DNA of 64,000 bases, taken from Novosphingobium sp. SG707. Its GTDB lineage: Bacteria; Pseudomonadota; Alphaproteobacteria; Sphingomonadales; Sphingomonadaceae. The first letter of the stretch is position 1, and every line of letters starts with the position of its first letter. This document shows, one piece after another, positions 1 to 64,000 of this stretch. The stretch spans positions 620,001-684,000 of the forward strand of contig NZ_JAAZQL010000002.1 of NCBI RefSeq assembly GCF_012275515.1, in the 5' to 3' direction. Below the pieces are notes generated by a model, which was not told where the DNA came from, did no database searches, and saw only the letters and a program-made list of their open reading frames with translations. Made by a program: the position numbers and the translations under genes.

Positions 1-1412
1 TCGGCCTGTTCCTGATCCAGAGCCGGGGCACGGCCAAGGTTGCGGCCTTTTTCGGCCCGGTCATGCTGGTCTATTTCGCGGTGATCGCGGTCTTGGGCGT
101 GATGAGCATTCTGGAGCATCCTGGCGTGATGGCCGCGCTTTCCCCCCATTTTGCCGCCGCGATGTTCGTGGCCGATCCGATGCGCGGGTTTCTGGCGATG
201 GGTTCGGCGGTGCTGGCTGTGACGGGCGCCGAGGCGCTTTATGCCGATATGGGCCATTTTGGGCGCCCGCCGATTCGTTTGTCGTGGCTGGCCATCGTGC
301 TGCCCTCGCTGGTGCTCAATTATCTGGGGCAGGCCTCCTTGCTGGTGCGCGTGGGTGCGCCTGCTCTGGCCAGCCCGTTCTATTTCCTCGCGCCCGAATG
401 GTTCCAATGGCCCTTGCTGGGTCTGGCCAGTCTGGCCGCGATCATTGCGTCGCAGGCGGTTATCACCGGGGCTTTTTCGGTCACGCAGCAGGCGATCCAG
501 CTGGGCTTTATCCCCCGCATGTCGATCAAATACACCAGTGTGAATGCCGGGCAGATCTATATTCCCGTCATCAACTGGGCGCTGATGATCGCGGTGATCC
601 TGCTGGTGTTCGTGTTCAAGGAATCGTCCAACCTGACGGCGGCCTATGGCATCGCGGTGACGGGCGCGATGATGATCGACAATTTCCTGCTGGCGGTGAT
701 GCTGTTCGTGGTCTGGAAATGGGCCAAGTGGCTGGCGATCCCCCTGCTGGTAGTCTTTACGTTGCTCGACTTCGGCTATCTCTCGGCCAATCTGACGAAG
801 ATCCCGGATGGCGGCTGGGTGCCGCTGGTGATGGGGCTGGCGATTTTCACCCTGCTGACCACATGGTCCAAGGGACGCGCGCTGATGCGGGCCAGCATGG
901 CCGAGGGCACGATCCCCTTCGAGGTCTTTGCCAAGAGCGCCCATTCCAGCGCCCAGCGCGTGGCGGGTACGGCGATTTTCATGTCGTCGACGCGGGGCGG
1001 GGTGCCTTCGGCGTTGCTGCATAATATCAAGCACAACAAGGTCTTGCATGAGCGCGTGGTCGTGTTGACCATCGCCATTCAGGACGTGCCGGTGCTGGAG
1101 GATGGCGAGCGGATTGAGATGAAGAATTTCGGTCAGGGCTTCTATAAAATGGCGATCAAGTTCGGCTTCCTTGAGGACACCGATGTGCCCTCCGCGCTTA
1201 AAGGCGTGACGCTGGACGGCGAACCGATCGACATGATGAAGACCAGCTTCTTCCTCTCGCGCCAGACTTTGATCGCTTCGTCCAAGCCGGGCATGGCGAT
1301 CTGGCGCGAAAAGCTGTTTGCGTGGATGATGCGCAATGCGGCCTCCGCGATGGAATTCTTCCGCCTGCCCGTCAACCGCGTGGTCGAGCTGGGCAGCCAG
1401 GTCGAGATCTAA
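1..1412 (+). CDS. kup: Kup-type potassium uptake protein, 3' part
   Basis: C-terminal 469 residues or so of a KUP/HAK/KT potassium transporter, a proton-coupled K+ importer of the inner membrane. The reading frame is open to the first base of the window, so the start lies outside. The first two thirds is a run of hydrophobic segments, including the stretch around Y-G-I-A-V-T-G, a KUP family feature. The last 150 residues are a hydrophilic cytoplasmic tail with the family pattern of H-E-R-V-V-V followed by a G-F-Y-K motif. Family length is about 620-660 residues, so roughly a quarter is missing here only because of the window edge. The gene is followed at once by a GC-rich hairpin and then sodB. 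The family call is firm; transport specificity is inferred from the family. Confidence 0.93.
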
Positions 1413-1418
1413 ATAAAG

Positions 1419-1445
1419 GGGCGGGAAGGGGAAACTTTCCCGTCC
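1419..1445 (+). terminator. hairpin after kup
   Basis: An 11-bp stem with two G-U pairs and a 5-nt loop begins 7 nt after the kup stop. The downstream U-rich stretch (AATTTTT) is offset by about 6 nt, so efficient intrinsic termination is uncertain. The left arm shares its first 11 bases with the hairpin after gap at 17032. Confidence 0.45.
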
Positions 1446-1546
1446 TACAGAATTTTTCGTTCTGCACGGTGGCCGATCCGCGCTTTGATGCCCATATCAC
1501 AGATCAAGCCCCGGGCCGGGGATTCGCGATAACACAGGAGAAAGTC

Positions 1547-2167
1547 ATGGCCTTCACTCTTCCCGAACTGCCCTATGCCAAGGATGCCTTTGGCACCGTC
1601 CTCTCGGCCGAAACCTTTGATTATCACCATGGCAAGCACCACAATGCCTATGTCACGCAGGCCAACGACCAGATCAAGGGCACCGATCTGGAAGGCAAGA
1701 GCCTGCTCGAAGTGATCGCGGCCGCCAAGGCTGCGGGTAACAAGAAGCTGTTCAACGCTTCGGCCCAGATCTGGAACCACACCTTCTACTGGCTGGGCCT
1801 GAGCCCGGAAAAGACCGCTCCCAGCGCTGAACTGCTGGCCAAGATCGATGCCGATCTGGGCGGGCTGGACGCGTTCAAGGCCGCGATCAAGGCGGAAAGC
1901 GCCGGCCACTTCGCCAGCGGCTGGGGCTGGCTGGTGCTCGAAGACGGCAAGCTGAAGGTGACGAGCTATCACGATGCCGACACCCCGGTGGCCTATGAAG
2001 GCGTCAAGCCGCTCTTCACGCTCGACGTCTGGGAACACGCCTATTACGTCGACTATCGCAATCTGCGTCCCAGCTATCTCGACGCGCTGCTCGACCATGT
2101 GAACTGGGCGTTCGTCGAAGCCAACCTCGACGGTGAAGGCGCTTCGCGCGCGGATCAGCAGGGTTAA
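1547..2167 (+). CDS. sodB: superoxide dismutase, Fe type
   Basis: Converts superoxide to O2 and H2O2 in the cytoplasm. 206 residues, full length for the family. Metal ligands are H27, H78, D160 and H164 (motif DVWEHAYY at 160-167). Q74, in the AQIWNH stretch just before H78, is the outer-sphere glutamine position of iron enzymes; manganese enzymes place this glutamine elsewhere, so Fe is favoured. The frame is open upstream of the ATG, but AGGAG six bases before this ATG and the family N-terminus MAFTLPELPY fix the start. It stands alone between two hairpins. Confidence 0.96.
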   Translation: MAFTLPELPYAKDAFGTVLSAETFDYHHGKHHNAYVTQANDQIKGTDLEGKSLLEVIAAAKAAGNKKLFNASAQIWNHTFYWLGLSPEKTAPSAELLAKIDADLGGLDAFKAAIKAESAGHFASGWGWLVLEDGKLKVTSYHDADTPVAYEGVKPLFTLDVWEHAYYVDYRNLRPSYLDALLDHVNWAFVEANLDGEGASRADQQG

Positions 2168-2191
2168 TCACTTCGCTTCGCGATGGATTTT

Positions 2192-2215
2192 TGCAGGGGG
2201 ACTTGTCCCCCTGCA
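2192..2215. repeat. 11-bp palindromic hairpin
   Basis: Two arms of 11 nt are perfect complements around a TT loop, about 25 nt after the sodB stop. No T-run follows on either strand. It could be an mRNA-stabilising hairpin or a small dispersed palindrome. Nothing else was seen in this part of the intergenic stretch. Confidence 0.4.
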
Positions 2216-2273
2216 CCCCCATTACTGATTTTGGAGTGGTCCTGAAGCCTCGCGCTTTGGGACCATTTTCATA

Positions 2274-2314
2274 AAAAGGCCTGAGGCGCCTTCAACCAGC
2301 GCCGCAGGCCTTTT
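2274..2314. terminator. bidirectional intrinsic terminator between sodB and yciB
   Basis: Outer 10-bp stem (arms at 2274-2283 and 2305-2314) plus an inner GGCGC/GCGCC stem. It is flanked by A-run and T-run on opposite sides, so it can terminate sodB rightward and the yciB operon leftward. Confidence 0.75.
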
Positions 2315-2402
2315 AATTTTCAATGCCGCGTCCGACACCTAACGCCGAACCCTTGGCGCCGCGCAGACATTGGCGGGAGCGCGAGGGACGAGTCCCTCGC
2401 AT

Positions 2403-3038
2403 TCAATCCTCTCTGGAATCCTCTTCCGCCCCCAGCCCATGCTTCAACAGCATCGGCATCTGGGCAAAGGTGAAGAGGAAGGACAGCGGCATGAACAGCC
2501 AGATCTTCATCGCCAGCCATGTGTCAAAATTGTGATTCGCCTGATTGTAGAAATGGCGCAGCCCCTCGTTCAGCACGGCGAGGAAGAGGAAGAACCAGCC
2601 CCAGTTGCGCGACAGCTTCATCCATCCTTCGTCGGACAGGCCCGCAAAGGCATCCTCCAGCAGGATTTTCAGCAGCGCATGGCCGCGCATCAGCCCGATC
2701 AGCAAGGCCAGCCCGCTGGCGACATAGATCGCGGTCGGCTTGATCTGCACCCATGTGGCGTCATGCAGCAGCACTGTCAGCCCGCCGAAGAACACGACGA
2801 GGCCCGAGGAGAGCCACAGCATCGGCGCGATCCGCCCCAGCCGCCATTTCGATACGATCAGCGCGACCAGCGTGGCGCCGATAAAAACCACGGTGCTCTT
2901 GGTGATGGCCACGACATCGCCGATCCCCGCCTCGCTGCCCGCCGGACGCCACGCGCGATAGGCGAGGAAAAAGGCCAGCATCGGCCCATAATCGATAAGG
3001 ATATTGAGCCAGCCTGACTTCTTCTTCGTCGCGCTCAT
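2403..3038 (-). CDS. yciB: YciB/IspZ family inner-membrane septation protein A
   Basis: 211-residue polytopic membrane protein of the YciB (intracellular septation protein A) family, which influences envelope/division machinery in enterobacteria; the biochemical role is unclear. The family features are the early D-Y-G-P-M-L-A-F-F segment, about five hydrophobic helices, the W-x-Q-I-K-P-T stretch and the N-W-G-W-F-F region. Its ATG overlaps the ftsY stop by 4 bp, so it is translationally coupled as the last gene of the leftward dapF-mtaB-ftsY-yciB unit. The terminator at 2274-2314 closes that unit. Confidence 0.93.
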   Translation of the reverse strand: MSATKKKSGWLNILIDYGPMLAFFLAYRAWRPAGSEAGIGDVVAITKSTVVFIGATLVALIVSKWRLGRIAPMLWLSSGLVVFFGGLTVLLHDATWVQIKPTAIYVASGLALLIGLMRGHALLKILLEDAFAGLSDEGWMKLSRNWGWFFLFLAVLNEGLRHFYNQANHNFDTWLAMKIWLFMPLSFLFTFAQMPMLLKHGLGAEEDSRED

Positions 3039-3964
3039 GCCGCAACCCCGGCGATCACACGGGCTACAAGGTCCGGGTCGAAGGGGCGCAGATCGTCGAT
3101 GGTTTCGCCCACGCCAATGGCATGGATCGGCAGGCCATATTGCTCGGCCGCCGCCACCAGAACGCCGCCGCGTGCGGTGCCGTCCAGCTTGGTCATCACC
3201 AGCCCGGTCACGCCCGCCACCTCGCGGAACACCTCGATCTGGGCCAAGGCGTTCTGGCCGTTGGTGGCATCCAGCACCAGCACCACGTCATGCGGCGCGG
3301 CCGGGTTCAACCGGCCCAGAACGCGGCGGATCTTGGCCAGTTCGTCCATCAATTCGCGCTTGTTCTGCAACCGGCCTGCGGTGTCGACGATCAGCGCATC
3401 GGTGCCCTTGTCGGTCGCGGCCTTCACCGCGTCGAACACCACGCTGGCCGGATCGCCGCCCTCGGGGCCCTTGACGATGGGCACGCCCAGACGATCCGCC
3501 CAGACGCCCAACTGCCCGATGGCCGCCGCGCGGAACGTATCGCCCGCCGCCAGCATCACCGCGTAATCCTGCTCCTGAAACAGATGGGCGAGCTTGGCGA
3601 TGGTCGTGGTTTTGCCGCTGCCATTGACGCCGATGACCAGCACGACATGCGGGCGCGGAAAGGCGGTCACATCCAGCGGCTTGGCCACCGGGCGCAGGAT
3701 TGCGGCGATTTCCTGGGCCACGGCCTCGCGGATCGCGGTTTCATCGACGCCATTTTCAAACCGCGTGGCGGCCAGACGCTCGCGGATGCGGGCGGCCGCG
3801 CGCGGGCCGAGGTCGGACAGGATCAGCGCATCTTCCAGATCGTCGAGCTGATCCTCGGACAGGCGCGAAGCCCCGCCCAGCAGACCGGCGATATTGCCCG
3901 TCAGGCGGTCGGTCGTCTTGGCAAAACCGCCCAGCAAACGGTCGGACCAGCTATCGGCACTCAT
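3035..3964 (-). CDS. ftsY: signal recognition particle receptor FtsY
   Basis: SRP receptor GTPase that docks ribosome-nascent chain complexes at the membrane translocon. 309 residues: a helical N domain (about 1-100), then the G domain. G1 is GVNGSGKT at 112-119, the family DTFRAAA motif is at 142-148, DTAGR at 194-198 and TKLD at 258-261. The long acidic A domain of the E. coli protein is absent, as in many alphaproteobacteria. It overlaps mtaB upstream and yciB downstream by 4 bp each. Confidence 0.97.
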   Translation of the reverse strand: MSADSWSDRLLGGFAKTTDRLTGNIAGLLGGASRLSEDQLDDLEDALILSDLGPRAAARIRERLAATRFENGVDETAIREAVAQEIAAILRPVAKPLDVTAFPRPHVVLVIGVNGSGKTTTIAKLAHLFQEQDYAVMLAAGDTFRAAAIGQLGVWADRLGVPIVKGPEGGDPASVVFDAVKAATDKGTDALIVDTAGRLQNKRELMDELAKIRRVLGRLNPAAPHDVVLVLDATNGQNALAQIEVFREVAGVTGLVMTKLDGTARGGVLVAAAEQYGLPIHAIGVGETIDDLRPFDPDLVARVIAGVAA

Positions 3965-5151
3965 GCCAGCATTCCTTCAAGCAAAAATGTGGGTGTGATG
4001 GTGATGATGGCCCCGCGCCGTGCGCCCGCAGGCGCGCGAATGGAGGCGAAATTTTCCGCATGACCTGTGCCGTCGCGTTCGACCAGAATCGTTTGAGGGC
4101 GCCCGATCAGGCTTTCCTGCCATGCCTGCCGCTGGGCCGCCACGGCTGTGCGCAGGGCGGCGGCGCGCTCCTGGACCACCTCGCGCTCCACCTGCGGCAT
4201 ACGCGCGGCGGGCGTGCCGGGGCGGGGGGAATAGGGGAAGATATGGCCATGGACGATGGCAAGTTCGACAATGACCGACAGGTTCGCCTGATGGGCGGCC
4301 TCATCCTCGGTGGGGAAACCGGCGATGATGTCGGCCCCGATCGCCATATCGGGGCGCAGAGCCTTCAACCGCGCCACCAGATCGAGCGCGTCGGCGCGGC
4401 TGTGGCGGCGCTTCATGCGTTTCAGGATCAGATCATCGCCATGTTGCAGCGAGAGGTGCAGATGAGGCATCAGCCGCGCTTCCCCGGCCAGCAGGTCGAA
4501 GAGTTCCGGGTCGATCTCCACCCCATCGACCGAGGACAGGCGCAGGCGCGCCAGTTCGGGAACCTCGCGCAGGATGGCGGAAACCAGCGCGCCCAGACGC
4601 AGTCCGAAATCCTGTCCCCAAGAGGTGAGGTCCACCCCCGTCAGCACCACTTCGCCAACCCCCCCCGCGACATGTTCGCGCACCTCGGCAATTACATCGG
4701 TCGCCAGGCGCGAACGCGAAGGCCCGCGCCCTTGCGGGATCACGCAGAAGGTGCAGGCGTGATCGCAGCCGTTCTGCACCGCGACAAAGGCCCGCGTATG
4801 GCCCGCCGAGCGCGCCGCCACCGGGGCCAGATCGGGCACATTCCACGCCCGCGCATCCAGCTTGGCCGCATTGGCGATCAAACCGTCCACCTCGGGCATG
4901 GCGGCAATCGCCTCACGCTCGATTTCGGCGGCGCAGCCCGTCACCATCAGGCGCGCGTCTGGGCGATGACGGCGCGCGCGGCGGATGGCCTGCCGCGTCT
5001 GGCGCAGCGCCTCGGCCGTCACGGCGCAGGAATTGATGACCACCAGATCGGTTTCACCCGCCAGCATCGCCTGCATCCGCTCGCTTTCGGCCAGATTCAT
5101 CCGGCAGCCCAAGGAGACGACTTCAACGCGCGAGACGACCTCAACGCTCAT
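3961..5151 (-). CDS. mtaB: tRNA t6A37 methylthiotransferase MtaB
   Basis: Radical-SAM enzyme that adds a methylthio group to N6-threonylcarbamoyladenosine at position 37 of ANN-decoding tRNAs. 396 residues. The N-terminal UPF0004 domain has cluster cysteines C16, C42 and C73. The radical-SAM cluster motif C129-x3-C133-x2-C136 follows. The frame is open farther upstream, but the ATG at 5151 overlaps the dapF stop by 4 bp and starts just before the conserved V-V-S-L-G-C-R-M-N segment. MtaB is preferred over MiaB and RimO from its short length and the SLGCRMN form; a phylogeny would settle it. Confidence 0.92.
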   Translation of the reverse strand: MSVEVVSRVEVVSLGCRMNLAESERMQAMLAGETDLVVINSCAVTAEALRQTRQAIRRARRHRPDARLMVTGCAAEIEREAIAAMPEVDGLIANAAKLDARAWNVPDLAPVAARSAGHTRAFVAVQNGCDHACTFCVIPQGRGPSRSRLATDVIAEVREHVAGGVGEVVLTGVDLTSWGQDFGLRLGALVSAILREVPELARLRLSSVDGVEIDPELFDLLAGEARLMPHLHLSLQHGDDLILKRMKRRHSRADALDLVARLKALRPDMAIGADIIAGFPTEDEAAHQANLSVIVELAIVHGHIFPYSPRPGTPAARMPQVEREVVQERAAALRTAVAAQRQAWQESLIGRPQTILVERDGTGHAENFASIRAPAGARRGAIITITPTFLLEGMLA

Positions 5152-5960
5152 GCAGGGAAATCGGAAAGCTCGAAGCTGCCGCGAAAGGCTTCGGTGGCAG
5201 GGCCGGTCATGATGATGCGGCCATCGGCATTCCACTCGATGATCAGGCGGCCGCCCGGCAGCGTGACCTCGACCCGGCGGTCCACAAGGCCCCGGCGCAT
5301 CGCACCCACCGCCGTTGCGCAGGCCCCCGTGCCGCAGGCCAGCGTAATGCCCGAGCCGCGCTCCCATACGCGCAGGCGGATGGCGCTGCGCGAGACGATG
5401 GTGGCGACATTGACGTTGATGCGCTCGGGAAACAGCGGATCATGCTCGATGATCGGGCCGATGCGGGCCAGATCGACGGCATCGGTGTCGGGGGTAAAGA
5501 AGATCACATGCGGATTGCCGACATTGACCGCCGTGGGGTCCTGCAAATCTTCCCAGCCCACCGGCATGGTCAGCGTATCCATGGCAAAGCCCAGCGGAAT
5601 CGCATCCCAGTCAAAGCGCGGCACGCCCATGTCGACGCTGATCCCCGCCTCGCTAGGCTCAGTGGTCAGGATGCCGCCCTGTGTTTCGATCCGGGCGAGG
5701 CGGCCATGCAGCAGGCCCACGGCGCGACTGGCATTGCCGCAGGCGCCGCTTTCGCTGCCGTCGGCGTTGAAAAACCGCATGCGGAAATCGGCCACATCCG
5801 ACCCGTCCAGCACGACCAGCTGGTCGCAGCCGATGCCGGTGTGGCGGTTGGCCAGCGCGGCGGCCAGCGTGGTGGTGATTTCGGGCAGGGCTTCGCTGCG
5901 CCCATCAAGGACGACGAAATCATTGCCCAGCCCGTGCATCTTGACAAAACCTATGCGCAT
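5148..5960 (-). CDS. dapF: diaminopimelate epimerase
   Basis: Interconverts LL- and meso-diaminopimelate for lysine and peptidoglycan synthesis. 270 residues, two pseudo-symmetric halves. The catalytic cysteines are C74 (in GACGN) and C209 (in ACGTGAC), and the N-terminal K-M-H-G-L-G-N-D-F signature is intact. First gene of the leftward dapF-mtaB-ftsY-yciB unit. Confidence 0.97.
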   Translation of the reverse strand: MRIGFVKMHGLGNDFVVLDGRSEALPEITTTLAAALANRHTGIGCDQLVVLDGSDVADFRMRFFNADGSESGACGNASRAVGLLHGRLARIETQGGILTTEPSEAGISVDMGVPRFDWDAIPLGFAMDTLTMPVGWEDLQDPTAVNVGNPHVIFFTPDTDAVDLARIGPIIEHDPLFPERINVNVATIVSRSAIRLRVWERGSGITLACGTGACATAVGAMRRGLVDRRVEVTLPGGRLIIEWNADGRIIMTGPATEAFRGSFELSDFPA

Positions 5961-6001
5961 GGGCCGCGCTCTATGCCTGTTGGCGTCTCAGGTCCACCCT
6001 T

Positions 6002-7699
6002 TTAGGCGGTGCGGCGCCACTCTTGCGGCATGACAGGATCGGCACTTTCGCTTTCGGGGGCGTCCGGGCGGCTGCCGGCTAGCGAAACGTCATGGGCGTG
6101 GGGTGCCAGCAGGTCACGTTCCGCCAGAAATTCGCGCGTGGCCTGGGCGGGCTGGGGCTTGCCGTAGAGATAGCCCTGACCCTTGAAGCTGCCCAGGGAT
6201 TGCAGGCTTTCGAGCAATTCGGCCGATTCGACCCCTTCGGCCGTGACCGGCAGGCCAAGGCCCTTGCCCAGCAGCGCGATGGTTTCCACAATCGTGCGGC
6301 TGTCGGAATCCTCCTGCATGGCCAATACGAAACTGCGGTCGATCTTGATCCGATCAAAGGGCAGTTTGCGCAGTTGCGCAAAGGAGGAATAGCCGGTGCC
6401 GAAATCATCGAGGCTGATCGTGATGCCCTGATTGCGCAGCGAGGTGACGAGCGCCTGCACCACGGCGATGTTCTGGTGCAGACTGGTCTCGGTGATTTCC
6501 ACCTCCAGACGCTGGGGCGGGAATTGCGCCTCGACCAGCAGCTTGAGCAGTTTTTGCGCAAACCACGGATCGCGCAATTGCAGCGGCGAGATATTGACCG
6601 AGAGCGTGAGGCGCGGGTCCCATTCGCGCGCATCGCGCAGGGCCTGACGGATCAGCGATTCGGACATGTCGGCAATGACGCCGATTTCCTCGGCAATCGG
6701 GATGAACACATCCGGCCCGATCAGGCCAAAAGTGGGCGAATGCCAGCGCGCCAGCATTTCAAAGCCCAAGACCTCGCCGGTGGCCAGATCGACCTGTTGT
6801 TCATAATAGGGCACGAATTCGCCCGCCGGAATCGCCTCGCGGATCGCCAGTTCCAGTTCGCAGCGATAGCGCAATTCGGTTTCCAGCGATTCCTCGAACC
6901 ACAGCGGGGCAGGGCGCGTCTGCTTCTTGGCATGGAACAGCGCAACCTCGGCCAGATGGAGCAGGCCATTGGCGTCGATCGGCCCATTGCCCAGCCGGTT
7001 CTGGCGGTCGCCGCTGGCCAGCCCCACGCTGGCGCTCAGCCGGTGATTTTCCAGCTTGCGGTCCATCGCGGCCAGCATGGCGTCGGCAATATGGTCCACG
7101 CGCTCGGGATGACCGGGCGCAAAGGGAATGACGCAGGCAAATTCATCGCCGCCCAGACGCGCCAGCAAGGCCTCGGGCGGCAAAAGCGCCTCGATCCGCC
7201 GCGCCGTGTCGGTCAGCAGCAGGTCGCCGCCGGCAGTGCCGATCTTGTCATTGATGACCTTGAAGTCGTTGATGTCGAGCATCACCAGCGCCGCCGTCTC
7301 GCCCCGCTCACGCAAGGAGGCCAGCAGTTGATTGGCGCGCGGGGCAAAGGAATGGCGATTGAGGCAGCCGGTCAGCGGATCGGACTGCTCCATCTGGCGG
7401 GCCAGATCCTCGGCCTGACGGCGGGCCATGACCTCGCCGTGCAGATCCTGATAACGGCGCCAGCCAAAGATGACGAGCGCGATGTTCAGCAAAAGCGCGT
7501 TGGTCAAAAGCTGATCCGGGCCAAGCCCGATGCCGCTGGCCCGCGCCCAGACCTGCGAGAGCGCCTTGCCGCCGATGGCCGCGACCATGCATGTCGCCGT
7601 CACCGCAATGGCCAGCGCGAGCATGTCATTGCGCGCGGACCGGGCGGGCCGAGCGTCTGGTTGTGAACTGGCCCGCTGGATCTTGGCAATGACGGACAT
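6002..7699 (-). CDS. membrane-bound GGDEF/EAL cyclic-di-GMP signalling protein
   Basis: 565 residues. Two predicted transmembrane helices (about 26-46 and 62-80) precede a GGDEF domain with intact GGDEF at 183-187. A C-terminal EAL domain follows. The allosteric RxxD I-site normally five residues before GGDEF is absent. The EAL signature reads EML (314-316), but the catalytic glutamate and the downstream E-I-T-E, D-D-F-G-T-G-Y and K-I-D-R-S-F motifs are kept, so phosphodiesterase activity is plausible. No periplasmic sensor domain is visible between the helices. It stands alone on the minus strand. Confidence 0.92.
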   Translation of the reverse strand: MSVIAKIQRASSQPDARPARSARNDMLALAIAVTATCMVAAIGGKALSQVWARASGIGLGPDQLLTNALLLNIALVIFGWRRYQDLHGEVMARRQAEDLARQMEQSDPLTGCLNRHSFAPRANQLLASLRERGETAALVMLDINDFKVINDKIGTAGGDLLLTDTARRIEALLPPEALLARLGGDEFACVIPFAPGHPERVDHIADAMLAAMDRKLENHRLSASVGLASGDRQNRLGNGPIDANGLLHLAEVALFHAKKQTRPAPLWFEESLETELRYRCELELAIREAIPAGEFVPYYEQQVDLATGEVLGFEMLARWHSPTFGLIGPDVFIPIAEEIGVIADMSESLIRQALRDAREWDPRLTLSVNISPLQLRDPWFAQKLLKLLVEAQFPPQRLEVEITETSLHQNIAVVQALVTSLRNQGITISLDDFGTGYSSFAQLRKLPFDRIKIDRSFVLAMQEDSDSRTIVETIALLGKGLGLPVTAEGVESAELLESLQSLGSFKGQGYLYGKPQPAQATREFLAERDLLAPHAHDVSLAGSRPDAPESESADPVMPQEWRRTA

Positions 7700-7827
7700 G
7701 GATATGGCTTGCCCCTGAAGCGCGAAATTGGATGAAAGTTAGGATCAGGTTGTGAAATTTGCGTTAATAATTGTCGCGGTGGGCCTAGGTGGGCGGTGCG
7801 GTGGCCGGGGCAAATATCTTGCACGCA

Positions 7828-7855
7828 AAGAAAAAGGCGGCCCGAAGGCCGCCTT
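7828..7855 (-). terminator. intrinsic terminator of tRNA-Pro
   Basis: 9-bp perfect stem (arms 7834-7842 and 7847-7855) with a CGAA/TTCG tetraloop. On the minus strand it is followed by TTTTTC. It lies about 30 nt beyond the 3' end of the tRNA. Confidence 0.8.
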
Positions 7856-7883
7856 ATCCTGTATCTCTCCAAAAGAGAGAAAA

Positions 7884-7960
7884 TGGTCGGGGAAAGAGGA
7901 TTCGAACCTCCGGCCCCTGCCTCCCGAAGACAGTGCTCTACCAGGCTGAGCTATTCCCCG
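7884..7960 (-). tRNA. tRNA-Pro (CGG)
   Basis: 77-nt cloverleaf on the minus strand with encoded CCA. The 7-bp acceptor stem CGGGGAA/TTCCCCG is intact, and the T loop contains TTCGAAT. The anticodon loop TTCGGGA gives anticodon CGG, reading the proline codon CCG. Confidence 0.95.
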
Positions 7961-8120
7961 ACCGGTGCGGCTCTCTAAGAGCGCCGCTGGGCAGGAGCGC
8001 GCCTATATAGGGGGGTATTCACCTTGGCAAGCGGCAAGTGGCAAGTTTTTTCAAAAACCGATGCATTTTTTCAAAAAACCGCAGAAATCCCGGCTTTTCA
8101 AAGTTTTCCACAGGCGACCG

Positions 8121-9653
8121 TTACGCCGCCAGCCCCATGCGGCCTCCGGATTGCCCTTCCGAACTCTCCCCGCTGAACCGGCCCACGGCGTTGATCAGCA
8201 CGTTGGTTTCGCCCGAGAGCGCCTGCAGCGCCGCGTTGCTTTCCTCGACCATGGCGGCGTTCTGCTGGGTCGACTGGTCAAGGATGCGGAACGTGTCGCC
8301 CACGGCCGAAAGATCCTCGGCATTGCTGTAGGCCGCATCGGCAATCGCGCCCACCGCCTGGGCGATCTGGCCGATCTGGCCGATGATGCCCTGCAGCGCC
8401 TCGCCGGTCTGCAGCACCTGCGCCACGCCTTCGGAAACCTGATGGGTGGATGTGTCGATCAATTGCTTGATGCCGTTGGCCGCATCCGCGCTGCGCTGGG
8501 CCAGAGCGCGCACTTCATTGGCGACCACGGCAAAGCCCTTGCCCGCATCGCCCGCACGCGCGGCCTCGACCCCGGCGTTCAGGGCCAGCAGATTGGTCTG
8601 AAACGCGATGCCGTCGATCAGGGTGATGATCTGGCGAATCTCCTGCGCGGATTTTTCGACCAGTTCCATCGTCGCCATGGCGCGGCTGACGACATGCTGG
8701 CCGTCATTGGCGCTTTGCTGGGCATGATCCAGCGCGGCATTGACCGAGGCGGCGTTATGCGCGGTGTTGCGCGCGGCCTCGACAAGGCGCTGCATGGTCG
8801 AACCTGCCTGTTCGACGCGGGCGGCTTGCTGCTCGGTGCGCATGGCCAGATCGTTGCTGGCGGTGCGCATTTCGGCCGATCCTGCCTGAATGACGCTCGA
8901 TGCGCGCGAGACCTGGCTGACCAGCGCGGCCAGATCGCCCACCGAACGGTTGAAGTCCTCGCGCAATTCCTCGAACTGCGGCGGGAAACGGCGGTTGAGC
9001 CGGTGGCCCAGATCGCCGCGTGCCAGCGCCTGCATCGCGGTGCCGATTTCCTCGACCACCTCGCGCCGCTCGGCTTCGGCGCTTTCGCGCTCGCGCTCGG
9101 CGGCAAGGGTGACGCGTTCCTTTTCCTCCTGCGCGGCCTCCTGCTGGATCATCACCTGCGACAATTTATGCACAAGCGCGATCAGCACCCCGGTTTCCAC
9201 CAGCAGGATCACCGCATGGAGCACCACGCGAAAGAGATCGCCCGTCGCGCCAAACACCAGCGAAGGCGCGATATAGCTGAGCAGCAGATGGTGGAGCGCG
9301 GTGACCACCGTGGCAGCGACAATCGGGCGCCAGTCGACCAGCATGGGCAGCATGGCGATCAGCGCAAAGAAGGTCATGTGCAGATCGACCTGCCATGTGG
9401 CGTCGCTCCATTGATAGAGCAGCACCGCGCTGAACAGGGGCAGCGTGGCGCCGATCGCGATGCGCGCCACGCCGTCATCCTTGCCCGCCATCATCAGCAG
9501 CGTCGGCACCGCAACCAGCGCCAGCGCCAGCAGCACCGGGGCAAAGCCCGAACCGGCGATCATGCTGCCGATCAGCACCAGAATAGTGATGAGCCAGCAT
9601 ACGCCGACAAGGGCCTTCATCCCCAGATGACGCAGATTGACGATTTCCTTCAT
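8121..9653 (-). CDS. methyl-accepting chemotaxis protein without periplasmic sensor domain
   Basis: 510 residues. The first ~190 residues are several hydrophobic helices with only short connecting loops. A charged coiled-coil/HAMP-like linker (about 190-260) follows, then a cytoplasmic MCP signalling domain with the hairpin-tip stretch around residue 360 (F-Q-T-N-L-L-A-L-N-A). It should relay to CheA/CheW. With no large extracytoplasmic loop, the membrane region itself may sense membrane or redox state; this is inference. No che genes are nearby. Confidence 0.93.
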   Translation of the reverse strand: MKEIVNLRHLGMKALVGVCWLITILVLIGSMIAGSGFAPVLLALALVAVPTLLMMAGKDDGVARIAIGATLPLFSAVLLYQWSDATWQVDLHMTFFALIAMLPMLVDWRPIVAATVVTALHHLLLSYIAPSLVFGATGDLFRVVLHAVILLVETGVLIALVHKLSQVMIQQEAAQEEKERVTLAAERERESAEAERREVVEEIGTAMQALARGDLGHRLNRRFPPQFEELREDFNRSVGDLAALVSQVSRASSVIQAGSAEMRTASNDLAMRTEQQAARVEQAGSTMQRLVEAARNTAHNAASVNAALDHAQQSANDGQHVVSRAMATMELVEKSAQEIRQIITLIDGIAFQTNLLALNAGVEAARAGDAGKGFAVVANEVRALAQRSADAANGIKQLIDTSTHQVSEGVAQVLQTGEALQGIIGQIGQIAQAVGAIADAAYSNAEDLSAVGDTFRILDQSTQQNAAMVEESNAALQALSGETNVLINAVGRFSGESSEGQSGGRMGLAA

Positions 9654-9656
9654 GGT

Positions 9657-9989
9657 CTATCCTTGGTGATTTGCAGATTGCGGGGTTGGAGGAGACTGGC
9701 AAAGCGAAGATGGAACGGCGAAAACCAGCGCTCCGGCCTTCAGCGCGGAAAAAGGCGTATAGGGGCGGCGCCCGATCAGGATCAGGCTGCCCTGTGCTAT
9801 GCCCCGTCCGGTCAGGGGCAGGCCCTGTTGCCTGGCCCAAAGGGCGGCCCCTGCGCTGTGTCCCGGCAGGGGCAGCACCAGCATCGCCATCCCGGAGCGC
9901 GGCCACAGCGCGATCAGCGGCATCAGCACGATCGCCAGCGCCAATTGGACAATGGCCAGTTGCCGATAGGGAAGGATGACGGATTTCAA
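9657..9989 (-). CDS. small hypothetical protein with one N-terminal hydrophobic segment
   Basis: Open frame of about 110 codons from a TTG at 9989, or about 88 from the in-frame ATG near 9923. It contains a hydrophobic stretch near residues 10-30, then a conserved-looking pattern of small and hydrophobic residues (L-P-L-P-G-H-S, G-R-G-I-A-Q-G-S-L). No clear ribosome-binding site was found for either start. Its stop lies 3 bp before the chemoreceptor start on the same strand, so the two could be co-transcribed. The longer frame continuing to 11558 is antisense to thyA and not credible. Function unknown. Confidence 0.4.
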   Translation of the reverse strand: MKSVILPYRQLAIVQLALAIVLMPLIALWPRSGMAMLVLPLPGHSAGAALWARQQGLPLTGRGIAQGSLILIGRRPYTPFSALKAGALVFAVPSSLCQSPPTPQSANHQG

Positions 9990-10124
9990 CGCGGGCAACC
10001 CATGAGAATGATATTCGCCCGTTTTACTACGGTAGACTTTGGCATTTCGCGTGCACGAGTTCCGCAAATACCCATAGGAGATGCGGGGCGATTGCCGGTG
10101 GCTTTCGGCGCGGGGCGGCGTTAG

Positions 10125-11078
10125 ATGAGGGGGATGCAGACCGACAGTTCCAGCTCTCGCCGCCATTGGGAATGGCAATATCTCGATCTGATGCGCCAGA
10201 TCTGGGAAACGGGCGATGAGCGGCGTGACCGTACCGGGGTCGGCACGCGATCGCTGTTTGGCGCGACGATTCGCTGCGATCTGTCCGATGGGCGCATGCC
10301 GCTGGTCACCACCAAGCGGGTGTTCTGGAAAACCGCCACGCGCGAATTCCTGTGGTTCCTGACCGGCGACACCAATATCCGGGCGCTCTGCGCGCAGGGG
10401 GTCGAGATCTGGACCGACTGGCCGCTGGCGCATTATCGGCGCGAGACGGGGGACCAGATCACGCGCGAGGATTTTTCCGCGCGGATCGTGGCGGATGCGG
10501 AATTTGCCGCGCGCTGGGGCGATCTGGGCCCGGTTTATGGCAAGCAATGGGTGAACTGGCCTACGTATGAGCCTGCGGGCAATGGATTGTATCGGCTGGG
10601 GCAAGGGGTCAATCAGGTGGCTGATCTGGTCCATGCGCTGAAAACCAATCCGGGCAGCCGCCGCCATATCGTCGAAGGCTGGAATGTGGCCGAGGTGGAC
10701 GCGATGGCGCTGCCGCCTTGCCACAAGACTTATCAGTTCCATGTGGCCGATGGGCGCCTGTCGGGCATCCTTTATCAGCGCAGCGCGGATCTGGCGCTGG
10801 GCGTGCCGTTCAACCTGTGGGGCGCGGCGCTGTTCGTCCGCCTGCTGGCGGCGCAGACCGGGCTGGAGCCGGGCGAACTGGTGTGGATGGGGGGCGATGT
10901 GCATCTCTATCTCAACCATGGCGATCTGGTCGAGGAACAGTTGAAGCGCGTGCCCTCGGGCGAGCCGAGGCTGGCGATTTCGCCGCGGGCGCAGAGCATC
11001 TTTGATTACCGGATCGAGGATTTCTCGGTGCTGGATTACGCGCCCCAAGGGAAATTGGGAGCGCCAGTGGCCGTTTAA
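10125..11078 (+). CDS. thyA: thymidylate synthase
   Basis: Methylates dUMP to dTMP using 5,10-methylene-THF. 317 residues, longer than the 264-residue E. coli enzyme because of an insert after residue 100 as in many ThyA forms. The catalytic cysteine is C199 in A-L-P-P-C-H. R-R-H-I-V after G-S and the N-terminal D-R-T-G-V-G-T phosphate-binding segment are intact. An alternative ATG lies three codons in. A 13-bp gap separates it from the YdeI-family gene. Confidence 0.96.
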   Translation: MRGMQTDSSSSRRHWEWQYLDLMRQIWETGDERRDRTGVGTRSLFGATIRCDLSDGRMPLVTTKRVFWKTATREFLWFLTGDTNIRALCAQGVEIWTDWPLAHYRRETGDQITREDFSARIVADAEFAARWGDLGPVYGKQWVNWPTYEPAGNGLYRLGQGVNQVADLVHALKTNPGSRRHIVEGWNVAEVDAMALPPCHKTYQFHVADGRLSGILYQRSADLALGVPFNLWGAALFVRLLAAQTGLEPGELVWMGGDVHLYLNHGDLVEEQLKRVPSGEPRLAISPRAQSIFDYRIEDFSVLDYAPQGKLGAPVAV

Positions 11079-11090
11079 AAGGGAGAGCAA

Positions 11091-11684
11091 ATGGATCAGA
11101 GAATCGATGCCTATATCGCGGCCGCGCCCGATTTCGCGCGGCCGATCCTGATCCATCTGCGCCGCGCGGTGCATGAGGCCGTGCCGGGGCTGGGCGAGAC
11201 GATCAAATGGTCGATGCCCCATTTCACGCTCAATGGTAGGAATCTGGCCGGGATGGCGGCGTTCAAGGCCCATTGCGCCTTTGTGATCCATGGCGCGGGG
11301 CGTCAGGGGGGCGAGGAGGGCCACCGTGATGATGGGCTGGGCGCCTATGGCAAGATCGCCAGCATGGACGACCTGCCCGATCCTGATACGTTTCGGATGC
11401 GGCTGATGGAGGCCGCGCAGGGCCTGTCGGGGGCGAAGAAGGCCGCCCGCGCGCCCAAGGCGCCCAAGGCGGAGATTGCCGTTCCTGATGATCTGACAGA
11501 GGCTCTGGCGGAGAATGTGGCGGCGAGGGCGGTGTTCGAGGGTTTCGCGCCCTCGCATCGGCGCGATTATCTGGAATGGATTGTCGAGGCCAAAGCGCCC
11601 GCCACCCGCGCCCGCCGTATCGCTCAGGCGGTGGAATGGATGGGGGAAGGGAAAAGGCGCAATTGGAAATATGAAAAGTGCTGA
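11091..11684 (+). CDS. YdeI/OmdA family protein (DUF1801 plus OmdA-like C-terminus)
   Basis: 197 residues. The N-terminal half matches the DUF1801/YdhG fold (I-K-W-S-M-P-H-F after an E-T). The C-terminal quarter carries the OmdA (bacteriocin-protection, YdeI) pattern F-E-x-F-A-P-S-H-R-R-D-Y-L-E-W-I and R-R-I-A-Q-A. A role in stress or antimicrobial-peptide tolerance is known only for a few members. AGGGAGAG precedes the ATG, so the start is good. Confidence 0.88.
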   Translation: MDQRIDAYIAAAPDFARPILIHLRRAVHEAVPGLGETIKWSMPHFTLNGRNLAGMAAFKAHCAFVIHGAGRQGGEEGHRDDGLGAYGKIASMDDLPDPDTFRMRLMEAAQGLSGAKKAARAPKAPKAEIAVPDDLTEALAENVAARAVFEGFAPSHRRDYLEWIVEAKAPATRARRIAQAVEWMGEGKRRNWKYEKC

Positions 11685-11890
11685 TTTTGCGGCATTAGTC
11701 TGTGGATAAATCGCATTATCACGCGCCCGAAACAGATTCGTGGCAGGGATTAAAGGGCGTTCACCGCGTGAAAACCCTGAAAAACCGGGGCTTGGGCAAA
11801 AGCATGTTCAAGCCTGTTGACAGGTCGCCCCTCCCAACGTAGAGGCCGCGTCACCCAAGGGGCGCTGCCCCGAAGGAAACATCGAAGTGA

Positions 11891-11967
11891 GCGGGTGTAG
11901 CTCAGTTGGTTAGAGTGCCGGCCTGTCACGCCGGAGGTCGCGGGTTCGAGCCCCGTCACTCGCGCCA
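11891..11967 (+). tRNA. tRNA-Asp (GTC), copy 1
   Basis: 77-nt cloverleaf with acceptor GCGGGTG/CACTCGC, discriminator G and encoded CCA. The anticodon loop CTGTCAC gives GTC (aspartate). The 206-nt gap before it holds no credible gene. Confidence 0.97.
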
Positions 11968-12001
11968 CTTCATGGTTCCTTGCGAGGCCCAAGCATATTG
12001 C

Positions 12002-12078
12002 GCGGGTGTAGCTCAGTTGGTTAGAGTGCCGGCCTGTCACGCCGGAGGTCGCGGGTTCGAGCCCCGTCACTCGCGCCA
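12002..12078 (+). tRNA. tRNA-Asp (GTC), copy 2
   Basis: Identical 77-nt copy of the preceding tRNA-Asp, 34 bp downstream on the same strand. The two are probably processed from one transcript that ends at the terminator at 12106-12141. Confidence 0.97.
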
Positions 12079-12105
12079 CCTTGGGTCCATTTCCGAAAGG
12101 AAAAC

Positions 12106-12141
12106 AAAAAGGCCCGGTCCATCGCGGATCGGGCCTTTTTT
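12106..12141. terminator. bidirectional intrinsic terminator
   Basis: GGCCCG/CGGGCC stem extended by inner pairs, flanked by A5 and T6. It terminates the tRNA-Asp pair and can also serve the leftward DUF2842 gene. Confidence 0.85.
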
Positions 12142-12166
12142 GCGTCTGGATTAAACGCCGGGGGAT

Positions 12167-12382
12167 TTAGCCCCAGCGCCCGGTCTCCATCCAAATCAGG
12201 AATCGCCGCAAGGGCAGCAGCCAGACCACGCCCAGCACGACATAGATCGGCATTTGCCCCAGCGCGGGCCAAGGCGCGATCCACGGCGCGATATAGCGCG
12301 CCACCAACGCCGCATAGACCGCCAGTCCGACCAGCAGCAGCAACAGGCCCGCCGGAATCCGCCACGTAGGCTCTTTGCGCAT
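12167..12382 (-). CDS. DUF2842 small membrane protein
   Basis: 71 residues with two hydrophobic helices (about 10-30 and 42-60) and a terminal W-x-E-T-G-R-W segment. It matches the small alphaproteobacterial DUF2842 family of unknown function. Its start overlaps the cyclo-ligase stop by 1 bp, so the two are probably co-translated. Confidence 0.82.
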   Translation of the reverse strand: MRKEPTWRIPAGLLLLLVGLAVYAALVARYIAPWIAPWPALGQMPIYVVLGVVWLLPLRRFLIWMETGRWG

Positions 12383-12954
12383 CAGATATCTCCGTAAAGG
12401 CGGGTGGGGGTGATCACCGCGCGCAGGGGCATATCATGGGGCTCTGTGGGCAGGCTGTCCACCTTCTGGCAATCCCATGCCAGCCCCAGCGCCATCACCC
12501 CCGGATTCGCGCCCAGCCAGCGGTCATAATGCCCGCCGCCTTGCCCCAGCCGCAGGCCATCCTCAGTAAAACCCACCAGCGGCAGGAAGGCGACATCGGG
12601 AAACAGTTCCTCGGCATCGGCAGAGGGCTGGAGCGCGCCATAGGGGCCGGTTTCCAGCCCTTCGTCGTCAAAGGGATCGTTCCATGCGCGAAACTGCATC
12701 GGCGCGCCCACGGCGGCAAACCACGGCAGGGCGATTCGCCGACCGTTTTCGGCAAACCATTTGGCATAGGATCGCGTGGGGGCCTCGCCCGGGACGGCGT
12801 GATAAAGGCCCACAACTGATCCTTCGCCCGCCAGCGCCGCCACCGCGCCGGGCGGGCGCAGAAACAGCAATGCGGACATAGAGGCGGGCAGGGCATTCAC
12901 ATGTTCGCGGCGCAGGCGGCGCAAACGGGCGCGCAGGGATTTCTTGTCGGTCAA
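12382..12954 (-). CDS. fau: 5-formyltetrahydrofolate cyclo-ligase
   Basis: ATP-dependent conversion of 5-formyl-THF to 5,10-methenyl-THF. 190 residues. The family signature G-Q-G-G-G-H-Y-D-R-W-L and an N-terminal basic K-x-x-L-R-A-R-L-R-R segment are present. It lies downstream of 6S RNA and zapA on the same strand, the arrangement known from E. coli (zapA-ssrS-ygfA). Confidence 0.94.
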   Translation of the reverse strand: MTDKKSLRARLRRLRREHVNALPASMSALLFLRPPGAVAALAGEGSVVGLYHAVPGEAPTRSYAKWFAENGRRIALPWFAAVGAPMQFRAWNDPFDDEGLETGPYGALQPSADAEELFPDVAFLPLVGFTEDGLRLGQGGGHYDRWLGANPGVMALGLAWDCQKVDSLPTEPHDMPLRAVITPTRLYGDI

Positions 12955-12969
12955 GTCAGCCTCTCAAAC

Positions 12970-13048
12970 GGCGTCAGCCCTCTCCCCCTGCCATGCTACC
13001 CTACGGGTTATCATCTGGGTGGCAGGGCAGGGGGAGAGGGCTGGCGCC
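12970..13048. repeat. long inverted repeat between 6S RNA and fau
   Basis: Perfect 18-bp arms at 12975-12992 and 13026-13043, extendable to about 23 bp with one G-U pair, enclose 33 nt. No T-run follows on either strand, so it is not a standard terminator. It could be an mRNA-processing hairpin or a REP-like dispersed palindrome. Confidence 0.7.
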
Positions 13049-13052
13049 GCAA

Positions 13053-13074
13053 GCGTTGGCCGGAGGGCCAACGC
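13053..13074 (-). terminator. hairpin just downstream of 6S RNA
   Basis: 9-bp perfect stem with a 4-nt loop starts about 13 nt past the predicted 6S 3' end. It lacks a U-run, so it may be a processing stop rather than a classical terminator. Confidence 0.4.
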
Positions 13075-13086
13075 GCAACATATAAA

Positions 13087-13254
13087 GGGTGACGGGACCA
13101 CCATGGGCCGTTGCCGGGAAATCCTCTGACGCCTCGACGTCAGGTGGGGACCATGTACCAGAGGCCAGAGCCAGTGGCAGGGACAGCCCCCTAGGATTGC
13201 TTATAGCCTCAGGGATTTTCATGCGGCTCGCACCGGGCAGTACCCGTCACGCAC
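13087..13254 (-). ncRNA. ssrS: 6S RNA
   Basis: Predicted 6S RNA, the promoter mimic that binds sigma70-RNA polymerase holoenzyme. The evidence is position between zapA and fau on the same strand and a closing stem of 8 bp (13243-13250 pairing with 13089-13096). A long imperfect hairpin with a central open region lies in between, and total length is about 165 nt, typical for 6S. No ORF here is credible. Ends are approximate; a covariance-model search would fix them. Confidence 0.72.
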
Positions 13255-13299
13255 ACATGTAGGCGCGATGGGGCAATTTCTCAAGGGCCAGAACGAAGG

Positions 13300-13608
13300 T
13301 CAGATAAGATCTTCAACCGAGGCGGCCAGTTGTTCAAGTCTTGCGGCAAGAGTCTCCAGCCGCTCGGCCGTTGCGGGATCGCAGCGCGGGGCGCCCTGAT
13401 CGACCTGCTGGCGCAACTCATGCAGTTCGTCGGCCAGCAGGAGCGAGGCAAAGAGCATCGAGCGCACTTCGCTCTGATTCGTCGTGCCGGGCAGGGCATC
13501 CATCTTTTCCTCGATGATGCGGCCCAGCATCCGGACATGCTCTTCCTCGCCCGGGGAGCAGGCGACCGCATAATCGCGCCCGCCGATCATCAGATCGACC
13601 CGGCTCAT
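13300..13608 (-). CDS. zapA: cell division protein ZapA
   Basis: 102-residue ZapA family protein that bundles FtsZ protofilaments. It has the N-terminal V-D-L-M-I-G-G-R-x-Y region, a central S-E-V-R-S-M-L-F-A-S-L-L-L-A-D-E-L segment and a C-terminal coiled coil. It overlaps the upstream small coiled-coil gene by 4 bp and is followed by 6S RNA. Confidence 0.92.
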   Translation of the reverse strand: MSRVDLMIGGRDYAVACSPGEEEHVRMLGRIIEEKMDALPGTTNQSEVRSMLFASLLLADELHELRQQVDQGAPRCDPATAERLETLAARLEQLAASVEDLI

Positions 13609-13829
13609 GATTGCTGCGCCCTTGCGATCAGCACATCGAGGGTGGTGAGCGCCTCGCCCACCTTTTCGCGCAGGATTTCGTGGCGCACCTCAAGCTGGGC
13701 GGTCCGACCGGCCGCATCGAGGCGAGCCTGTCGGGCGCGCTGTGCTGCATGGGCGATCCGGTCCATCGCGGCCTCGATCCGGTCGAGGGCGCTGTTCATC
13801 GGGGCGGGTTCTTGTTCGCTGCTGACCAT
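13605..13829 (-). CDS. small coiled-coil hypothetical protein upstream of zapA
   Basis: About 74 residues (64 from an internal ATG at 13799), nearly all helical and charged, with heptad-like spacing of Leu/Ala/Ile; probably a coiled coil. The 4-bp overlap with zapA suggests a linked division role, an inference from position only. Neither start has a convincing Shine-Dalgarno sequence. The frame continues open to 14069, but that part overlaps the tkt promoter region. Confidence 0.6.
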   Translation of the reverse strand: MVSSEQEPAPMNSALDRIEAAMDRIAHAAQRARQARLDAAGRTAQLEVRHEILREKVGEALTTLDVLIARAQQS

Positions 13830-14025
13830 CAGGGGCAGAGGCGTAGCGCAATAATTTTGCCCTTGCAAAGGCCGCAGCGGCCCAAATGACAACGGTTGCG
13901 GCGATTTCGATGCCATTTTGGCTCTGCGCAGAGGTTGACGCAGCGCCCCACGGTCCGCAATGGAGGCGGCGCGAATCGCACGCCTGTGTGCCTGTGCATA
14001 CCTATTCGGAGCTTTCGGAAGCATC

Positions 14026-15999
14026 ATGAGCATTACCGCCCCCCGCCTGCAAAACATGGCCAACGCCATCCGTGTGCTCTCGATGGATGCGGTTCAGGCC
14101 GCCAATTCGGGCCACCCCGGCATGCCGATGGGCATGGCCGATGTTGCCACGGTGCTGTTTTCGAAATTCCTGAAGTTCGATCCGGCCCAGCCGCGCTGGC
14201 CCGACCGCGATCGCTTCATCCTCTCGGCGGGCCACGGCTCGATGCTGATCTACAGCCTGCTGCACCTGACCGGCTATGAGCAGCCCACGATCGAGGACAT
14301 CAAGAATTTCCGCCAGCTGCACTCGGTTTGCGCCGGTCACCCGGAGAATTTTGAGCTGCCGGGCGTGGAATGCACCACAGGGCCCCTGGGTCAGGGTCTT
14401 GCCATGTCGGTGGGCTTTGCCATTGCCGAGCGTCACCTGAATGCCCAGTTCGGTGACGATCTGGTTGACCACAAGACTTTCGTGATCGCTGGCGACGGCT
14501 GCATCATGGAAGGCATCAACCACGAGGCCATCGGCCTTGCCGGGCACCTCAAGCTGGGCCGTCTGGTCGTGCTGTGGGATGACAATCGCATCACCATCGA
14601 CGGCGACACCGACCTGTCGACCAGCGAAGACGTGGCCGCGCGCTATACGGCGACCGGCTGGCATGTGGTGTCCTGCGACGGGCATGATTTCGCCGATATC
14701 GAACGCGCGATTGCCGAAGCGGTGGCCGATCCGCGCCCCTCGCTCGTCGCCTGCCGCACGATCATCGGCAAGGGCGCGCCCAACAAGCAGGGCGGCCATT
14801 CGGTTCACGGCTCGCCGCTGGGCGATGCCGAAGTGGCGGCCGCGCGCGGTGAGCTGGGCTGGAGCCTGCCGCCCTTCGAACTGCCCGCCGACATTCTGGG
14901 CGACTGGCGCAATGTGGGCGCTCTGGGCAAGACGGCGGCGGTTGACTGGGCCGCGCGCGTGGCGGCCAGCGACAAGGGCGCCGAACTGCTGCGCCGCATG
15001 AACGGTGAGCTGCCGGATCAGACCGAGGTGCAGGCCACGTTCGACGCATGGCTCGAAGGCAACCAGAAGGTCGCCACCCGCAAGGCCAGCCAGCTGGCCT
15101 TGGAAGTGCTGACCGCGCATGTGCCCGAAATGGTGGGCGGCTCGGCCGACCTTACCGGTTCGAACCTGACCGATACCAAGTCGACCAAGCCCTTTGGTCC
15201 GCAGGACTATTCGGGCCGCTATGTCTATTACGGCATCCGCGAATTCGGCATGGCTGCGGCCATGAACGGCATGGCGCTGCATGGGGGGATCATCCCCTAT
15301 GGCGGCACTTTCCTTGTGTTTTCGGATTATTGCCGCAATGCCATTCGTATGTCGGCTATTCAGCGGGCCAAGGTGGTCTATGTGCTGACGCACGATTCGA
15401 TTGGCCTTGGCGAGGATGGTCCGACCCATCAGCCGATCGAACATGTGATGTCGATGCGCATGATCCCGAATCTGGAAGTGTTCCGCCCCGCCGACGTGAT
15501 TGAAACCGCCGAGGCATGGCAATTGGCGATCGCCAATGAAGGCCGCCCCAGCGTGCTGGCTCTGACCCGTCAGAACCTGCCGCAACTGCGCCACTCGGGT
15601 CCGAACCTGACGGCGAAGGGGGCCTATCGTCTTGCCGCCGCCACGGTGCAGCGCAAGGTGGTGATCGTGGCGACCGGTTCGGAAGTAGAGATCGCGATGG
15701 CGACTCGCGCCGCGCTTGAAGCGCAGGGTGTGGGCGCCGATGTGGTCTCGATGCCGTCGATGAGCCGTTTCCTTGAACAGGATGCGGCCTATAAGGCTGA
15801 AGTTCTGCCCGCCGACGTGCTGAAGGTCAGCATCGAGGCAGGTACGACCTTTGGCTGGGAACGTATTACGGGCCTTGACGGTCTGCGCTTTGGTATCGAC
15901 ACCTTTGGCGCGTCGGCTCCGGCCCCGGCTCTTTATGACTATTTCGGTCTTACGGCTGAAAAGATTGCGCCGCAAATTCTTGCGGCACTCCAGAACTAA
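14026..15999 (+). CDS. tkt: transketolase
   Basis: Thiamine-diphosphate enzyme transferring two-carbon units between sugar phosphates. 657 residues. The N-terminal H-P-G-M-P-M-G motif, the ThDP/Mg-binding G-D-G-C-I-M-E-G-I and the pyrimidine-domain [10 protein letters not shown] are present. The frame is open upstream, but the start at MSITAPR matches the family N-terminus. First gene of the tkt-gap-pgk-fba block; gap follows after 14 bp. Confidence 0.97.
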
Positions 16000-16013
16000 C
16001 GAGGAGGATACTC

Positions 16014-17021
16014 ATGGCTGTGAAGGTTGCCATCAACGGTTTCGGTCGCATTGGGCGCAATGTGGCCCGCGCCATTCTGGAGCGCCCCGATTGCGGGCTC
16101 GAACTGGTTTCGATCAACGATCTGGCCGATGCCAAGGCCAATGCCCGTCTGTTCAAGCATGACAGCGTCCACGGCACTTTCTCGGGCACCGTCGAAGTGG
16201 ACGGCAACGACCTGATCCTGAACGGCAAGCGCGTTCAGGTGACCGCCGAGAAGGACCCCGCCAACCTGCCGCATGCCGCCAATGGCATCGACATCGCGCT
16301 GGAATGCACCGGCTTCTTCGTCGACCGTGATTCGGCCGGCAAGCACCTGACCGCCGGCGCCAAGCGCGTGCTGATTTCGGCGCCCGCCAAGAAGGTCGAC
16401 AAGACCGTCGTGTTCGGCGTGAACCATGAAACGCTGACTGCCGACGATCTGATCGTCTCGAACGCTTCGTGCACCACCAACTGCCTGGCGCCCTTTGCCA
16501 AGGTTCTGCATGAATCGATCGGTATTGAGCGTGGCCTGATGACCACGATCCACTCGTACACCAACGACCAGAAGATCCTGGACCAGATCCACAAGGATCC
16601 GCGTCGCGCCCGCGCCGCTGCCCTCAACATGATCCCGACCTCGACCGGCGCTGCCGTGGCCGTGGGCGAAGTGCTGCCCGAACTTAAGGGCAAGCTGGAC
16701 GGTTCGTCGATCCGCGTGCCGACCCCGAACGTGTCGGTCGTCGACCTGACGTTCCAGCCCAAGCGTGACACGACCATCGAGGAAGTGAACGCTCTGCTCA
16801 AGGCTGCCGCCGAAGGTCCGCTCAAGGGCGTGCTGGGCTATACCGAAGAGCCGCTGGTTTCGATCGACTTCAACCACGATCCGCACAGCTCGACCATCGA
16901 CGCGCTGGAAACGGCTGTCATCGACGGCAAGCTGGTGCGCGTGCTGAGCTGGTACGACAACGAGTGGGGCTTCTCGAACCGCATGCTGGACACGGCAGGC
17001 GCGATGGCCAAGTTCCTCTGA
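16014..17021 (+). CDS. gap: glyceraldehyde-3-phosphate dehydrogenase, type I
   Basis: 335 residues. N-terminal Rossmann G-F-G-R-I-G-R, active-site S-N-A-S-C-T-T-N-C and the [10 protein letters not shown] segment are all intact. AGGAGG lies just before the ATG. N-D-L-A-D after the second strand fits NAD preference. Followed by a strong hairpin and then pgk. Confidence 0.97.
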
Positions 17022-17031
17022 TGGAACACCG

Positions 17032-17060
17032 GGGCGGGAAGGGAAACCTTTCCGCCCTTT
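17032..17060 (+). terminator. intrinsic terminator or attenuator between gap and pgk
   Basis: 11-bp stem (one G-U pair) with a GAAA tetraloop followed by TTT-G-T-C-T-C-T. The U-run is short, so partial read-through into pgk is likely. Confidence 0.6.
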
Positions 17061-17121
17061 GTCTCTCAGGCATATGTTTACGATCGGACGCTAAAGCTGC
17101 GTTCCGAATTGGGGGTTAGTG

Positions 17122-18318
17122 ATGGCTTTTCGCAAGCTCGATGATCTGGGCGATGTGACCGGCAAGGTCGCGCTGGTGCGCGTGGACTTCAATCTGCCGA
17201 TGAAGGATGGCGCGGTGACGGAAGACACCCGCGTGCGCGCCGTGGCGCCGACCATTCTGGAACTGGCCGACAAGGGCGCCAAGGTGCTGCTGCTGGCGCA
17301 TTTCGGCCGTCCCAAGGGCAATCGCGTGGCGGATCAGTCGCTCTCGCTGGTCGTGGGCGCGGTGGAAAAGGTACTGGGCCGCGAAGTGATGTTCGTTCCC
17401 GAAGTGGCCGGTGATGTCGTGAAGCAGGCGGTGGGCATTCTGGGCGCGGGCGATATTGCCCTGCTGGAAAACACCCGCTTCTGGCCGGGCGAAGAAAAGA
17501 ACGATCCCGAGCTGGTCAAGGCGATTGCCGAGGTTGGCGATTTCTACGTCAACGACGCTTTCTCGGCCGCGCATCGCGCCCATGCCAGCACCGAAGGGCT
17601 GGCTCATGTGCTACCCGCCTATACCGGTCGTTCGATGCAGGCTGAGCTGGAAGCGCTGGAAAATGCGCTGGGCAATCCGGTACGTCCGGTGGCCGCCGTT
17701 GTCGGGGGGGCCAAGGTGTCGAGCAAGCTCGATGTGCTCAAGCATCTGGTGACCAAGGTCGATCACTTGATCATCGGCGGCGGCATGGCCAACACCTTCC
17801 TGGCCGCGCGCGGCGTGGATGTGGGCAAGAGCCTGTGCGAGCATGATCTGGCCAGCACCGCCGAAGAGATCATGGAAGCGGCCGACGCTGCCGGTTGCAC
17901 CGTGCATCTGCCCTATGAAGTGGTGGTGTCGAAGACGTTTGAAGCCAATCCGCCTTCGCTGCGCACCTGCAACGTGCATGAAGTGGCCGCCGACGAGATG
18001 ATCCTCGACGTTGGTCCCAGCGCGGTTGAGGCGCTGGCCGATGCGCTGAAAACCTGCAAGACGCTGGTGTGGAACGGGCCGATGGGCGCGTTTGAAACCG
18101 TGCCTTTCGATGCGGCGACGGTGGCTCTGGCCAAAATCGCGGCGGCGCTGACCAAGGAAGGTTCGCTGGTCTCGGTGGCGGGCGGCGGTGATACCGTTGC
18201 TGCGCTGCATCACGCCGGGGTGGCGGGGGACTTCTCCTATATCTCGACCGCAGGCGGCGCTTTCCTTGAATGGATGGAAGGCCGCGAACTGCCGGGCGTC
18301 AAGGCGCTCGAAATCTAA
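17122..18318 (+). CDS. pgk: phosphoglycerate kinase
   Basis: 398 residues. N-terminal V-R-V-D-F-N-L-P substrate motif, H-F-G-R-P-K and the C-terminal nucleotide motif G-G-G-D-T-V-A-A are intact. The ATG at 17122 is taken as start; a GTG directly in front of it in frame is not needed. Preceded by the gap hairpin and followed by a 12-bp stem before fba. Confidence 0.97.
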
Positions 18319-18325
18319 TAAATTC

Positions 18326-18372
18326 GCCCGCCCGGTTGCAGTGCAGCAGTTGCATTGCAAAACCGGGCGGGC
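18326..18372 (+). terminator. hairpin after pgk
   Basis: 12-bp perfect GC-rich stem (18326-18337 with 18361-18372) enclosing a 23-nt loop that can itself pair (TGCA repeats). It is followed by TATTTC only, so termination is likely weak or Rho-assisted. Confidence 0.5.
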
Positions 18373-18390
18373 TATTTCAGACCGGCCGCG

Positions 18391-18422
18391 CATACCTATG
18401 CAAACCTCTATGCATAGGTATG
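18391..18422. promoter_or_regulatory. 12-bp inverted repeat in the fba leader, candidate operator
   Basis: Perfect 12-nt arms (18391-18402 and 18411-18422) with an 8-nt spacer end 32 nt before the fba ATG. The arm is AT-rich compared with surroundings. The first ten bases (GCATACCTAT counting one upstream base) recur at 13996-14005, about 20 nt before tkt. A dimeric regulator site is plausible; the regulator is unknown. Confidence 0.5.
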
Positions 18423-18454
18423 AACAACAGGCCTTAACCAACAGGGAAACACGC

Positions 18455-19366
18455 ATGACCACCAAGGTTGTCCAGAAGATCCTCAGCAATTACGAATCCG
18501 ACAATCCCGGCGTTAAGGCCAACCTCTATCGCATGCTGTCACAGGGCAAGCTGGGCGGCACCGGCAAGATGATCATTCTCCCGGTGGATCAGGGCTTTGA
18601 ACATGGCCCGGCGCGCAGCTTCTCGGTCAATCCCGACGCCTATGACCCGCATTACCACTATCAGCTGGCCATCGACGCCGGTCTGTCGGCCTATGCCGCG
18701 CCGCTCGGCATGCTGGAGGCAGGCGCTGACAAGTTCGCCGGGCAGATCCCGACCATCCTGAAGGTCAACAGCTCGAACAGCTGGGGCACGGCGGCCAACC
18801 AAGCGCTGACGGGCGGCGTTGATGATGCGCTGCGTCTGGGCTGCTCGGCCATCGGTTTCACGATCTATCCCGGCTCGGACGATGTGTTCGAGATGATCGA
18901 AGAGATCAAGGAACTGCGCAACGAAGCGGCCAGCGTTGGCCTGGCCACGGTGATCTGGTCCTATCCGCGCGGCGGCAAGCTGCCCAAGAGCGGCGAACTG
19001 GCGCTGGACGTGGGCGCCTATGCCGCACATATCGCGGCGCTGATCGGCGCGCATATCATCAAGGTCAAGCTGCCCAGCAACCACATCGAACAGGCCGAAG
19101 CCAAGCCCTGCTATGAAGGCACCGACTGGTCTGCGCAGGCCGATCGGGTCAAGCATGTCGTGCAGTCGTGCTTCAACGGCCGCCGCATCGTGATCTTCTC
19201 GGGCGGGGCCACCAAGGGCGCCGACGCCGTCTATCAAGACGCGCGCGACATCCGTGACGGCGGCGGCAACGGCTCGATCATCGGCCGCAACACGTTCCAG
19301 CGCCCGCGCGACGAAGCGCTGGCCATGCTGGGCAAGCTGATCAACATCTACAAGGGCAAGGAATAA
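18455..19366 (+). CDS. fbaB: class I fructose-bisphosphate aldolase (DhnA/FbaB type)
   Basis: 303 residues. The D-Q-G-F-E-H-G motif and the Schiff-base lysine region H-I-I-K-V-K-L-P place it in the archaeal/bacterial DhnA class I family, not the zinc-dependent class II one. Cleaves fructose-1,6-bisphosphate to DHAP and GAP, completing the tkt-gap-pgk-fba block. The frame is open upstream, but AACAGGGAAAC before the ATG and the N-terminus M-T-T-K-V set the start. Confidence 0.94.
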   Translation: MTTKVVQKILSNYESDNPGVKANLYRMLSQGKLGGTGKMIILPVDQGFEHGPARSFSVNPDAYDPHYHYQLAIDAGLSAYAAPLGMLEAGADKFAGQIPTILKVNSSNSWGTAANQALTGGVDDALRLGCSAIGFTIYPGSDDVFEMIEEIKELRNEAASVGLATVIWSYPRGGKLPKSGELALDVGAYAAHIAALIGAHIIKVKLPSNHIEQAEAKPCYEGTDWSAQADRVKHVVQSCFNGRRIVIFSGGATKGADAVYQDARDIRDGGGNGSIIGRNTFQRPRDEALAMLGKLINIYKGKE

Positions 19367-19394
19367 TCCTTAAGCCCCTTGGGTGAAGCAAAAG

Positions 19395-19427
19395 ACGCGG
19401 GGGCCGAGACTGGCCTCCGCGTTTTTT
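19395..19427 (+). terminator. intrinsic terminator after fba
   Basis: 11-bp stem with one G-U pair, 6-nt loop and a T6 run starting at 19422. It ends the glycolytic block. Confidence 0.88.
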
Positions 19428-19446
19428 ATGCGGTATGGGCGCGGCC

Positions 19447-20127
19447 ATGACCGAAGAAGCACCGACTTTCGAACACACCCGCGCGCCCACGCAGCTTTAT
19501 CTGATCTCGCCCGCCGATGTGGGCGGCGATTTTCCGCAAAGGCTGGCGCGCGCGCTTGATGCGGGCCTGAAGGGGCGTCACCGGATCGCGGCGTTTCAGT
19601 TCCGCGTGAAGGGCATCGACGATCACGCCGCCGCGCGTCTGGCCGCTCCGCTTCAGGCCATTTGCGCCGAGCGCGAGATTGCCTTCATCGTCAATGATTC
19701 GATCACGCTGGCCAAGCGCCTGAATGCCGATGGCGTGCATCTGGGGCAGGACGATATGGCCCAGAACGGCGATGTGAAGGTGGCGCGCGAGGAACTGGGC
19801 CGCGATGCCCAGATCGGCGTGACCTGTCACAACAGCCGCCATCTGGCGCTGGAAGCGGGAGAGGCCGGGGCCGATTACGTGGCCTTTGGCGCGTTTTATC
19901 CCACCACCACCAAGGAGGTCGAGCATCACGCCGAGCCGGATCTGCTGACCTGGTGGCAGGGCCTGTTTGAAATCCCCTGCGTGGCGATCGGCGGGATCAA
20001 TGCCGAAAATGCCGCGCCGCTGGTTCGCGCGGGGGCCGATTTTCTGGCCATTTCGGGCGCGGTCTGGAATGGCGATGAGGCGGCAAATGTCAAAGCCTTG
20101 ATGGAAGCCATCACGGCCGCGCAATAA
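19447..20127 (+). CDS. thiE: thiamine-phosphate synthase
   Basis: Couples HMP-PP and thiazole phosphate to thiamine phosphate. About 226 residues in a TIM barrel. Motifs V-N-D near residue 78, D-G-V-H-L-G-Q-D-D, and C-H-N-S-x-H in place of the usual C-H are present. Y-V-A-F-G-A-F-Y-P-T-T-T-K and A-I-G-G-I-N are also present. An ATG four codons upstream (19435) is possible. No TPP riboswitch is visible in the short leader after the fba terminator. Confidence 0.92.
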   Translation: MTEEAPTFEHTRAPTQLYLISPADVGGDFPQRLARALDAGLKGRHRIAAFQFRVKGIDDHAAARLAAPLQAICAEREIAFIVNDSITLAKRLNADGVHLGQDDMAQNGDVKVAREELGRDAQIGVTCHNSRHLALEAGEAGADYVAFGAFYPTTTKEVEHHAEPDLLTWWQGLFEIPCVAIGGINAENAAPLVRAGADFLAISGAVWNGDEAANVKALMEAITAAQ

Positions 20128-20184
20128 AGTTGTTGAAGAGCATGTCGGCTGCCCCTTTCCCAAGGGGCGTCGGCGTGTCAGAAC

Positions 20185-22173
20185 ATGGGCATGACCCAAG
20201 CCAATCCTGACGGCGCGAATACGCGCGAACTGACCCTGCGTGGTATCGTACTGGGCGCCTTGCTGACCATCGTCTTCACGGCGGCCAATGTCTATCTCGG
20301 GCTGAAGATCGGCCTGACCTTTGCCACATCGATCCCGGCGGCGGTGATCTCGATGGCGGTGCTGCGCCATTTCTCGGGCGCGACCATTCAGGAAAACAAC
20401 ATCGTCCAGACCATCGCCAGCGCGGCGGGGACTTTGAGCGCGATCATCTTCGTGCTGCCCGGTCTGATCATGATCGGCTGGTGGGTCGATTTCCCTTACT
20501 GGCAATCGGTGGCGGTGATCGGTGTCGGCGGCATTCTTGGGGTGATGTATTCGGTCCCCCTGCGTCGCGCTTTGGTGACGGGCAGCGATCTGCCCTATCC
20601 CGAAGGCGTGGCGGCGGCCGAGGTGCTGAAAGTCGGCGCAGGCGTCGGCGGCGAGGAAGAGAACCGCAAGGGTCTGGCCGCCATCGTGCTGGGATCCGGC
20701 GTGTCGGTGGGCTATACTTTGCTGGCCAAGATGGGCGTGGTGGCCGAGGAAGCCTCGCGCGTTTTTCGCTTTGGCGCGGGCGCTTCGGGCGTTTCGACCA
20801 GCTTCAGCCTGGCGCTGATCGGCGTGGGCCATCTGGTGGGGATCACCGTGGGCGTGGCGATGTTGATCGGCATGCTGATCAGCTGGGTCATCCTTGTGCC
20901 GCATTACACGGCGGGCGCGGTGCCGGAGATGCATGAAATGGCCGGTTTCGTGTCGGGCGTCTTCAAGAGCAAGGTGCGCTTTATCGGCGCGGGCACTATT
21001 GGCGTGGCGGCGGTCTGGACGCTGCTGCGTGTGATCGGGCCGATTGTGCGCGGCATTGCGGGCGCCATGGCGGCCCAGCGCGCGCGTAAATCGGGACAGG
21101 GCGGGGCGCTGGCCCTGGCTGAACAGGATCTGCCGATTGGGCTGGTGGGGGCGGTGATTGCCGCCTCGATGGTGCCGATCGGGCTGCTGCTGGCCGGTTT
21201 TGCCTCGGGCGGGCCGATTGAGGCGCATTTCGTGCCGGTGCTGGTTTTGACCGTGCTCTATGTGCTGCTGATCGGCATCGTGATCGCTTCGGTCTGCGGT
21301 TATATGGCGGGCCTCATCGGCGCGTCGAACAGCCCGATTTCGGGCACGGGGATCATCTCTGCGCTGGGCATTGCGCTGCTGCTGGCGGCGATCTTCGGCC
21401 GCGATATTGCGCCCGAGGCGACCCGCGCGCTGGTGGCCTTTGCGCTCTTCGTCACGGCCATCGTCTTTGGCGTGGCGACGATTTCGAATGATAATCTGCA
21501 GGACCTGAAAACCGGCGAACTGATCGGCGCGACGCCTTGGCGCCAGCAGATCGCACTGGCGCTGGGCGTGGTGTTCGGCGCGCTGGTGATCCCGCCGGTG
21601 CTCAGCCTGCTCAACACCACCTTCGGTTTTCAGGGCGCCGCCAATGCCGGGCCCGAGGCGCTGGCCGCGCCGCAGGCAGCGTTGATTTCCGCCATCGCGC
21701 AGGGCGTGCTGGGCGGCAGTCTCGACTGGGGCCTGATCGGCATCGGCGCGGGCATCGGCGTGGTCGCCGTCATCATCGATGAGGTGCTGCGCGCGATGAA
21801 GAAGGGCGCTCTGCCGCCCCTCGCGCTGGGCATGGGCATCTATCTGCCGATGGGGCTGACGCTGTTGATCCCGGTGGGGGCGATCATCGGGCGGCTCTAT
21901 GACAATTGGGCCAGGAAGAACCATGACCCCGAACTGGCCGAGCGGCTGGGCGTGCTGGCAGCCACGGGTCTGATCGCGGGTGAGAGCCTGTTCGGCGTGG
22001 TTTTCGCCGGGATCGCCGCGGCCCGCAACAGCCCGACCCCGCTGGAAATCATCGAGCCGGGCGATCTGGCGCTGCCGCTGGGCATCACGATCTTTGCCGC
22101 CGCCCTGATCTGGCTCTACACCAGCACGAAGCGGGCGGCGGCCCACCGCACCAGTTGGCCGGTGGAAGGCTGA
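20185..22173 (+). CDS. OPT family oligopeptide/metal-complex transporter
   Basis: 662-residue polytopic membrane protein with about 14-16 hydrophobic helices. OPT family features include N-V-Y-L-G-L-K-I-G-L-T near the N-terminus and L-I-G-A-S-N-S-P-I-S-G in the middle. Family members move small peptides or metal chelates into the cytoplasm; the substrate cannot be read here. A second ATG lies two codons in. Transcribed alone, convergent with the small secreted protein. Confidence 0.93.
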   Translation: MGMTQANPDGANTRELTLRGIVLGALLTIVFTAANVYLGLKIGLTFATSIPAAVISMAVLRHFSGATIQENNIVQTIASAAGTLSAIIFVLPGLIMIGWWVDFPYWQSVAVIGVGGILGVMYSVPLRRALVTGSDLPYPEGVAAAEVLKVGAGVGGEEENRKGLAAIVLGSGVSVGYTLLAKMGVVAEEASRVFRFGAGASGVSTSFSLALIGVGHLVGITVGVAMLIGMLISWVILVPHYTAGAVPEMHEMAGFVSGVFKSKVRFIGAGTIGVAAVWTLLRVIGPIVRGIAGAMAAQRARKSGQGGALALAEQDLPIGLVGAVIAASMVPIGLLLAGFASGGPIEAHFVPVLVLTVLYVLLIGIVIASVCGYMAGLIGASNSPISGTGIISALGIALLLAAIFGRDIAPEATRALVAFALFVTAIVFGVATISNDNLQDLKTGELIGATPWRQQIALALGVVFGALVIPPVLSLLNTTFGFQGAANAGPEALAAPQAALISAIAQGVLGGSLDWGLIGIGAGIGVVAVIIDEVLRAMKKGALPPLALGMGIYLPMGLTLLIPVGAIIGRLYDNWARKNHDPELAERLGVLAATGLIAGESLFGVVFAGIAAARNSPTPLEIIEPGDLALPLGITIFAAALIWLYTSTKRAAAHRTSWPVEG

Positions 22174-22183
22174 GGCCCGCCGA

Positions 22184-22645
22184 TCAATAGCGGTTGTTGG
22201 CCACGCGGCGGATACAGCGAAGGTCGGTTTCCTTGCCTTCGCTGGTCAGCTTGCGCAGGAAATTCTCGCTGACCCGGCGAAAGCGTTCGCCCCGTTTGGG
22301 GCCGGTTGTCATGTGAATTTCATCGCCCGTGGCCAGATAGGACCCGCGCCCCTCGCTCGTGCTGTAGATCGAGCCCTGACGGATGGTGAAATCCTCTTCC
22401 GGGCGGCGCAATCCGGCGACGGTCAGCGCGGTTCCGGGCATTTCGCAGACATATTCGCCGCGCCGCACCGTAAAGGCAGGCCCATTGGGCTCGGCAAAGG
22501 CGGGCGCGGCCAAGCCCGCAATGGCGGCTAATCCCAATGCAGAGCGCGCCAATCCCCATGCACTGCATGATTGCCAGACGGCCCGAGGTCCGCTAAGGGC
22601 GCCCGACTGCGCTTTTGCGCCAAACTTATTCCTGCTCTTTTCCAT
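22184..22645 (-). CDS. hypothetical secreted protein
   Basis: Up to 153 residues. An internal stretch [17 protein letters not shown] looks like a signal peptide with an A-x-A cleavage site. The mature part has two cysteines (in Y-V-C-E and L-R-C-I) that could form a disulfide. The ATG at 22645 would leave only 15 bp to the divergent efp start. A non-ATG start nearer the signal peptide (TTG at 22552) is therefore more likely, though it has no clear ribosome-binding site. No family recognised. Confidence 0.6.
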
Positions 22646-22660
22646 CGAAGGTCAAACCCC

Positions 22661-23224
22661 ATGAAGATCAGCGGCGTCGAAATCCGCCCCGGCAACATTC
22701 TCGAATACGAAGGCGGTATCTGGAAGGTCGCAAAGACCCAGCATACCCAGCCCGGCAAGGGTGGCGCCTTTATGCAGGTCGAAATGAAGAACCTGATCGA
22801 CGGGCGCAAGACCAATGTGCGCTTCCGCAGCGCCGACACGGTGGAGAAAGTCCGTCTCGACACCAAGGATTTCCAGTTCCTCTATGCCGAGGGCGACGAT
22901 CTGGTGTTCATGGACGTGGAAACCTACGATCAGATCAACCTGCCTTCCGACCTTCTGGGCGATGCGGCTGCCTTCCTTCAGGACGGTATGACAGCGGTTC
23001 TCGAAATGTACGATGAACGCCCGATCAGCGTTCAGTTGCCCGAACAGGTTGAAGCCACCATCGTCGAAGCCGACGCCGTGGTGAAGGGCCAGACCGCCTC
23101 GTCGAGCTACAAGCCCGCCGTGCTGGACAATGGCGTGCGCATCCTGGTGCCGCCCCATATCGCTTCGGGCACCCGCATCGTGGTGAACGTTTACGAACGC
23201 ACCTATGTCGGTAAGGCTGACTGA
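22661..23224 (+). CDS. efp: translation elongation factor P
   Basis: 187 residues, three beta-barrel domains. Relieves ribosome stalling at polyproline stretches. The domain-I loop reads P-G-K-G-G-A, placing K33 at the position that is modified or left bare depending on lineage. No epmA/epmB or earP is in the window. suhB follows 2 bp after the stop. Confidence 0.97.
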
Positions 23225-23226
23225 GT

Positions 23227-24063
23227 ATGGCAATTTCCGGCCTGATCCGCGTGATGGAGCGCGCCGCCCGCAAGGCCGGTCAGCGCCTGCGTCGCGACTT
23301 TGGCGAGGTGGAGCACCTTCAGGTGAGCCGCAAGGGCACGGCGGATTTCGTCAGCCGCGCCGACCAGCAGAGCGAACGCACGATCTATGACGAATTGCGC
23401 GCCGCGCGCCCCGACTGGGGCTTTGTGATGGAAGAGGGCGGGGTGATCGAAGGCGATCCCACCCGCCCGCGCTGGATCATCGACCCGCTCGATGGCACCA
23501 GCAATTTCCTGCACGGCATCCCGCATTTCGCCATTTCCATCGCCGCGCAGGAACCTGCCTTTGACGGCAAGGGCCCGGCGGGCGATGGTTGGGGCGATGT
23601 TATCGCCGGGATCATCTATCAGCCGATCACGGATGAAAGCTTCTGGGCGGAAAAGTCGCGCGGGGCTTGGTTGCACGATCGCCGCCTGCGCGTGTCGGGC
23701 CGCCGTCATCTGGACGAGAGCCTGATCGCCACCGGCATTCCCTTTGCGGGCCATGGCGATCCGCTGGAATGGGCCAAGATCTATGCGGCCATCGCGCCGC
23801 AGGTGGCGGGCATTCGCCGTTTTGGCGCGGCCTCGCTCGATCTGGCATGGGTGGCGGCGGGCCGTTACGAAGGTTTCTGGGAATCGAACCTGAAGCCTTG
23901 GGATTCGGCTGCCGGCTGTCTGTTGGTGCGTGAGGCCGGCGGTTTCGTCTCGAACTATCGCGGCCAATCGCTGCCGGTTTGCGACAAGGAAGTGCTGGCA
24001 GGCAATGATGCTCTCCACTCGCGTCTCCACAAGTTGCTGGTGGGCGCGTTGAAGGAAGGCTGA
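23227..24063 (+). CDS. suhB: inositol monophosphatase family protein (SuhB-like)
   Basis: 278 residues. Mg-binding motifs E-E-G-G, the I-D-P-L-D-G-T-S-N-F sequence and W-D-S-A-A-G are all intact, so phosphatase activity is expected. In enterobacteria SuhB also joins the rRNA antitermination complex. It is co-transcribed with efp with a 2-bp gap, an arrangement that fits a translation-linked role. Confidence 0.93.
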   Translation: MAISGLIRVMERAARKAGQRLRRDFGEVEHLQVSRKGTADFVSRADQQSERTIYDELRAARPDWGFVMEEGGVIEGDPTRPRWIIDPLDGTSNFLHGIPHFAISIAAQEPAFDGKGPAGDGWGDVIAGIIYQPITDESFWAEKSRGAWLHDRRLRVSGRRHLDESLIATGIPFAGHGDPLEWAKIYAAIAPQVAGIRRFGAASLDLAWVAAGRYEGFWESNLKPWDSAAGCLLVREAGGFVSNYRGQSLPVCDKEVLAGNDALHSRLHKLLVGALKEG

Positions 24064-24151
24064 TAAAAGCCATTGATCTGATGCGAAAGGATCGCTAGGC
24101 GGGGCGAACAAAGCCGCTGCGGCGATCCTTCGCAGATGGTTTTGGGAATAA

Positions 24152-24236
24152 CGCCCCTGTGGTGGAATGGTAGACGCGTCCGACTCAAAATCGGATATCG
24201 AAAGATGTGCCCGTTCGAGTCGGGCCAGGGGCACCA
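24152..24236 (+). tRNA. tRNA-Leu (CAA)
   Basis: 85-nt class II tRNA with long variable arm and encoded CCA. Acceptor GCCCCTG/CAGGGGC is intact. The anticodon loop CTCAAAA gives CAA, reading the leucine codon TTG. Confidence 0.95.
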
Positions 24237-24246
24237 TTCTCTGATG

Positions 24247-24278
24247 AAAAAAGGGCCGGTTGATCACCGGCCCTTTTT
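24247..24278. terminator. bidirectional terminator between tRNA-Leu and the GNAT gene
   Basis: 8-bp perfect stem (24253-24260 with 24266-24273), 5-nt loop, A-run on the left and T5 on the right. Confidence 0.88.
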
Positions 24279-24284
24279 CTTTGC

Positions 24285-24815
24285 CTACAGTGTCTTGCCC
24301 ATGCGCAGCAAAGGCACCCGGACCCCGTCGATGGGGGCGGAAAGCACTTCCTCGATGGGGCTGTAGCCGCAGGCGCGATAGAGCGGGACGCCCGCCATGG
24401 TCGCCATCATTTCGGTGCGGGCGAAACCGGCGGCGCGGGCGGCATCCTCGCACACCTGCATCACGCGGCGACCGATGCCCTGCCGTGCGAAATCGGGGTT
24501 GGTGTACATGGCGCGGATACGGGCGGCATCTTTGGCCGGATCGAGCACTTCGGGTTCGCGCGCGACCACGCTGGCATCGCCGCCATAGAGCGTCGCGCGA
24601 TAGGACCAGCCGCCGCAACCCGCGAGCACGCCGTCCGATTCGACGAGGAAATAGGTGCCGTCCTTGATGAGCTGGGTATCCAGCCCCATCACATGACGGC
24701 TGGCGGCGATCTGCTCGGGGGTCAGGAAGCCGGTCTGCAGATGGTCGATGGCCCGCGCCATCAGCGCGCGCAGATTGTCCAGATCGTCCATGATGGCGAT
24801 GCGATGGGTCAGCAT
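24285..24815 (-). CDS. GNAT family N-acetyltransferase
   Basis: 176 residues. Acetyl-CoA binding motif A reads R-Q-G-I-G-R-R-V-M after N-P-D-F-A, followed by A-G-F-A-R-T-E and a final L-Y-R-A-C-G-Y typical of GNAT enzymes. Acceptor substrate unknown. Starts 2 bp after the asparaginase stop, so the pair is an operon. Confidence 0.88.
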   Translation of the reverse strand: MLTHRIAIMDDLDNLRALMARAIDHLQTGFLTPEQIAASRHVMGLDTQLIKDGTYFLVESDGVLAGCGGWSYRATLYGGDASVVAREPEVLDPAKDAARIRAMYTNPDFARQGIGRRVMQVCEDAARAAGFARTEMMATMAGVPLYRACGYSPIEEVLSAPIDGVRVPLLRMGKTL

Positions 24816-24817
24816 GA

Positions 24818-25762
24818 TCAATGGGTTTCCGTGTAAATGGCGCCGCGCGCGGCAAATTGCCCGGCAATATCGTCCTCGCCCGCCGCGATCAGGGTGGAGA
24901 GCAAAATCCGCGCCTGAGTCGCGCCCAATCCGCCCGCAAAGATCGCGCCCGCTTCGGCCAAACGCTGGCCGCTGGCATAATCGGCGGCGGTGGAGCCTGT
25001 GGGGCATCGCGAGGCGACCACCACCGGCACGCCTGCCTGCGCCACGGCCAAAGCCGCGCCCACCGAGCCATTGCCGCGACCCAGCGCCATCAGCACGATG
25101 CCTCGCGCGCCCGATGCGACCGCCGCGCGGATCATGGCGCCATCATCCCCGCCCGAAAGCGCGATGATCGGACAGGCATCATCCGGCACCACCGGCACCA
25201 GCGGCGCAAACCGGGGCAGGGGCGCAGGGGGAGTGATCGCCTCGCCCGAGGCCGCGCCCGCCGTGCCTCCACGCCAGCCAAAGCCGTCGAGCGCCGAAGT
25301 GGCATGTTTATACACCAGCGCCGCCGGGATCAGATGTCCGGCAAAGGCCACCAGCGCGCCATGCGCCGCCAGTTCCGGCGTGGCGGCGGCGCGCAGCGCG
25401 GCGGCCAGATTGCCCGGACCATCGCTGGCCGGATCGCTGATCGGCAGCATCGCCCCGGTCACGATCACAGGCTTGGTCAGCGGCAATGACAGGTCGATGA
25501 GATAGGCGGTTTCCTCCATCGCATCGGTGCCATGGGCGACGACGATGCCGCTCACCTCCGGCTCACCCAGCGCGGCCAGTACCGCATCGCGCACGCGGGC
25601 CATGTCGGCCAGCGTCATGTCCTCGGACAGGCCCGCATAGACCTGTCGCACGACAGGCCCGGCCAGCGTTTCTCCAAGGCCGGAAGCGCCCCCGGCCAGC
25701 TTGCCGCCCGCGTCGGGCAGGGAGGAGATGGTTCCTCCGGCGTCAATCAGAATGATGCTCAT
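24818..25762 (-). CDS. L-asparaginase
   Basis: 314 residues. Both catalytic triad segments are present: D-A-G-G-T-I near the N-terminus (nucleophilic Thr) and H-G-T-D-A-M-E-E-T-A (Thr/Asp). Hydrolyses asparagine to aspartate and ammonia. No signal peptide is seen, suggesting a cytoplasmic form. The frame is open further upstream, but MSIILIDAGGT matches the family start. It diverges from the hydrogenase operon across a 250-bp gap. Confidence 0.9.
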   Translation of the reverse strand: MSIILIDAGGTISSLPDAGGKLAGGASGLGETLAGPVVRQVYAGLSEDMTLADMARVRDAVLAALGEPEVSGIVVAHGTDAMEETAYLIDLSLPLTKPVIVTGAMLPISDPASDGPGNLAAALRAAATPELAAHGALVAFAGHLIPAALVYKHATSALDGFGWRGGTAGAASGEAITPPAPLPRFAPLVPVVPDDACPIIALSGGDDGAMIRAAVASGARGIVLMALGRGNGSVGAALAVAQAGVPVVVASRCPTGSTAADYASGQRLAEAGAIFAGGLGATQARILLSTLIAAGEDDIAGQFAARGAIYTETH

Positions 25763-25890
25763 GGGCAAGCCTATGGCCGCGCCGCGCCGGGCGAACAAGG
25801 GGGCAAACTGCGGAGACGGATTTGCGCCTATGGGTGGAAAGTGCGCGATGCTTGTGGAAGGCAACTTGCCATCCAGATTGGTTCGCCAGT

Positions 25891-25906
25891 CGGTCATTTT
25901 CGACCG
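25891..25906. promoter_or_regulatory. inverted repeat upstream of the hupS sigma-54 promoter
   Basis: CGGTC-N6-GACCG dyad about 22 nt upstream of the -24 element. It could bind a regulator or be chance. It is closer than usual for an NtrC-family enhancer site. Confidence 0.3.
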
Positions 25907-25927
25907 TTTCCCGCCAATATCCGTATC

Positions 25928-25943
25928 TGGCACAGGCCTTGCT
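25928..25943 (+). promoter_or_regulatory. sigma-54 (-24/-12) promoter of hupSLEC
   Basis: TGGCAC-N5-TTGCT matches the sigma-54 consensus TGGCAC-N5-TTGCW, including the invariant GG and GC 10 nt apart. It lies 70 nt before hupS. An almost identical element precedes hupD, and the cluster encodes a sigma-54 activator (HoxA), which supports the call. Confidence 0.85.
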
Positions 25944-26012
25944 TAACGACATCTGCCGAAATCTTAACACGCAGAGCCCCGACCAAGGGGCATCGTCCGG
26001 GGAAGAACACGC

Positions 26013-27122
26013 ATGGCCACCGAGACATTTTATGATGTGATGCGCCGTCAGGGTATCACGAGGCGCAGCTTTACCAAGTTTTGCAGCCTTACCGCCGCCG
26101 CGCTGGGATTGCCGCCCGCCGCCGCCGCGCAAATCCAGAACGCGATGGAAACCAAGCCGCGCATTCCGGTGCTGTGGCTGCATGGGCTGGAATGCACCTG
26201 TTGTTCGGAAAGTTTTATCCGTTCGGGCCATCCGCTGGCCAAGGACGTGATCCTTTCGATGATCAGCCTGGATTATGACGACACGATCATGGCCGCCGCC
26301 GGGCATCAGGCCGAGGCGATCATTCAGGAAACCATCAAGAAATATGATGGCAATTTCATCCTGGCGGTCGAAGGCAATCCGCCGCTCAATCAGGAAGGGA
26401 TGAGTTGCATCATCGGCGGGCGTCCGTTCCTTGAGCAGTTGAAAGAGGCCGCCGATCATTGCAAGGCGATCATCTCCTGGGGATCTTGCGCAAGCTGGGG
26501 CTGCGTGCAGGCCGCGCGGCCCAATCCGACGCAGGCAACGCCCGTGCACAAGGTGCCCGGTCTGCCCGCCAAGCCCATCATCAAGGTGCCCGGCTGCCCG
26601 CCGATTGCCGAGGTGATGACGGCGGTGATCGCCTATATCCTGACCTTCGAGCGTTTCCCGGAGCTGGACCTTCAGGGCCGCCCCAAGATGTTCTATTCGC
26701 AGCGTATTCACGACAAATGCTATCGCCGCCCGCATTTCGACGCCGGGCAATTTGTCGAGAAATTCGACGATGAGGGCGCGCGCAAGGGCTATTGCCTTTA
26801 CAAGGTTGGCTGCAAAGGCCCCACCACCTATAACGCCTGTTCGACGGTGCGCTGGAACGGCGGCCTGTCCTTCCCCATTCAGGCGGGCCACCCCTGCATC
26901 GGCTGTTCGGAGGATGGCTTCTGGGACAAGGGTTCGTTCTATGAGCGCCTGACCGACATCAAGGGTTTCGGCATCGAGGCCAATGCCGACCAGATCGGCG
27001 GGACGGCCGCTGGCGTGGTGGGCATTGCCGCGGCCGCCCATGCCGCCGCGAGCGCGGTGAAACGCGCCCGCCAGAAGACCGGCGAAGACAGCAAAACCAG
27101 CGAACTTGAGGGACAGGACTGA
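26013..27122 (+). CDS. hupS: uptake [NiFe]-hydrogenase small subunit, O2-tolerant type
   Basis: 369 residues; carries electrons from the NiFe site through three Fe-S clusters to the cytochrome. The twin-arginine signal T-R-R-S-F-T-K-F is at 16-23 with R17-R18. Proximal-cluster cysteines are C61, C63, C64, C159, C164 and C195, six instead of four, the hallmark of the [4Fe-3S] cluster in O2-tolerant enzymes such as E. coli Hyd-1. Distal ligands are H233, C236, C261 and C267; medial C276, C295 and C298. A C-terminal hydrophobic anchor spans about 327-349, followed by a charged tail. The stop overlaps the hupL start by 1 bp. Confidence 0.97.
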
Positions 27123-28921
27123 TGGCCACGATCGCCACGCCCAATGGCTTTAACCTCGACAGCAGCGGCAAGCGCGTTGTCGTCGATCCCGTCACCCGCA
27201 TCGAAGGGCATATGCGCTGCGAGGTCAATCTCGACGCCAACAATGTGATCCGCAACGCCGTTTCCACTGGCACGATGTGGCGCGGATTGGAAGTGATCCT
27301 GAAGGGTCGCGACCCGCGCGATGCATGGGCCTTTGTCCAGCGCATCTGCGGCGTCTGCACCGGCACCCATGCGTTGACCAGCGTGCGCGCGGTGGAAAAC
27401 GCGCTGGGGATCGACATTCCCGAAAACGCCAATTCGATCCGCAATATCATGCAATTGTCGCTTCAGGTGCATGACCATCTGGTGCATTTCTACCATCTGC
27501 ACGCGCTCGATTGGGTCAATCCGGTCAATGCGCTGAAGGCCGACCCCAAGGCCACCAGCGAGTTGCAGCAGAAAGTCTCGCCCAGCCATCCCAATTCCTC
27601 GCCCGGCTATTTCCGCGATGTGCAGACGCGCCTGCGCAAATTTGTCGAAAGCGGGCAATTGGGGCCGTTCAAGAATGGCTATTGGACCAACCCGGCCTAT
27701 AAATTGCCGCCCGAAGCCGACTTGATGGCGGTGACGCATTACCTTGAAGCGCTGGATTTCCAGAAGGAAATCATGCGCGTGCGCACGATTTTCGGCGGCA
27801 AGGATATTCACCCCAACTGGCTGGTGGGGGGCGTTCCCTGCGCGATCAACATTGACGGCGATATGGCGGCGGGCGCGCCGATCAACATGGCCAGCCTCAA
27901 TTACGTGGCCGACATCACCCAGCGCTGCATCGAGTTCGTCGAGAATGTCTATATTCCCGACCTGATGGCCATTGCCTCCTATTACAAGGGCTGGCTCTAT
28001 GGCGGCGGCCTGTCGAACAAGTCACTGCTGGCCTATGGCGATATTCCCGACAAGGCGAATGATTACAGCCCCGCCAACCTGCTGATGCCGCGCGGGGCGA
28101 TCATCAACGGCAAGCTGAATGAGGTTCACCCGGTCGATCTGGCCGACCTGACGCAGGTGCAGGAATTTGTGCCCCATTCGTGGTACAAATATGAGGATGA
28201 GAGCAAGGGCCTGCACCCGTGGGACGGCGTCACCGAACCGCATTATGAGCTGGGCAAGGCCGCCAAGGGCACCAGCACCCGCATCGAGGAAATCGACGAA
28301 AGCGCCAAATATAGCTGGATCAAGGCTCCGCGCTGGCGCGGCCATGCGATGGAGGTGGGGCCGCTGGCCCGCTATGTCATCGGCTATATGCAGGGCAACA
28401 AGGAGATCAAGGAACAGGTCGACTGGGCGCTCAAGACGCTGGACGTGCCGATGGACGCCTTGTTCTCGACGCTGGGCCGCACCGCCGCGCGCGGGCTGGA
28501 AGCGCAGTGGGCCGCGCGCAAGCAGAAGTATTTCCTCGACAAGCTGATCGCCAATATCAAGGCGGGCGACACATCCACCGCCAACACCGCCAAATTCGAC
28601 CCCAAGACCTGGCCCTCCGAGGTCAAGGGCGTGGGCTTTACCGAGGCGCCGCGCGGGGCCTTAGGCCACTGGATCCGCATCAAGGACGGCAAGATCGACA
28701 ATTACCAATGCGTCGTGCCGACCACATGGAACGGCAGTCCGCGCGACAATCAGGGCAACATCGGCGCCTTTGAGGCCAGCCTGATGAACACCAAGGTTGA
28801 GCGCGCCGAAGAGCCGGTGGAAATTCTGCGCACGCTGCACAGTTTTGACCCGTGCCTTGCCTGTTCGACCCATGTGATGGGGCCGGACGGTCAGGAAATG
28901 GCGCAGGTCAAGGTCCGCTAA
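27122..28921 (+). CDS. hupL: uptake [NiFe]-hydrogenase large subunit
   Basis: 599 residues; holds the NiFe(CN)2CO active site that splits H2. Nickel/iron ligands are C76 and C79 (R-I-C-G-V-C) and C578 and C581 (D-P-C-L-A-C-S-T-H). The protein continues 15 residues past H584, the expected cleavage point for the HupD endopeptidase after nickel insertion. The N-terminal R-I-E-G-H-M motif is intact. It is exported with HupS by the Tat pathway, since it has no signal of its own. Confidence 0.98.
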
Positions 28922-28934
28922 GAGGAGAGGTTTG

Positions 28935-29501
28935 ATGAAAGCGATTGGTAAAACTGTTCTGGCCGCCTCTGCTCTTGCGGCGAGTGCCGTGCCCGCGATG
29001 GCGCATCCGGGCCATGATGGCTCGATGATGGCGGGGCTGGCGCATCCGTTTTCGGGCGTGGACCATCTGGCCGCGATGGTGGCGGTGGGCCTGTGGGCGG
29101 CCACGCGACCTGCGCGTTCGGCGGTGATCGCGCCGCTGGCCTTTATGGGCGCGCTGGCGGCGGGCGCTGTGGCCGGGCTGATGACGGGCGCGCTGCCGAT
29201 GATTGAGCCGATGGTGGCGGCCTCGGTGCTGGTGCTGGGCGCGCTGCTGGTGCTGGCCACGCGGCTGTCCTCGGGCCTTGCGCTGGGGCTGATCGTGGCC
29301 ACGGGCGCCGTGCATGGGCTGGCGCATGGCGCCGAGGCCAGCGGCAATCTGGCGGCCTATTTCGTCGGTTTCCTTGTGTCTTCGGCGCTGCTGCATGGCG
29401 CGGGCTGGCAGATGGGCCGGATGATCTTCTCACGGTCGCAGGGCCGGCTGGCGGCGGGCCTCGCGCTTGGCGCCACCGGCCTTGCCCTGCTCGCCGCATA
29501 A
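28935..29501 (+). CDS. hupE: HupE/UreJ family membrane protein, likely nickel permease
   Basis: 188 residues with an N-terminal signal-like segment ending in A-M-A and about six further hydrophobic helices. The family metal-site motif H-P-x-x-G-x-D-H-L occurs just after the signal, at about residues 37-45, with a second H-G-L-A-H-G. R. leguminosarum HupE transports Ni2+, so nickel supply for HupL is the inferred role. AGGAGAGG precedes the ATG. Its place between hupL and hupC is unusual. Confidence 0.88.
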   Translation: MKAIGKTVLAASALAASAVPAMAHPGHDGSMMAGLAHPFSGVDHLAAMVAVGLWAATRPARSAVIAPLAFMGALAAGAVAGLMTGALPMIEPMVAASVLVLGALLVLATRLSSGLALGLIVATGAVHGLAHGAEASGNLAAYFVGFLVSSALLHGAGWQMGRMIFSRSQGRLAAGLALGATGLALLAA

Positions 29502-29516
29502 AGGGGAGAGGGCGCC

Positions 29517-30236
29517 ATGGCCAGCACACCCATCGACCCGCCATTAGCCGTTGAGCCAGCGGTCTATGTCTATGAAGCGCCGGTGCGCATCTGGCACTGG
29601 ATCAATGCGCTTGCCGTCACGGTGCTGTTCGTCACCGGCTATCTGATCGGTTCACCGCCCTTCACGCTGGTGGGCGAGGCTTCCAGCCATTTCTTCTTCG
29701 GCTGGGTCCGCTTTCTCCATTTCAGCGCGGGCCAGATCATGGCGGTGGGCTTTGTCCTGCGCTTCTACTGGAGCTTTGTGGGCAACCATCATGCGCGCGA
29801 GATCTTCCGCCCGCCTTTCTGGCATATCGGCTTCTGGAAAGGCGTGCTGCATGAAATGCGCTGGTATGCGATGATCGAGGAGCATCCGCGCAAATATATC
29901 GGCCACAATCCGCTGGCGATGGTGTCCATGCATATCCTGTTCGTCTGGGTGGGCCTGTTCATGATCGTCACCGGCTTTGCCCTTTATGGCGAGGGCGAGG
30001 GGCCGGGCTGGATCCACACGGTCTTTACCGGGCCGGTGCTGTGGCTGTTCGGCGGCAATTCACAGACCGTGCACACCTGGCACCATCTGGCGATGTGGGC
30101 GATGGTGATCTTTGTGATCGTCCATATCTATGCCGCCGTGCGCGAGGATATCATGTCGCGCCAGTCGATCATTTCCTCGATGATCTCGGGCTGGCGCAAT
30201 TTCCGCGATGCCAAGCCGATTGACCGCGATACCTGA
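29517..30236 (+). CDS. hupC: Ni/Fe-hydrogenase b-type cytochrome
   Basis: 239 residues, four transmembrane helices. It passes electrons from HupS to the quinone pool and anchors the dimer. The R-I-W-H-W-I-N-A motif holds H27 in the first helix, and further histidines in W-H-H-L-A-M and I-V-H-I-Y suit two b hemes. It is the last gene before the strong terminator. Confidence 0.95.
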   Translation: MASTPIDPPLAVEPAVYVYEAPVRIWHWINALAVTVLFVTGYLIGSPPFTLVGEASSHFFFGWVRFLHFSAGQIMAVGFVLRFYWSFVGNHHAREIFRPPFWHIGFWKGVLHEMRWYAMIEEHPRKYIGHNPLAMVSMHILFVWVGLFMIVTGFALYGEGEGPGWIHTVFTGPVLWLFGGNSQTVHTWHHLAMWAMVIFVIVHIYAAVREDIMSRQSIISSMISGWRNFRDAKPIDRDT

Positions 30237-30262
30237 TCGGTTCTGCCAAGCATGACAAAGGG

Positions 30263-30288
30263 GGGAGTGGGAAACCGCTCCCTTTTTT
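30263..30288 (+). terminator. intrinsic terminator after hupC
   Basis: 8-bp stem with one G-U pair, GAAA tetraloop and T6. It separates hupSLEC from the maturation operon. Confidence 0.92.
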
Positions 30289-30290
30289 GC

Positions 30291-30322
30291 ATGGAAAGAT
30301 GGCGTCCAAATTATCTTTCCAT
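30291..30322. promoter_or_regulatory. 10-bp inverted repeat, candidate HoxA enhancer site
   Basis: Perfect arms ATGGAAAGAT and ATCTTTCCAT (30291-30300 and 30313-30322) separated by 12 nt. The dyad lies about 87 nt upstream of the -24 element of the hupD promoter, a normal distance for an NtrC-family activator. The half TTTCCATAG seen at 30316 recurs at 30432. Confidence 0.55.
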
Positions 30323-30408
30323 AGTGGAAAGAATCTTTGCATTTAGCCCCTGCGCCTCGCAGCCACCCCTAACCCATTTGGCCCATATCTTCACGCTTTG
30401 GCAGGAAC

Positions 30409-30424
30409 TGGCACAGCGCTTGCT
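30409..30424 (+). promoter_or_regulatory. sigma-54 (-24/-12) promoter of the hupD-hyp-hox operon
   Basis: TGGCAC-N5-TTGCT, identical in its conserved bases to the hupS promoter, 51 nt before the hupD ATG. It follows the hupC terminator and the inverted repeat at 30291, so it marks a second transcription unit. Confidence 0.85.
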
Positions 30425-30474
30425 ATCCCTCTTTCCATAGCGAAGCCATTCGAAGCAATGGTGGGGAGCAATCA

Positions 30475-31179
30475 ATGAACGGGCAAAAGCTCAACACACT
30501 CATTCTGGGCATCGGCAATCTGTTGTGGGCCGATGAAGGCTTTGGCGTGCGCGCGGTCGAACATCTCCACCGCCACTGGTCATTCCCTGACCATGTGCGG
30601 CTGATGGATGGCGGCACGCAGGGCATCTATCTGGTGCAGGACATCCGCGAGGCCGACCTGCTGGTGGTGTTCGATGCGGTGGATTACGGCTTGCCGCCCG
30701 CCACGATGAAGGTTGTCGAGGGCGAGGAAGTGCCCAGCTTCCTTGGCGCCAAAAAGATCTCGCTGCACCAGACCGGCTTTCAGGAAGTCCTGGCCATGGC
30801 CGAGATGATGGGCGAGCCGCCGGCCGAAATCCTGCTGGTGGGGGTTCAGCCCGAGGAACTGGAGGATTTCGGCGGCTCCCTGCGCGAGAGCGTCAAGGCG
30901 CAGATGGAACCGGCGATCGAGGTGGCGCTGAAATGGCTGGCCACGCGCGGGGTTCATGCCACGCGCCGCGCGGTGCCGCTCTCGCCCGAACAGGGCATCG
31001 GCAGCCTTGAAATGCTGATGGAGCATTATGAGGCCGCCCGCCCCGATGCGCAGGAAGCCCCCCGCCACGGCGACGCGCGCGTGCTGGCCGATGGCTGGGC
31101 CGGGCCTGCGGGGCCGGAGGACCATGAGGCGGAAATCCAGTCAATCCTTGGCGGACCCAACCTGAAAGTTGCGTTGTAA
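30475..31179 (+). CDS. hupD: hydrogenase maturation endopeptidase HupD/HyaD
   Basis: 234 residues. Trims the HupL C-terminus after nickel insertion. The nickel-sensing residues of this family (E16, D62 and H93 in E. coli HybD) align with E21, D67 and H98 here. About 60 residues longer than HybD, with a hydrophilic C-terminal tail of unknown use. The ATG has GGGGAGC upstream. Its last base is shared with the hupF start. Confidence 0.93.
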   Translation: MNGQKLNTLILGIGNLLWADEGFGVRAVEHLHRHWSFPDHVRLMDGGTQGIYLVQDIREADLLVVFDAVDYGLPPATMKVVEGEEVPSFLGAKKISLHQTGFQEVLAMAEMMGEPPAEILLVGVQPEELEDFGGSLRESVKAQMEPAIEVALKWLATRGVHATRRAVPLSPEQGIGSLEMLMEHYEAARPDAQEAPRHGDARVLADGWAGPAGPEDHEAEIQSILGGPNLKVAL

Positions 31180-31490
31180 TGTGCGTCGGCCTGCCCATGC
31201 GCGTGGTGGAAGGCGGCGCGGGTTTTGCGCTGTGCAGCCATGATGGCGCGATCCATTCCATCGACACCGCGCTGGTGGGCGAATGCGCGCCGGGCGAATG
31301 GCTGATGACCTTTCTTGGCGCCGCGCGCGAAAAGATGGACGAGGAAACCGCGCTGCAGACGCTGGCCGCTACTGATGCGCTGGCGGCGCTGCTGCGCGGC
31401 GAGGCGGTCGATCTGGACGCCGCCTTTGCCGATCTGATTGCGCGCGAACCGCAATTGCCAGACCACCTTTTGTCGGAGAACAGCCTGTGA
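31179..31490 (+). CDS. hupF: HypC/HupF family chaperone
   Basis: 103 residues starting M-C-V-G-L-P. C2 is the residue HypC-family chaperones use to hold the Fe(CN)2CO unit or the large subunit. It is longer than HypC (encoded at 35442) by a C-terminal helix, as in HupF, which R. leguminosarum uses to protect HupL at higher O2. Overlaps hupD by 1 bp and hupG by 4 bp. Confidence 0.9.
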   Translation: MCVGLPMRVVEGGAGFALCSHDGAIHSIDTALVGECAPGEWLMTFLGAAREKMDEETALQTLAATDALAALLRGEAVDLDAAFADLIAREPQLPDHLLSENSL

Positions 31491-31948
31491 GCGACCTTTC
31501 CCCCGAACTCGACCGCTCGGCCCATTCGCCGCTGCTTGCCTCGATCATCGCGCGCCATGCCTATGCCGTGGTGGGCGAGGAGGATTTTGACACCATCGCC
31601 GCATCCCATCCGCTCTCCATGCTGCTGGTGGCGGGGGACTGGTGGCGGCTGGCCGAATGCGATGATCTGGCCGTGGTGGTGCCCGAACTGGACAAGGCGC
31701 TGGGCGGGCATGTCGGCGTTCTGGTGGCCGCGCGCGATGCCGAGCGCGCGATGCAGCGCCGCTTTCGCTTCGCCTCTTTTCCGGCGCTGATCTTCCTGCG
31801 CGAAGGGCAATATCTGGGCGCGATGGAGGGCATTCGCGACTGGTCGGAATATATGAACGAACTGCCCGGCATGCTGGGCCGTGAACCGTCCGACCCGCCG
31901 CCCTTCCGTATGCCTTCGGGCTGCGCCACGCCCAACGGAGACGCATGA
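31487..31948 (+). CDS. hupG: HupG/HyaE thioredoxin-like hydrogenase assembly protein
   Basis: 153 residues with a thioredoxin-like fold but no C-x-x-C. It matches the HyaE/HupG family, which binds the Tat-exported small subunit in E. coli Hyd-1 assembly. Position between hupF and hupH agrees. 4-bp overlaps on both sides. Confidence 0.85.
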   Translation: MSDLSPELDRSAHSPLLASIIARHAYAVVGEEDFDTIAASHPLSMLLVAGDWWRLAECDDLAVVVPELDKALGGHVGVLVAARDAERAMQRRFRFASFPALIFLREGQYLGAMEGIRDWSEYMNELPGMLGREPSDPPPFRMPSGCATPNGDA

Positions 31949-32790
31949 TGAACCCTGAAATCGAAACCCTCCTGAGCGCTCTGGTGGGACCGGGCAGCCA
32001 GCCCGACGGGCCGGATGATGCCAAGCTGGATTACATGATCATGCCCGAGGAGATGCGGGTGTTTTCGATGGCCAGCATCCCGGCGGACGCCGCCGATCAT
32101 GCCGCAGGCGTGGCTGCGGGCGAGGCGATCCTTGCTGCCTTGAACCGTGTTGCAGCGGGCGGCCCGGAGGAAAGCGTCGATCTGGCCCATCTGGCCCCGG
32201 CCGACCTGGCCTTCGTGGATCAATTGCTGGGCGAGGGCGAGGTTTCGGTCGTGCTGGGCGACAGTTATCAGGCGCAGGAATCGGTGCTGGCGGGCGTGTG
32301 GCGCGTGCGTCAGACAGGTGAGCGGCGGGGCGACCGGGTGGACATCGGCGCCTTTCCGGCGGGTTTCATCGCCGCCGCCTTTGGCCGCGCGCAGGGCGAG
32401 GTGACGATCCCGGAAAAGACCTTTGACGGCCTGTTCAACGCCCCCGCGCTGATCGCCGAAATCAACGCCCATATCCCCGGCACCTCCACGCGCGCGCAGC
32501 CGCATGTCATCAACCTCTCGCTGCTGCCCCATACCGAGGGCGACCTGCTGTTTCTCGAAGAAGCGCTGGGCAAGGGCGATCTCATCATCCTCTCGCGCGG
32601 TTATGGCAATTGCCGGATCCGCAGCACGGGAACGCGGCACAATTGGTGGGTGCGCTATTTCAATTCGCAGGACACGCTGATCCTCAACACGATCGAGATC
32701 AGCCCCTTGCCCGCCGTGGCGCAGGCCGCGCCCGAGGACATTGCCGACAGCGCCGAACGGCTGGCCGAGATCATGGACACTTATCGGTGA
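31945..32790 (+). CDS. hupH: HupH/HyaF hydrogenase expression/formation protein
   Basis: 281 residues; HyaF/HupH family. It has the conserved C-terminal stretch G-Y-G-N-C-R-I and W-W-V-R-Y-F-N-S-Q-D. In rhizobia it is needed for maturation of the O2-tolerant small subunit; the mechanism is unknown. The ATG lies inside an ATGA overlap with hupG. Confidence 0.9.
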   Translation: MMNPEIETLLSALVGPGSQPDGPDDAKLDYMIMPEEMRVFSMASIPADAADHAAGVAAGEAILAALNRVAAGGPEESVDLAHLAPADLAFVDQLLGEGEVSVVLGDSYQAQESVLAGVWRVRQTGERRGDRVDIGAFPAGFIAAAFGRAQGEVTIPEKTFDGLFNAPALIAEINAHIPGTSTRAQPHVINLSLLPHTEGDLLFLEEALGKGDLIILSRGYGNCRIRSTGTRHNWWVRYFNSQDTLILNTIEISPLPAVAQAAPEDIADSAERLAEIMDTYR

Positions 32791-33008
32791 GCGAGTCTCA
32801 TTTCTTCGACGGTTCCTTTGGCGGGGATGTGGGCAAGATCGGCCCGCAGACGCGGCTGGAATGCAAGATCTGCTGGCATATCTATGACCCCGCCGATGGC
32901 TGCACATACTGGCAGATCGCGCCCGGAACGCCCTTTGCCGATCTGCCCGACCATTGGACATGCCCGGAATGCGACGCGCCCAAGGAAGGCTTTATGGTGG
33001 TGGAATGA
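32787..33008 (+). CDS. hupI: rubredoxin HupI
   Basis: 73 residues from a GTG at 32787, which overlaps the hupH stop as GTGA. A 25-residue leader precedes a rubredoxin fold with iron ligands C26, C29, C59 and C62. An extra cysteine, C39, sits in the loop. HupI/HoxR rubredoxins are tied to O2-tolerant hydrogenases, where they protect assembly under air. The upstream open frame in hupH is not used. Confidence 0.92.
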   Translation: MSESHFFDGSFGGDVGKIGPQTRLECKICWHIYDPADGCTYWQIAPGTPFADLPDHWTCPECDAPKEGFMVVE

Positions 33009-33475
33009 GCCAACCCGAACCATGGATCGCGCAGGTCGAGGCGGTGTTTGCCGAAATTGCGCAGACGCGCATGGTGGGCGTGCCGGTGATGAACCCTGCG
33101 CTGGGCATGGCGATGCGCGGGGCCTGCGAGCGTGATGGCTGGCGCATGGGTGTGCTGATTACACCGTGGTTCATGAATGTAATGGCTTTTGGCCCTGAGG
33201 ATGAGGCCCCGGCGCGGGTGGGAGAGAAGCGGCATATCGCTTTGCCATCGGGCGCCTATGAGGCGATCCGGGGACATGAACCGGCTTTGGGCTTCTACTG
33301 GGCGATCTCATTGTTCTCGCCCATGTTTGAATTTGAAACCATGGAGGCGGCCATTGCCACGGCGGACGCCGCCATGGCCGAAATCATGACCGAGCCGCCC
33401 GCGCCGGAGCCGGAACCCAAACCGGCGCTGAGCCGCCGCGCCCTGTTCCGCCTGAACCGCGAGGATGCGGCGTGA
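33005..33475 (+). CDS. hupJ: [NiFe]-hydrogenase assembly chaperone HybE/HupJ
   Basis: 156 residues. HybE/HupJ family pattern M-V-G-V-P-V-M-N-P-A-L, the L-I-T-P-W-F-M-N segment and F-x-S-P-M-F-E-F are present. It is a proofreading chaperone for the Tat-exported subunit. The start at 33005 overlaps the hupI stop as ATGA; the frame open upstream is rejected. The proline-rich tail ends in a basic L-S-R-R-A-L-F stretch. Confidence 0.9.
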   Translation: MSQPEPWIAQVEAVFAEIAQTRMVGVPVMNPALGMAMRGACERDGWRMGVLITPWFMNVMAFGPEDEAPARVGEKRHIALPSGAYEAIRGHEPALGFYWAISLFSPMFEFETMEAAIATADAAMAEIMTEPPAPEPEPKPALSRRALFRLNREDAA

Positions 33476-34188
33476 CCGGCCCGGCCATCCGTATCGCCAT
33501 AACACCCGGCGGGGGCCGGATCGCCCATTGCGCGATCCCCAATGCGCAAGGCCTGCTGATCGGCCTGCCCGCCATCAAGGTGGGGCAGGCGCTGCGCCGG
33601 TTGCACGGCATTTGCCGCGAGGCGCAGGGGTTGGCGGGCGAGTTGGCCGTGGCGGCGGCGATGGGGGAAGCCATTGCGCAGGAAGAGCTGGACCGGCGCA
33701 TCGCGCGCGTCCACGCAGAGGCGCGGCGCGAAACCGGCCTGCGCCTCTGCCTTGACTGGGCCGTGCTGATCGGCGAGCGCCCGCAGACCGAACTGGCGCG
33801 CGCGGTGATCGCGGGCGACTGGAGCGTGGTGGAGGCGTCTGGTCTGGCCGAGAGGTTTCTGGCCCGGGCGCCCGAGGCCTTGCGTCCGATCTTTGCCGCG
33901 CGGCTGGCTGGAGCGCCGGTCGCACCTGACATGCATGCACCCGAACCGGGCATGGGCGTGGCCGGGTTGACCTGCGCGCGGGGGCGGCTGACGCACCGCG
34001 CGGCGCTTCACAAGGGGCGGGTGGCGGCCTACACCATGGACGCCCCCACCGCGCGCCGGTTCGGCCCGGATGGCGATGCGGCGGCGCTTTTGGCGCAATG
34101 CCACGGGGCAAAGGAGGCGGCATGGGTGATGCAGGCCATCGACCCCTGCGTTGAATGGGCAATGGATACGGCGATGGAGGCGGCCTGA
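33472..34188 (+). CDS. hupK: HupK, large-subunit-like maturation scaffold
   Basis: 238 residues from GTG (GTGA overlap). HupK/HoxV is a shrunken HupL relative thought to act as a scaffold for Fe(CN)2CO before transfer to HupL. Two relics of the active-site motifs remain: H-G-I-C-R-E near residue 46, where HupL has R-I-C-G-V-C, and D-P-C-V-E-W near the end, where HupL has D-P-C-L-A-C. Each keeps one of two cysteines. Confidence 0.85.
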   Translation: MTGPAIRIAITPGGGRIAHCAIPNAQGLLIGLPAIKVGQALRRLHGICREAQGLAGELAVAAAMGEAIAQEELDRRIARVHAEARRETGLRLCLDWAVLIGERPQTELARAVIAGDWSVVEASGLAERFLARAPEALRPIFAARLAGAPVAPDMHAPEPGMGVAGLTCARGRLTHRAALHKGRVAAYTMDAPTARRFGPDGDAAALLAQCHGAKEAAWVMQAIDPCVEWAMDTAMEAA

Positions 34189-34529
34189 TGCACGAAATGG
34201 CAATATGCGAATCCATCCGCCAGATTTTGGAGGAACAGGCCCGCTCCGCCGGTTTCACGCGCGTCGAACGGGTCAAGCTGGCCATCGGCGCGCTGTCGGG
34301 CGTCGAGCCGGAGGCGCTGCGTTTCGGCTTTGACGTGGTGATGCGCGGCGGCGTGGCCGAGGGCGCGCGGCTGGAAATCGAGGATGTGGCGGCGCGCGCG
34401 TGGTGTATGCCTTGCGCGGCCAACGTGGCGATTTCGGCGCGCTATGATGCTTGCCCGCAATGCGGGTCCTATCAATTGCAGGTGACGGGTGGCGAAGACA
34501 TGACCATCCGCGAATTGGAGGTTTTGTGA
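34188..34529 (+). CDS. hypA: nickel chaperone HypA
   Basis: 113 residues starting M-H-E-M-A, where H2 and the N-terminus bind Ni2+. The zinc site is C73, C76, C89 and C92. Hands nickel to the large subunit with HypB. Start chosen because of the family MHE terminus and the ATGA-type overlap with hupK; the last base is shared with hypB. Confidence 0.95.
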
Positions 34530-35437
34530 TGTGCACGGTTTGCGGATGCGGCGAAGGCGGAGCCAAGCTGGAAGGCGGGCATCATCACCATGGCCACGAT
34601 CACCATCATGACCATCACGACCATGGCCACCATCATGACCATGACCACGATCACGGGCATGACCATCATCACCATGACCACGATCATCACCATCATGGCG
34701 AGGATCTGCACTATGGCCATGGGGCCGCAGGCGTTTCCGTTCCGGGCATGAGCCAGACGCGCCTGATCCAGCTTGAGGCCGACATTATGGGCAAGAACGC
34801 CCTCTTCGCCGCCGCCAACCGGGATCGTTTCACGGCGGCCGGTATTCTGGCGCTCAATCTGGTGTCCTCGCCCGGATCGGGCAAGACGACCTTGCTCTGC
34901 CGCACCTTGACCGAGATCGCGGGCGAATTTCCTGTCGCCGTGATCGAGGGCGACCAGCAGACCAGCGCCGACGCCGACCGTATCCGCGCGACCGGGGCGC
35001 CCGCGATCCAGATCAACACCGGCAAGGGATGCCATCTCGACGGCCATATGGTCGGCCATGCGGTTGACCACCTTTCGCCTGCCGAGGGCAGCGTGCTGTT
35101 CATCGAGAATGTCGGCAATCTGGTGTGCCCCGCCGCCTTCGACCTTGGCGAGGGCGCGCGCGTGGCGATCCTTTCCGTTACCGAGGGCGAGGACAAGCCG
35201 CTCAAATATCCCGATATGTTCGCCAGCGCCGATCTGGTGCTGGTCAACAAGGTCGATCTTTTGCCGCATCTGGATTTCGACATCGAGGCCGCGATGGCCA
35301 ACGCGCGCCGGGTCAATCCGCGCGTCCGCCTGATCCGCGTTTCCGCGCGCAGCGGCGAGGGGATGGGGCAATGGCTCGACTGGCTGCGGGCCGCGCGGGC
35401 GATGGCTTTGGCCTCGCGCCCCGTGGTGGAGGGCTGA
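34529..35437 (+). CDS. hypB: hydrogenase nickel incorporation GTPase HypB
   Basis: 302 residues. The N-terminus begins M-C-T-V-C-G-C-G, the high-affinity nickel motif. A histidine-rich stretch (about 18-68, 29 His) follows, likely storing nickel as in R. leguminosarum and B. japonicum HypB. The GTPase domain follows, with Walker [12 protein letters not shown], and N-K-V-D. Spacing to hypC is 4 bp. Confidence 0.96.
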
Positions 35438-35441
35438 TCCC

Positions 35442-35684
35442 ATGTGCCTTGCGATCCCCGCGCAGGTGGTGGAGCTTTTGCCCGACGGCATGGCCACGGT
35501 GTCGGCTGGCGGCATCACGCGCTCGATCTCGGTGGCGCTGGTCGATGATGTGGCGCTGGGCGATTATGTGCTGCTCCATGTCGGCTATGCGCTGCACAAG
35601 ATCAGCGCGGAGGAGGCCGAGGCCACGCTGAAAATGATGGCCGAGGCGGGGTTGATCGAGGAAGAATTGGGGGCCGGACAATGA
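35442..35684 (+). CDS. hypC: hydrogenase chaperone HypC
   Basis: 80 residues starting M-C-L-A-I-P, C2 being the iron/large-subunit contact. Shuttles Fe(CN)2CO from HypD to the large subunit. Paired with the HupF paralogue upstream. Ends with a 4-bp overlap into hypD. Confidence 0.95.
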   Translation: MCLAIPAQVVELLPDGMATVSAGGITRSISVALVDDVALGDYVLLHVGYALHKISAEEAEATLKMMAEAGLIEEELGAGQ

Positions 35685-36808
35685 AATATATCTCCGAATT
35701 TCGCGATCCGGCGCTGGCGCAGAGCCTTGCCACGGCCATCGCGCGTGAGGCCGATCCGGCGCGCTCCTATGCCTTCATGGAATTTTGCGGCGGGCATACC
35801 CATGCGATCTTCCGCTATGGGGTGCAGGATCTGGTGCCGTCCAATGTGCGCTTTGTGCATGGGCCGGGGTGTCCGGTCTGCGTACTGCCGATGCGGCGGC
35901 TGGACGATGCGCTCGAACTGGCCGAGCGGCATGGCGTGATCCTGGCCACCTATGGCGACATGATGCGCGTGCCGGGCAGCGGGCGGCGATCCATGCTGAC
36001 GGCGAGGAGCGCGGGGGCCGATATCCGCATGGTCTATTCGCCGCTCGACGCGCTGGCGCTGGCGCGGGATAATCCGGACCGGCAGGTGGTGTTTATGGGG
36101 ATCGGTTTTGAAACCACCACCCCCGCCACCGGCATGGCGATCCTCACCGCGCGGGCGCAGGGGCTGAGCAATTTCAGCGTGTTCTGCAACCATGTGCTGA
36201 CCCCGCCCGCCATGGCGCATGTGCTGGCCGCGCCGGGCGTGGCGCTTGATGGCTTTCTGGGGCCGAGCCATGTTTCGACGGTGATCGGGGCGGGGGCCTA
36301 TCGCCCGCTGGTGGCGCATTATGGGCGGCCGATGGTGATTGCCGGGTTTGAACCGCTCGATGTGCTGCAATCGGTGCTGATGCTGATCCGTCAGGTAAAT
36401 GAGGGGCGCCAAGAGGTTGAGAACCAATATTCGCGCGTTGTGACCGAGGCGGGCAACACGCGGGCTCAGGCGGTGATCGAGGAGGTCTTTGCCCTGCGTG
36501 ACACGTTCGAGTGGCGCGGTTTGGGCAGCGTGCCCGACAGCGCCCGTGCGATCCGCCCCGAACTGGCCGATTTCGATGCCGAGGCGCGCTTCACCATCAG
36601 CGAGAAGCAGAGCCGTGAGGTGAAAAGCTGCGAATGCCCGGCCATCCTGCGCGGGGTGAAACAGCCAAAGGACTGCAAATTGTTCGGCAAGGCCTGCACG
36701 CCCGAAACGCCGATGGGGGCCTGCATGGTCTCCTCGGAAGGCTCTTGCGCCGCCTATTACACCTATCGCCGCGCCGAAACGATGGCCGAAATGGAGGCGG
36801 CGGAATGA
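35681..36808 (+). CDS. hypD: Fe-S scaffold protein HypD
   Basis: 375 residues. Motifs are C-G-G-H-T-H, G-P-G-C-P-V-C-V-L-P and G-F-E-T-T-T-P-A. A C-terminal cysteine-rich cluster (C-E-C-P, C-K-L-F-G-K-A-C and G-A-C-M) binds the 4Fe-4S centre. Holds iron with HypC while cyanide is delivered by HypE. Overlaps hypE by 4 bp. Confidence 0.96.
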   Translation: MKYISEFRDPALAQSLATAIAREADPARSYAFMEFCGGHTHAIFRYGVQDLVPSNVRFVHGPGCPVCVLPMRRLDDALELAERHGVILATYGDMMRVPGSGRRSMLTARSAGADIRMVYSPLDALALARDNPDRQVVFMGIGFETTTPATGMAILTARAQGLSNFSVFCNHVLTPPAMAHVLAAPGVALDGFLGPSHVSTVIGAGAYRPLVAHYGRPMVIAGFEPLDVLQSVLMLIRQVNEGRQEVENQYSRVVTEAGNTRAQAVIEEVFALRDTFEWRGLGSVPDSARAIRPELADFDAEARFTISEKQSREVKSCECPAILRGVKQPKDCKLFGKACTPETPMGACMVSSEGSCAAYYTYRRAETMAEMEAAE

Positions 36809-37842
36809 GCACCATCCTGCGCCCCGGCGCCGCCATCGAAATGGCCCATGGCGGGGGCGGTATGGCCACCACGCGCCTGATCCGCGAGATATTCGCCCGT
36901 CATTTCGCCAATCCCATCCTCGATCAGGGCCATGACGCGGCCCGCCTCAACCTGCCCCATGGGCGCATCGTGATGAGCACGGATGCCCATGTCATCAGCC
37001 CGCTGGAATTTCCCGGCGGGGATATCGGCTCGCTGGCCGTGCATGGCACGATCAATGATGTGGCCATGGGCGGCGCGGTGCCGGTGGCGCTCTCGGCGGC
37101 TTTCATCATCGAGGAAGGCTTGCCGCTCGAAACGCTCGACCGCATTGCCGCCAGCATGGGCGCGGCGGCGCGCAAGGCGGGCGTGCCCATCGCCACGGGC
37201 GATACCAAGGTGGTTGAGCGCGGGGCGGCCGATGGCCTGTTCATCACCACGACCGGTATCGGCCTGATCCCGGAAGGGATCGAGATCGCGCCCGAACGAA
37301 TCGCGCCGGGCATGGCGATCCTGCTTTCCGGCACGCTGGGCGACCATGGCGTGGCGATTTTGAGCCGGCGGCAGGGGCTTGCCTTTGGCACGACGATTGA
37401 GAGCGACAGCGCGGCGCTGCATCGGATGGTGGGCGATATGCTGGCGGCGGCGCCCTCCATCGCCTGTCTGCGCGATCCCACGCGGGGGGGGCTGTCGGCC
37501 ACGCTCAACGAGTTGGCCGAGGCGGCGGGAGTGAGCATGACGTTGAAAGAGGCGGCGATCCCCGTGCGGCCGGAGGTGGCAGGGGCGTGTGAATTGCTGG
37601 GCCTCGACCCGATCCATATCGCCAATGAGGGCAAGCTGATCTGCATCTGTCCAGGGGATCAGGCCGAGGCGGTGCTGAACATCATGCGCGCCCATCCCGA
37701 AGGGCGCGATGCGGCGCAGATCGGCACGGTGGGCGCATCCATGCCCCCCGGCACGCCCGGTTTGCTGCGCATGGAAACGCTGATCGGGGGCATGCGCGTG
37801 GTCGACTGGTTGGCGGGTGAGCAATTGCCCAGAATCTGCTAG
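36805..37842 (+). CDS. hypE: carbamoyl dehydratase HypE
   Basis: 345 residues. The C-terminus P-R-I-C carries the cysteine converted to thiocyanate, the cyanide source for iron. The N-terminal H-G-G-G-G and the central D-P-T-R-G-G purine-binding motif are intact. Start at 36805 (ATGA overlap with hypD) is preferred over the longer open frame. Confidence 0.96.
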   Translation: MSTILRPGAAIEMAHGGGGMATTRLIREIFARHFANPILDQGHDAARLNLPHGRIVMSTDAHVISPLEFPGGDIGSLAVHGTINDVAMGGAVPVALSAAFIIEEGLPLETLDRIAASMGAAARKAGVPIATGDTKVVERGAADGLFITTTGIGLIPEGIEIAPERIAPGMAILLSGTLGDHGVAILSRRQGLAFGTTIESDSAALHRMVGDMLAAAPSIACLRDPTRGGLSATLNELAEAAGVSMTLKEAAIPVRPEVAGACELLGLDPIHIANEGKLICICPGDQAEAVLNIMRAHPEGRDAAQIGTVGASMPPGTPGLLRMETLIGGMRVVDWLAGEQLPRIC

Positions 37843-37853
37843 GGGCTTGATCC

Positions 37854-39340
<1,487 letters not shown>

Positions 39341-39344
<4 letters not shown>

Positions 39345-40411
39345 TGGCGCCGGGCGGATTTGACAGGTTCGATGGGGATCGTTTCGGGGGCCGCTTCGAT
39401 CCGTCCCATGTCGATTGCCCGCATGATCCGGTGCAGGAATTTGCCGCACTTGCCGATTTGGGAATGAATGGCGAGGATATGTGGATCGACGTCATCCGCA
39501 AGATGGATGATGTCTATGCCGACCTCGTCGCCAGCCAGACCGCACTGGAGGAGCGCAATATCGCGCTTGAGCGCACGCTGGCCGAACTGGACGCGGCGCA
39601 TCGCAAATTGCGCCAGACCCAGCAGCAATTGCTGACCAGCGAGAAGATGGCCGCGCTGGGCCGTCTGGTGGCGGGCGTGGCGCATGAGCTGAACAATCCG
39701 ATCAGTTTCGTGTTCGGCAATATGTATGCGCTGAAACGCTATGGCGGGGCGATCACGCAATATCTGGCCGCGATTGATGCCGGGCGGGGCGGGGCCGAAC
39801 TGGCGGCTCTGCGCGAAAAGCTCAAGATCGACCGGGTGCTCTCCGACATCGGCCCCTTGGTCGATGGCACGCTGGAAGGGGCCGAGCGGGTGCGGGACAT
39901 CGTGCAGGATTTGCGCCGCTTTTCCGCCAGCCAGCGCGAACCGCTGGAAAGTTTCAACCTTGTCCGGCTGGTGCATACGGCGGCGGATTGGGTCTTGAAG
40001 GCCCTGCGCGATCCGCCCGAATTGCATTGCGCGCTGCCCGAAAGGCTGGAGATTTCCAGCCGCAAGGGGCAGTTGCACCAGATCCTCGTCAATCTGGTGC
40101 AGAACGCCGCCGATGCTTTGCGCGACCGCGAAGGCGGCGTGATCGATATTTCCGCCGCGCAGGAGGGCGACACCATCGCCCTCTCGGTGGCCGACAATGG
40201 GCCGGGCGTGACGCGCGATCATCAGGACAAGATATTCGAACCCTTCTTCACCACCAAGCCGATCGGCGCGGGGACAGGGCTGGGCCTCTATGTCTCCTAT
40301 ACGATGGCGGGCAAATTGGGCGGATCGCTCGATTATGCCGATGCGCCCGGCGGCGGGGCGGTATTCACGTTGCGCCTGCCGCTGGCGGGGCCGGAAGGGG
40401 GCGAGGAATGA
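39341..40411 (+). CDS. hoxJ: hydrogenase sensor histidine kinase HoxJ
   Basis: 356 residues. A coiled coil at about 55-105 precedes the phosphoacceptor H115 in V-A-H-E-L-N-N-P. The N, G1 and G2 ATP boxes follow. No transmembrane helix and no PAS domain is visible in the first 55 residues, unlike R. eutropha HoxJ. It should take the H2 signal from HupUV and act on HoxA. ATGA overlaps on both sides. Confidence 0.88.
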
Positions 40412-41436
40412 CCTATCCCGCCGGAACCCCCACGCGTCCGCTGCGCCTGATCTGGCTGCAATCGGGGGGCTGCGGGGGTTGCACGCTCTCCCTGCTGGGC
40501 CAGCAGAAGCCGGATCTCGTCACCGCCCTGCGCGCCGCTCATGTCGAGGTCCTGTGGCACCCCTCGCTCTCCGAGGCGACCGGGGCGGAGGCGCGCGCGA
40601 TCCTTGACGCCGCCGCCGATGGGACGCAGCCGGTCGATATTCTCTGCCTCGAGGGATCGGTCATCCACGGCCCAAACGGCACCGGCGGCTTTCACCTGAT
40701 GGCGGGCACGGGGCGGCCGATGCGCGACATGATCGGCGCGATTGCCGCCCATGCGACCCATATTATCGCGGTCGGCTCCTGCGCCGCCTTTGGCGGCATC
40801 ACGGCGGGCGGGGGCAATGCGGTGGAGGCGGGCGGGCTTGCCTATAATGGCACGCGGGCTGGAGGCTTGCTGGGTGCGGGATTTCGCGCGCGGGGTGGTT
40901 TGCCGGTCATTAATATCGCCGGTTGCCCGATCCATCCGGGATGGTTTGTCGATACTATCCTGCAACTGGCGGGCGGTACCCTGTCCGCCGCCGACCTCGA
41001 CGAATGGGAGCGCCCGCTGGCCTATACTTCGCAACTGGTCCACCACGGCTGCGCCCGCAACGAATATTATGAATTCAAGGCCAGCGCCGAGGAACTGGGC
41101 GACCTTGGCTGCATGATGGAAAACCTCGGCTGCAAAGGCACGCAGGCGCGCGCCGATTGTAACACGCGGGCGTGGAACGGGTCGGGTTCGTGCCTAACGG
41201 GGGGATATCCCTGTATCAACTGCACCGCGCCGGGTTTTGAAGAACCGGGCCACAGTTTCTCGCTGACGCCCAAGATTAGCGGCATCCCCATCGGATTGCC
41301 CACCGACATGCCCAAGGCGTGGTTCGTCGCGCTGGCCAGCCTGTCCAAGGCCGCCACGCCGCGCCGGTTGAAGGAAAATGCCGCAAGGCCCACCCCCGCC
41401 ATCCTGCCGCGCGACCGGCGCAAGGAGGGCGCATGA
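40408..41436 (+). CDS. hupU: H2-sensing regulatory hydrogenase small subunit (HupU/HoxB)
   Basis: 342 residues, no Tat signal, so cytoplasmic. Proximal-cluster cysteines C22 and C25 sit in the standard four-cysteine arrangement, without the extra pair of HupS. Later cysteines for the medial and distal clusters occur in H-H-G-C-A-R-N, G-C-M-M, G-C-K-G-T and C-I-N-C. Forms the sensor with HupV. ATG at 40408 in ATGA overlap with hoxJ. Confidence 0.93.
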   Translation: MTYPAGTPTRPLRLIWLQSGGCGGCTLSLLGQQKPDLVTALRAAHVEVLWHPSLSEATGAEARAILDAAADGTQPVDILCLEGSVIHGPNGTGGFHLMAGTGRPMRDMIGAIAAHATHIIAVGSCAAFGGITAGGGNAVEAGGLAYNGTRAGGLLGAGFRARGGLPVINIAGCPIHPGWFVDTILQLAGGTLSAADLDEWERPLAYTSQLVHHGCARNEYYEFKASAEELGDLGCMMENLGCKGTQARADCNTRAWNGSGSCLTGGYPCINCTAPGFEEPGHSFSLTPKISGIPIGLPTDMPKAWFVALASLSKAATPRRLKENAARPTPAILPRDRRKEGA

Positions 41437-42902
41437 GCGAGAAGCCATCGCGCCTGATCCTCGGCCCGTTCAACCGGGTGGAGGGCGATCTTGAGGTGCG
41501 GCTCGACATCGCGGGCGATCATGTTGAGGGCGCGCGCGTCACCTCGCCGCTCTATCGCGGGTTTGAGGCGATGCTGGTGGGGCGGCCCGCTGCGGACGCG
41601 CTGACCTATGCCCCGCGCATCTGCGGCATCTGCTCGGTCTCGCAAAGCGTGGCGGCGGCCCGCGCCTTGGCCGGGGTGCGCCCCGCCGGGCTGGAGCGGC
41701 GCTTGCCCCCTGCCAATGGCCAACATGCGATCAATCTGGTCCATGCGGTGGAAAATATCGCGGACCATATCACCCATTTCTACCTGTTTTTCATGCCCGA
41801 TTTCGCGCGCGCCGCCTATGCGGGCGAGCCTTGGCATCAGGCGGCGGCGGACCGTTTCACGGCGCTGAAAGGCAGCGCGGCAATCCAGATGCTGCCCGCG
41901 CGCGCTGGCCTGATGAACATGATGGGCGTGCTGGCGGGCAAATGGCCCCATACCCTCTCCATCCAGCCGGGCGGATCGACGCGGGCCATCACGCGGGCCG
42001 AACAGGCGCGGTTGCGGCTGATGCTGTCGGGCTTTCGCGCCTTTTGCGAAAATACCCTGTTCGCCGCGCCTTTGGAGACCGTGGCCGCGATTTCCAGCCG
42101 CGAAGCGCTTTACGATTGGGCGCAGGGGCGCGGGGGGGATTTCGCCCATTTCCTGACTATCGCGCAAAGGCTCGACCTGGCGCGATCCGGCGTGACGCGC
42201 CTGCGCCATATCGCGTTCGGCGCCTATGCCAGCGGGGATGGGCCGCTGTTTCCGCGCGGGATGTTCGATGCCGGGATCGGTGCGGCGGGACCTCTGCCCA
42301 TCGGCGCGATCACCGAGGATGTGTCCCACGCATGGTATGCCGGTGATGGCGGCGCGCCTCGCCATGCCGCCCCCGCGCCCGATATGAGCAACCCCGACGC
42401 CTATAGCTGGTGCAAGGCCCCGCGCCTTGGCGGAAATGTGGCCGAGGTGGGGGCGCTTTCGCGGCAATTGGTGGCGGGACATCCGCTGCTGCGCGATTAT
42501 GTGGCGCGCGACGGGGCCAGCGTCGAGGCCCGCGTGGTGGCGCGCATCATTGAGGTGGCGCTGGTGGTGATGGCGATGGAGCATTGGATCGCCGCCATCG
42601 ACCCTGCCGCGCCTTTTCAGGACACGCGCCCGCGGCTGGACACGGGCGATGCCATGGGCCTGACCGAGGCGGCGCGGGGGAGCCTTGGCCACTGGCTGCG
42701 GCTGGATGGCGGGCGGATCAGCCATTATCAGATCATCGCGCCTACTACGTGGAACTTCTCCCCACGCGATGCCCAAGGCGTGCCGGGGCCATTGGAACAG
42801 GCCCTTGTCGGCGCGCCCATCCGCGCGGGCGAGACAGAGCCGGTTTCGGTCCAGCATATCGTGCGCAGTTTCGACCCCTGCATGGTCTGCACGGTGCATT
42901 GA
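41433..42902 (+). CDS. hupV: H2-sensing regulatory hydrogenase large subunit (HupV/HoxC)
   Basis: 489 residues. NiFe ligands are C64/C67 (R-I-C-G-I-C) and C483/C486 (D-P-C-M-V-C-T-V-H). The protein ends exactly at the histidine, without the cleavable tail, as expected for regulatory hydrogenases, which need no endopeptidase. Start at 41433 (ATGA overlap). Shares one base with hypF. Confidence 0.95.
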   Translation: MSEKPSRLILGPFNRVEGDLEVRLDIAGDHVEGARVTSPLYRGFEAMLVGRPAADALTYAPRICGICSVSQSVAAARALAGVRPAGLERRLPPANGQHAINLVHAVENIADHITHFYLFFMPDFARAAYAGEPWHQAAADRFTALKGSAAIQMLPARAGLMNMMGVLAGKWPHTLSIQPGGSTRAITRAEQARLRLMLSGFRAFCENTLFAAPLETVAAISSREALYDWAQGRGGDFAHFLTIAQRLDLARSGVTRLRHIAFGAYASGDGPLFPRGMFDAGIGAAGPLPIGAITEDVSHAWYAGDGGAPRHAAPAPDMSNPDAYSWCKAPRLGGNVAEVGALSRQLVAGHPLLRDYVARDGASVEARVVARIIEVALVVMAMEHWIAAIDPAAPFQDTRPRLDTGDAMGLTEAARGSLGHWLRLDGGRISHYQIIAPTTWNFSPRDAQGVPGPLEQALVGAPIRAGETEPVSVQHIVRSFDPCMVCTVH

Positions 42903-45151
42903 TGTCGGTGTGCGGGCGCAGCATCCGCGTGCGCGGGACGGTGCAGGGCGTGGGCTTTCGCCCCTTCGTCTGGCGTCTGGCGCAAGAACTTGGCCTGACG
43001 GGCGAAGTGTCGAACGATGGCGAGGGCGTGCGCATCGCGGCATGGGGCGATGAAGCGGAGCTGGACGAACTGGCGCGCCGCATTCGGGACGAGGCGCCGC
43101 CCTTGGCCCGCGTGGCGGGCATCGAGGTATGCGATGCGCCGGTTGGTCAAGGCTGGGGCGCGTTCCGCATTGTCGAAAGCGGGCAGGGCGCCACCACCAC
43201 CGCCATCCCGCCCGATGCGGCAACCTGTCCAGCCTGTCTGGCCGAAATCCGCGATTCCGCAGAGCGGCGGCACGGCTATGCTTTCACCAATTGCACCCAT
43301 TGCGGCCCGCGTCTGACCATCGCCCGCGCCATTCCGTGGGACCGGGCGCAGACCAGCATGGCCGATTTCCCCATGTGCGAAGCCTGCGCCGCGCAATATG
43401 GCGATCCGGCGGACCGGCGTTTCCATGCCCAGCCGATTGCCTGCCCCGCCTGCGGTCCGCGCCTTTGGGTTGAGGGGGGCGGGGGAGAACCCATCGCGGC
43501 GGCCGCGCAACTACTGCGCAGCGGGGGGATTGTGGCGATCAAGGGATTGGGCGGGTTTCATCTGGCCTGCGATGCGATGAATGCGCGGGCGGTGGCGGAA
43601 TTGCGCCGCCGCAAGGCCCGCGATGCCAAGCCCTTTGCGGTGATGACCGCTCGGCCGGAGGACTTGTGCGAGGTCAGCGCCCCGGCACGCGCCTTGCTGG
43701 AAAGCGCGGCGGCGCCGATTGTCCTTTTGCCTCGCGTGGCCGATGTGCCTGATGCGCTGGCCCCGGATCAGGATCATCTGGGAGTGATGCTGCCCGCCAC
43801 GCCTTTGCACCATTTGCTGATGGCCGAATTTGGCGGGCCTTTGGTGATGACCTCGGGCAATCGGTCCGACGAGCCGCAGGTGATCGACAATGCGCAGGCG
43901 CGCGAGGCTTTGGCCGGGGTTGCGGATGCCTTTGTGATGCATGACCGGACAATCGAGAACCGGCTGGATGACAGTGTTCTGGCCATGGACGAGGCGGGCG
44001 CGCCCATCCCCATCCGCCGCGCGCGGGGATATGCGCCCGCGCCCATCGCCCTGCCCTTCGACGGCCTGCCCCCGGTGCTGGCCTGCGGGGGGGAACTGAA
44101 GGCGACCTTCACCCTGATCCGGGGCGGCGAGGCGATGGTCGGCCCGCATATCGGTGATCTGGAGCAGGCGGCGGCGCTGGAGGATTATCGCGCGATGCTC
44201 GACCTCTATCGCCGCCTGTTCGATTTCACGCCCCGGATTGTCGCGGTCGATGCCCATGGCGGCTACCTCTCCACCCAGATGGGCGAGCGGATCGCGCAGG
44301 AAACGGGTGCGGCATTGGTCCGCGTGGCGCATCATCATGCCCATATGGCGGCCTGTATGGCCGATAATGGCATGGCTGATGGCGAGCATGTAGGCCTGTT
44401 GCTCGACGGGCTGGGGTTGGGGCCGGATGGCGCGCTTTGGGGCGGCGAAGTGCTGCGCGGGGGCTATCGCGGGGTTGAGCGTGTGGGCGGTTTCGCGCCG
44501 GTGCCACTGATCGGCGGAGCGGCGGCGATGAAGGAGCCGTGGCGCAATCTGCTGGCTCATCTGCGCGCGGCGTTTGGGGCAGATTGGCGCGCGGCGGCGG
44601 GGTCTTTGTTGCACCATCTGCCCGAGGAACCCAAGTTGCGCTTGGCCGAAAGCATGATCGACAGCGGCACGAATTGTCCGCCATGTTCATCGGCAGGGCG
44701 GTTGTTCGATGCGGCGGCGGCGGCGCTGGGCATCCATCCCTTGCGGATCAGCCATGAGGGGCAGGCGGCCATGGCGCTCGAAGCCTTGGCCCGGCCCTTT
44801 GACGAGGCGGCGTGGGACGTTGCGCCTGCTCTGGAATGGGGCGGATTGTGGCGGGCGCTGCTGGGCGATCTGGACGCAGGCGTTGCGCCGGGGCGGATTG
44901 CGGCGCGGTTTCATGCCACGCTGGCAAGGGCATTGGCGCATCACGCGGCTTTGGCCGGCACGCCGGGCGGCCATGTCGTCCTGTCGGGCGGGGTGATGCA
45001 GAACCGGGTGTTGCTGGCCGCGCTGCGCCGGGAAATCCGCGCGCGAGGCATGGTGCCGGTGGCGCACAAACAGGTGCCGGCCAATGATGGCGGCCTGTCG
45101 CTGGGGCAGGGAATAATCGCCGCGTTAACGTTAAGGGGGAGTGGAGAATGA
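42902..45151 (+). CDS. hypF: carbamoyltransferase HypF
   Basis: 749 residues. An acylphosphatase domain (G-T-V-Q-G-V-G-F-R at 12-20), two C-x2-C zinc-finger pairs, a YrdC domain and a Kae1-like carbamoyltransferase domain (H-H-H-A-H-M) occur in order. Activates carbamoyl phosphate and gives the carbamoyl group to HypE for cyanide synthesis. Its distance from hypABCDE, after hupUV, is a lineage-typical rearrangement. ATGA overlap with the following DUF3422 gene. Confidence 0.96.
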   Translation: MSVCGRSIRVRGTVQGVGFRPFVWRLAQELGLTGEVSNDGEGVRIAAWGDEAELDELARRIRDEAPPLARVAGIEVCDAPVGQGWGAFRIVESGQGATTTAIPPDAATCPACLAEIRDSAERRHGYAFTNCTHCGPRLTIARAIPWDRAQTSMADFPMCEACAAQYGDPADRRFHAQPIACPACGPRLWVEGGGGEPIAAAAQLLRSGGIVAIKGLGGFHLACDAMNARAVAELRRRKARDAKPFAVMTARPEDLCEVSAPARALLESAAAPIVLLPRVADVPDALAPDQDHLGVMLPATPLHHLLMAEFGGPLVMTSGNRSDEPQVIDNAQAREALAGVADAFVMHDRTIENRLDDSVLAMDEAGAPIPIRRARGYAPAPIALPFDGLPPVLACGGELKATFTLIRGGEAMVGPHIGDLEQAAALEDYRAMLDLYRRLFDFTPRIVAVDAHGGYLSTQMGERIAQETGAALVRVAHHHAHMAACMADNGMADGEHVGLLLDGLGLGPDGALWGGEVLRGGYRGVERVGGFAPVPLIGGAAAMKEPWRNLLAHLRAAFGADWRAAAGSLLHHLPEEPKLRLAESMIDSGTNCPPCSSAGRLFDAAAAALGIHPLRISHEGQAAMALEALARPFDEAAWDVAPALEWGGLWRALLGDLDAGVAPGRIAARFHATLARALAHHAALAGTPGGHVVLSGGVMQNRVLLAALRREIRARGMVPVAHKQVPANDGGLSLGQGIIAALTLRGSGE

Positions 45152-46398
45152 GGCTCGACGAACATCCGCTGCGGCGGCAGGTGGTGGGCGAGATGCATCT
45201 GCGTCGCTGGCCCGCGATCCATGCGCCGACGCGGATCCTTCAGGTGCTGCGCCTGGTCTCGCCCGAGGAGCGGGCGGGGCAAAGGGCGATGCTGGAAAAT
45301 CTGCCCATCGGCGGGCGGCTGAACCAATCGGACAATCCGCGCCATGCCGAGGGTGAGCTTGGCCCCGGTATTTCCTTTGTCTGGGAGCAGCACAGCGAGG
45401 CCTGCGGCATCACCCTGTTCATGCACGAACCCCATGCCGACCCCGCGCAGGCGCTGGCATGGATCGAGCGTTTTCCCGGACAGGTCATCCGCGCCACGCG
45501 CATCCATGTGGTTGAAAATCAGGCGCAGGCGCGCGACCTTTTGCCGCAGATGGGCTTTGTCGGCTCCGATCTTGTGTCCTGCATGATCGGCGCGTCCGGC
45601 GTGCGCCTGTGGTCGGATTTCCGCATCGGGGCCGAGGGGCTGGGCATTGCGCTGGTTTCGGCCAATGGCGCGGCGCCTGCCGATCTGGCGCGGTTGCTGC
45701 AGCGGTTTCAGGAATTGGGCAATTACCGCAATCTGGCGCTGATGGGCCTGCCGGTGGCGCAGGCCTACTGGCCCCGGCTGGACGCGGCCGAGGCGACCTT
45801 GCGCGAACTGGCCGCCGATGTGGCCAATCCCGACACGACCGACGATGCGCTGCTCGAACGGGTTTCGGTGCTCAGCCTCGATCTCATGTCGCTGTCGACC
45901 GAGACGCATTACCGGATGAGCGCGACCGCCGCCTATGCCCAATTGGTGGAGGAGCGATTGGCGGGCCTGATGCCGCGCGCCATTCCCGGCCATCCCAGCC
46001 TTGAGGATTTCACCCAGCGCCGCCTGCTGCCCGCGATCCGCACCACGCAGGCCTATTCGCGGCGGCTGGAGGATTTGACGCAGCGCGCGGCGCATTTCAC
46101 CTCGCTGCTGCGCACCCGCGTCGAAACCCGGATCGAGAACCAGAACGGGCGCTTGCTGCGCTCGATGGAGCGGTCATCCAGCCTGCAATTGCGGCTGCAG
46201 CAACTGGTCGAGGGCCTCTCGGTCGTCGCGCTCAGCTATTATGGCATCAGCCTGATCGGCTATATGCTCAAGGCCGCCGAGCATCGGTTTGAACATTTCC
46301 CGGCGGCCGAGATCATGGGCGTGATGGTGCCCATGGTGGTGGTCGGCATGTGGATGGGGCTGCACCGGATGAAGGCGCGGGTTCTGGGCGAACATTGA
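45148..46398 (+). CDS. DUF3422 family membrane protein at the end of the hydrogenase operon
   Basis: 416 residues. The first ~350 are soluble and helical, with a probable coiled coil near 290-350. Two transmembrane helices follow near the C-terminus (about 356-375 and 390-408). The pattern fits the uncharacterised DUF3422 family. Its ATG sits inside the hypF stop (ATGA), so it is read from the same message. No hydrogenase role is known for this family. Position suggests membrane assembly or electron transfer, but the gene may simply be a read-through passenger. Confidence 0.85.
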   Translation: MRLDEHPLRRQVVGEMHLRRWPAIHAPTRILQVLRLVSPEERAGQRAMLENLPIGGRLNQSDNPRHAEGELGPGISFVWEQHSEACGITLFMHEPHADPAQALAWIERFPGQVIRATRIHVVENQAQARDLLPQMGFVGSDLVSCMIGASGVRLWSDFRIGAEGLGIALVSANGAAPADLARLLQRFQELGNYRNLALMGLPVAQAYWPRLDAAEATLRELAADVANPDTTDDALLERVSVLSLDLMSLSTETHYRMSATAAYAQLVEERLAGLMPRAIPGHPSLEDFTQRRLLPAIRTTQAYSRRLEDLTQRAAHFTSLLRTRVETRIENQNGRLLRSMERSSSLQLRLQQLVEGLSVVALSYYGISLIGYMLKAAEHRFEHFPAAEIMGVMVPMVVVGMWMGLHRMKARVLGEH

Positions 46399-46432
46399 TC
46401 GCCCGGAACCCCGCCCACAGCTGTGGCGCTCC

Positions 46433-47131
46433 TTACTTGGGGCGATAGATTGCGAAGATCTTCGTCACGTCCTCGCGGCTTTCCCAACTGCACTGGGCGT
46501 TCTGTTCGACCATGAACAGGTCACCCTTGCGGAACGTGCCCTCGCGGCCTTCCTCGTCAATGAAAGTCACGCTGCCGTCGAGCAGATACATCAGTTCGAA
46601 ATGGCGATAGGGCATCGCGCGGCGGTGATAGGGGGTGGAATCCCAGACACCGACCATGAACTCGCCGTCGGTGGAGAGGAACTGCGTGTGGTTGCGGCAT
46701 TGCGGCGTGGGGCCGATCAGCAATTCGGCCAAGGGCGCACCCGAGGGGACGCGCTCGGTGGTCGGATCGACAACGGTGACGCCCGCCGCTTCGCCCGCGC
46801 CGCCGGTATAGCGCATGGTGACGACGCGGGCATGGTCCGCGCTCCAGTCAAAGCCTTGCGGGCCGGACAGGACGAGGCTGCCGCCCTTGGCTAAGGTGTG
46901 GGTCTGGCCGCCCGCGGTGATCTGCGCTTCTCCCTCGGCCACGATCAGCATCGTGTCGCCGGGCTGCGTCTGCGCGCTGCCGCTGCCCGAAAGGAGGTAG
47001 GCGTGCATTTCCACCGGGCCGCCGCGCAGGGGCAGCAGCGCCGCATCCGCGCCAAACGGTTCCGCGCCTGCCTGTGCGGTCTGGGCAAAGGCGTCGAGGT
47101 CGATAAAGGAGGGGCATGTGGTCAGATTCAT
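46433..47131 (-). CDS. two-domain cupin protein
   Basis: 232 residues from the ATG at 47131, which has GCAGGAG eight bases before it. Two cupin halves; the C-terminal one has the H-F-E-L and D-G-S-V-T-F-I-D-E motif pattern close to DUF861/(S)-ureidoglycine aminohydrolase cupins. Enzyme or sensor role is not established. Last gene of a leftward seven-gene unit, 5 bp after the M20 gene. Confidence 0.85.
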   Translation of the reverse strand: MNLTTCPSFIDLDAFAQTAQAGAEPFGADAALLPLRGGPVEMHAYLLSGSGSAQTQPGDTMLIVAEGEAQITAGGQTHTLAKGGSLVLSGPQGFDWSADHARVVTMRYTGGAGEAAGVTVVDPTTERVPSGAPLAELLIGPTPQCRNHTQFLSTDGEFMVGVWDSTPYHRRAMPYRHFELMYLLDGSVTFIDEEGREGTFRKGDLFMVEQNAQCSWESREDVTKIFAIYRPK

Positions 47132-47136
47132 GGCAT

Positions 47137-48294
47137 TCACTCCTGCGGGGCCAGCCAATGCCGGGCCAGCGCGAGATGGAGACGCAGGCCGGTTTCCAGC
47201 ACGGCGTCGTTGAAATCATAATGCGGATTGTGCAGCGGGGCCGGGCTTTCACCCACGCCTTGCCCCAGCCAGATATAGGCGCCGGGGCGGACTTGCAGCA
47301 TGAAGGAAAAGTCTTCGGACGTGGCGGCGGGTTCGGGCGCGCGCCGGGCCGTGCCGACGGTTGCCGCGATGGTCAGGGCGTCCTCTGCGGCATCCGCGTC
47401 ATTGATCGTGGCGGGGTAATAGCGGTCATAGTCCAGTTCGGCGCTGACCTCGAAACCGGCCTCGATTCCGGCGATGATCTGGCGCATCCGCTCTTCGATC
47501 CGGTCCTGAACGGCAGGGTCGAATGTGCGCACGGTGCCCGCCACCATCGCCTCGCCGGGGATGACGTTGTGGGCGTGGCCGCCGTGGATCTGCGTGACCG
47601 AGAGCACAGCGTTTGCGCTGGCGGGGGCGTTGCGGGCAATGATCGTGTTCAATTGCTGCACCAGCGATGCGGCGGCCAGCAGCGTGTCATTGGTGTCATG
47701 CGGAACTGCAGCATGGCCGCCGCGCCCGCGCAGGGTGATGTGGAACTTATCCGCCGCGCCCATGATCGCGCCCGCGCGCGTGGCAATCGTTCCGGCGGGC
47801 AGGGCGGGCCAGTTATGCAGCGCATAGACCCGGTCGCAGGGGAAGCGCTCGAACAGGCCATCCTCGATCATCGCGCGCGCGCCGCCTTGCCCTTCCTCGG
47901 CAGGCTGGAAGATGAAATGGACCGTGCCGTCGATGCCCGAAGGATCGGCGGCCAACGCCTGGGCCGCGCCCAGCAGCATCACCACATGCCCGTCATGGCC
48001 GCAGCCGTGAAAGCACCCCTCATGGCGGCTCGCATAGGGCAGGCCGGTTTTTTCATCGATAGGCAGCGCGTCCATATCGGCGCGCAGGCCCACGGTGCGT
48101 GAACTCGATCCATGGCGCAGAACGCCCACCACGCCGGTGCCGCCGATGCCCTCATGCACCTCCAGCCCTGCCGCGCGCAGCGCATCGGCGATTACCCGCG
48201 CCGTGCGATGTTCGGCAAAGCCCAGTTCCGGGTGGGCATGGATATCATGGCGCAGCGCCACCAATGGCGCCAGCAGCGCAGCTATGTCCGTCAT
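47137..48294 (-). CDS. M20 family amidohydrolase (hippurate/IAA-amino acid hydrolase type)
   Basis: 385 residues. Metal ligand motif H-G-C-G-H-D-G-H and F-Q-P-A-E-E-G-Q-G-G are intact. The family cleaves N-acylated amino acids or related amides. No signal peptide, so the substrate is cytoplasmic. 13 bp downstream of the Lrp-type regulator. Confidence 0.9.
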   Translation of the reverse strand: MTDIAALLAPLVALRHDIHAHPELGFAEHRTARVIADALRAAGLEVHEGIGGTGVVGVLRHGSSSRTVGLRADMDALPIDEKTGLPYASRHEGCFHGCGHDGHVVMLLGAAQALAADPSGIDGTVHFIFQPAEEGQGGARAMIEDGLFERFPCDRVYALHNWPALPAGTIATRAGAIMGAADKFHITLRGRGGHAAVPHDTNDTLLAAASLVQQLNTIIARNAPASANAVLSVTQIHGGHAHNVIPGEAMVAGTVRTFDPAVQDRIEERMRQIIAGIEAGFEVSAELDYDRYYPATINDADAAEDALTIAATVGTARRAPEPAATSEDFSFMLQVRPGAYIWLGQGVGESPAPLHNPHYDFNDAVLETGLRLHLALARHWLAPQE

Positions 48295-48307
48295 GGTCTG
48301 AAGGCCC

Positions 48308-48802
48308 TTAAACCGAATTGCCGAACAGGCTCTGGATCGGGAAGTGATGTTTGATGAAGGGCGATTTGATCACGACATAGGAGAAATATTTCTCGATCCC
48401 GTAATCGCTTTCCAGCATCCCTTCGATGATCGACTGGTAATGCGACACGCCGCGCGTGACGAATTTGAGCAGATAGTCATAGCCGCCCGAAACCAGATGG
48501 CATTCGACGATCTCGTCCAGTTTCACGATCCGGCTTTCAAAGCGCGAAAAGTCGCCGCGCCGGTGTTCGGACAGCGTGACCTCGGTGAAAACCGTCAGAA
48601 ATTCGCCCAGCTTCCCAAGGTTGAGATGGGCCCCATAGCCGGTGATATAGCCCGCCTGCTCCAGCCTTTTTACCCGCGTCAGGCAAGGGCTGGGCGAGAG
48701 GCCCACCGCATCGGCCAGTTCGACATTGGTGACGCGCCCGGCCTGTTGCAGCTTGGCAAGGATCTTGAGATCGATGCGGTCGAGTTTGGGGCCGGGCATC
48801 AT
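48308..48802 (-). CDS. Lrp/AsnC family transcriptional regulator
   Basis: 164 residues: an N-terminal helix-turn-helix (about 10-60, L-S-P-S-P-C-L-T-R-V-K-R-L) and a C-terminal RAM ligand-binding domain. It likely responds to an amino acid and controls the operon it sits in, since it lies between the aminotransferase and the amidohydrolase. Confidence 0.92.
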   Translation of the reverse strand: MMPGPKLDRIDLKILAKLQQAGRVTNVELADAVGLSPSPCLTRVKRLEQAGYITGYGAHLNLGKLGEFLTVFTEVTLSEHRRGDFSRFESRIVKLDEIVECHLVSGGYDYLLKFVTRGVSHYQSIIEGMLESDYGIEKYFSYVVIKSPFIKHHFPIQSLFGNSV

Positions 48803-48816
48803 GGGGCGTTTTCCTC

Positions 48817-50205
48817 TTATTGGCCGATTGCGGAGCGAATATCGGCCTGATCTAGCAATTGGTCGAGCGTCAATTGCACACGGTCGAAAATGATGTCCAT
48901 TTCCTCGGGCGTGCAGGTCAGCGCCGGGGCAAAGCCGATGACCGCATTGGCGAAACAGCGCACGATCACGCCATTGTCCCAGGTCATCTGCGAGAGGCGA
49001 TCGCCCAGCGCCAGATCGGCGGCGAAGGGCGCCTTGGTGTCCTTGTCGGCCACGAGTTCGATCGCGCCCAGCAGCCCGCGATAGCGCACATCGCCCACCA
49101 GCGGATGGCTGCGGATCGCCTCCATGCGCGCGGCGAAACGTTCGCCCACCATCACGCCATTGGCCAGCACGCCGCCCTCGCGATAGAGGCGCAGCACTTC
49201 CAGCCCCACGGCGGCGGCCACCGGATGGCCCGAATAGGTGCCGCCATGGCCCACCGGCAGCGGGCTGGCATCGGCAATCGCCTGATAGATATGGTCGGCC
49301 ATGAACAGCGCGCCCATCGGGGCATAACCGGCGGTCAGGCCCTTGGCGGTGGTCATGAAATCTGGCGTCACGCCCTCGGCCTCGCAGGCGAACAATGGCC
49401 CGGTGCGGCCAAAGCCGGTGATGACTTCATCGACCAGCAGCAGGATGCCAAGCCGGTCGCAGGCTTCGCGGATGGCTTTGAGCCAGCCCACGGGCGGCAC
49501 GATGACGCCGCCGCTGCCCTGAATGGGTTCGCAGCAGAAGGCGGCAACCTTGTCCGCGCCGATTTCGGCCACCTTGGCTTCCAGCGCCTCAATGGTGCTG
49601 GCGATTACGGCGGCATCGTCATCGCCATTGGGGTGGCGATAGGGATAGGGCGAGGCGATATGGTGCTGCCACTTATACGGCAGATCGAAACCGCGATGGA
49701 AATTGGGCAGTGCGGTCAAACCGGCGCCCATCGCCGAGGAGCCGTGATAGCCCCATTCGAGCGCGATGAACTCTTTCTTGTCCGGTTTGCCGATGGCGTT
49801 GAAATAGTGGACGATATAGCGCACCGCGCTGTCCACCGAATCCGAACCGCCTTGCGTGAAATAGACGTGATTGAGGCCCTCGGGCGTCAGTGCGGTCAAT
49901 TCTGCCGCCAACCGGATCGCCGGTTCGCTGGCAAAGTGGAAATAGCCCGTGGCATAGGGCAGGCGGCGCATCTGCTCGGCGGCGGCTTCCACCACGCTGT
50001 CCTGACCATAGCCGACATTGACGCACCACAGGCCGGCAAAGCCGTCGATGACGCGCTTGCCTTCTATATCGGTCAGCCACATGCCGTCCCCGCTGGCCAA
50101 AACGCGTGCGCCATGCGCCTCGTGGCCCCGGAAAGAGGCCACCGGGTGGATCAGGTGATCGCGGTCAAGGTCGATCAGCGAGCGGTTGGTCAGGGTTTCG
50201 GTCAT
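48817..50205 (-). CDS. class III (omega-amino) aminotransferase
   Basis: 462 residues, PLP fold type I. The PLP lysine is in T-T-A-K-G-L-T. D-E-V-I-T-G-F-G-R-T-G and the N-terminal G-L-W-C-V-N-V-G-Y are typical of putrescine/beta-alanine-type transaminases. It transfers an amine from an omega-amine to pyruvate or 2-oxoglutarate, giving an aldehyde for the dehydrogenases nearby. Exact amine unknown. Confidence 0.9.
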   Translation of the reverse strand: MTETLTNRSLIDLDRDHLIHPVASFRGHEAHGARVLASGDGMWLTDIEGKRVIDGFAGLWCVNVGYGQDSVVEAAAEQMRRLPYATGYFHFASEPAIRLAAELTALTPEGLNHVYFTQGGSDSVDSAVRYIVHYFNAIGKPDKKEFIALEWGYHGSSAMGAGLTALPNFHRGFDLPYKWQHHIASPYPYRHPNGDDDAAVIASTIEALEAKVAEIGADKVAAFCCEPIQGSGGVIVPPVGWLKAIREACDRLGILLLVDEVITGFGRTGPLFACEAEGVTPDFMTTAKGLTAGYAPMGALFMADHIYQAIADASPLPVGHGGTYSGHPVAAAVGLEVLRLYREGGVLANGVMVGERFAARMEAIRSHPLVGDVRYRGLLGAIELVADKDTKAPFAADLALGDRLSQMTWDNGVIVRCFANAVIGFAPALTCTPEEMDIIFDRVQLTLDQLLDQADIRSAIGQ

Positions 50206-50279
50206 GAGGCAAACCTATGCTAGCGGTTCAGGCGTGTTGCGCCAAACAGGGGCAGGGGTGCGGCATTTTATGCCGTGGT

Positions 50280-51347
50280 TCAGCCGATGGCTTCGGAAAT
50301 CGCCTTGCCGCATTCCACGGTATTGGCGCTGCCCTTCAGATCGCCGGTGCGGCCCGTGGGGGTGGACAGGACGTGTTCGATGGCGCGCATGATGCCCGCC
50401 GCCGCTTCTGCCTCGCCCAGATGCTCGAGCATCATCGCGGCCGACCAGATCTGGCCTACCGGATTGGCTAGCCCCAAGCCCGCGATATCGGGCGCCGAAC
50501 CGTGGACGGGCTCGAACAGGCTGGGGTGCTCGCCGGTGGGGTTGATATTGCCGCTGGGCGCGATGCCGATCGTGCCGGTGCAGGCCGGGCCAAGGTCGGA
50601 CAGGATATCGCCGAACAGATTGGAGGCGACCACCACGTCGAAACGCTGGGGGTTCATCACGAATTGCGCGGTCAGGATGTCGATGTGATACTTGTCATGG
50701 CTCACATCGGGATATTCCTCGCCAATGGCTTCCACGCGCTTGTCCCAGAAGGGCATGGTGATGGCGATGCCGTTCGATTTGGTGGCGCTGGTCAGGTGTT
50801 TGCGCTCGCGCTTCTGCGCCAGATCGAAGGCAAAGCGCAGCACGCGGTCAATGCCCTGGCGCGTCATCACGGTTTCCTGAATGACGATCTCACGCTCGGT
50901 CCCGGCAAACATATGGCCGCCGACGCTGGAATATTCGCCCTCCGTGTTTTCGCGGACCACCCAGAAGTCGATGTCGCCCGGTTCGCGGCCCGCCAGCGGA
51001 CAGGGCACGCCCGGCATCAGACGCACCGGGCGCAGATTGACGAACTGATCATATTCGCGGCGGAATTGCAGCAGGCTCTGCCACAGCGAAATGTGATCAG
51101 GCACCGTTTCGGGCCAGCCCACCGCGCCAAAGAAGATCGCATCGGGGCGGCCGATCTGATCCTTCCAATCCTCGGGCATCATGCGGCCATGCCGGGCATA
51201 ATAATCGCAATCGGCGAAATTATGCACCTGCAGATCCAGCCCGAAACCATAGGCGCCCGACGCCTTTTCCAGCGCGCGCAGGCCCTCGGGCATGACTTCC
51301 TTGCCAATGCCGTCCCCGGCGATGACGGCGATCTTGTAATTGCGCAT
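50280..51347 (-). CDS. tartrate/D-malate dehydrogenase-like protein
   Basis: 355 residues of the isocitrate/isopropylmalate dehydrogenase superfamily. G-D-G-I-G-K-E near the N-terminus, R-E-N-T-E-G-E-Y, and D-I-L-S-D-L are intact. The subfamily is TtuC/DmlA-like, acting on D-malate or tartrate with NAD+ and Mn2+/Mg2+. Substrate in this operon is not clear. Confidence 0.87.
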   Translation of the reverse strand: MRNYKIAVIAGDGIGKEVMPEGLRALEKASGAYGFGLDLQVHNFADCDYYARHGRMMPEDWKDQIGRPDAIFFGAVGWPETVPDHISLWQSLLQFRREYDQFVNLRPVRLMPGVPCPLAGREPGDIDFWVVRENTEGEYSSVGGHMFAGTEREIVIQETVMTRQGIDRVLRFAFDLAQKRERKHLTSATKSNGIAITMPFWDKRVEAIGEEYPDVSHDKYHIDILTAQFVMNPQRFDVVVASNLFGDILSDLGPACTGTIGIAPSGNINPTGEHPSLFEPVHGSAPDIAGLGLANPVGQIWSAAMMLEHLGEAEAAAGIMRAIEHVLSTPTGRTGDLKGSANTVECGKAISEAIG

Positions 51348-51352
51348 GGGTC

Positions 51353-52813
51353 TTATGCCCCCAATTCCAGCCCGCCGATATGGAAGGCCTTGGTTTCCAG
51401 ATATTCCTCGATGCCTTGCTGTCCGCCTTCGCGGCCAAGGCCCGATTGCTTGACGCCGCCAAAGGGCGCCATTTCCATCGCGATCCCGCCGGTGTTCAGC
51501 GCGATCATCCCGGCCTCAAGCGCCTCGGCCACGCGGAACGAGCGCGACAGGTCGCGGGTGTAGAAATAGGCGGCAAGGCCGTAGGGGGTGTCATTGGCCA
51601 TCTCGATCGCCTGCCGCTCGCTGGTAAAGCGGAACAGCGGGGCGAGGGGGCCAAAGGTTTCTTCCGAGGCCAGACGCATTTCGGGATTGGCATCCCCGAT
51701 GATGACGGGGCGGACAAAGCGGTCATCGCTGCGGCCCTTGCCTTCGCCGATGATTCTGCCGCCCTTGCCCAGCGCGTCTTCCAGATGGGCGCTGACCTTC
51801 TCGACGGCGGCGGCGTTGATCAGCGGGCCAACGGTGGAATCGGCCTCCATCCCCGGCGCGGCGTTCAATTGCGCAACCGCGGCGGCCAGCTTTTCGGCAA
51901 AGGCGTCATAGATTTCATCGGCCACCAGCATCCGGTTGGCGCAGACGCAGGTCTGCCCGGCATTGCGGAATTTGCTGGCCATCGCCGCCTTCACCGCCAG
52001 ATCGAGATCGGCATCGGCAAAGACGATCAACGGCGCATTGCCGCCCAATTCCATGCTGGTCCGCTTCACGGTCTTTGCGCATTGTTCAAGCAGCAAGGAG
52101 CCCACGCGGGTCGATCCGGTGAAGGACAGCTTGCGCACCAGCGGGCTGCCGGTGATCGCCGCTCCGATGGCCGTGGGCAGGCCGGTCACGATATTGATGA
52201 CGCCTTCGGGGAAGCCCGCCCGCAAGGCCAGTTCGCCCAGCGCCAGCGCGGTGAAGGGTGTCATTTCCGAAGGCTTGATCACCACCGGGCACCCGACGGC
52301 CAACGCGGGCGCGCATTTGCGCGTGATCATCGCGGCGGGGAAATTCCACGGCGTGATCGCCGCCGAAACGCCCACCGGCTCGGTCAGCACGATGACGCGC
52401 CGATCGCGTTCGGGCGAGACGACGTTGCGCGCGCCGGTGCGGCGGCCTTCTTCGGCAAACCATTTGATGAAGCTGGCGGCATAGCGGATCTCGCCCTGCG
52501 CCTCGGCCAGCGGCTTGCCCTGTTCGGCGGTCATGATCAGAGCCAGATCGTCCAGATTGGCCAGCACCAGAGCGTGCCATGCCTCCAGCAGCGCGCAGCG
52601 TTCGCCCGCCGTGCGCGCGCGCCATGCGGGCCATGCTGCATTGGCCGCCGCAATGGCGTCCTGTGTGTCATCGCCCGTGCAATCGGGCACCGCGCCCAGC
52701 ACCGCACCATTGGCCGGGTCCTTCACCGCCAGCGCATCGCGCGAGGAGGCGCCAAGCCATTGTCCGCCGATCAGCGCGGCCTGCTTCAAAAGGGTGTTAT
52801 CGGAAAGCTGCAT
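51353..52813 (-). CDS. succinate-semialdehyde dehydrogenase-like aldehyde dehydrogenase
   Basis: 486 residues. Catalytic Cys in N-A-G-Q-T-C and the general-base Glu in M-E-L-G-G-N are present. Closest in pattern to GabD (P-W-N-F-P, K-P-S-E-M-T-P). Would oxidise the aldehyde produced by the class III aminotransferase. 5 bp upstream of the dehydrogenase gene. Confidence 0.9.
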   Translation of the reverse strand: MQLSDNTLLKQAALIGGQWLGASSRDALAVKDPANGAVLGAVPDCTGDDTQDAIAAANAAWPAWRARTAGERCALLEAWHALVLANLDDLALIMTAEQGKPLAEAQGEIRYAASFIKWFAEEGRRTGARNVVSPERDRRVIVLTEPVGVSAAITPWNFPAAMITRKCAPALAVGCPVVIKPSEMTPFTALALGELALRAGFPEGVINIVTGLPTAIGAAITGSPLVRKLSFTGSTRVGSLLLEQCAKTVKRTSMELGGNAPLIVFADADLDLAVKAAMASKFRNAGQTCVCANRMLVADEIYDAFAEKLAAAVAQLNAAPGMEADSTVGPLINAAAVEKVSAHLEDALGKGGRIIGEGKGRSDDRFVRPVIIGDANPEMRLASEETFGPLAPLFRFTSERQAIEMANDTPYGLAAYFYTRDLSRSFRVAEALEAGMIALNTGGIAMEMAPFGGVKQSGLGREGGQQGIEEYLETKAFHIGGLELGA

Positions 52814-52816
52814 GGT

Positions 52817-53671
52817 TTACCCCAGTGCTTGGGTGGTGAGAGCAAAGAGCGTGGCGTTGGGCGCCGTTTCGGGCAGAGGCCCCCGCGCCATCATGCGTAC
52901 CGTATCGACGCGCGGCAGGCCAAGCCCTTCCAGCCATGGCGAAAGTCCGCTTTCCTCGGTCACATCTAGGCGGGTGAAATTGCCCGCATTCTGGGCCAGC
53001 CAGTGCAGGATCAGCGCCTTGGCGCCATCGGCATCGGGCGCCACCACAGGCGCCACCGACCATCCCCGGCCAAACCGGCGCAGCAGGGCAAAGCCGACGG
53101 GAATATCGTCATGGGTCAGCACCACCGTGCTGTCCTGCGCGGTCAGGGCGCGCATCATCGCATGACGGTCGGTGCCGGTGGCCTTGCTGTACAATTCGCC
53201 CGGCGTCTGTTCGGACGAGCCGAGCGGGCGGATGCGCTCCCCGCTGCGCAGCGCGGCCAGCGGGGCCAGCGGGATCGTGCCCTGATGTTGATGCAGCGTG
53301 CCGATATCGACAAAGCCCAGCTTTTCATAAAGCGGCGCGCCCTCGACCGTGGCCTGAAGCAGCACGGTGCGGTTGCCCAGATGGTCGAGCATCGCCTGCA
53401 TCAGCTGGCGGCCATAGCCTTTGCCCTGATGCGCATCATCGACGATCACCATGCCCAGCGTCGCGGCATGATCGCCATAGGGAAAGCCGCAGATGGTGCC
53501 GATCACCTCTCCGTCCACCTCGGCCACGATGCCATGGCCCAGGCTTAGAAACAGCGCCCAGTCCTCTTCACGATGCGGCCAGGAGAGCGCGCGTGACATC
53601 TCGACCGCGCGCTCGACATCTTCATGCCGCATCGCCCGAAAACTCACGTCGCTGGTGACCAGCTCGCCCAT
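52817..53671 (-). CDS. GNAT family N-acetyltransferase, two-domain
   Basis: 284 residues from the ATG at 53671, which has AAAGGAG seven bases before it; the frame is open to 53722. N-terminal GNAT domain with motif A Q-G-K-G-Y-G-R-Q-L-M. The second half is less conserved and may be a divergent second GNAT fold. Substrate unknown. First gene of the leftward seven-gene unit. Confidence 0.87.
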   Translation of the reverse strand: MGELVTSDVSFRAMRHEDVERAVEMSRALSWPHREEDWALFLSLGHGIVAEVDGEVIGTICGFPYGDHAATLGMVIVDDAHQGKGYGRQLMQAMLDHLGNRTVLLQATVEGAPLYEKLGFVDIGTLHQHQGTIPLAPLAALRSGERIRPLGSSEQTPGELYSKATGTDRHAMMRALTAQDSTVVLTHDDIPVGFALLRRFGRGWSVAPVVAPDADGAKALILHWLAQNAGNFTRLDVTEESGLSPWLEGLGLPRVDTVRMMARGPLPETAPNATLFALTTQALG

Positions 53672-53790
53672 CGCCGCACTCCTTTCCTTTGCCCCGCCAA
53701 CCGTATTGGTGTGTCGGCGCATCCAAACGAGGGGGTGATGCGCCAGTCCTGATAATGGGTTAGCCCCGCGCGAATGGAATAGGCTGCCGC

Positions 53791-53816
53791 CTTATGCATA
53801 AGATCAGAAGATTATG
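53791..53816. promoter_or_regulatory. AT-rich palindromes in the divergent promoter region
   Basis: CTTATGCATAAG (53791-53802) is a perfect 12-bp palindrome. An overlapping CATAA-N10-TTATG dyad spans 53797-53816. They sit in the 238-bp gap between the GNAT operon and the aldehyde dehydrogenase. A binding site for the operon's Lrp-type regulator is possible. No other gene is seen in the gap. Confidence 0.4.
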
Positions 53817-53909
53817 GCGTTGAGCGCCCCGCTTTGCCCAGTCGATTCTGCCGCTGGGCAATAATCTTGCCCCCAGAACCCCCAAAGAATCACTGCGGAG
53901 CCATGCCCG

Positions 53910-55379
53910 ATGACGATTGCCTTCAACCCCGATTCCATCCGGCCCGATCTGGCGGCTAATTTCATCGGTGGGCGCAAAATTCTGGGCGCTGGCGCGGTGT
54001 TCGATGTGTTGCGGCCTTCCGATGGGGGCCTGCTCTCGCCCTTGCACGCGGCCAGCATGGATCAGATGAGCCAAGCGGCAGAAGATGCCGCCGCCGCGCA
54101 GAAAAGCAGCGGCTGGGGCCGGATGGACCCGCGCGCCCGCGCCCGCATCCTGCACCGCTGGGCCGATGCGATTGACGCCGACCGCGCGGTTCTGGCCCCG
54201 CTGGAAGCGGTGGGCTCGACCCGCACGCTGGCCGAGATTCTGGCATGGGATCTGCCCTATACCGCCGAATGCATACGCTTTTTCGCCGAATTTGCCGATA
54301 AGCACGGCGGCGAGGTGGGCGCCACCGCCGATGACCGTTTTGGTTTCACCGCCAATGAACCCTATGGCGTGGTCGGCGCAATTGCGCCGTGGAACCTGCC
54401 GCTGGTGATGGCGGCGTGGAAATTGGGTCCGGCGCTGGCGGCGGGCAATGCGGTGGTGCTCAAGCCTTCCGAACTCACGCCCTTCTCGGTGGTGCGTCTG
54501 GCCGAATTGGCGGTGGCGGCAGGCGTGCCTGCGGGCATCTTCAACGTGGTGCAGGGCATGGGCCATGACATTGGCGATGGCCTTGTGCGCGCAGAGCAAG
54601 TTGGCAAGGTCAGCTTTACCGGATCGACCGCCACGGGCCGTGCGATCATGAGCGCCTGTGCGGCCACCGGGCCGAAACCCTGCACGCTCGAACTGGGCGG
54701 TAAGAGCCCGCAGATCATCTTTGCCGACGCGGATATGGACAAGGCCTGCGCGATTGTCGCCCGCGCGATCACCTTGAACGCCGGTCAGGTCTGCGTCGCC
54801 GGTTCGCGCCTGCTGGTCGAGGCCAGCGTGGCCGATGAGGTGACCGGGCGCATCGCCGCCCTGTTCCGCGCCCACCGTTTGGGCGAGACATGGGCCGATG
54901 GCACGACGATGGGGCCGATCGTTTCGGAAAAGCAATTGGCCGGGATCGACGCCATCGTGCAAACCGCCCATGCCGAGGGCGGCGAGGCGATCACCGGCGG
55001 GGCGCGGGTAGAACGGGCGGGGACTTTCTACGAACCCACCCTGATCGCGGGCCTTTCCGCCGACGCCACTGCGGTGCAGAGCGAGATCTTCGGCCCGGTG
55101 CTGACGGTGCAGAGCTTTGCCGATGATGAGGAAGCCTATGCGCTGGCCAATGGCACGCGCTATGGTCTGGCGGCGGGGGTTCATACCCAGAACCTGAGCC
55201 GCGCGATCCGCGCCACGCGGGCGCTTGAGGCAGGCACGGTCTGGGTCAACCGCTATGGCCGCTCGGATGATTTCATCCTGCCCACCGGCGGTTTCAAGCA
55301 ATCGGGGCTGGGCAAGGATCTGGGGCGCGAGGCCTATCTGGCAAGCTGCAAGAGCAAAACGGTGCTGATCGGGCTGTAA
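53910..55379 (+). CDS. aldehyde dehydrogenase (PuuC-like)
   Basis: 489 residues. Catalytic Cys in N-A-G-Q-V-C and Glu in L-E-L-G-G-K are intact; P-W-N-L-P-L and K-P-S-E-L-T-P are present. It fits the gamma-glutamyl-aminobutyraldehyde/betaine-aldehyde branch rather than SSADH. Divergent from the GNAT operon and convergent with the oxidase operon. Confidence 0.9.
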   Translation: MTIAFNPDSIRPDLAANFIGGRKILGAGAVFDVLRPSDGGLLSPLHAASMDQMSQAAEDAAAAQKSSGWGRMDPRARARILHRWADAIDADRAVLAPLEAVGSTRTLAEILAWDLPYTAECIRFFAEFADKHGGEVGATADDRFGFTANEPYGVVGAIAPWNLPLVMAAWKLGPALAAGNAVVLKPSELTPFSVVRLAELAVAAGVPAGIFNVVQGMGHDIGDGLVRAEQVGKVSFTGSTATGRAIMSACAATGPKPCTLELGGKSPQIIFADADMDKACAIVARAITLNAGQVCVAGSRLLVEASVADEVTGRIAALFRAHRLGETWADGTTMGPIVSEKQLAGIDAIVQTAHAEGGEAITGGARVERAGTFYEPTLIAGLSADATAVQSEIFGPVLTVQSFADDEEAYALANGTRYGLAAGVHTQNLSRAIRATRALEAGTVWVNRYGRSDDFILPTGGFKQSGLGKDLGREAYLASCKSKTVLIGL

Positions 55380-55384
55380 CGAAA

Positions 55385-55417
55385 AGGGGGGCAAAGGTTC
55401 GATACCTTTGCCCCCTT
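55385..55417. terminator. bidirectional intrinsic terminator
   Basis: About 13-bp stem (arms 55385-55398 and 55404-55417) with a 5-nt loop. The rightward T-run is short (TT). It lies between the convergent aldehyde dehydrogenase and FAD-oxidase genes. Confidence 0.7.
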
Positions 55418-55419
55418 AC

Positions 55420-56556
55420 TTATTTGGCAAACCGCGTCACCGCATAATGTTCGAGCGGAATATCGGTCGCGCCCGTGGCGATCAATTCAGCCATGGTTTC
55501 GCCCACGCCCGGCCCGATCTGAAACCCGCTGCCCGAAAAGCCGAAGGCGTGGAACAGGCCTGAAACCTTGGCGCTCGGCCCCATGATCGGCAGGGCGTCA
55601 TCGGTATAGCCCTCGATCCCGCTCCACACGCGGATGACCTGCAGATTGGCCAGTGCCGGGGCCAGACGGCGCAGATGCTGAAACTGCGTCATGGTGTTTT
55701 GCGGCAAGACATAGGAGCGATAGTCGTCGGGATAGGATTGCGCCCGCGTCGATCCGCCCAGCACGATATTGCCGCGCGCCACCTGCCGGAAATAGACGGT
55801 TTCCACCTCATCGGGCGTCATCACGCCCACGGCGGGCGCGATGGCATAGGGCACCGGCTCGGTCACGCTCATCGTCGGCGCGCGCGGGGTGAGGGGGATT
55901 TCCTCGCCGAACCAGCCCGCGATCTTGCCCGCCCATGCGCCCGCCGTAATCAGCAGGATCGGCGCGGCAAACTGGCGACCATCCTCGGCAGTCAGGCGGA
56001 AATCTTCACCCACCTTCTCGGCATGGACAATCTTGGTGTCCTCGACGATGGACGCCCCCAGCCGCGCCGCCGCCCGCGCAAAGGCAGGCGCGGCAAGGCG
56101 CGGATTGGCATGGCCGTCGGTGGCCGAATAGGACCCGGCCAGCACGTCCGGCCCCAGCCACGGAAATTTCTCCCGCAAGGCATTGGCGGACATCAATTCG
56201 AGGTCCAGCCCTTCCTCACGCGCAAGGGCGGCATATTCCTCCATCTTGCCGATATTTTCCGGGCGGTTGCGGAAGCACACGCGGATATGGCCGCTTTGCA
56301 GATATTCCACATCCGCGCCCAGCAATTGCGGGGAATCGCGCCAGATGCGGATCGCCCGATTGGCCAGGGGAAGCTGAAAGATCGGGCGACCCTGACGGCG
56401 CACATTGCCGAAATTGGTGCCGCTGGCCTGCCGCCCCACCTTGTCGGTTTCCAGCAGCGTCACCGACATGCCACGCTGGCGCAGGAAAAGTGCCGCGCTG
56501 CATCCCATTAAACCGCCACCGATGATGGCGACATCGCTCTGGTGGATCTGGGTCAT
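55420..56556 (-). CDS. FAD-dependent oxidoreductase, DadA/HcnC-like subunit
   Basis: 378 residues. N-terminal dinucleotide fold I-I-G-G-G-L-M-G-C-S. C-terminal DadA-type G-F-S-G-S-G-F-Q-I-G-P motif. Resembles the catalytic beta subunit of opine oxidases, D-hydroxyproline dehydrogenase and HcnC. It oxidises a C-N bond of an amino acid or imino acid. ATGA overlap with the preceding FAD/BFD gene; last gene of the operon. Confidence 0.88.
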   Translation of the reverse strand: MTQIHQSDVAIIGGGLMGCSAALFLRQRGMSVTLLETDKVGRQASGTNFGNVRRQGRPIFQLPLANRAIRIWRDSPQLLGADVEYLQSGHIRVCFRNRPENIGKMEEYAALAREEGLDLELMSANALREKFPWLGPDVLAGSYSATDGHANPRLAAPAFARAAARLGASIVEDTKIVHAEKVGEDFRLTAEDGRQFAAPILLITAGAWAGKIAGWFGEEIPLTPRAPTMSVTEPVPYAIAPAVGVMTPDEVETVYFRQVARGNIVLGGSTRAQSYPDDYRSYVLPQNTMTQFQHLRRLAPALANLQVIRVWSGIEGYTDDALPIMGPSAKVSGLFHAFGFSGSGFQIGPGVGETMAELIATGATDIPLEHYAVTRFAK

Positions 56557-57923
56557 AGGTCGTTCCGCTTCAGACTCACGGGGATGGGTTTGATCGGGGC
56601 CTGCCCGCGCAGGCGGCCGGTCTTTTCCAGCGATACGCTGCGCGCCGCCGCGATGATTTCGGCGCTGGCATGACCACAATAGCGCCCTTGGCACCGGCCC
56701 ATGCCGACGCGGCTGAAGGCCTTGGCGCGGTTGGCTTCCTGCGCATGAGCGGTGTTCACGCTGGCACGCAGGTTGGCGGCGGTCACGGCCTCACAGCGGC
56801 AGACGATGGCCTCATCGGGGATCGCGGCGACCAGTTCATGTGGCCATGGGAAAGCCTGCGCCAGCCCCTTGGCGAAGGTCGCGTAATTGGCCTTTTCGGC
56901 CAGCAACCAGCGGCGGCGATCCGCATCTACCGTCAGGCCCAGATCGGCCAACGCGGCCATCGCGGCCAGTTCGCCCGTCACCTCGGCGCTGCGCGCGCCC
57001 AGCACGCGGGCTCCATCGCCGCCAAGGTAGAGCGCATTGCCCGCCCGCCCATCGGCATCGGTCTGGGGCAGCCATTGGCGCGTGGCTGGATCAAAAGCGA
57101 AAGTGGCGCGGGCCAGATCGGCAATCTGCGCCTCGGGCTTCACATGCCAGCCCATGGCCACGGCATCGCCCGCGAAATGCTTGACCGCGCCCTTGTGGCG
57201 CACGGTCACGCCCGAAACGCCGCTCTGAGTATCGCCCTCGATTTCCACCGGCGTCACGCCCGTCAGCACCGGCACGCCCGCGCGCTTCAGATCGCCCAGC
57301 AGTTTCATCCCCTGCCACAAAAGACCGGGCATGGCGGCCAGTTTCGGCGCGGCCTTCACCCTCAGCCAGAAAGGCGAGGTGTCCAGCACGGCGGCCACCT
57401 CGGCCCCGGCCTTCACATATTGCGCGGCGGCCAGATAGAGCAGCGGGCCGGAGCCGAGGAAGATCACCCGATGCCCGATGGCGCAGCCCTGAGCCTTGAG
57501 CGCAATCTGCGCCCCGCCCAGCGAATAGCACCCCGCCGCCTGCCAGCCCTTGATCGGGGCCACACGGTCGCTGGCCCCGCTGCACACGATCAGAGCATCA
57601 TAGGGTATCGCCTGCGTCTCGCCTTCATGCGCGGCCCAGACATGACCTTCGGCCACATTCCACACCAGCGTTTCGGGGCGATAGTCGATATGGGGCAGGA
57701 GGGCGGCGAAATCCTCATGGATCGCGCGGGCGCGGGCCGCCTCCGTGCCGTAAAGCGCTTCGTGGTCGCGCTGGAAATTTTCCGGCGGGCGGCGATAGAT
57801 CTGGCCGCCGGCGCGGGCGGCCTCGTCGATGACGATGGGGCGCAATCCTGCGCGCACCACCGCCTGCGCCGCGCGCACCCCGGCAGGGCCTGCGCCGACG
57901 ATGATTACGCGATGGTCGCCCAT
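56553..57923 (-). CDS. NAD(P)/FAD oxidoreductase with C-terminal [2Fe-2S] domain, HcnB-like subunit
   Basis: 456 residues. N-terminal FAD motif V-G-A-G-P-A-G-V-R-A, a second nucleotide fold F-L-G-S-G-P-L-L, and a C-terminal BFD-like iron-sulfur domain (C-R-C and C-Q-G-R-Y-C). It matches the alpha subunit of three-component opine-type dehydrogenases (OoxA/NoxA, HcnB). Start at 57923 chosen at the dinucleotide fold; it overlaps the [2Fe-2S] gene by 19 bp. Confidence 0.9.
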   Translation of the reverse strand: MGDHRVIIVGAGPAGVRAAQAVVRAGLRPIVIDEAARAGGQIYRRPPENFQRDHEALYGTEAARARAIHEDFAALLPHIDYRPETLVWNVAEGHVWAAHEGETQAIPYDALIVCSGASDRVAPIKGWQAAGCYSLGGAQIALKAQGCAIGHRVIFLGSGPLLYLAAAQYVKAGAEVAAVLDTSPFWLRVKAAPKLAAMPGLLWQGMKLLGDLKRAGVPVLTGVTPVEIEGDTQSGVSGVTVRHKGAVKHFAGDAVAMGWHVKPEAQIADLARATFAFDPATRQWLPQTDADGRAGNALYLGGDGARVLGARSAEVTGELAAMAALADLGLTVDADRRRWLLAEKANYATFAKGLAQAFPWPHELVAAIPDEAIVCRCEAVTAANLRASVNTAHAQEANRAKAFSRVGMGRCQGRYCGHASAEIIAAARSVSLEKTGRLRGQAPIKPIPVSLKRNDL

Positions 57924-58228
57924 GTCGCCTCCGGCTGGTGAGTCGAAATTTCCATGCCGCCCTGCACCGGCGTTGAACAGGCGCGCAGACGCTCGCCCTG
58001 CGCGGTCCAGACCCAGCAGTCCTGACACGCCCCCATCAGGCAAAAGCCCGCGCGGCGGCCATCGGTCGGTTCAAGGTCTGAAAATTCGCTGCTGCGCAAC
58101 GCATCGCCGTTGGTCAGCATCGCCACCATCAGCGTATCGCCCGCCAGCGCGGTGACGCTCACGCCGTCGACGGTGAGGCTCACCTGCGGCCGGTCGGTTT
58201 CGACAAGGCGGCGGAAACGGGCGCTCAT
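57905..58228 (-). CDS. [2Fe-2S] small subunit, HcnA-like
   Basis: 107 residues. Cysteines C63, C68, C71 and C84 form a C-x4-C-x2-C-x12-C ferredoxin-like site. It is the gamma subunit of HcnABC/opine-oxidase-type complexes. Overlaps the ABC ATPase gene by 4 bp (ATGA) and the FAD gene by 19 bp. Confidence 0.88.
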   Translation of the reverse strand: MSARFRRLVETDRPQVSLTVDGVSVTALAGDTLMVAMLTNGDALRSSEFSDLEPTDGRRAGFCLMGACQDCWVWTAQGERLRACSTPVQGGMEISTHQPEATWATIA

Positions 58229-59997
58229 GCTTGTTCCTTGATGCTGGGGGAATGGTGGCACAGCCAGCGCATGCCATCGCCTTCGCGCAACGGCGCAGGC
58301 ACGGCATCGCACAGGCCCGGAACGGCCTCGGCGCAACGCGGCTGAAACGGGCAAAGGCCCTCGACGCGAAAACCGCGCAGGATCGGCGCGCGCGTGGTGT
58401 CGAGCCAGCGCGGGTCCATCGTGGGCAGGCTCGATTTGAGCAGGCTGGTATAGGGATGATGGCGCGACCCGTTGAAGGCCGCGCGCGTGGCCAGTTCGAC
58501 CGGCGTGCCGCCATACAGCACCAGTACCTTTTCGCACAAAGCCGAAACCGCGTGGATATCATGGCTGATAAACACCGTGGCCAGCCCCAGATCGCGGCGC
58601 AGATCCTCGATCAGCGAGAGGATCGCCGCGCCAACGACCGTATCGAGCGCGGATGTCACTTCATCGCAGAGCAGCACCTTAGGCTCGGCCGCCAGCGCGC
58701 GGGCAAGGTTGACGCGCTGCTTCTGGCCGCCCGACAGCTTCGTCACGGGCCGGTCGATCACCTCGGCGGGCAGGCGCGTCAGGTCCAGCAATTCGGCCAC
58801 CCGTCGATCCGCCGCCGCGCCGGTCAACCCGTGGTAATGCTGCAAGGGGCGGGCAAGTATGCGGCGCACGCTATGGGCCGGGTTGAGCGCAGTGTCGGCG
58901 TTCTGAAACACCAGTTGCACGGTGCGGAATTGATCGAGGCTGCGATCTTCCAGCCGTGGCGGCAGGGCGCTGCCGTTCAGCAGGACCTCGCCCTGTGCCG
59001 CAGGCAGCAGCCCGGCGATCACGCGGGCCAGCGTCGATTTGCCCGATCCGCTCTCGCCAATGATGCCCAGCGCGCCGCCCGCAGGCAGATCAAACGCCAC
59101 ATCGCGCAGCACCGGAATCTGCGGCATTCCATCGATAACGCGGCCATAGCCCGCCGTCAGCCCCCGCACCGAGAGCACCGGCGCGGCATCATCGCCCGCA
59201 GGCGCGGCAGGCACCGGATGGGGCGCATTGACCAGCACCTGCGTATAGGCATCGCGCGGCGCGGTCAGCACCTGCTCGGCCGGGCCTTCCTCCACCAGCC
59301 GCCCTTTCAAAAGCACGGCGATGCGGTCGGCCATCTGGGCCACCACGGCAAGGTCATGGCTGACATAGATCGCGGTGGCGCCCCGGCCATGGTTGCAATG
59401 GGCCAGCGCGGCCTTGAAGCACTTGAGAACCTCGACCTGCGTAGTCACGTCGAGCGCCGTGGTTGGCTCGTCCAGGATCACCAGTTCGGGATCGGTGATC
59501 AGCGCCATCGCCGCCATCAGACGCTGCAATTGCCCGCCCGACACCTGATGCGGATAGCGATCACCAATCGTCTCGGGCGAGGGCAGGGCCAGCGCGCGGA
59601 ACAGGTCCACCGCCTTGGCCTCGGCCTCCTGGCGCGTCATGATGCGGTGGATGATGGCCGGTTCGATCACCTGCGCCATGATCCGGCGCGAAGGGTTGAA
59701 GGCCGCCGCCGCGCTTTGTGCGATATAGGCGATATGGCGGCCCCGGATCGCGGAGAGCTCTTCCTCGCTCTTGCCCTCGATCACCATGCCGCCCACGCGG
59801 ATCGTGCCGCTCGCGATGCGTCCGCCATGGCGGCACCATCCCATCAGGGCCAGCGCGGTCGTGCTCTTGCCCGAACCGGATTCCCCAATCAGCGCCAGCA
59901 CCTCTCCGCGCTGTACGGCAAAGGAAATGTCCGAAACAATCGGCACATCGCCCACCGCCACGGTCAGGCCGGAAACTTCGATATGGGGGGCGCTCAT
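58225..59997 (-). CDS. fused DppD-DppF-type peptide ABC transporter ATPase
   Basis: 590 residues made of two ABC domains. Walker A motifs G-E-S-G-S-G-K-S lie at 38-45 and 314-321, with V-S-G-G-Q and L-S-G-G-Q signatures. In most peptide importers the two ATPases are separate proteins; here they are one chain. It powers import with the two permeases and binding protein of the same operon. Confidence 0.94.
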   Translation of the reverse strand: MSAPHIEVSGLTVAVGDVPIVSDISFAVQRGEVLALIGESGSGKSTTALALMGWCRHGGRIASGTIRVGGMVIEGKSEEELSAIRGRHIAYIAQSAAAAFNPSRRIMAQVIEPAIIHRIMTRQEAEAKAVDLFRALALPSPETIGDRYPHQVSGGQLQRLMAAMALITDPELVILDEPTTALDVTTQVEVLKCFKAALAHCNHGRGATAIYVSHDLAVVAQMADRIAVLLKGRLVEEGPAEQVLTAPRDAYTQVLVNAPHPVPAAPAGDDAAPVLSVRGLTAGYGRVIDGMPQIPVLRDVAFDLPAGGALGIIGESGSGKSTLARVIAGLLPAAQGEVLLNGSALPPRLEDRSLDQFRTVQLVFQNADTALNPAHSVRRILARPLQHYHGLTGAAADRRVAELLDLTRLPAEVIDRPVTKLSGGQKQRVNLARALAAEPKVLLCDEVTSALDTVVGAAILSLIEDLRRDLGLATVFISHDIHAVSALCEKVLVLYGGTPVELATRAAFNGSRHHPYTSLLKSSLPTMDPRWLDTTRAPILRGFRVEGLCPFQPRCAEAVPGLCDAVPAPLREGDGMRWLCHHSPSIKEQA

Positions 59998-60815
59998 CGC
60001 TTGTCCTCGGGCTTGAGGGCGTCAATCAACAGGTTCGTCCCCACCGTCAGCACGGCAATCGCCAGTGCGGGCGCGAGGATCGCAGGCGCGCCCTCGGTAA
60101 GGCCCGAGATATTCTCGCGCACCAGCGAGCCAAGGTCGGCATAGGGCGGCTGTACCCCAAGGCCAAGGAACGACAGGCCCGAGAGCAGCAGCACCACGAA
60201 CACGAAGCGCAGGCCCAGATCCGCCAGCAGCGGGTGGATCATATTGGGCAGCACCTCGTGGAGGGCGATGGCGAATTTGCGCTCGCCCCGCGCGCGGGCC
60301 GCCGCCACGAAATCCAGCGCGGCAAGGTTCATCGCCAGCGCGCGCGCAATGCGGAAATTGCCCGGCACATAGGTCAGCGCGCAGATCAGCAGCAGGAGCG
60401 GCAAGGACGAGCCGCAGGCCGCCACCAGCACCAGCGCAAGGATCTTGGACGGGATCGAGATCAGCGTGTCCATCGCGCGCGAGATGATCTCATCGACCAT
60501 CCCGCCCGACAAAGTGGCCCAGAGCGCAAGGGTCGTGCCGCAGCAGGCCGCCAGCAATGCCGCGCCCAGACCCAGAAACACCGTATAGCGCGCGCCATAG
60601 AGCAGGCGCGAAAACACATCGCGGCCCAGATAATCGCTGCCCAGCCAGAAGCGCGCGGACAGGCCGGAAAACACGTCCTGATCCACAAAGGCGCCCACCG
60701 GATGCGGCGCCACCCAAGGCCCCGCCACCGCCAGCACCAGCCAGAAGCCGACGAAACCGGCGGCAATGCGCGTGGCCAGAGGGGCCCCGGCCAAAAGGGA
60801 GATCGAGCGTTTCAT
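59994..60815 (-). CDS. peptide-type ABC transporter permease, DppC-like
   Basis: 273 residues, about six transmembrane helices. The A-A-R-A-x-G-E stretch and G-L-G-V-Q-P-P-Y are DppC features. Start at 60815 is in ATGA overlap with the DppB-like gene. Confidence 0.92.
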   Translation of the reverse strand: MKRSISLLAGAPLATRIAAGFVGFWLVLAVAGPWVAPHPVGAFVDQDVFSGLSARFWLGSDYLGRDVFSRLLYGARYTVFLGLGAALLAACCGTTLALWATLSGGMVDEIISRAMDTLISIPSKILALVLVAACGSSLPLLLLICALTYVPGNFRIARALAMNLAALDFVAAARARGERKFAIALHEVLPNMIHPLLADLGLRFVFVVLLLSGLSFLGLGVQPPYADLGSLVRENISGLTEGAPAILAPALAIAVLTVGTNLLIDALKPEDKR

Positions 60816-61786
60816 TGCGCACGCAGCCTTGGGTTGGCCAGCAGCGCGACCATATCGGCCACCAGCATCAAGAGGAGATAGGCCGAGCAGAAGATCATCG
60901 CGCAGGCCTGCAACAAGGGCATGTCGCGGCTGGTCACGGCATTGACCATCAGACTGGCCAGACCCGGAAAGTTGAAGATGGTTTCGACAATGATCGCCCC
61001 GCCCATCAGGTAGGAGAGCGAAAGCGCCATCGCATTGACAATCGGCCCCAGACAATTGGGCAGCACATGGCCCAACACCACGCGCGAGAGCGAAGCGCCC
61101 TTCAAACGCGCCATTTCGACATAGGGCCGGTCAAGCTGATCCGCGATGGCGGCGCGGGTCATGCGGGCCATCTGCGCCACCACCACCACCGTCAGCGACA
61201 GGATCGGCAGCGCACAGGAGCGCAAAGTGTCGCTCCAGCTCGCCTCGGCCGAAACCATCGCGATCGAGGGCAGCCACATGAGCTTGACCGAAAAGATCAG
61301 CACGCCCACCGTCGCCACCAGAAATTCGGGCAGCGCCACCATCGAGAGCGAGGCCAGATTGATCGCCCGGTCGATCCATGTGCCGCGCCGGATCGCCGCC
61401 GTAATGCCCATGATCAGCGCCAGAGGCACCGCCAGCACCGCCGTCATCCCCGCCAGCATCAGCGTGTTGGGCAGGCGTTCGGCAATGATCGCGCCCACCG
61501 GCATGCCGGCCACCAGCGATTGCCCCGCATCGCCCTGAACCATGCCCGAGAGCCAGCGCGCGTAACGCACCGGGGCGGGTTGGTCCAAGCCCATTTCGTG
61601 GCGCAGCGCGGCAACCTGTTCGGGCGTGGCGGACTGGCCAAGGGCCTCCTGCGCCGCATCGCCCGGCAACAGGCCCGCAATGGCAAAGATCACCATCGAG
61701 ACCAGCAGCAGCGTCAACGCTGCCGAACCCACCCGCCGGGCCACCATCGGCCACAGGCTGGCCTTTCCGGTTTTTGCCCCGCTCAT
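60812..61786 (-). CDS. peptide-type ABC transporter permease, DppB-like
   Basis: 324 residues with about six transmembrane helices. The D-Q-P-A-P-V-R-Y-A-R-W N-terminal loop and A-R-x-K-G-A-S coupling region are DppB features. The start at 61786 gives an ATGA overlap with the binding-protein gene; an ATG at 61798 is an alternative. Confidence 0.92.
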   Translation of the reverse strand: MSGAKTGKASLWPMVARRVGSAALTLLLVSMVIFAIAGLLPGDAAQEALGQSATPEQVAALRHEMGLDQPAPVRYARWLSGMVQGDAGQSLVAGMPVGAIIAERLPNTLMLAGMTAVLAVPLALIMGITAAIRRGTWIDRAINLASLSMVALPEFLVATVGVLIFSVKLMWLPSIAMVSAEASWSDTLRSCALPILSLTVVVVAQMARMTRAAIADQLDRPYVEMARLKGASLSRVVLGHVLPNCLGPIVNAMALSLSYLMGGAIIVETIFNFPGLASLMVNAVTSRDMPLLQACAMIFCSAYLLLMLVADMVALLANPRLRAQ

Positions 61787-63303
61787 GCCGCCCACCATAC
61801 GTGTTCGGCAAATTGATAGCCCATCAATCCTCCCATCGGCAGCGGGTTCAGCCCCTGCAACCGCCGGTCATGGCCGTCGATCAGGCTGATGAAGACCGGG
61901 ATGATCGAGCCGCACTGGTCATGCACGATCTGTTGCATCTCGCCATACATGGCCTTGCGGTCTGCCTCGTTTGTCTCACCCCGCGCGGCCAGCAGGAGCT
62001 GGTCAAAGCGCGGGTTTTTCCATCCCGTCTCGTTCCATGCGGCGTCGGATTTGTAGAAAAGCGAGAAGACCAGATCGGCGGTCGGGCGCGGATTGGTGCT
62101 GCCAAAGGAAAGCGGATGGCGCATCCAGTGCGTGGACCAGTATCCGTCCGAGGGCACCCGCGTAATGGCCAGATCGAGGCCCGCGCGCGCGCCATATTCC
62201 TGAAGCACCGAGGCCATATCGACCGAGCCTTCGACCGCCGGGCCGCAAAAGATCGGCAGGCGCACGTTCTGCAACCCGCCGCGCCGCACATGCCATTTCG
62301 CCCGGTCAAGATCGAGCGCGGTCTGGGGAATGGCGGGGTTGTAATAGGGGTGAAAGGGCGGGATCGGCTGATCATTGCCGATGGTGGCATAGCCGCGAAA
62401 CAGCGCGCGTTTCACCAGCGGGCGGTCCACCAGATGTTTGAGCGCGGCGATGAAATCGGGATTGCCGCTGGGCAGGCGATCCATCCGCGCGATCAGGTTG
62501 GAATAGAGCGCCGATGGCGTGGTGGCGATGGCATGGGCCGGGGATGCCTCGACGCGGCGGGTGGAATGCGGGGCCACCGCGTTCACCAACTGCACATCGC
62601 CCGCCAACAGCGCGTTGATACGGCTGACCTCATCGGGAATGGCGATCAGTTCAATGCGGTCGAGATAGGGCTTGCCCGGCACCCAATAGTCGGGATTGCG
62701 GACCACCACGGTGCGGATGCCCGGCTTGAATTCGGCCAGGCGGAATGCGCCCGTGCCATTGCCGTCGGGTCGATCCACCCCGTGGCGCACGATCAGGAAA
62801 TGCGACTGCGCCAGAAGGGCGGGCAAATCGGCATTCGGCCCGGTCAGGCGGATGACCACGCCATAGCGGCCATCGGCGCGCACCTCGGCAAATTGCTCGG
62901 CAAGGCTGGCCATCTTGCTGCCCAGCTTGGGGTCTTTGTGGCGCAGCAGCGAGAAGACAACATCCGCGCTGGTCAATTCGCCGCCATGATGGAAATGCAC
63001 GCCCCGGCGCAGCGCGACATGCCATGTGGTCCGGTCGGCGCTCTCGATCCGTTCGGCCAGCGAAGGATGCGCGAGCAGATCATGCCCGATCCGCGCCAGG
63101 CCCGAATAGAGCATGTAGTGGCGCACATAATCGGTGGAGAGCGCGCCCTTGGCCGGGTCGAGCGTGTCGGCGGTGGAGACCGATTGCGTGGCCACGCGGA
63201 TCGAACCGCCGCGTTTGGGCAAGGCGGCGCCCATCGCGGGCAGGCCCGTCAGGCCAGCGCTTAATCCGCCCAGCAACATGGCGCGGCGTGAAAAGTCCAT
63301 CAT
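61783..63303 (-). CDS. extracellular solute-binding protein, peptide/opine class (SBP family 5)
   Basis: 506 residues. The N-terminus F-S-R-R-A-M-L-L-G-G looks like a Tat signal (twin arginine near residue 5), ending at A-M-G-A. The mature protein follows SBP_bac_5 order (L-D-P, L-T-S-A-D-V-V-F, N-P-x-Y). Binds the imported substrate in the periplasm. Start at 63303 is in ATGA overlap with the FAD oxidase gene. Confidence 0.9.
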   Translation of the reverse strand: MMDFSRRAMLLGGLSAGLTGLPAMGAALPKRGGSIRVATQSVSTADTLDPAKGALSTDYVRHYMLYSGLARIGHDLLAHPSLAERIESADRTTWHVALRRGVHFHHGGELTSADVVFSLLRHKDPKLGSKMASLAEQFAEVRADGRYGVVIRLTGPNADLPALLAQSHFLIVRHGVDRPDGNGTGAFRLAEFKPGIRTVVVRNPDYWVPGKPYLDRIELIAIPDEVSRINALLAGDVQLVNAVAPHSTRRVEASPAHAIATTPSALYSNLIARMDRLPSGNPDFIAALKHLVDRPLVKRALFRGYATIGNDQPIPPFHPYYNPAIPQTALDLDRAKWHVRRGGLQNVRLPIFCGPAVEGSVDMASVLQEYGARAGLDLAITRVPSDGYWSTHWMRHPLSFGSTNPRPTADLVFSLFYKSDAAWNETGWKNPRFDQLLLAARGETNEADRKAMYGEMQQIVHDQCGSIIPVFISLIDGHDRRLQGLNPLPMGGLMGYQFAEHVWWAA

Positions 63304-64000
63304 TGGAAATAGTCCAGCACGCGGTAATAGGCGCCCACAAAGGGCAGGAACCATGGCTTGCCCAGATGGCCGGGAATGGCGGGCCAGGCGAGATCGGCAA
63401 AGGGATTGGCATCGGCATCGCCGCCCATCACCTTGGCCATCTGTCCGCCCATATGGGTGGCCATCTGTACGCCATGGCCCGAATAGCCCATGGCGTAATA
63501 CAGGCCCTCATGCTCACCCGCGCGGGGCAGGCGGTCCTGCGTCAGGTCGATCGCGCCGCCCCAGCGATGGTCGATTTGCGTGCCCGCCAAATCGGGGAAC
63601 AGGCGCGTCATGGCCTTTTCCAGAATATCCGCGCCCTTCAGATCCGAGGCCGGGTTCGACAGGGCAAAACGCGCCCTCCCGCCAAACACCAACCGGTTGT
63701 CGGCGGTCAGGCGGAAGTAATTGCCGATGATCCGGCTGGTGACGTAATTGCGGCGGCCCGGAAACAGGTGATCGACCAAGGCGGCGTCGATGGGCGCGGT
63801 GGCGATGGCAAAGCTGCCCACGGTGACGATGCGGCGGCGAAACCAGCCGAAGGGCGCCTGCGGGCTGGCCCCGCCGGTGGCGACCAGCACCTGCGATGCC
63901 GAGACAGCGCCGCGCGAGGTTTCCACGCGATAGGCCGCGCCCTCACGTTTGATCCCGGTAACGGGCGCCTGTTCCCAGATATGCGCGCCCGCGCGGGCGG
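63300..64000 (-). CDS. FAD-dependent amine/amino-acid oxidase (PuuB/DadA-like), 5' end outside window
   Basis: C-terminal ~233 residues are visible. The frame is open to the window edge, so the start is missing. It has V-A-T-G-G after a fold strand, the N-Y-V-T-S-R-I-I-G segment and C-terminal W-G-G-A-I-D-L-T and Y-S-G-H-G-V typical of gamma-glutamylputrescine oxidase and DadA-like enzymes. First visible gene of the leftward overlapping operon. Confidence 0.85.
   Translation of the reverse strand, partial: ARAGAHIWEQAPVTGIKREGAAYRVETSRGAVSASQVLVATGGASPQAPFGWFRRRIVTVGSFAIATAPIDAALVDHLFPGRRNYVTSRIIGNYFRLTADNRLVFGGRARFALSNPASDLKGADILEKAMTRLFPDLAGTQIDHRWGGAIDLTQDRLPRAGEHEGLYYAMGYSGHGVQMATHMGGQMAKVMGGDADANPFADLAWPAIPGHLGKPWFLPFVGAYYRVLDYFQ

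Follow-up and report, generated by a model that had tools for sequence, protein, structure and literature searches.

Organization of the locus

The window analysed here, a 64,000-nucleotide stretch of the Novosphingobium sp. SG707 genome, ends within a head-to-tail run of eight genes on the minus strand (55420 to 64580). Sequence past position 64000, which the initial annotation had proposed to check, completed the first gene of the run, an amine oxidase (63300–64580; L003:13300–14580), and revealed upstream of it a type II HAD hydrolase, the gene of which ends 5 bp upstream of the oxidase, a GhrA-like reductase, a PepSY protein and a siderophore-type TonB receptor. Downstream of the flavin/[2Fe-2S] trio that closes the run lie genes for a GNAT protein, a succinate-semialdehyde-dehydrogenase-like ALDH (SSADH-like), a tartrate dehydrogenase, an omega-aminotransferase, an Lrp/AsnC regulator, an M20 amidohydrolase and a cupin. 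The operon, first taken to comprise eight genes, reaches beyond them, and synteny shows that the eight genes and their flanks form one catabolic island of about 23 kb with the following features.

46433–47128, minus strand: cupin (EutQ-like Cupin_3) protein of the island (Pfam PF05899, 63.5 bits)
47137–48294, minus strand: M20 amidohydrolase, possible N-acyl-diaminobutyrate deacylase (TIGR01891, 362.6 bits, cut-off 153.75)
48308–48802, minus strand: Lrp/AsnC-family regulator (PF01037 and HTH_AsnC above cut-off); such genes are also annotated in islands L102 and L104
48817–50205, minus strand: class III omega-aminotransferase, AT3 (PRK05965, 807.6 bits, cut-off 729; the subfamily carries the name "hypothetical protein")
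50280–51347, minus strand: tartrate dehydrogenase family protein, TTuC (TIGR02089, 544.1 bits, cut-off 470.4); among solved structures, the tartrate dehydrogenase/decarboxylase 3flk is closest at 520 bits, with the next at 265
51353–52813, minus strand: SSADH-like ALDH (TIGR01780, 641.8 bits, slightly under the cut-off of 646.35)
52817–53722, minus strand: two-domain GNAT acetyltransferase (Acetyltransf_18 and Acetyltransf_7)
53910–55379, plus strand, opposite to its neighbours: second ALDH, ALDH2 (ALDH families; none of the 25 displayed family matches above cut-off)
55420–56556, minus strand: trio beta subunit, DAO-type FAD amine dehydrogenase (PF01266, 233 bits)
56553–57923, minus strand: trio alpha subunit, FAD/pyridine-nucleotide fold with a BFD [2Fe-2S] domain (PF07992, PF04324; BFD cysteines C375, C377, C411 and C416)
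57905–58228, minus strand: trio gamma subunit, [2Fe-2S] protein (PF13510, Fer2_4, 85.7 bits; cysteines C63, C68, C71 and C84, a pattern kept in 52/52 orthologues)
58225–59997, minus strand: fused two-domain ABC ATPase of the Dpp/Nik DF type (PF00005 and oligo_HPY)
59994–60815, minus strand: ABC permease C (PF00528)
60812–61786, minus strand: ABC permease B (PF00528 and PF19300)
61783–63303, minus strand: family 5 solute-binding protein (PF00496, 198 bits)
63300–64000 and on to 64580, minus strand: AmaA/PuuB-like FAD amine oxidase (PF01266, 220 bits)
64586–65254, past the window: HAD hydrolase
65402–66355, past the window: GhrA-like reductase
about 66352–67350, past the window: PepSY protein (PepSY_TM, 120.8 bits)
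67423–69555, past the window: TonB receptor (TIGR01783, 266.5 bits, cut-off 223.5)

Stop/start pairs on the minus strand confirmed the earlier statement that every visible junction of the run overlaps. Six overlaps span 4 bp, namely oxidase/binding protein (63300–63303), binding protein/permease B (61783–61786), permease B/permease C (60812–60815), permease C/ATPase (59994–59997), ATPase/[2Fe-2S] protein (58225–58228) and FAD–BFD protein/FAD oxidase (56553–56556), and that of the [2Fe-2S] and FAD–BFD genes spans 19 bp (57905–57923). Start codons were chosen by hand; an alternative start of permease B at 61798 would give a 16-bp overlap with the binding-protein gene. Across trio-bearing operons, for which automatic starts make the figures rough, the trio junctions are kept (ATPase/gamma 4 bp in 49/53, gamma/alpha 19 bp in 44/54, alpha/beta 4 bp in 43/54), whereas the importer junctions vary more (oxidase/binding protein 4 bp in 9/54, binding protein/permease B 4 bp in 7/54, permease B/C kept in 31/54 and permease C/ATPase in 30/54). 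The description "fully overlapping" thus holds in SG707, but is partly peculiar to this strain. The eight products may be made in step. At Rfam gathering cut-offs, the window scan yielded only four tRNAs and no match inside the operon.

The amine oxidase and the flavin/[2Fe-2S] trio

Pfam analysis bore out the domain make-up first assigned to the trio, in that DAO, FAD–BFD and Fer2_4 [2Fe-2S] domains with their cluster cysteines are present as in flavin opine dehydrogenases. The Nox, Oox and Odh enzymes described in passages of PMC4575208 likewise comprise an FAD beta, an FAD–BFD alpha and a [2Fe-2S] gamma subunit, encoded by overlapping genes near an ABC importer, but in the order beta-gamma-alpha instead of the gamma-alpha-beta of the island. 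Identity to nopaline oxidase is 25.7% for beta (NoxB), 31.4% for alpha (NoxA) and 34% for gamma (NoxC), and the beta value falls short of the 40% given in passages of the same paper for PpOdhB and AtNoxB. A close relative of nopaline oxidase was ruled out at 26–34% identity. Despite the same three-subunit architecture, identities of 26/31/34% to NoxB/A/C make it highly improbable that the locus is a strict opine or D-hydroxyproline oxidase operon or an HCN synthase, that is, an orthologue of Nox/Oox/Odh, D-HypDH or HcnABC. The genes named in the island include neither a hydroxyproline epimerase nor one for arginine catabolism.

Among curated models, L-pipecolate oxidase AmaA (NF050086) fits the first oxidase best, aligned over residues 6–390, yet the score of 170.5 bits is far under the cut-off of 600. 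The initial picture of the locus gains support, in that an importer of the opine/peptide class stands with an amine oxidase of the AmaA/PuuB class and with an alpha-beta-gamma flavin/[2Fe-2S] dehydrogenase. Given these three classes, the encoded proteins probably import an N-substituted amino acid and cleave its C–N bond oxidatively. The substrate class had been well guessed; the individual substrates named, opines and D-hydroxyproline among them, gain no support from a trio 26–34% identical to Nox and an oxidase scoring 170 of 600 bits.

Conservation of the island

The layout, for which no counterpart had been recognised, is not unique: among 100 examined loci in which the importer is complete, 54, the window's own counted, combine it with the trio and the first oxidase. 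The syntenic island is also present in N. sediminicola (L007). Seventeen of the 117 stretches had no complete importer and were excluded from the oxidase counts; counts on binding-protein relatives refer to the best 80 of 178 in the genome collection. Among the 100 loci, 54 carry the trio, 15 a single-chain oxidase and none both, and in other genomes a single-chain oxidase seems to take the place of the trio. The HcnABC/opine-oxidase architecture would then represent an exchangeable module inside a conserved pathway. The AmaA-like oxidase is found in 94/100 of these stretches and HAD in 89/100; 10 of the remaining 11 loci were checked, and all 10 genomes possess a HAD. No recognised amine oxidase is present in 6/100, and four such loci (Novosphingobium L012, L013, L031 and L040) do carry HAD.

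A phylum-wide draw detected HAD in 28 of 398 genomes, our own included. Taking one stretch per genome and leaving homologues under identity thresholds uncounted (for GNAT, at least 32% was required), any amine oxidase lies within 11 kb of HAD in 25 of the 27 other genomes (AmaA-like in 23/27), accompanied by the binding protein in 22, GNAT in 23, GhrA in 18, SSADH in 16, AT3 in 15 and an ALDH2 homologue in 18. Several genomes possess a second HAD, and the stretch of genome G397 is centred on its second match; one HAD locus (L153) is nearly devoid of the rest of the gene set. Furthermore, the 28 genomes contain 41 tartrate dehydrogenase genes, 15 of them no more than 15 kb from HAD against 0.31 expected, a proximity far above chance, though confined to 14/28 genomes. 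Many soil and plant bacteria harbour these genes as a linked set.

The HAD hydrolase and azetidine-2-carboxylate

The best clue to the substrate is HAD, which lies outside the window and was thus not visible to the initial annotation. A profile of 20 island HADs matched the L-azetidine-2-carboxylate (AZC) hydrolases 8hp5–8hp7, 3smv and 8yvw at 98.7–106.9 bits, compared with 57.3 bits for the runner-up, epoxysuccinate hydrolase, and at most 51.5 bits for haloacid dehalogenases. Among solved relatives of HAD, AZC hydrolases (3smv, 8hp5–8hp7; AzhA of Aspergillus) therefore rank first, about 41 bits ahead of the next, at 26–29% identity. The catalytic Asp12 and Lys149 are invariant in 22/22 HADs and align with D12 and K152 in the mutant structures 8hp6/8hp7; the title of structure 8hp7 describes an AZC hydrolase trapped with (2R)-4-amino-2-hydroxybutanoic acid. 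In the active-site loop, HAD has HVSSSFRYD where 3smv has HTAESLYHD (HTAES...HD also in 8hp5), so we regard HAD as working like an AZC hydrolase rather than as a member of that group. A structure search scored AZC hydrolases and ordinary haloacid dehalogenases practically equal (Z 25.7 and 25.6), and structure alone thus leaves the two undecided. HAD also exceeds the cut-off of the curated family "haloacid dehalogenase type II" (TIGR01428, 153.2 versus 125.4 bits), a name that does not settle its leaving group. No obvious signal peptide was seen on HAD by eye. According to passages of PMC8016842, the Pseudomonas AZC hydrolase is periplasmic and its ring-opening product undergoes transamination; AZC hydrolase systems resemble the island in the catalytic Asp and Lys and in the transamination proposed for it, but the island HAD gene stands among genes for import and amine oxidation, as an N-substituted substrate would predict. 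We tentatively suggest, while holding it somewhat short of an even chance, that the AmaA-like oxidase and the trio act on an N-substituted azetidine, namely nicotianamine or mugineic acids.

Two other readings bear on the same evidence. The island may serve detoxification and use of free AZC, with GNAT acetylating AZC like Mpr1 and the amine oxidases catalysing unrelated side reactions. HAD, GNAT, aminotransferase and ALDH are all at hand, and an AZC hydrolase with an N-acetyltransferase is a known resistance pair in Aspergillus (passages of PMC8016842). However, a small proline analogue should need neither a family 5 importer nor two amine oxidases, and an amine oxidase stands at 25/27 phylum-wide HAD loci, which renders free AZC an improbable substrate. 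A less improbable, though still doubtful, proposal dispenses with the azetidine ring: the island would process another N-substituted amino acid or opine, with a different C2-substituted carboxylate as the substrate of HAD and a separate branch supplying malate or tartrate to the tartrate dehydrogenase. It is favoured by the opine class of importer and trio, the resemblance of the latter's architecture to nopaline dehydrogenase (PMC4575208, passages), the type II dehalogenase score of HAD and its divergent active-site loop, but explains neither the constancy of HAD (89/100 importer stretches) nor its closeness to AZC hydrolases.

Importer, outer-membrane receptor and a possible link to metals

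Whole-protein scores of the ABC ATPase, both domains included, exceed the cut-offs for NikE and NikD. The AF2 model of the binding protein (mean pLDDT 85.1) best matched 5u4o (Z 38.8, rmsd 2.5, 457 aligned), and its fold is alike to peptide, nickel and opine binders; such generic matches allow no choice of ligand. The TonB receptor lies above the siderophore-receptor cut-off (TIGR01783), with FhuA (174 bits) and the enantio-pyochelin receptor (171 bits) ahead of FoxA/CntO entries (129 bits). Given these entries and the 358 bits of the ATPase with staphylopine importer models (cut-offs 380 and 385, both higher), the island might recycle bacterial opine metallophores of the staphylopine or pseudopaline type imported as metal complexes. 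We consider this unlikely, given a score of 23.5 bits for the binding protein under the CntA model (NF047575; cut-off 800). These metallophores are not known to contain an azetidine ring, which would leave HAD unexplained.

The siderophore-type score of the receptor favours the nicotianamine or mugineic-acid reading, while the distribution of TonB and PepSY and the Fur-box scan speak against it. Homologues of TonB and PepSY were found in none of 34 more distant stretches (27 phylum-wide, six plasmid and one second HAD locus of the own genome), nor in the Pseudomonas stretches, placing metal-chelate uptake outside the conserved core; this also fits the azetidine-free proposal. Upstream of TonB, 2/55 sequences reached at least 13/19 matches to the E. 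coli-type Fur box (mean 10.31 matches versus 10.24 in shuffled sequence), and no clear surplus over shuffled sequence appeared there or upstream of HAD, GNAT, ALDH2 or the hydroxyacid dehydrogenase. Nicotianamine synthase (PF03059) was absent from the own genome, so self-made nicotianamine is unlikely.

A putative model for degradation of N-substituted azetidines

We tentatively propose that the island degrades an N-substituted azetidine-2-carboxylate, likeliest nicotianamine and/or mugineic-acid phytosiderophores, with the eight window genes possibly making up its import-and-oxidation half. Gene content, conserved linkage and the kinship of HAD with AZC hydrolases are established, whereas the following steps are predicted. 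Initially, in SG707 and its relatives, the siderophore-type TonB receptor would pass the chelator or its metal complex across the outer membrane; PepSY might reduce the metal, and the family 5 binding protein with the BC–DF importer would bring the chelator into the cell. HAD would then attack azetidine C2 with inversion, as in AZC hydrolase, and open the ring to yield (R)-2-hydroxy-4-(alkylamino)butanoate, a secondary amine. Afterwards, oxidative C–N cuts by the AmaA-like oxidase and the trio, the latter a putative dehydrogenase passing electrons to the respiratory chain, would release semialdehydes along with amino acids, for example 2,4-diaminobutyrate. AT3 (proposed 4-amino-2-hydroxybutanoate/diaminobutyrate transaminase) and the SSADH-like ALDH (proposed malate-semialdehyde dehydrogenase) would convert 4-amino-2-hydroxybutanoate or malate semialdehyde to D-malate, and TTuC (proposed decarboxylating D-malate dehydrogenase) would yield pyruvate. 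An (R) product of HAD would lead to D-malate, for which a D-malate dehydrogenase is expected, and the island encodes a tartrate dehydrogenase that scores above its cut-off. ALDH2, GhrA, GNAT, M20 and the cupin may handle aspartate-semialdehyde, hydroxy/keto-acid and acetylated side products.

DoeD and DoeC are members of ectoine/diaminobutyrate degradation. That route shares with the island an M20 amidohydrolase, a class III aminotransferase and a semialdehyde dehydrogenase, but the island M20 scores under the DoeB2 cut-off (347 versus 550 bits) and slightly nearer to, though also below the cut-off of, carboxypeptidase CpsA (362.7 versus 500 bits), and the island adds an azetidine-type HAD and amine oxidases.

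Soil microbes readily break down mugineic acids according to passages of PMC7946895, which hold the strained azetidine ring responsible for deoxymugineic acid being unstable; fast soil breakdown limits mugineic acids as an iron supply for cereals (PMC7946895, PMC12723747, passages). Among titles, abstract starts and passages of open-access papers other than preprints, none was found to name bacterial genes for nicotianamine or phytosiderophore degradation. If our proposal is true, the island offers candidate genes for mugineic-acid degradation and a chemical reason for the azetidine ring as weak point, and a HAD of this subfamily next to a family 5 importer would be a marker to count degraders in rhizosphere metagenomes. 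More speculatively, it may represent a complete, widespread and undescribed route by which bacteria take up nicotianamine and mugineic-acid phytosiderophores and mineralise them, and in which a dedicated HAD opens the ring, exchangeable oxidases (single-chain or trio) dealkylate, and D-malate is the exit. A 3-hydroxyaspartate-aldolase-like gene is present at L004, L020, L023, L036, L065, L068, L074, L076, L082 and other loci, which on this broader reading would be variants for hydroxylated mugineic acids.

The window covers bases 620001-684000 of contig C2 in the 5.64-Mb genome. The eight-gene operon lies on its minus strand (55420-64580, window numbering). It encodes an AmaA/PuuB-like oxidase, a family 5 solute-binding protein, permeases B and C, a fused ATPase and the oxidoreductase trio: beta (DAO-type FAD), alpha (FAD-BFD) and gamma ([2Fe-2S]). 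As the initial annotation stated, all eight genes are present and every junction overlaps, the stop/start pairs giving 4 bp at six junctions and 19 bp at one. In a rough comparison of orthologous operons, with starts chosen automatically, the overlap between ATPase and trio and those within the trio are kept (49/53, 44/54 and 43/54), whereas those at the importer junctions vary; the trio is thus closely tied to the importer ATPase gene. Overlap at every junction is in part peculiar to this strain, and we infer that the eight products may be made in equal amounts. The operon runs on upstream past the window edge, and with the genes around it forms one catabolic island; the upstream set is as follows.

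Genes at the upstream end, in transcription order (window numbering continued beyond 64000)
67423-69555, minus strand: TonB receptor, first of the set
Between TonB receptor and GhrA-like gene, minus strand: PepSY protein
65402-66355, minus strand: GhrA-like 2-hydroxyacid dehydrogenase, overlapping the PepSY gene by 4 bp provided the PepSY start is correct
64586-65254, minus strand: type II HAD hydrolase (HAD), after the GhrA-like gene and before the first oxidase
63300-64580, minus strand: first oxidase (AmaA-like), after HAD

An HGSNAT-like integral membrane protein precedes the TonB gene (end of L003, the DNA adjoining the window; L005:1-1150), with similar ORFs in 37 of the loci examined. 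Downstream of the operon, an ALDH on the opposite strand comes first, followed by GNAT, an SSADH-like ALDH, tartrate dehydrogenase, a class III aminotransferase, an Lrp/AsnC regulator, an M20 amidohydrolase and a cupin.

Window proteins were mapped onto 80 genome-collection loci found via the binding protein (best 80 of 178 relatives), three annotated plasmid loci found likewise, six found via HAD, and 27 phylum-wide loci, for which possession of HAD in a sample of 398 genomes was the sole selection criterion; stretches L150 and L159 reach a contig end, as does L146 at one side. Among the best 80 relatives, the nearest named loci belong to Novosphingobium strains (binding proteins 94-95% identical). 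Much of the gene set recurs in Sphingomonadales, Niveispirillum/Nitrospirillum/Azospirillum, Asticcacaulis, Pseudomonas, Burkholderiales and Rhizobium, and on two plasmids, one of Rhodobacterales from seawater and one of Klebsiella from a vegetable. Within 11 kb of HAD, the 27 HAD-chosen loci hold the AmaA-like oxidase (23), GNAT (23), binding protein (22), GhrA (18), ALDH2 (18), SSADH (16), aminotransferase (15), single-chain second oxidase (12), tartrate dehydrogenase (9), cupin (5), M20 (3) and trio (2); 25 of the loci have an amine oxidase of one sort or another, and 21 combine the binding protein with an oxidase. Of 398 genomes from the phylum, 28 carry HAD; for the genus the figure is 20 of 79, this genome being included each time. 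The distribution of the island is therefore patchy, as would be expected for a mobile catabolic trait. TonB and PepSY accompany the island in sphingomonads, in certain further alphaproteobacteria and in a single gammaproteobacterial bin. No homologue of either was found in 34 more distant stretches (27 phylum-wide, six plasmid and the second HAD locus of the same genome), which places both outside the conserved core.

HAD exceeds the curated cut-off for haloacid dehalogenase type II. In a single-sequence search of solved structures it matched 8hp5 (81.6 bits) and 3smv (72), the next kind scoring 39.9, and a profile of 20 island HADs gave 99-107 bits for L-azetidine-2-carboxylate (AZC) hydrolases, 57 for epoxysuccinate hydrolase and at most 51.5 for dehalogenases. 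By sequence, its nearest solved relatives are thus AZC hydrolases; 8hp5-8hp7 are themselves named haloacid dehalogenase, and we read them as AZC hydrolase because the title of 8hp7 gives (2R)-4-amino-2-hydroxybutanoic acid as the trapped compound. An AF2 model of HAD (mean pLDDT 91.4) matched 8hp7 best (Z 25.7, rmsd 2.4, 219 aligned residues, 29% identity), level with an ordinary haloacid dehalogenase (Z 25.6). All 22 of 22 sequences share the catalytic Asp12 and Lys149, but a later loop differs from that of AZC hydrolase and the structural match is tied; we therefore say that HAD works like an AZC hydrolase, not that it is one. Among 50 matches listed of 405, plasmid-collection relatives are at least 54% or at most 36% identical with none between; the gap suggests a separate subfamily. 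In the Pseudosulfitobacter, Azospirillum and Chelatococcus islands (L101, L102, L104), another gene annotated HAD-IA hydrolase, distinct from the island HAD, immediately precedes the importer genes on the upstream side of the binding protein. In L102 and L104 it shares 25-26% identity with the island HAD; the window's version has no such gene.

The initial annotation knew of no operon of this exact layout. The layout is in fact common: among the 100 loci whose importer is complete, 54 hold the trio plus an AmaA-like oxidase, 15 the single-chain DAO oxidase plus an AmaA-like oxidase and 25 the AmaA-like oxidase alone, while 6 lack all of these within the stretch. The island belongs with known importer-plus-amine-oxidase catabolic systems; a search of open-access papers listed no description of this island. 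Trio and single-chain oxidase never occur together in the 100 loci, the simplest reading being that they are interchangeable for one and the same step. Of the six loci with no recognised amine oxidase in the stretch, four are from Novosphingobium and carry HAD (L012, L013, L031, L040). L103 is the fifth of them to carry HAD, and an FAD-binding oxidoreductase is annotated at the extreme edge of its stretch. The cluster cysteines are conserved in gamma (52/52 orthologues) and alpha (52/53 rows; L081 has two partial matches, one of which deviates). By analogy with the system described in PMC4575208, the trio is probably a dehydrogenase feeding electrons into the respiratory chain, not an oxidase. 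It shares the architecture of nopaline/octopine dehydrogenase, and an opine-type substrate in general is a serious rival to the substrate proposed below. Its identities to nopaline oxidase are only 25.7% (beta/NoxB), 31.4% (alpha/NoxA) and 34.1% (gamma/NoxC). The earlier guess of an N-substituted amino acid or amine is reasonable as a class, but the particular substrates named with it are not supported.

A Pseudomonas AZC hydrolase yields 2-hydroxy-4-aminobutyrate, subsequently transaminated (PMC8016842). The (R) product in 8hp7 implies attack at C2 with inversion. In the putative pathway, the aminotransferase would convert 4-amino-2-hydroxybutyrate to malate semialdehyde, the SSADH-like enzyme would oxidize this to D-malate, and the tartrate dehydrogenase family enzyme would decarboxylate D-malate to pyruvate. 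D-malate activity occurs within that family. All three genes are in the island, and in 15/41 cases (14/28 genomes) a tartrate dehydrogenase homologue is found no more than 15 kb from HAD, against 0.31 expected by chance (binomial P ~8e-22, too small since kin genomes are treated as independent).

For free AZC, a family 5 importer and a pair of amine oxidases should both be superfluous. Ring opening of an N-substituted azetidine would yield a secondary amine for the amine oxidases; given these and the importer, we favour such a compound. Nicotianamine and the mugineic acids are abundant natural N-substituted azetidines, and their catabolism is the most likely single reading of the island, held tentatively and at somewhat less than even confidence. 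The siderophore-type receptor and the M20 likeness to diaminobutyrate deacetylase DoeB2 (347 bits, under the DoeB2 cut-off and under its own carboxypeptidase CpsA score) fit this reading but do not prove it. Against it, matches to the E. coli-type Fur box showed no clear excess over shuffled sequence upstream of TonB, HAD, GNAT, ALDH2 and the hydroxyacid dehydrogenase, TonB and PepSY are not core genes, the binding-protein structure model singles out no ligand, six importer loci hold no recognised amine oxidase in the stretch, and HAD stands at L153 almost without the rest of the gene set.

The same genome carries a paralogous cluster (L004, G000:C1:728000-746000, at 5441-13742) with LysR, ALDH, a second family 5 binding protein (67% identical to that of the island), an aldolase-like protein, an HGSNAT-like membrane protein and a DAO oxidase; no permease homologue was found in this stretch. 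The 3-hydroxy-D-aspartate-aldolase-like protein scores 113 bits to BhcC (cut-off 690), and its gene adjoins the main island in other genomes, e.g. L065, L068, L074 and L076. A second HAD of the island subfamily, 54% identical, lies in L162 (G000:C17:1-18000, at 3720-8087), where its neighbours are an APH-type kinase, a protein with the class III aminotransferase fold and an HGSNAT-like ORF. L067, L068 and L075 likewise have a second HAD adjoining an aminotransferase-like gene. The L162 genes might form a kinase plus phospho-lyase side branch. Elsewhere in the window, [NiFe] hydrogenase small and large subunits are encoded at 40426-42902, with a histidine-kinase-like ORF ahead of them and a HypF-like ORF after them, both taken from the ORF list, and two tandem tRNA genes of equal score (11891-11964 and 12002-12075) are possibly a duplication.
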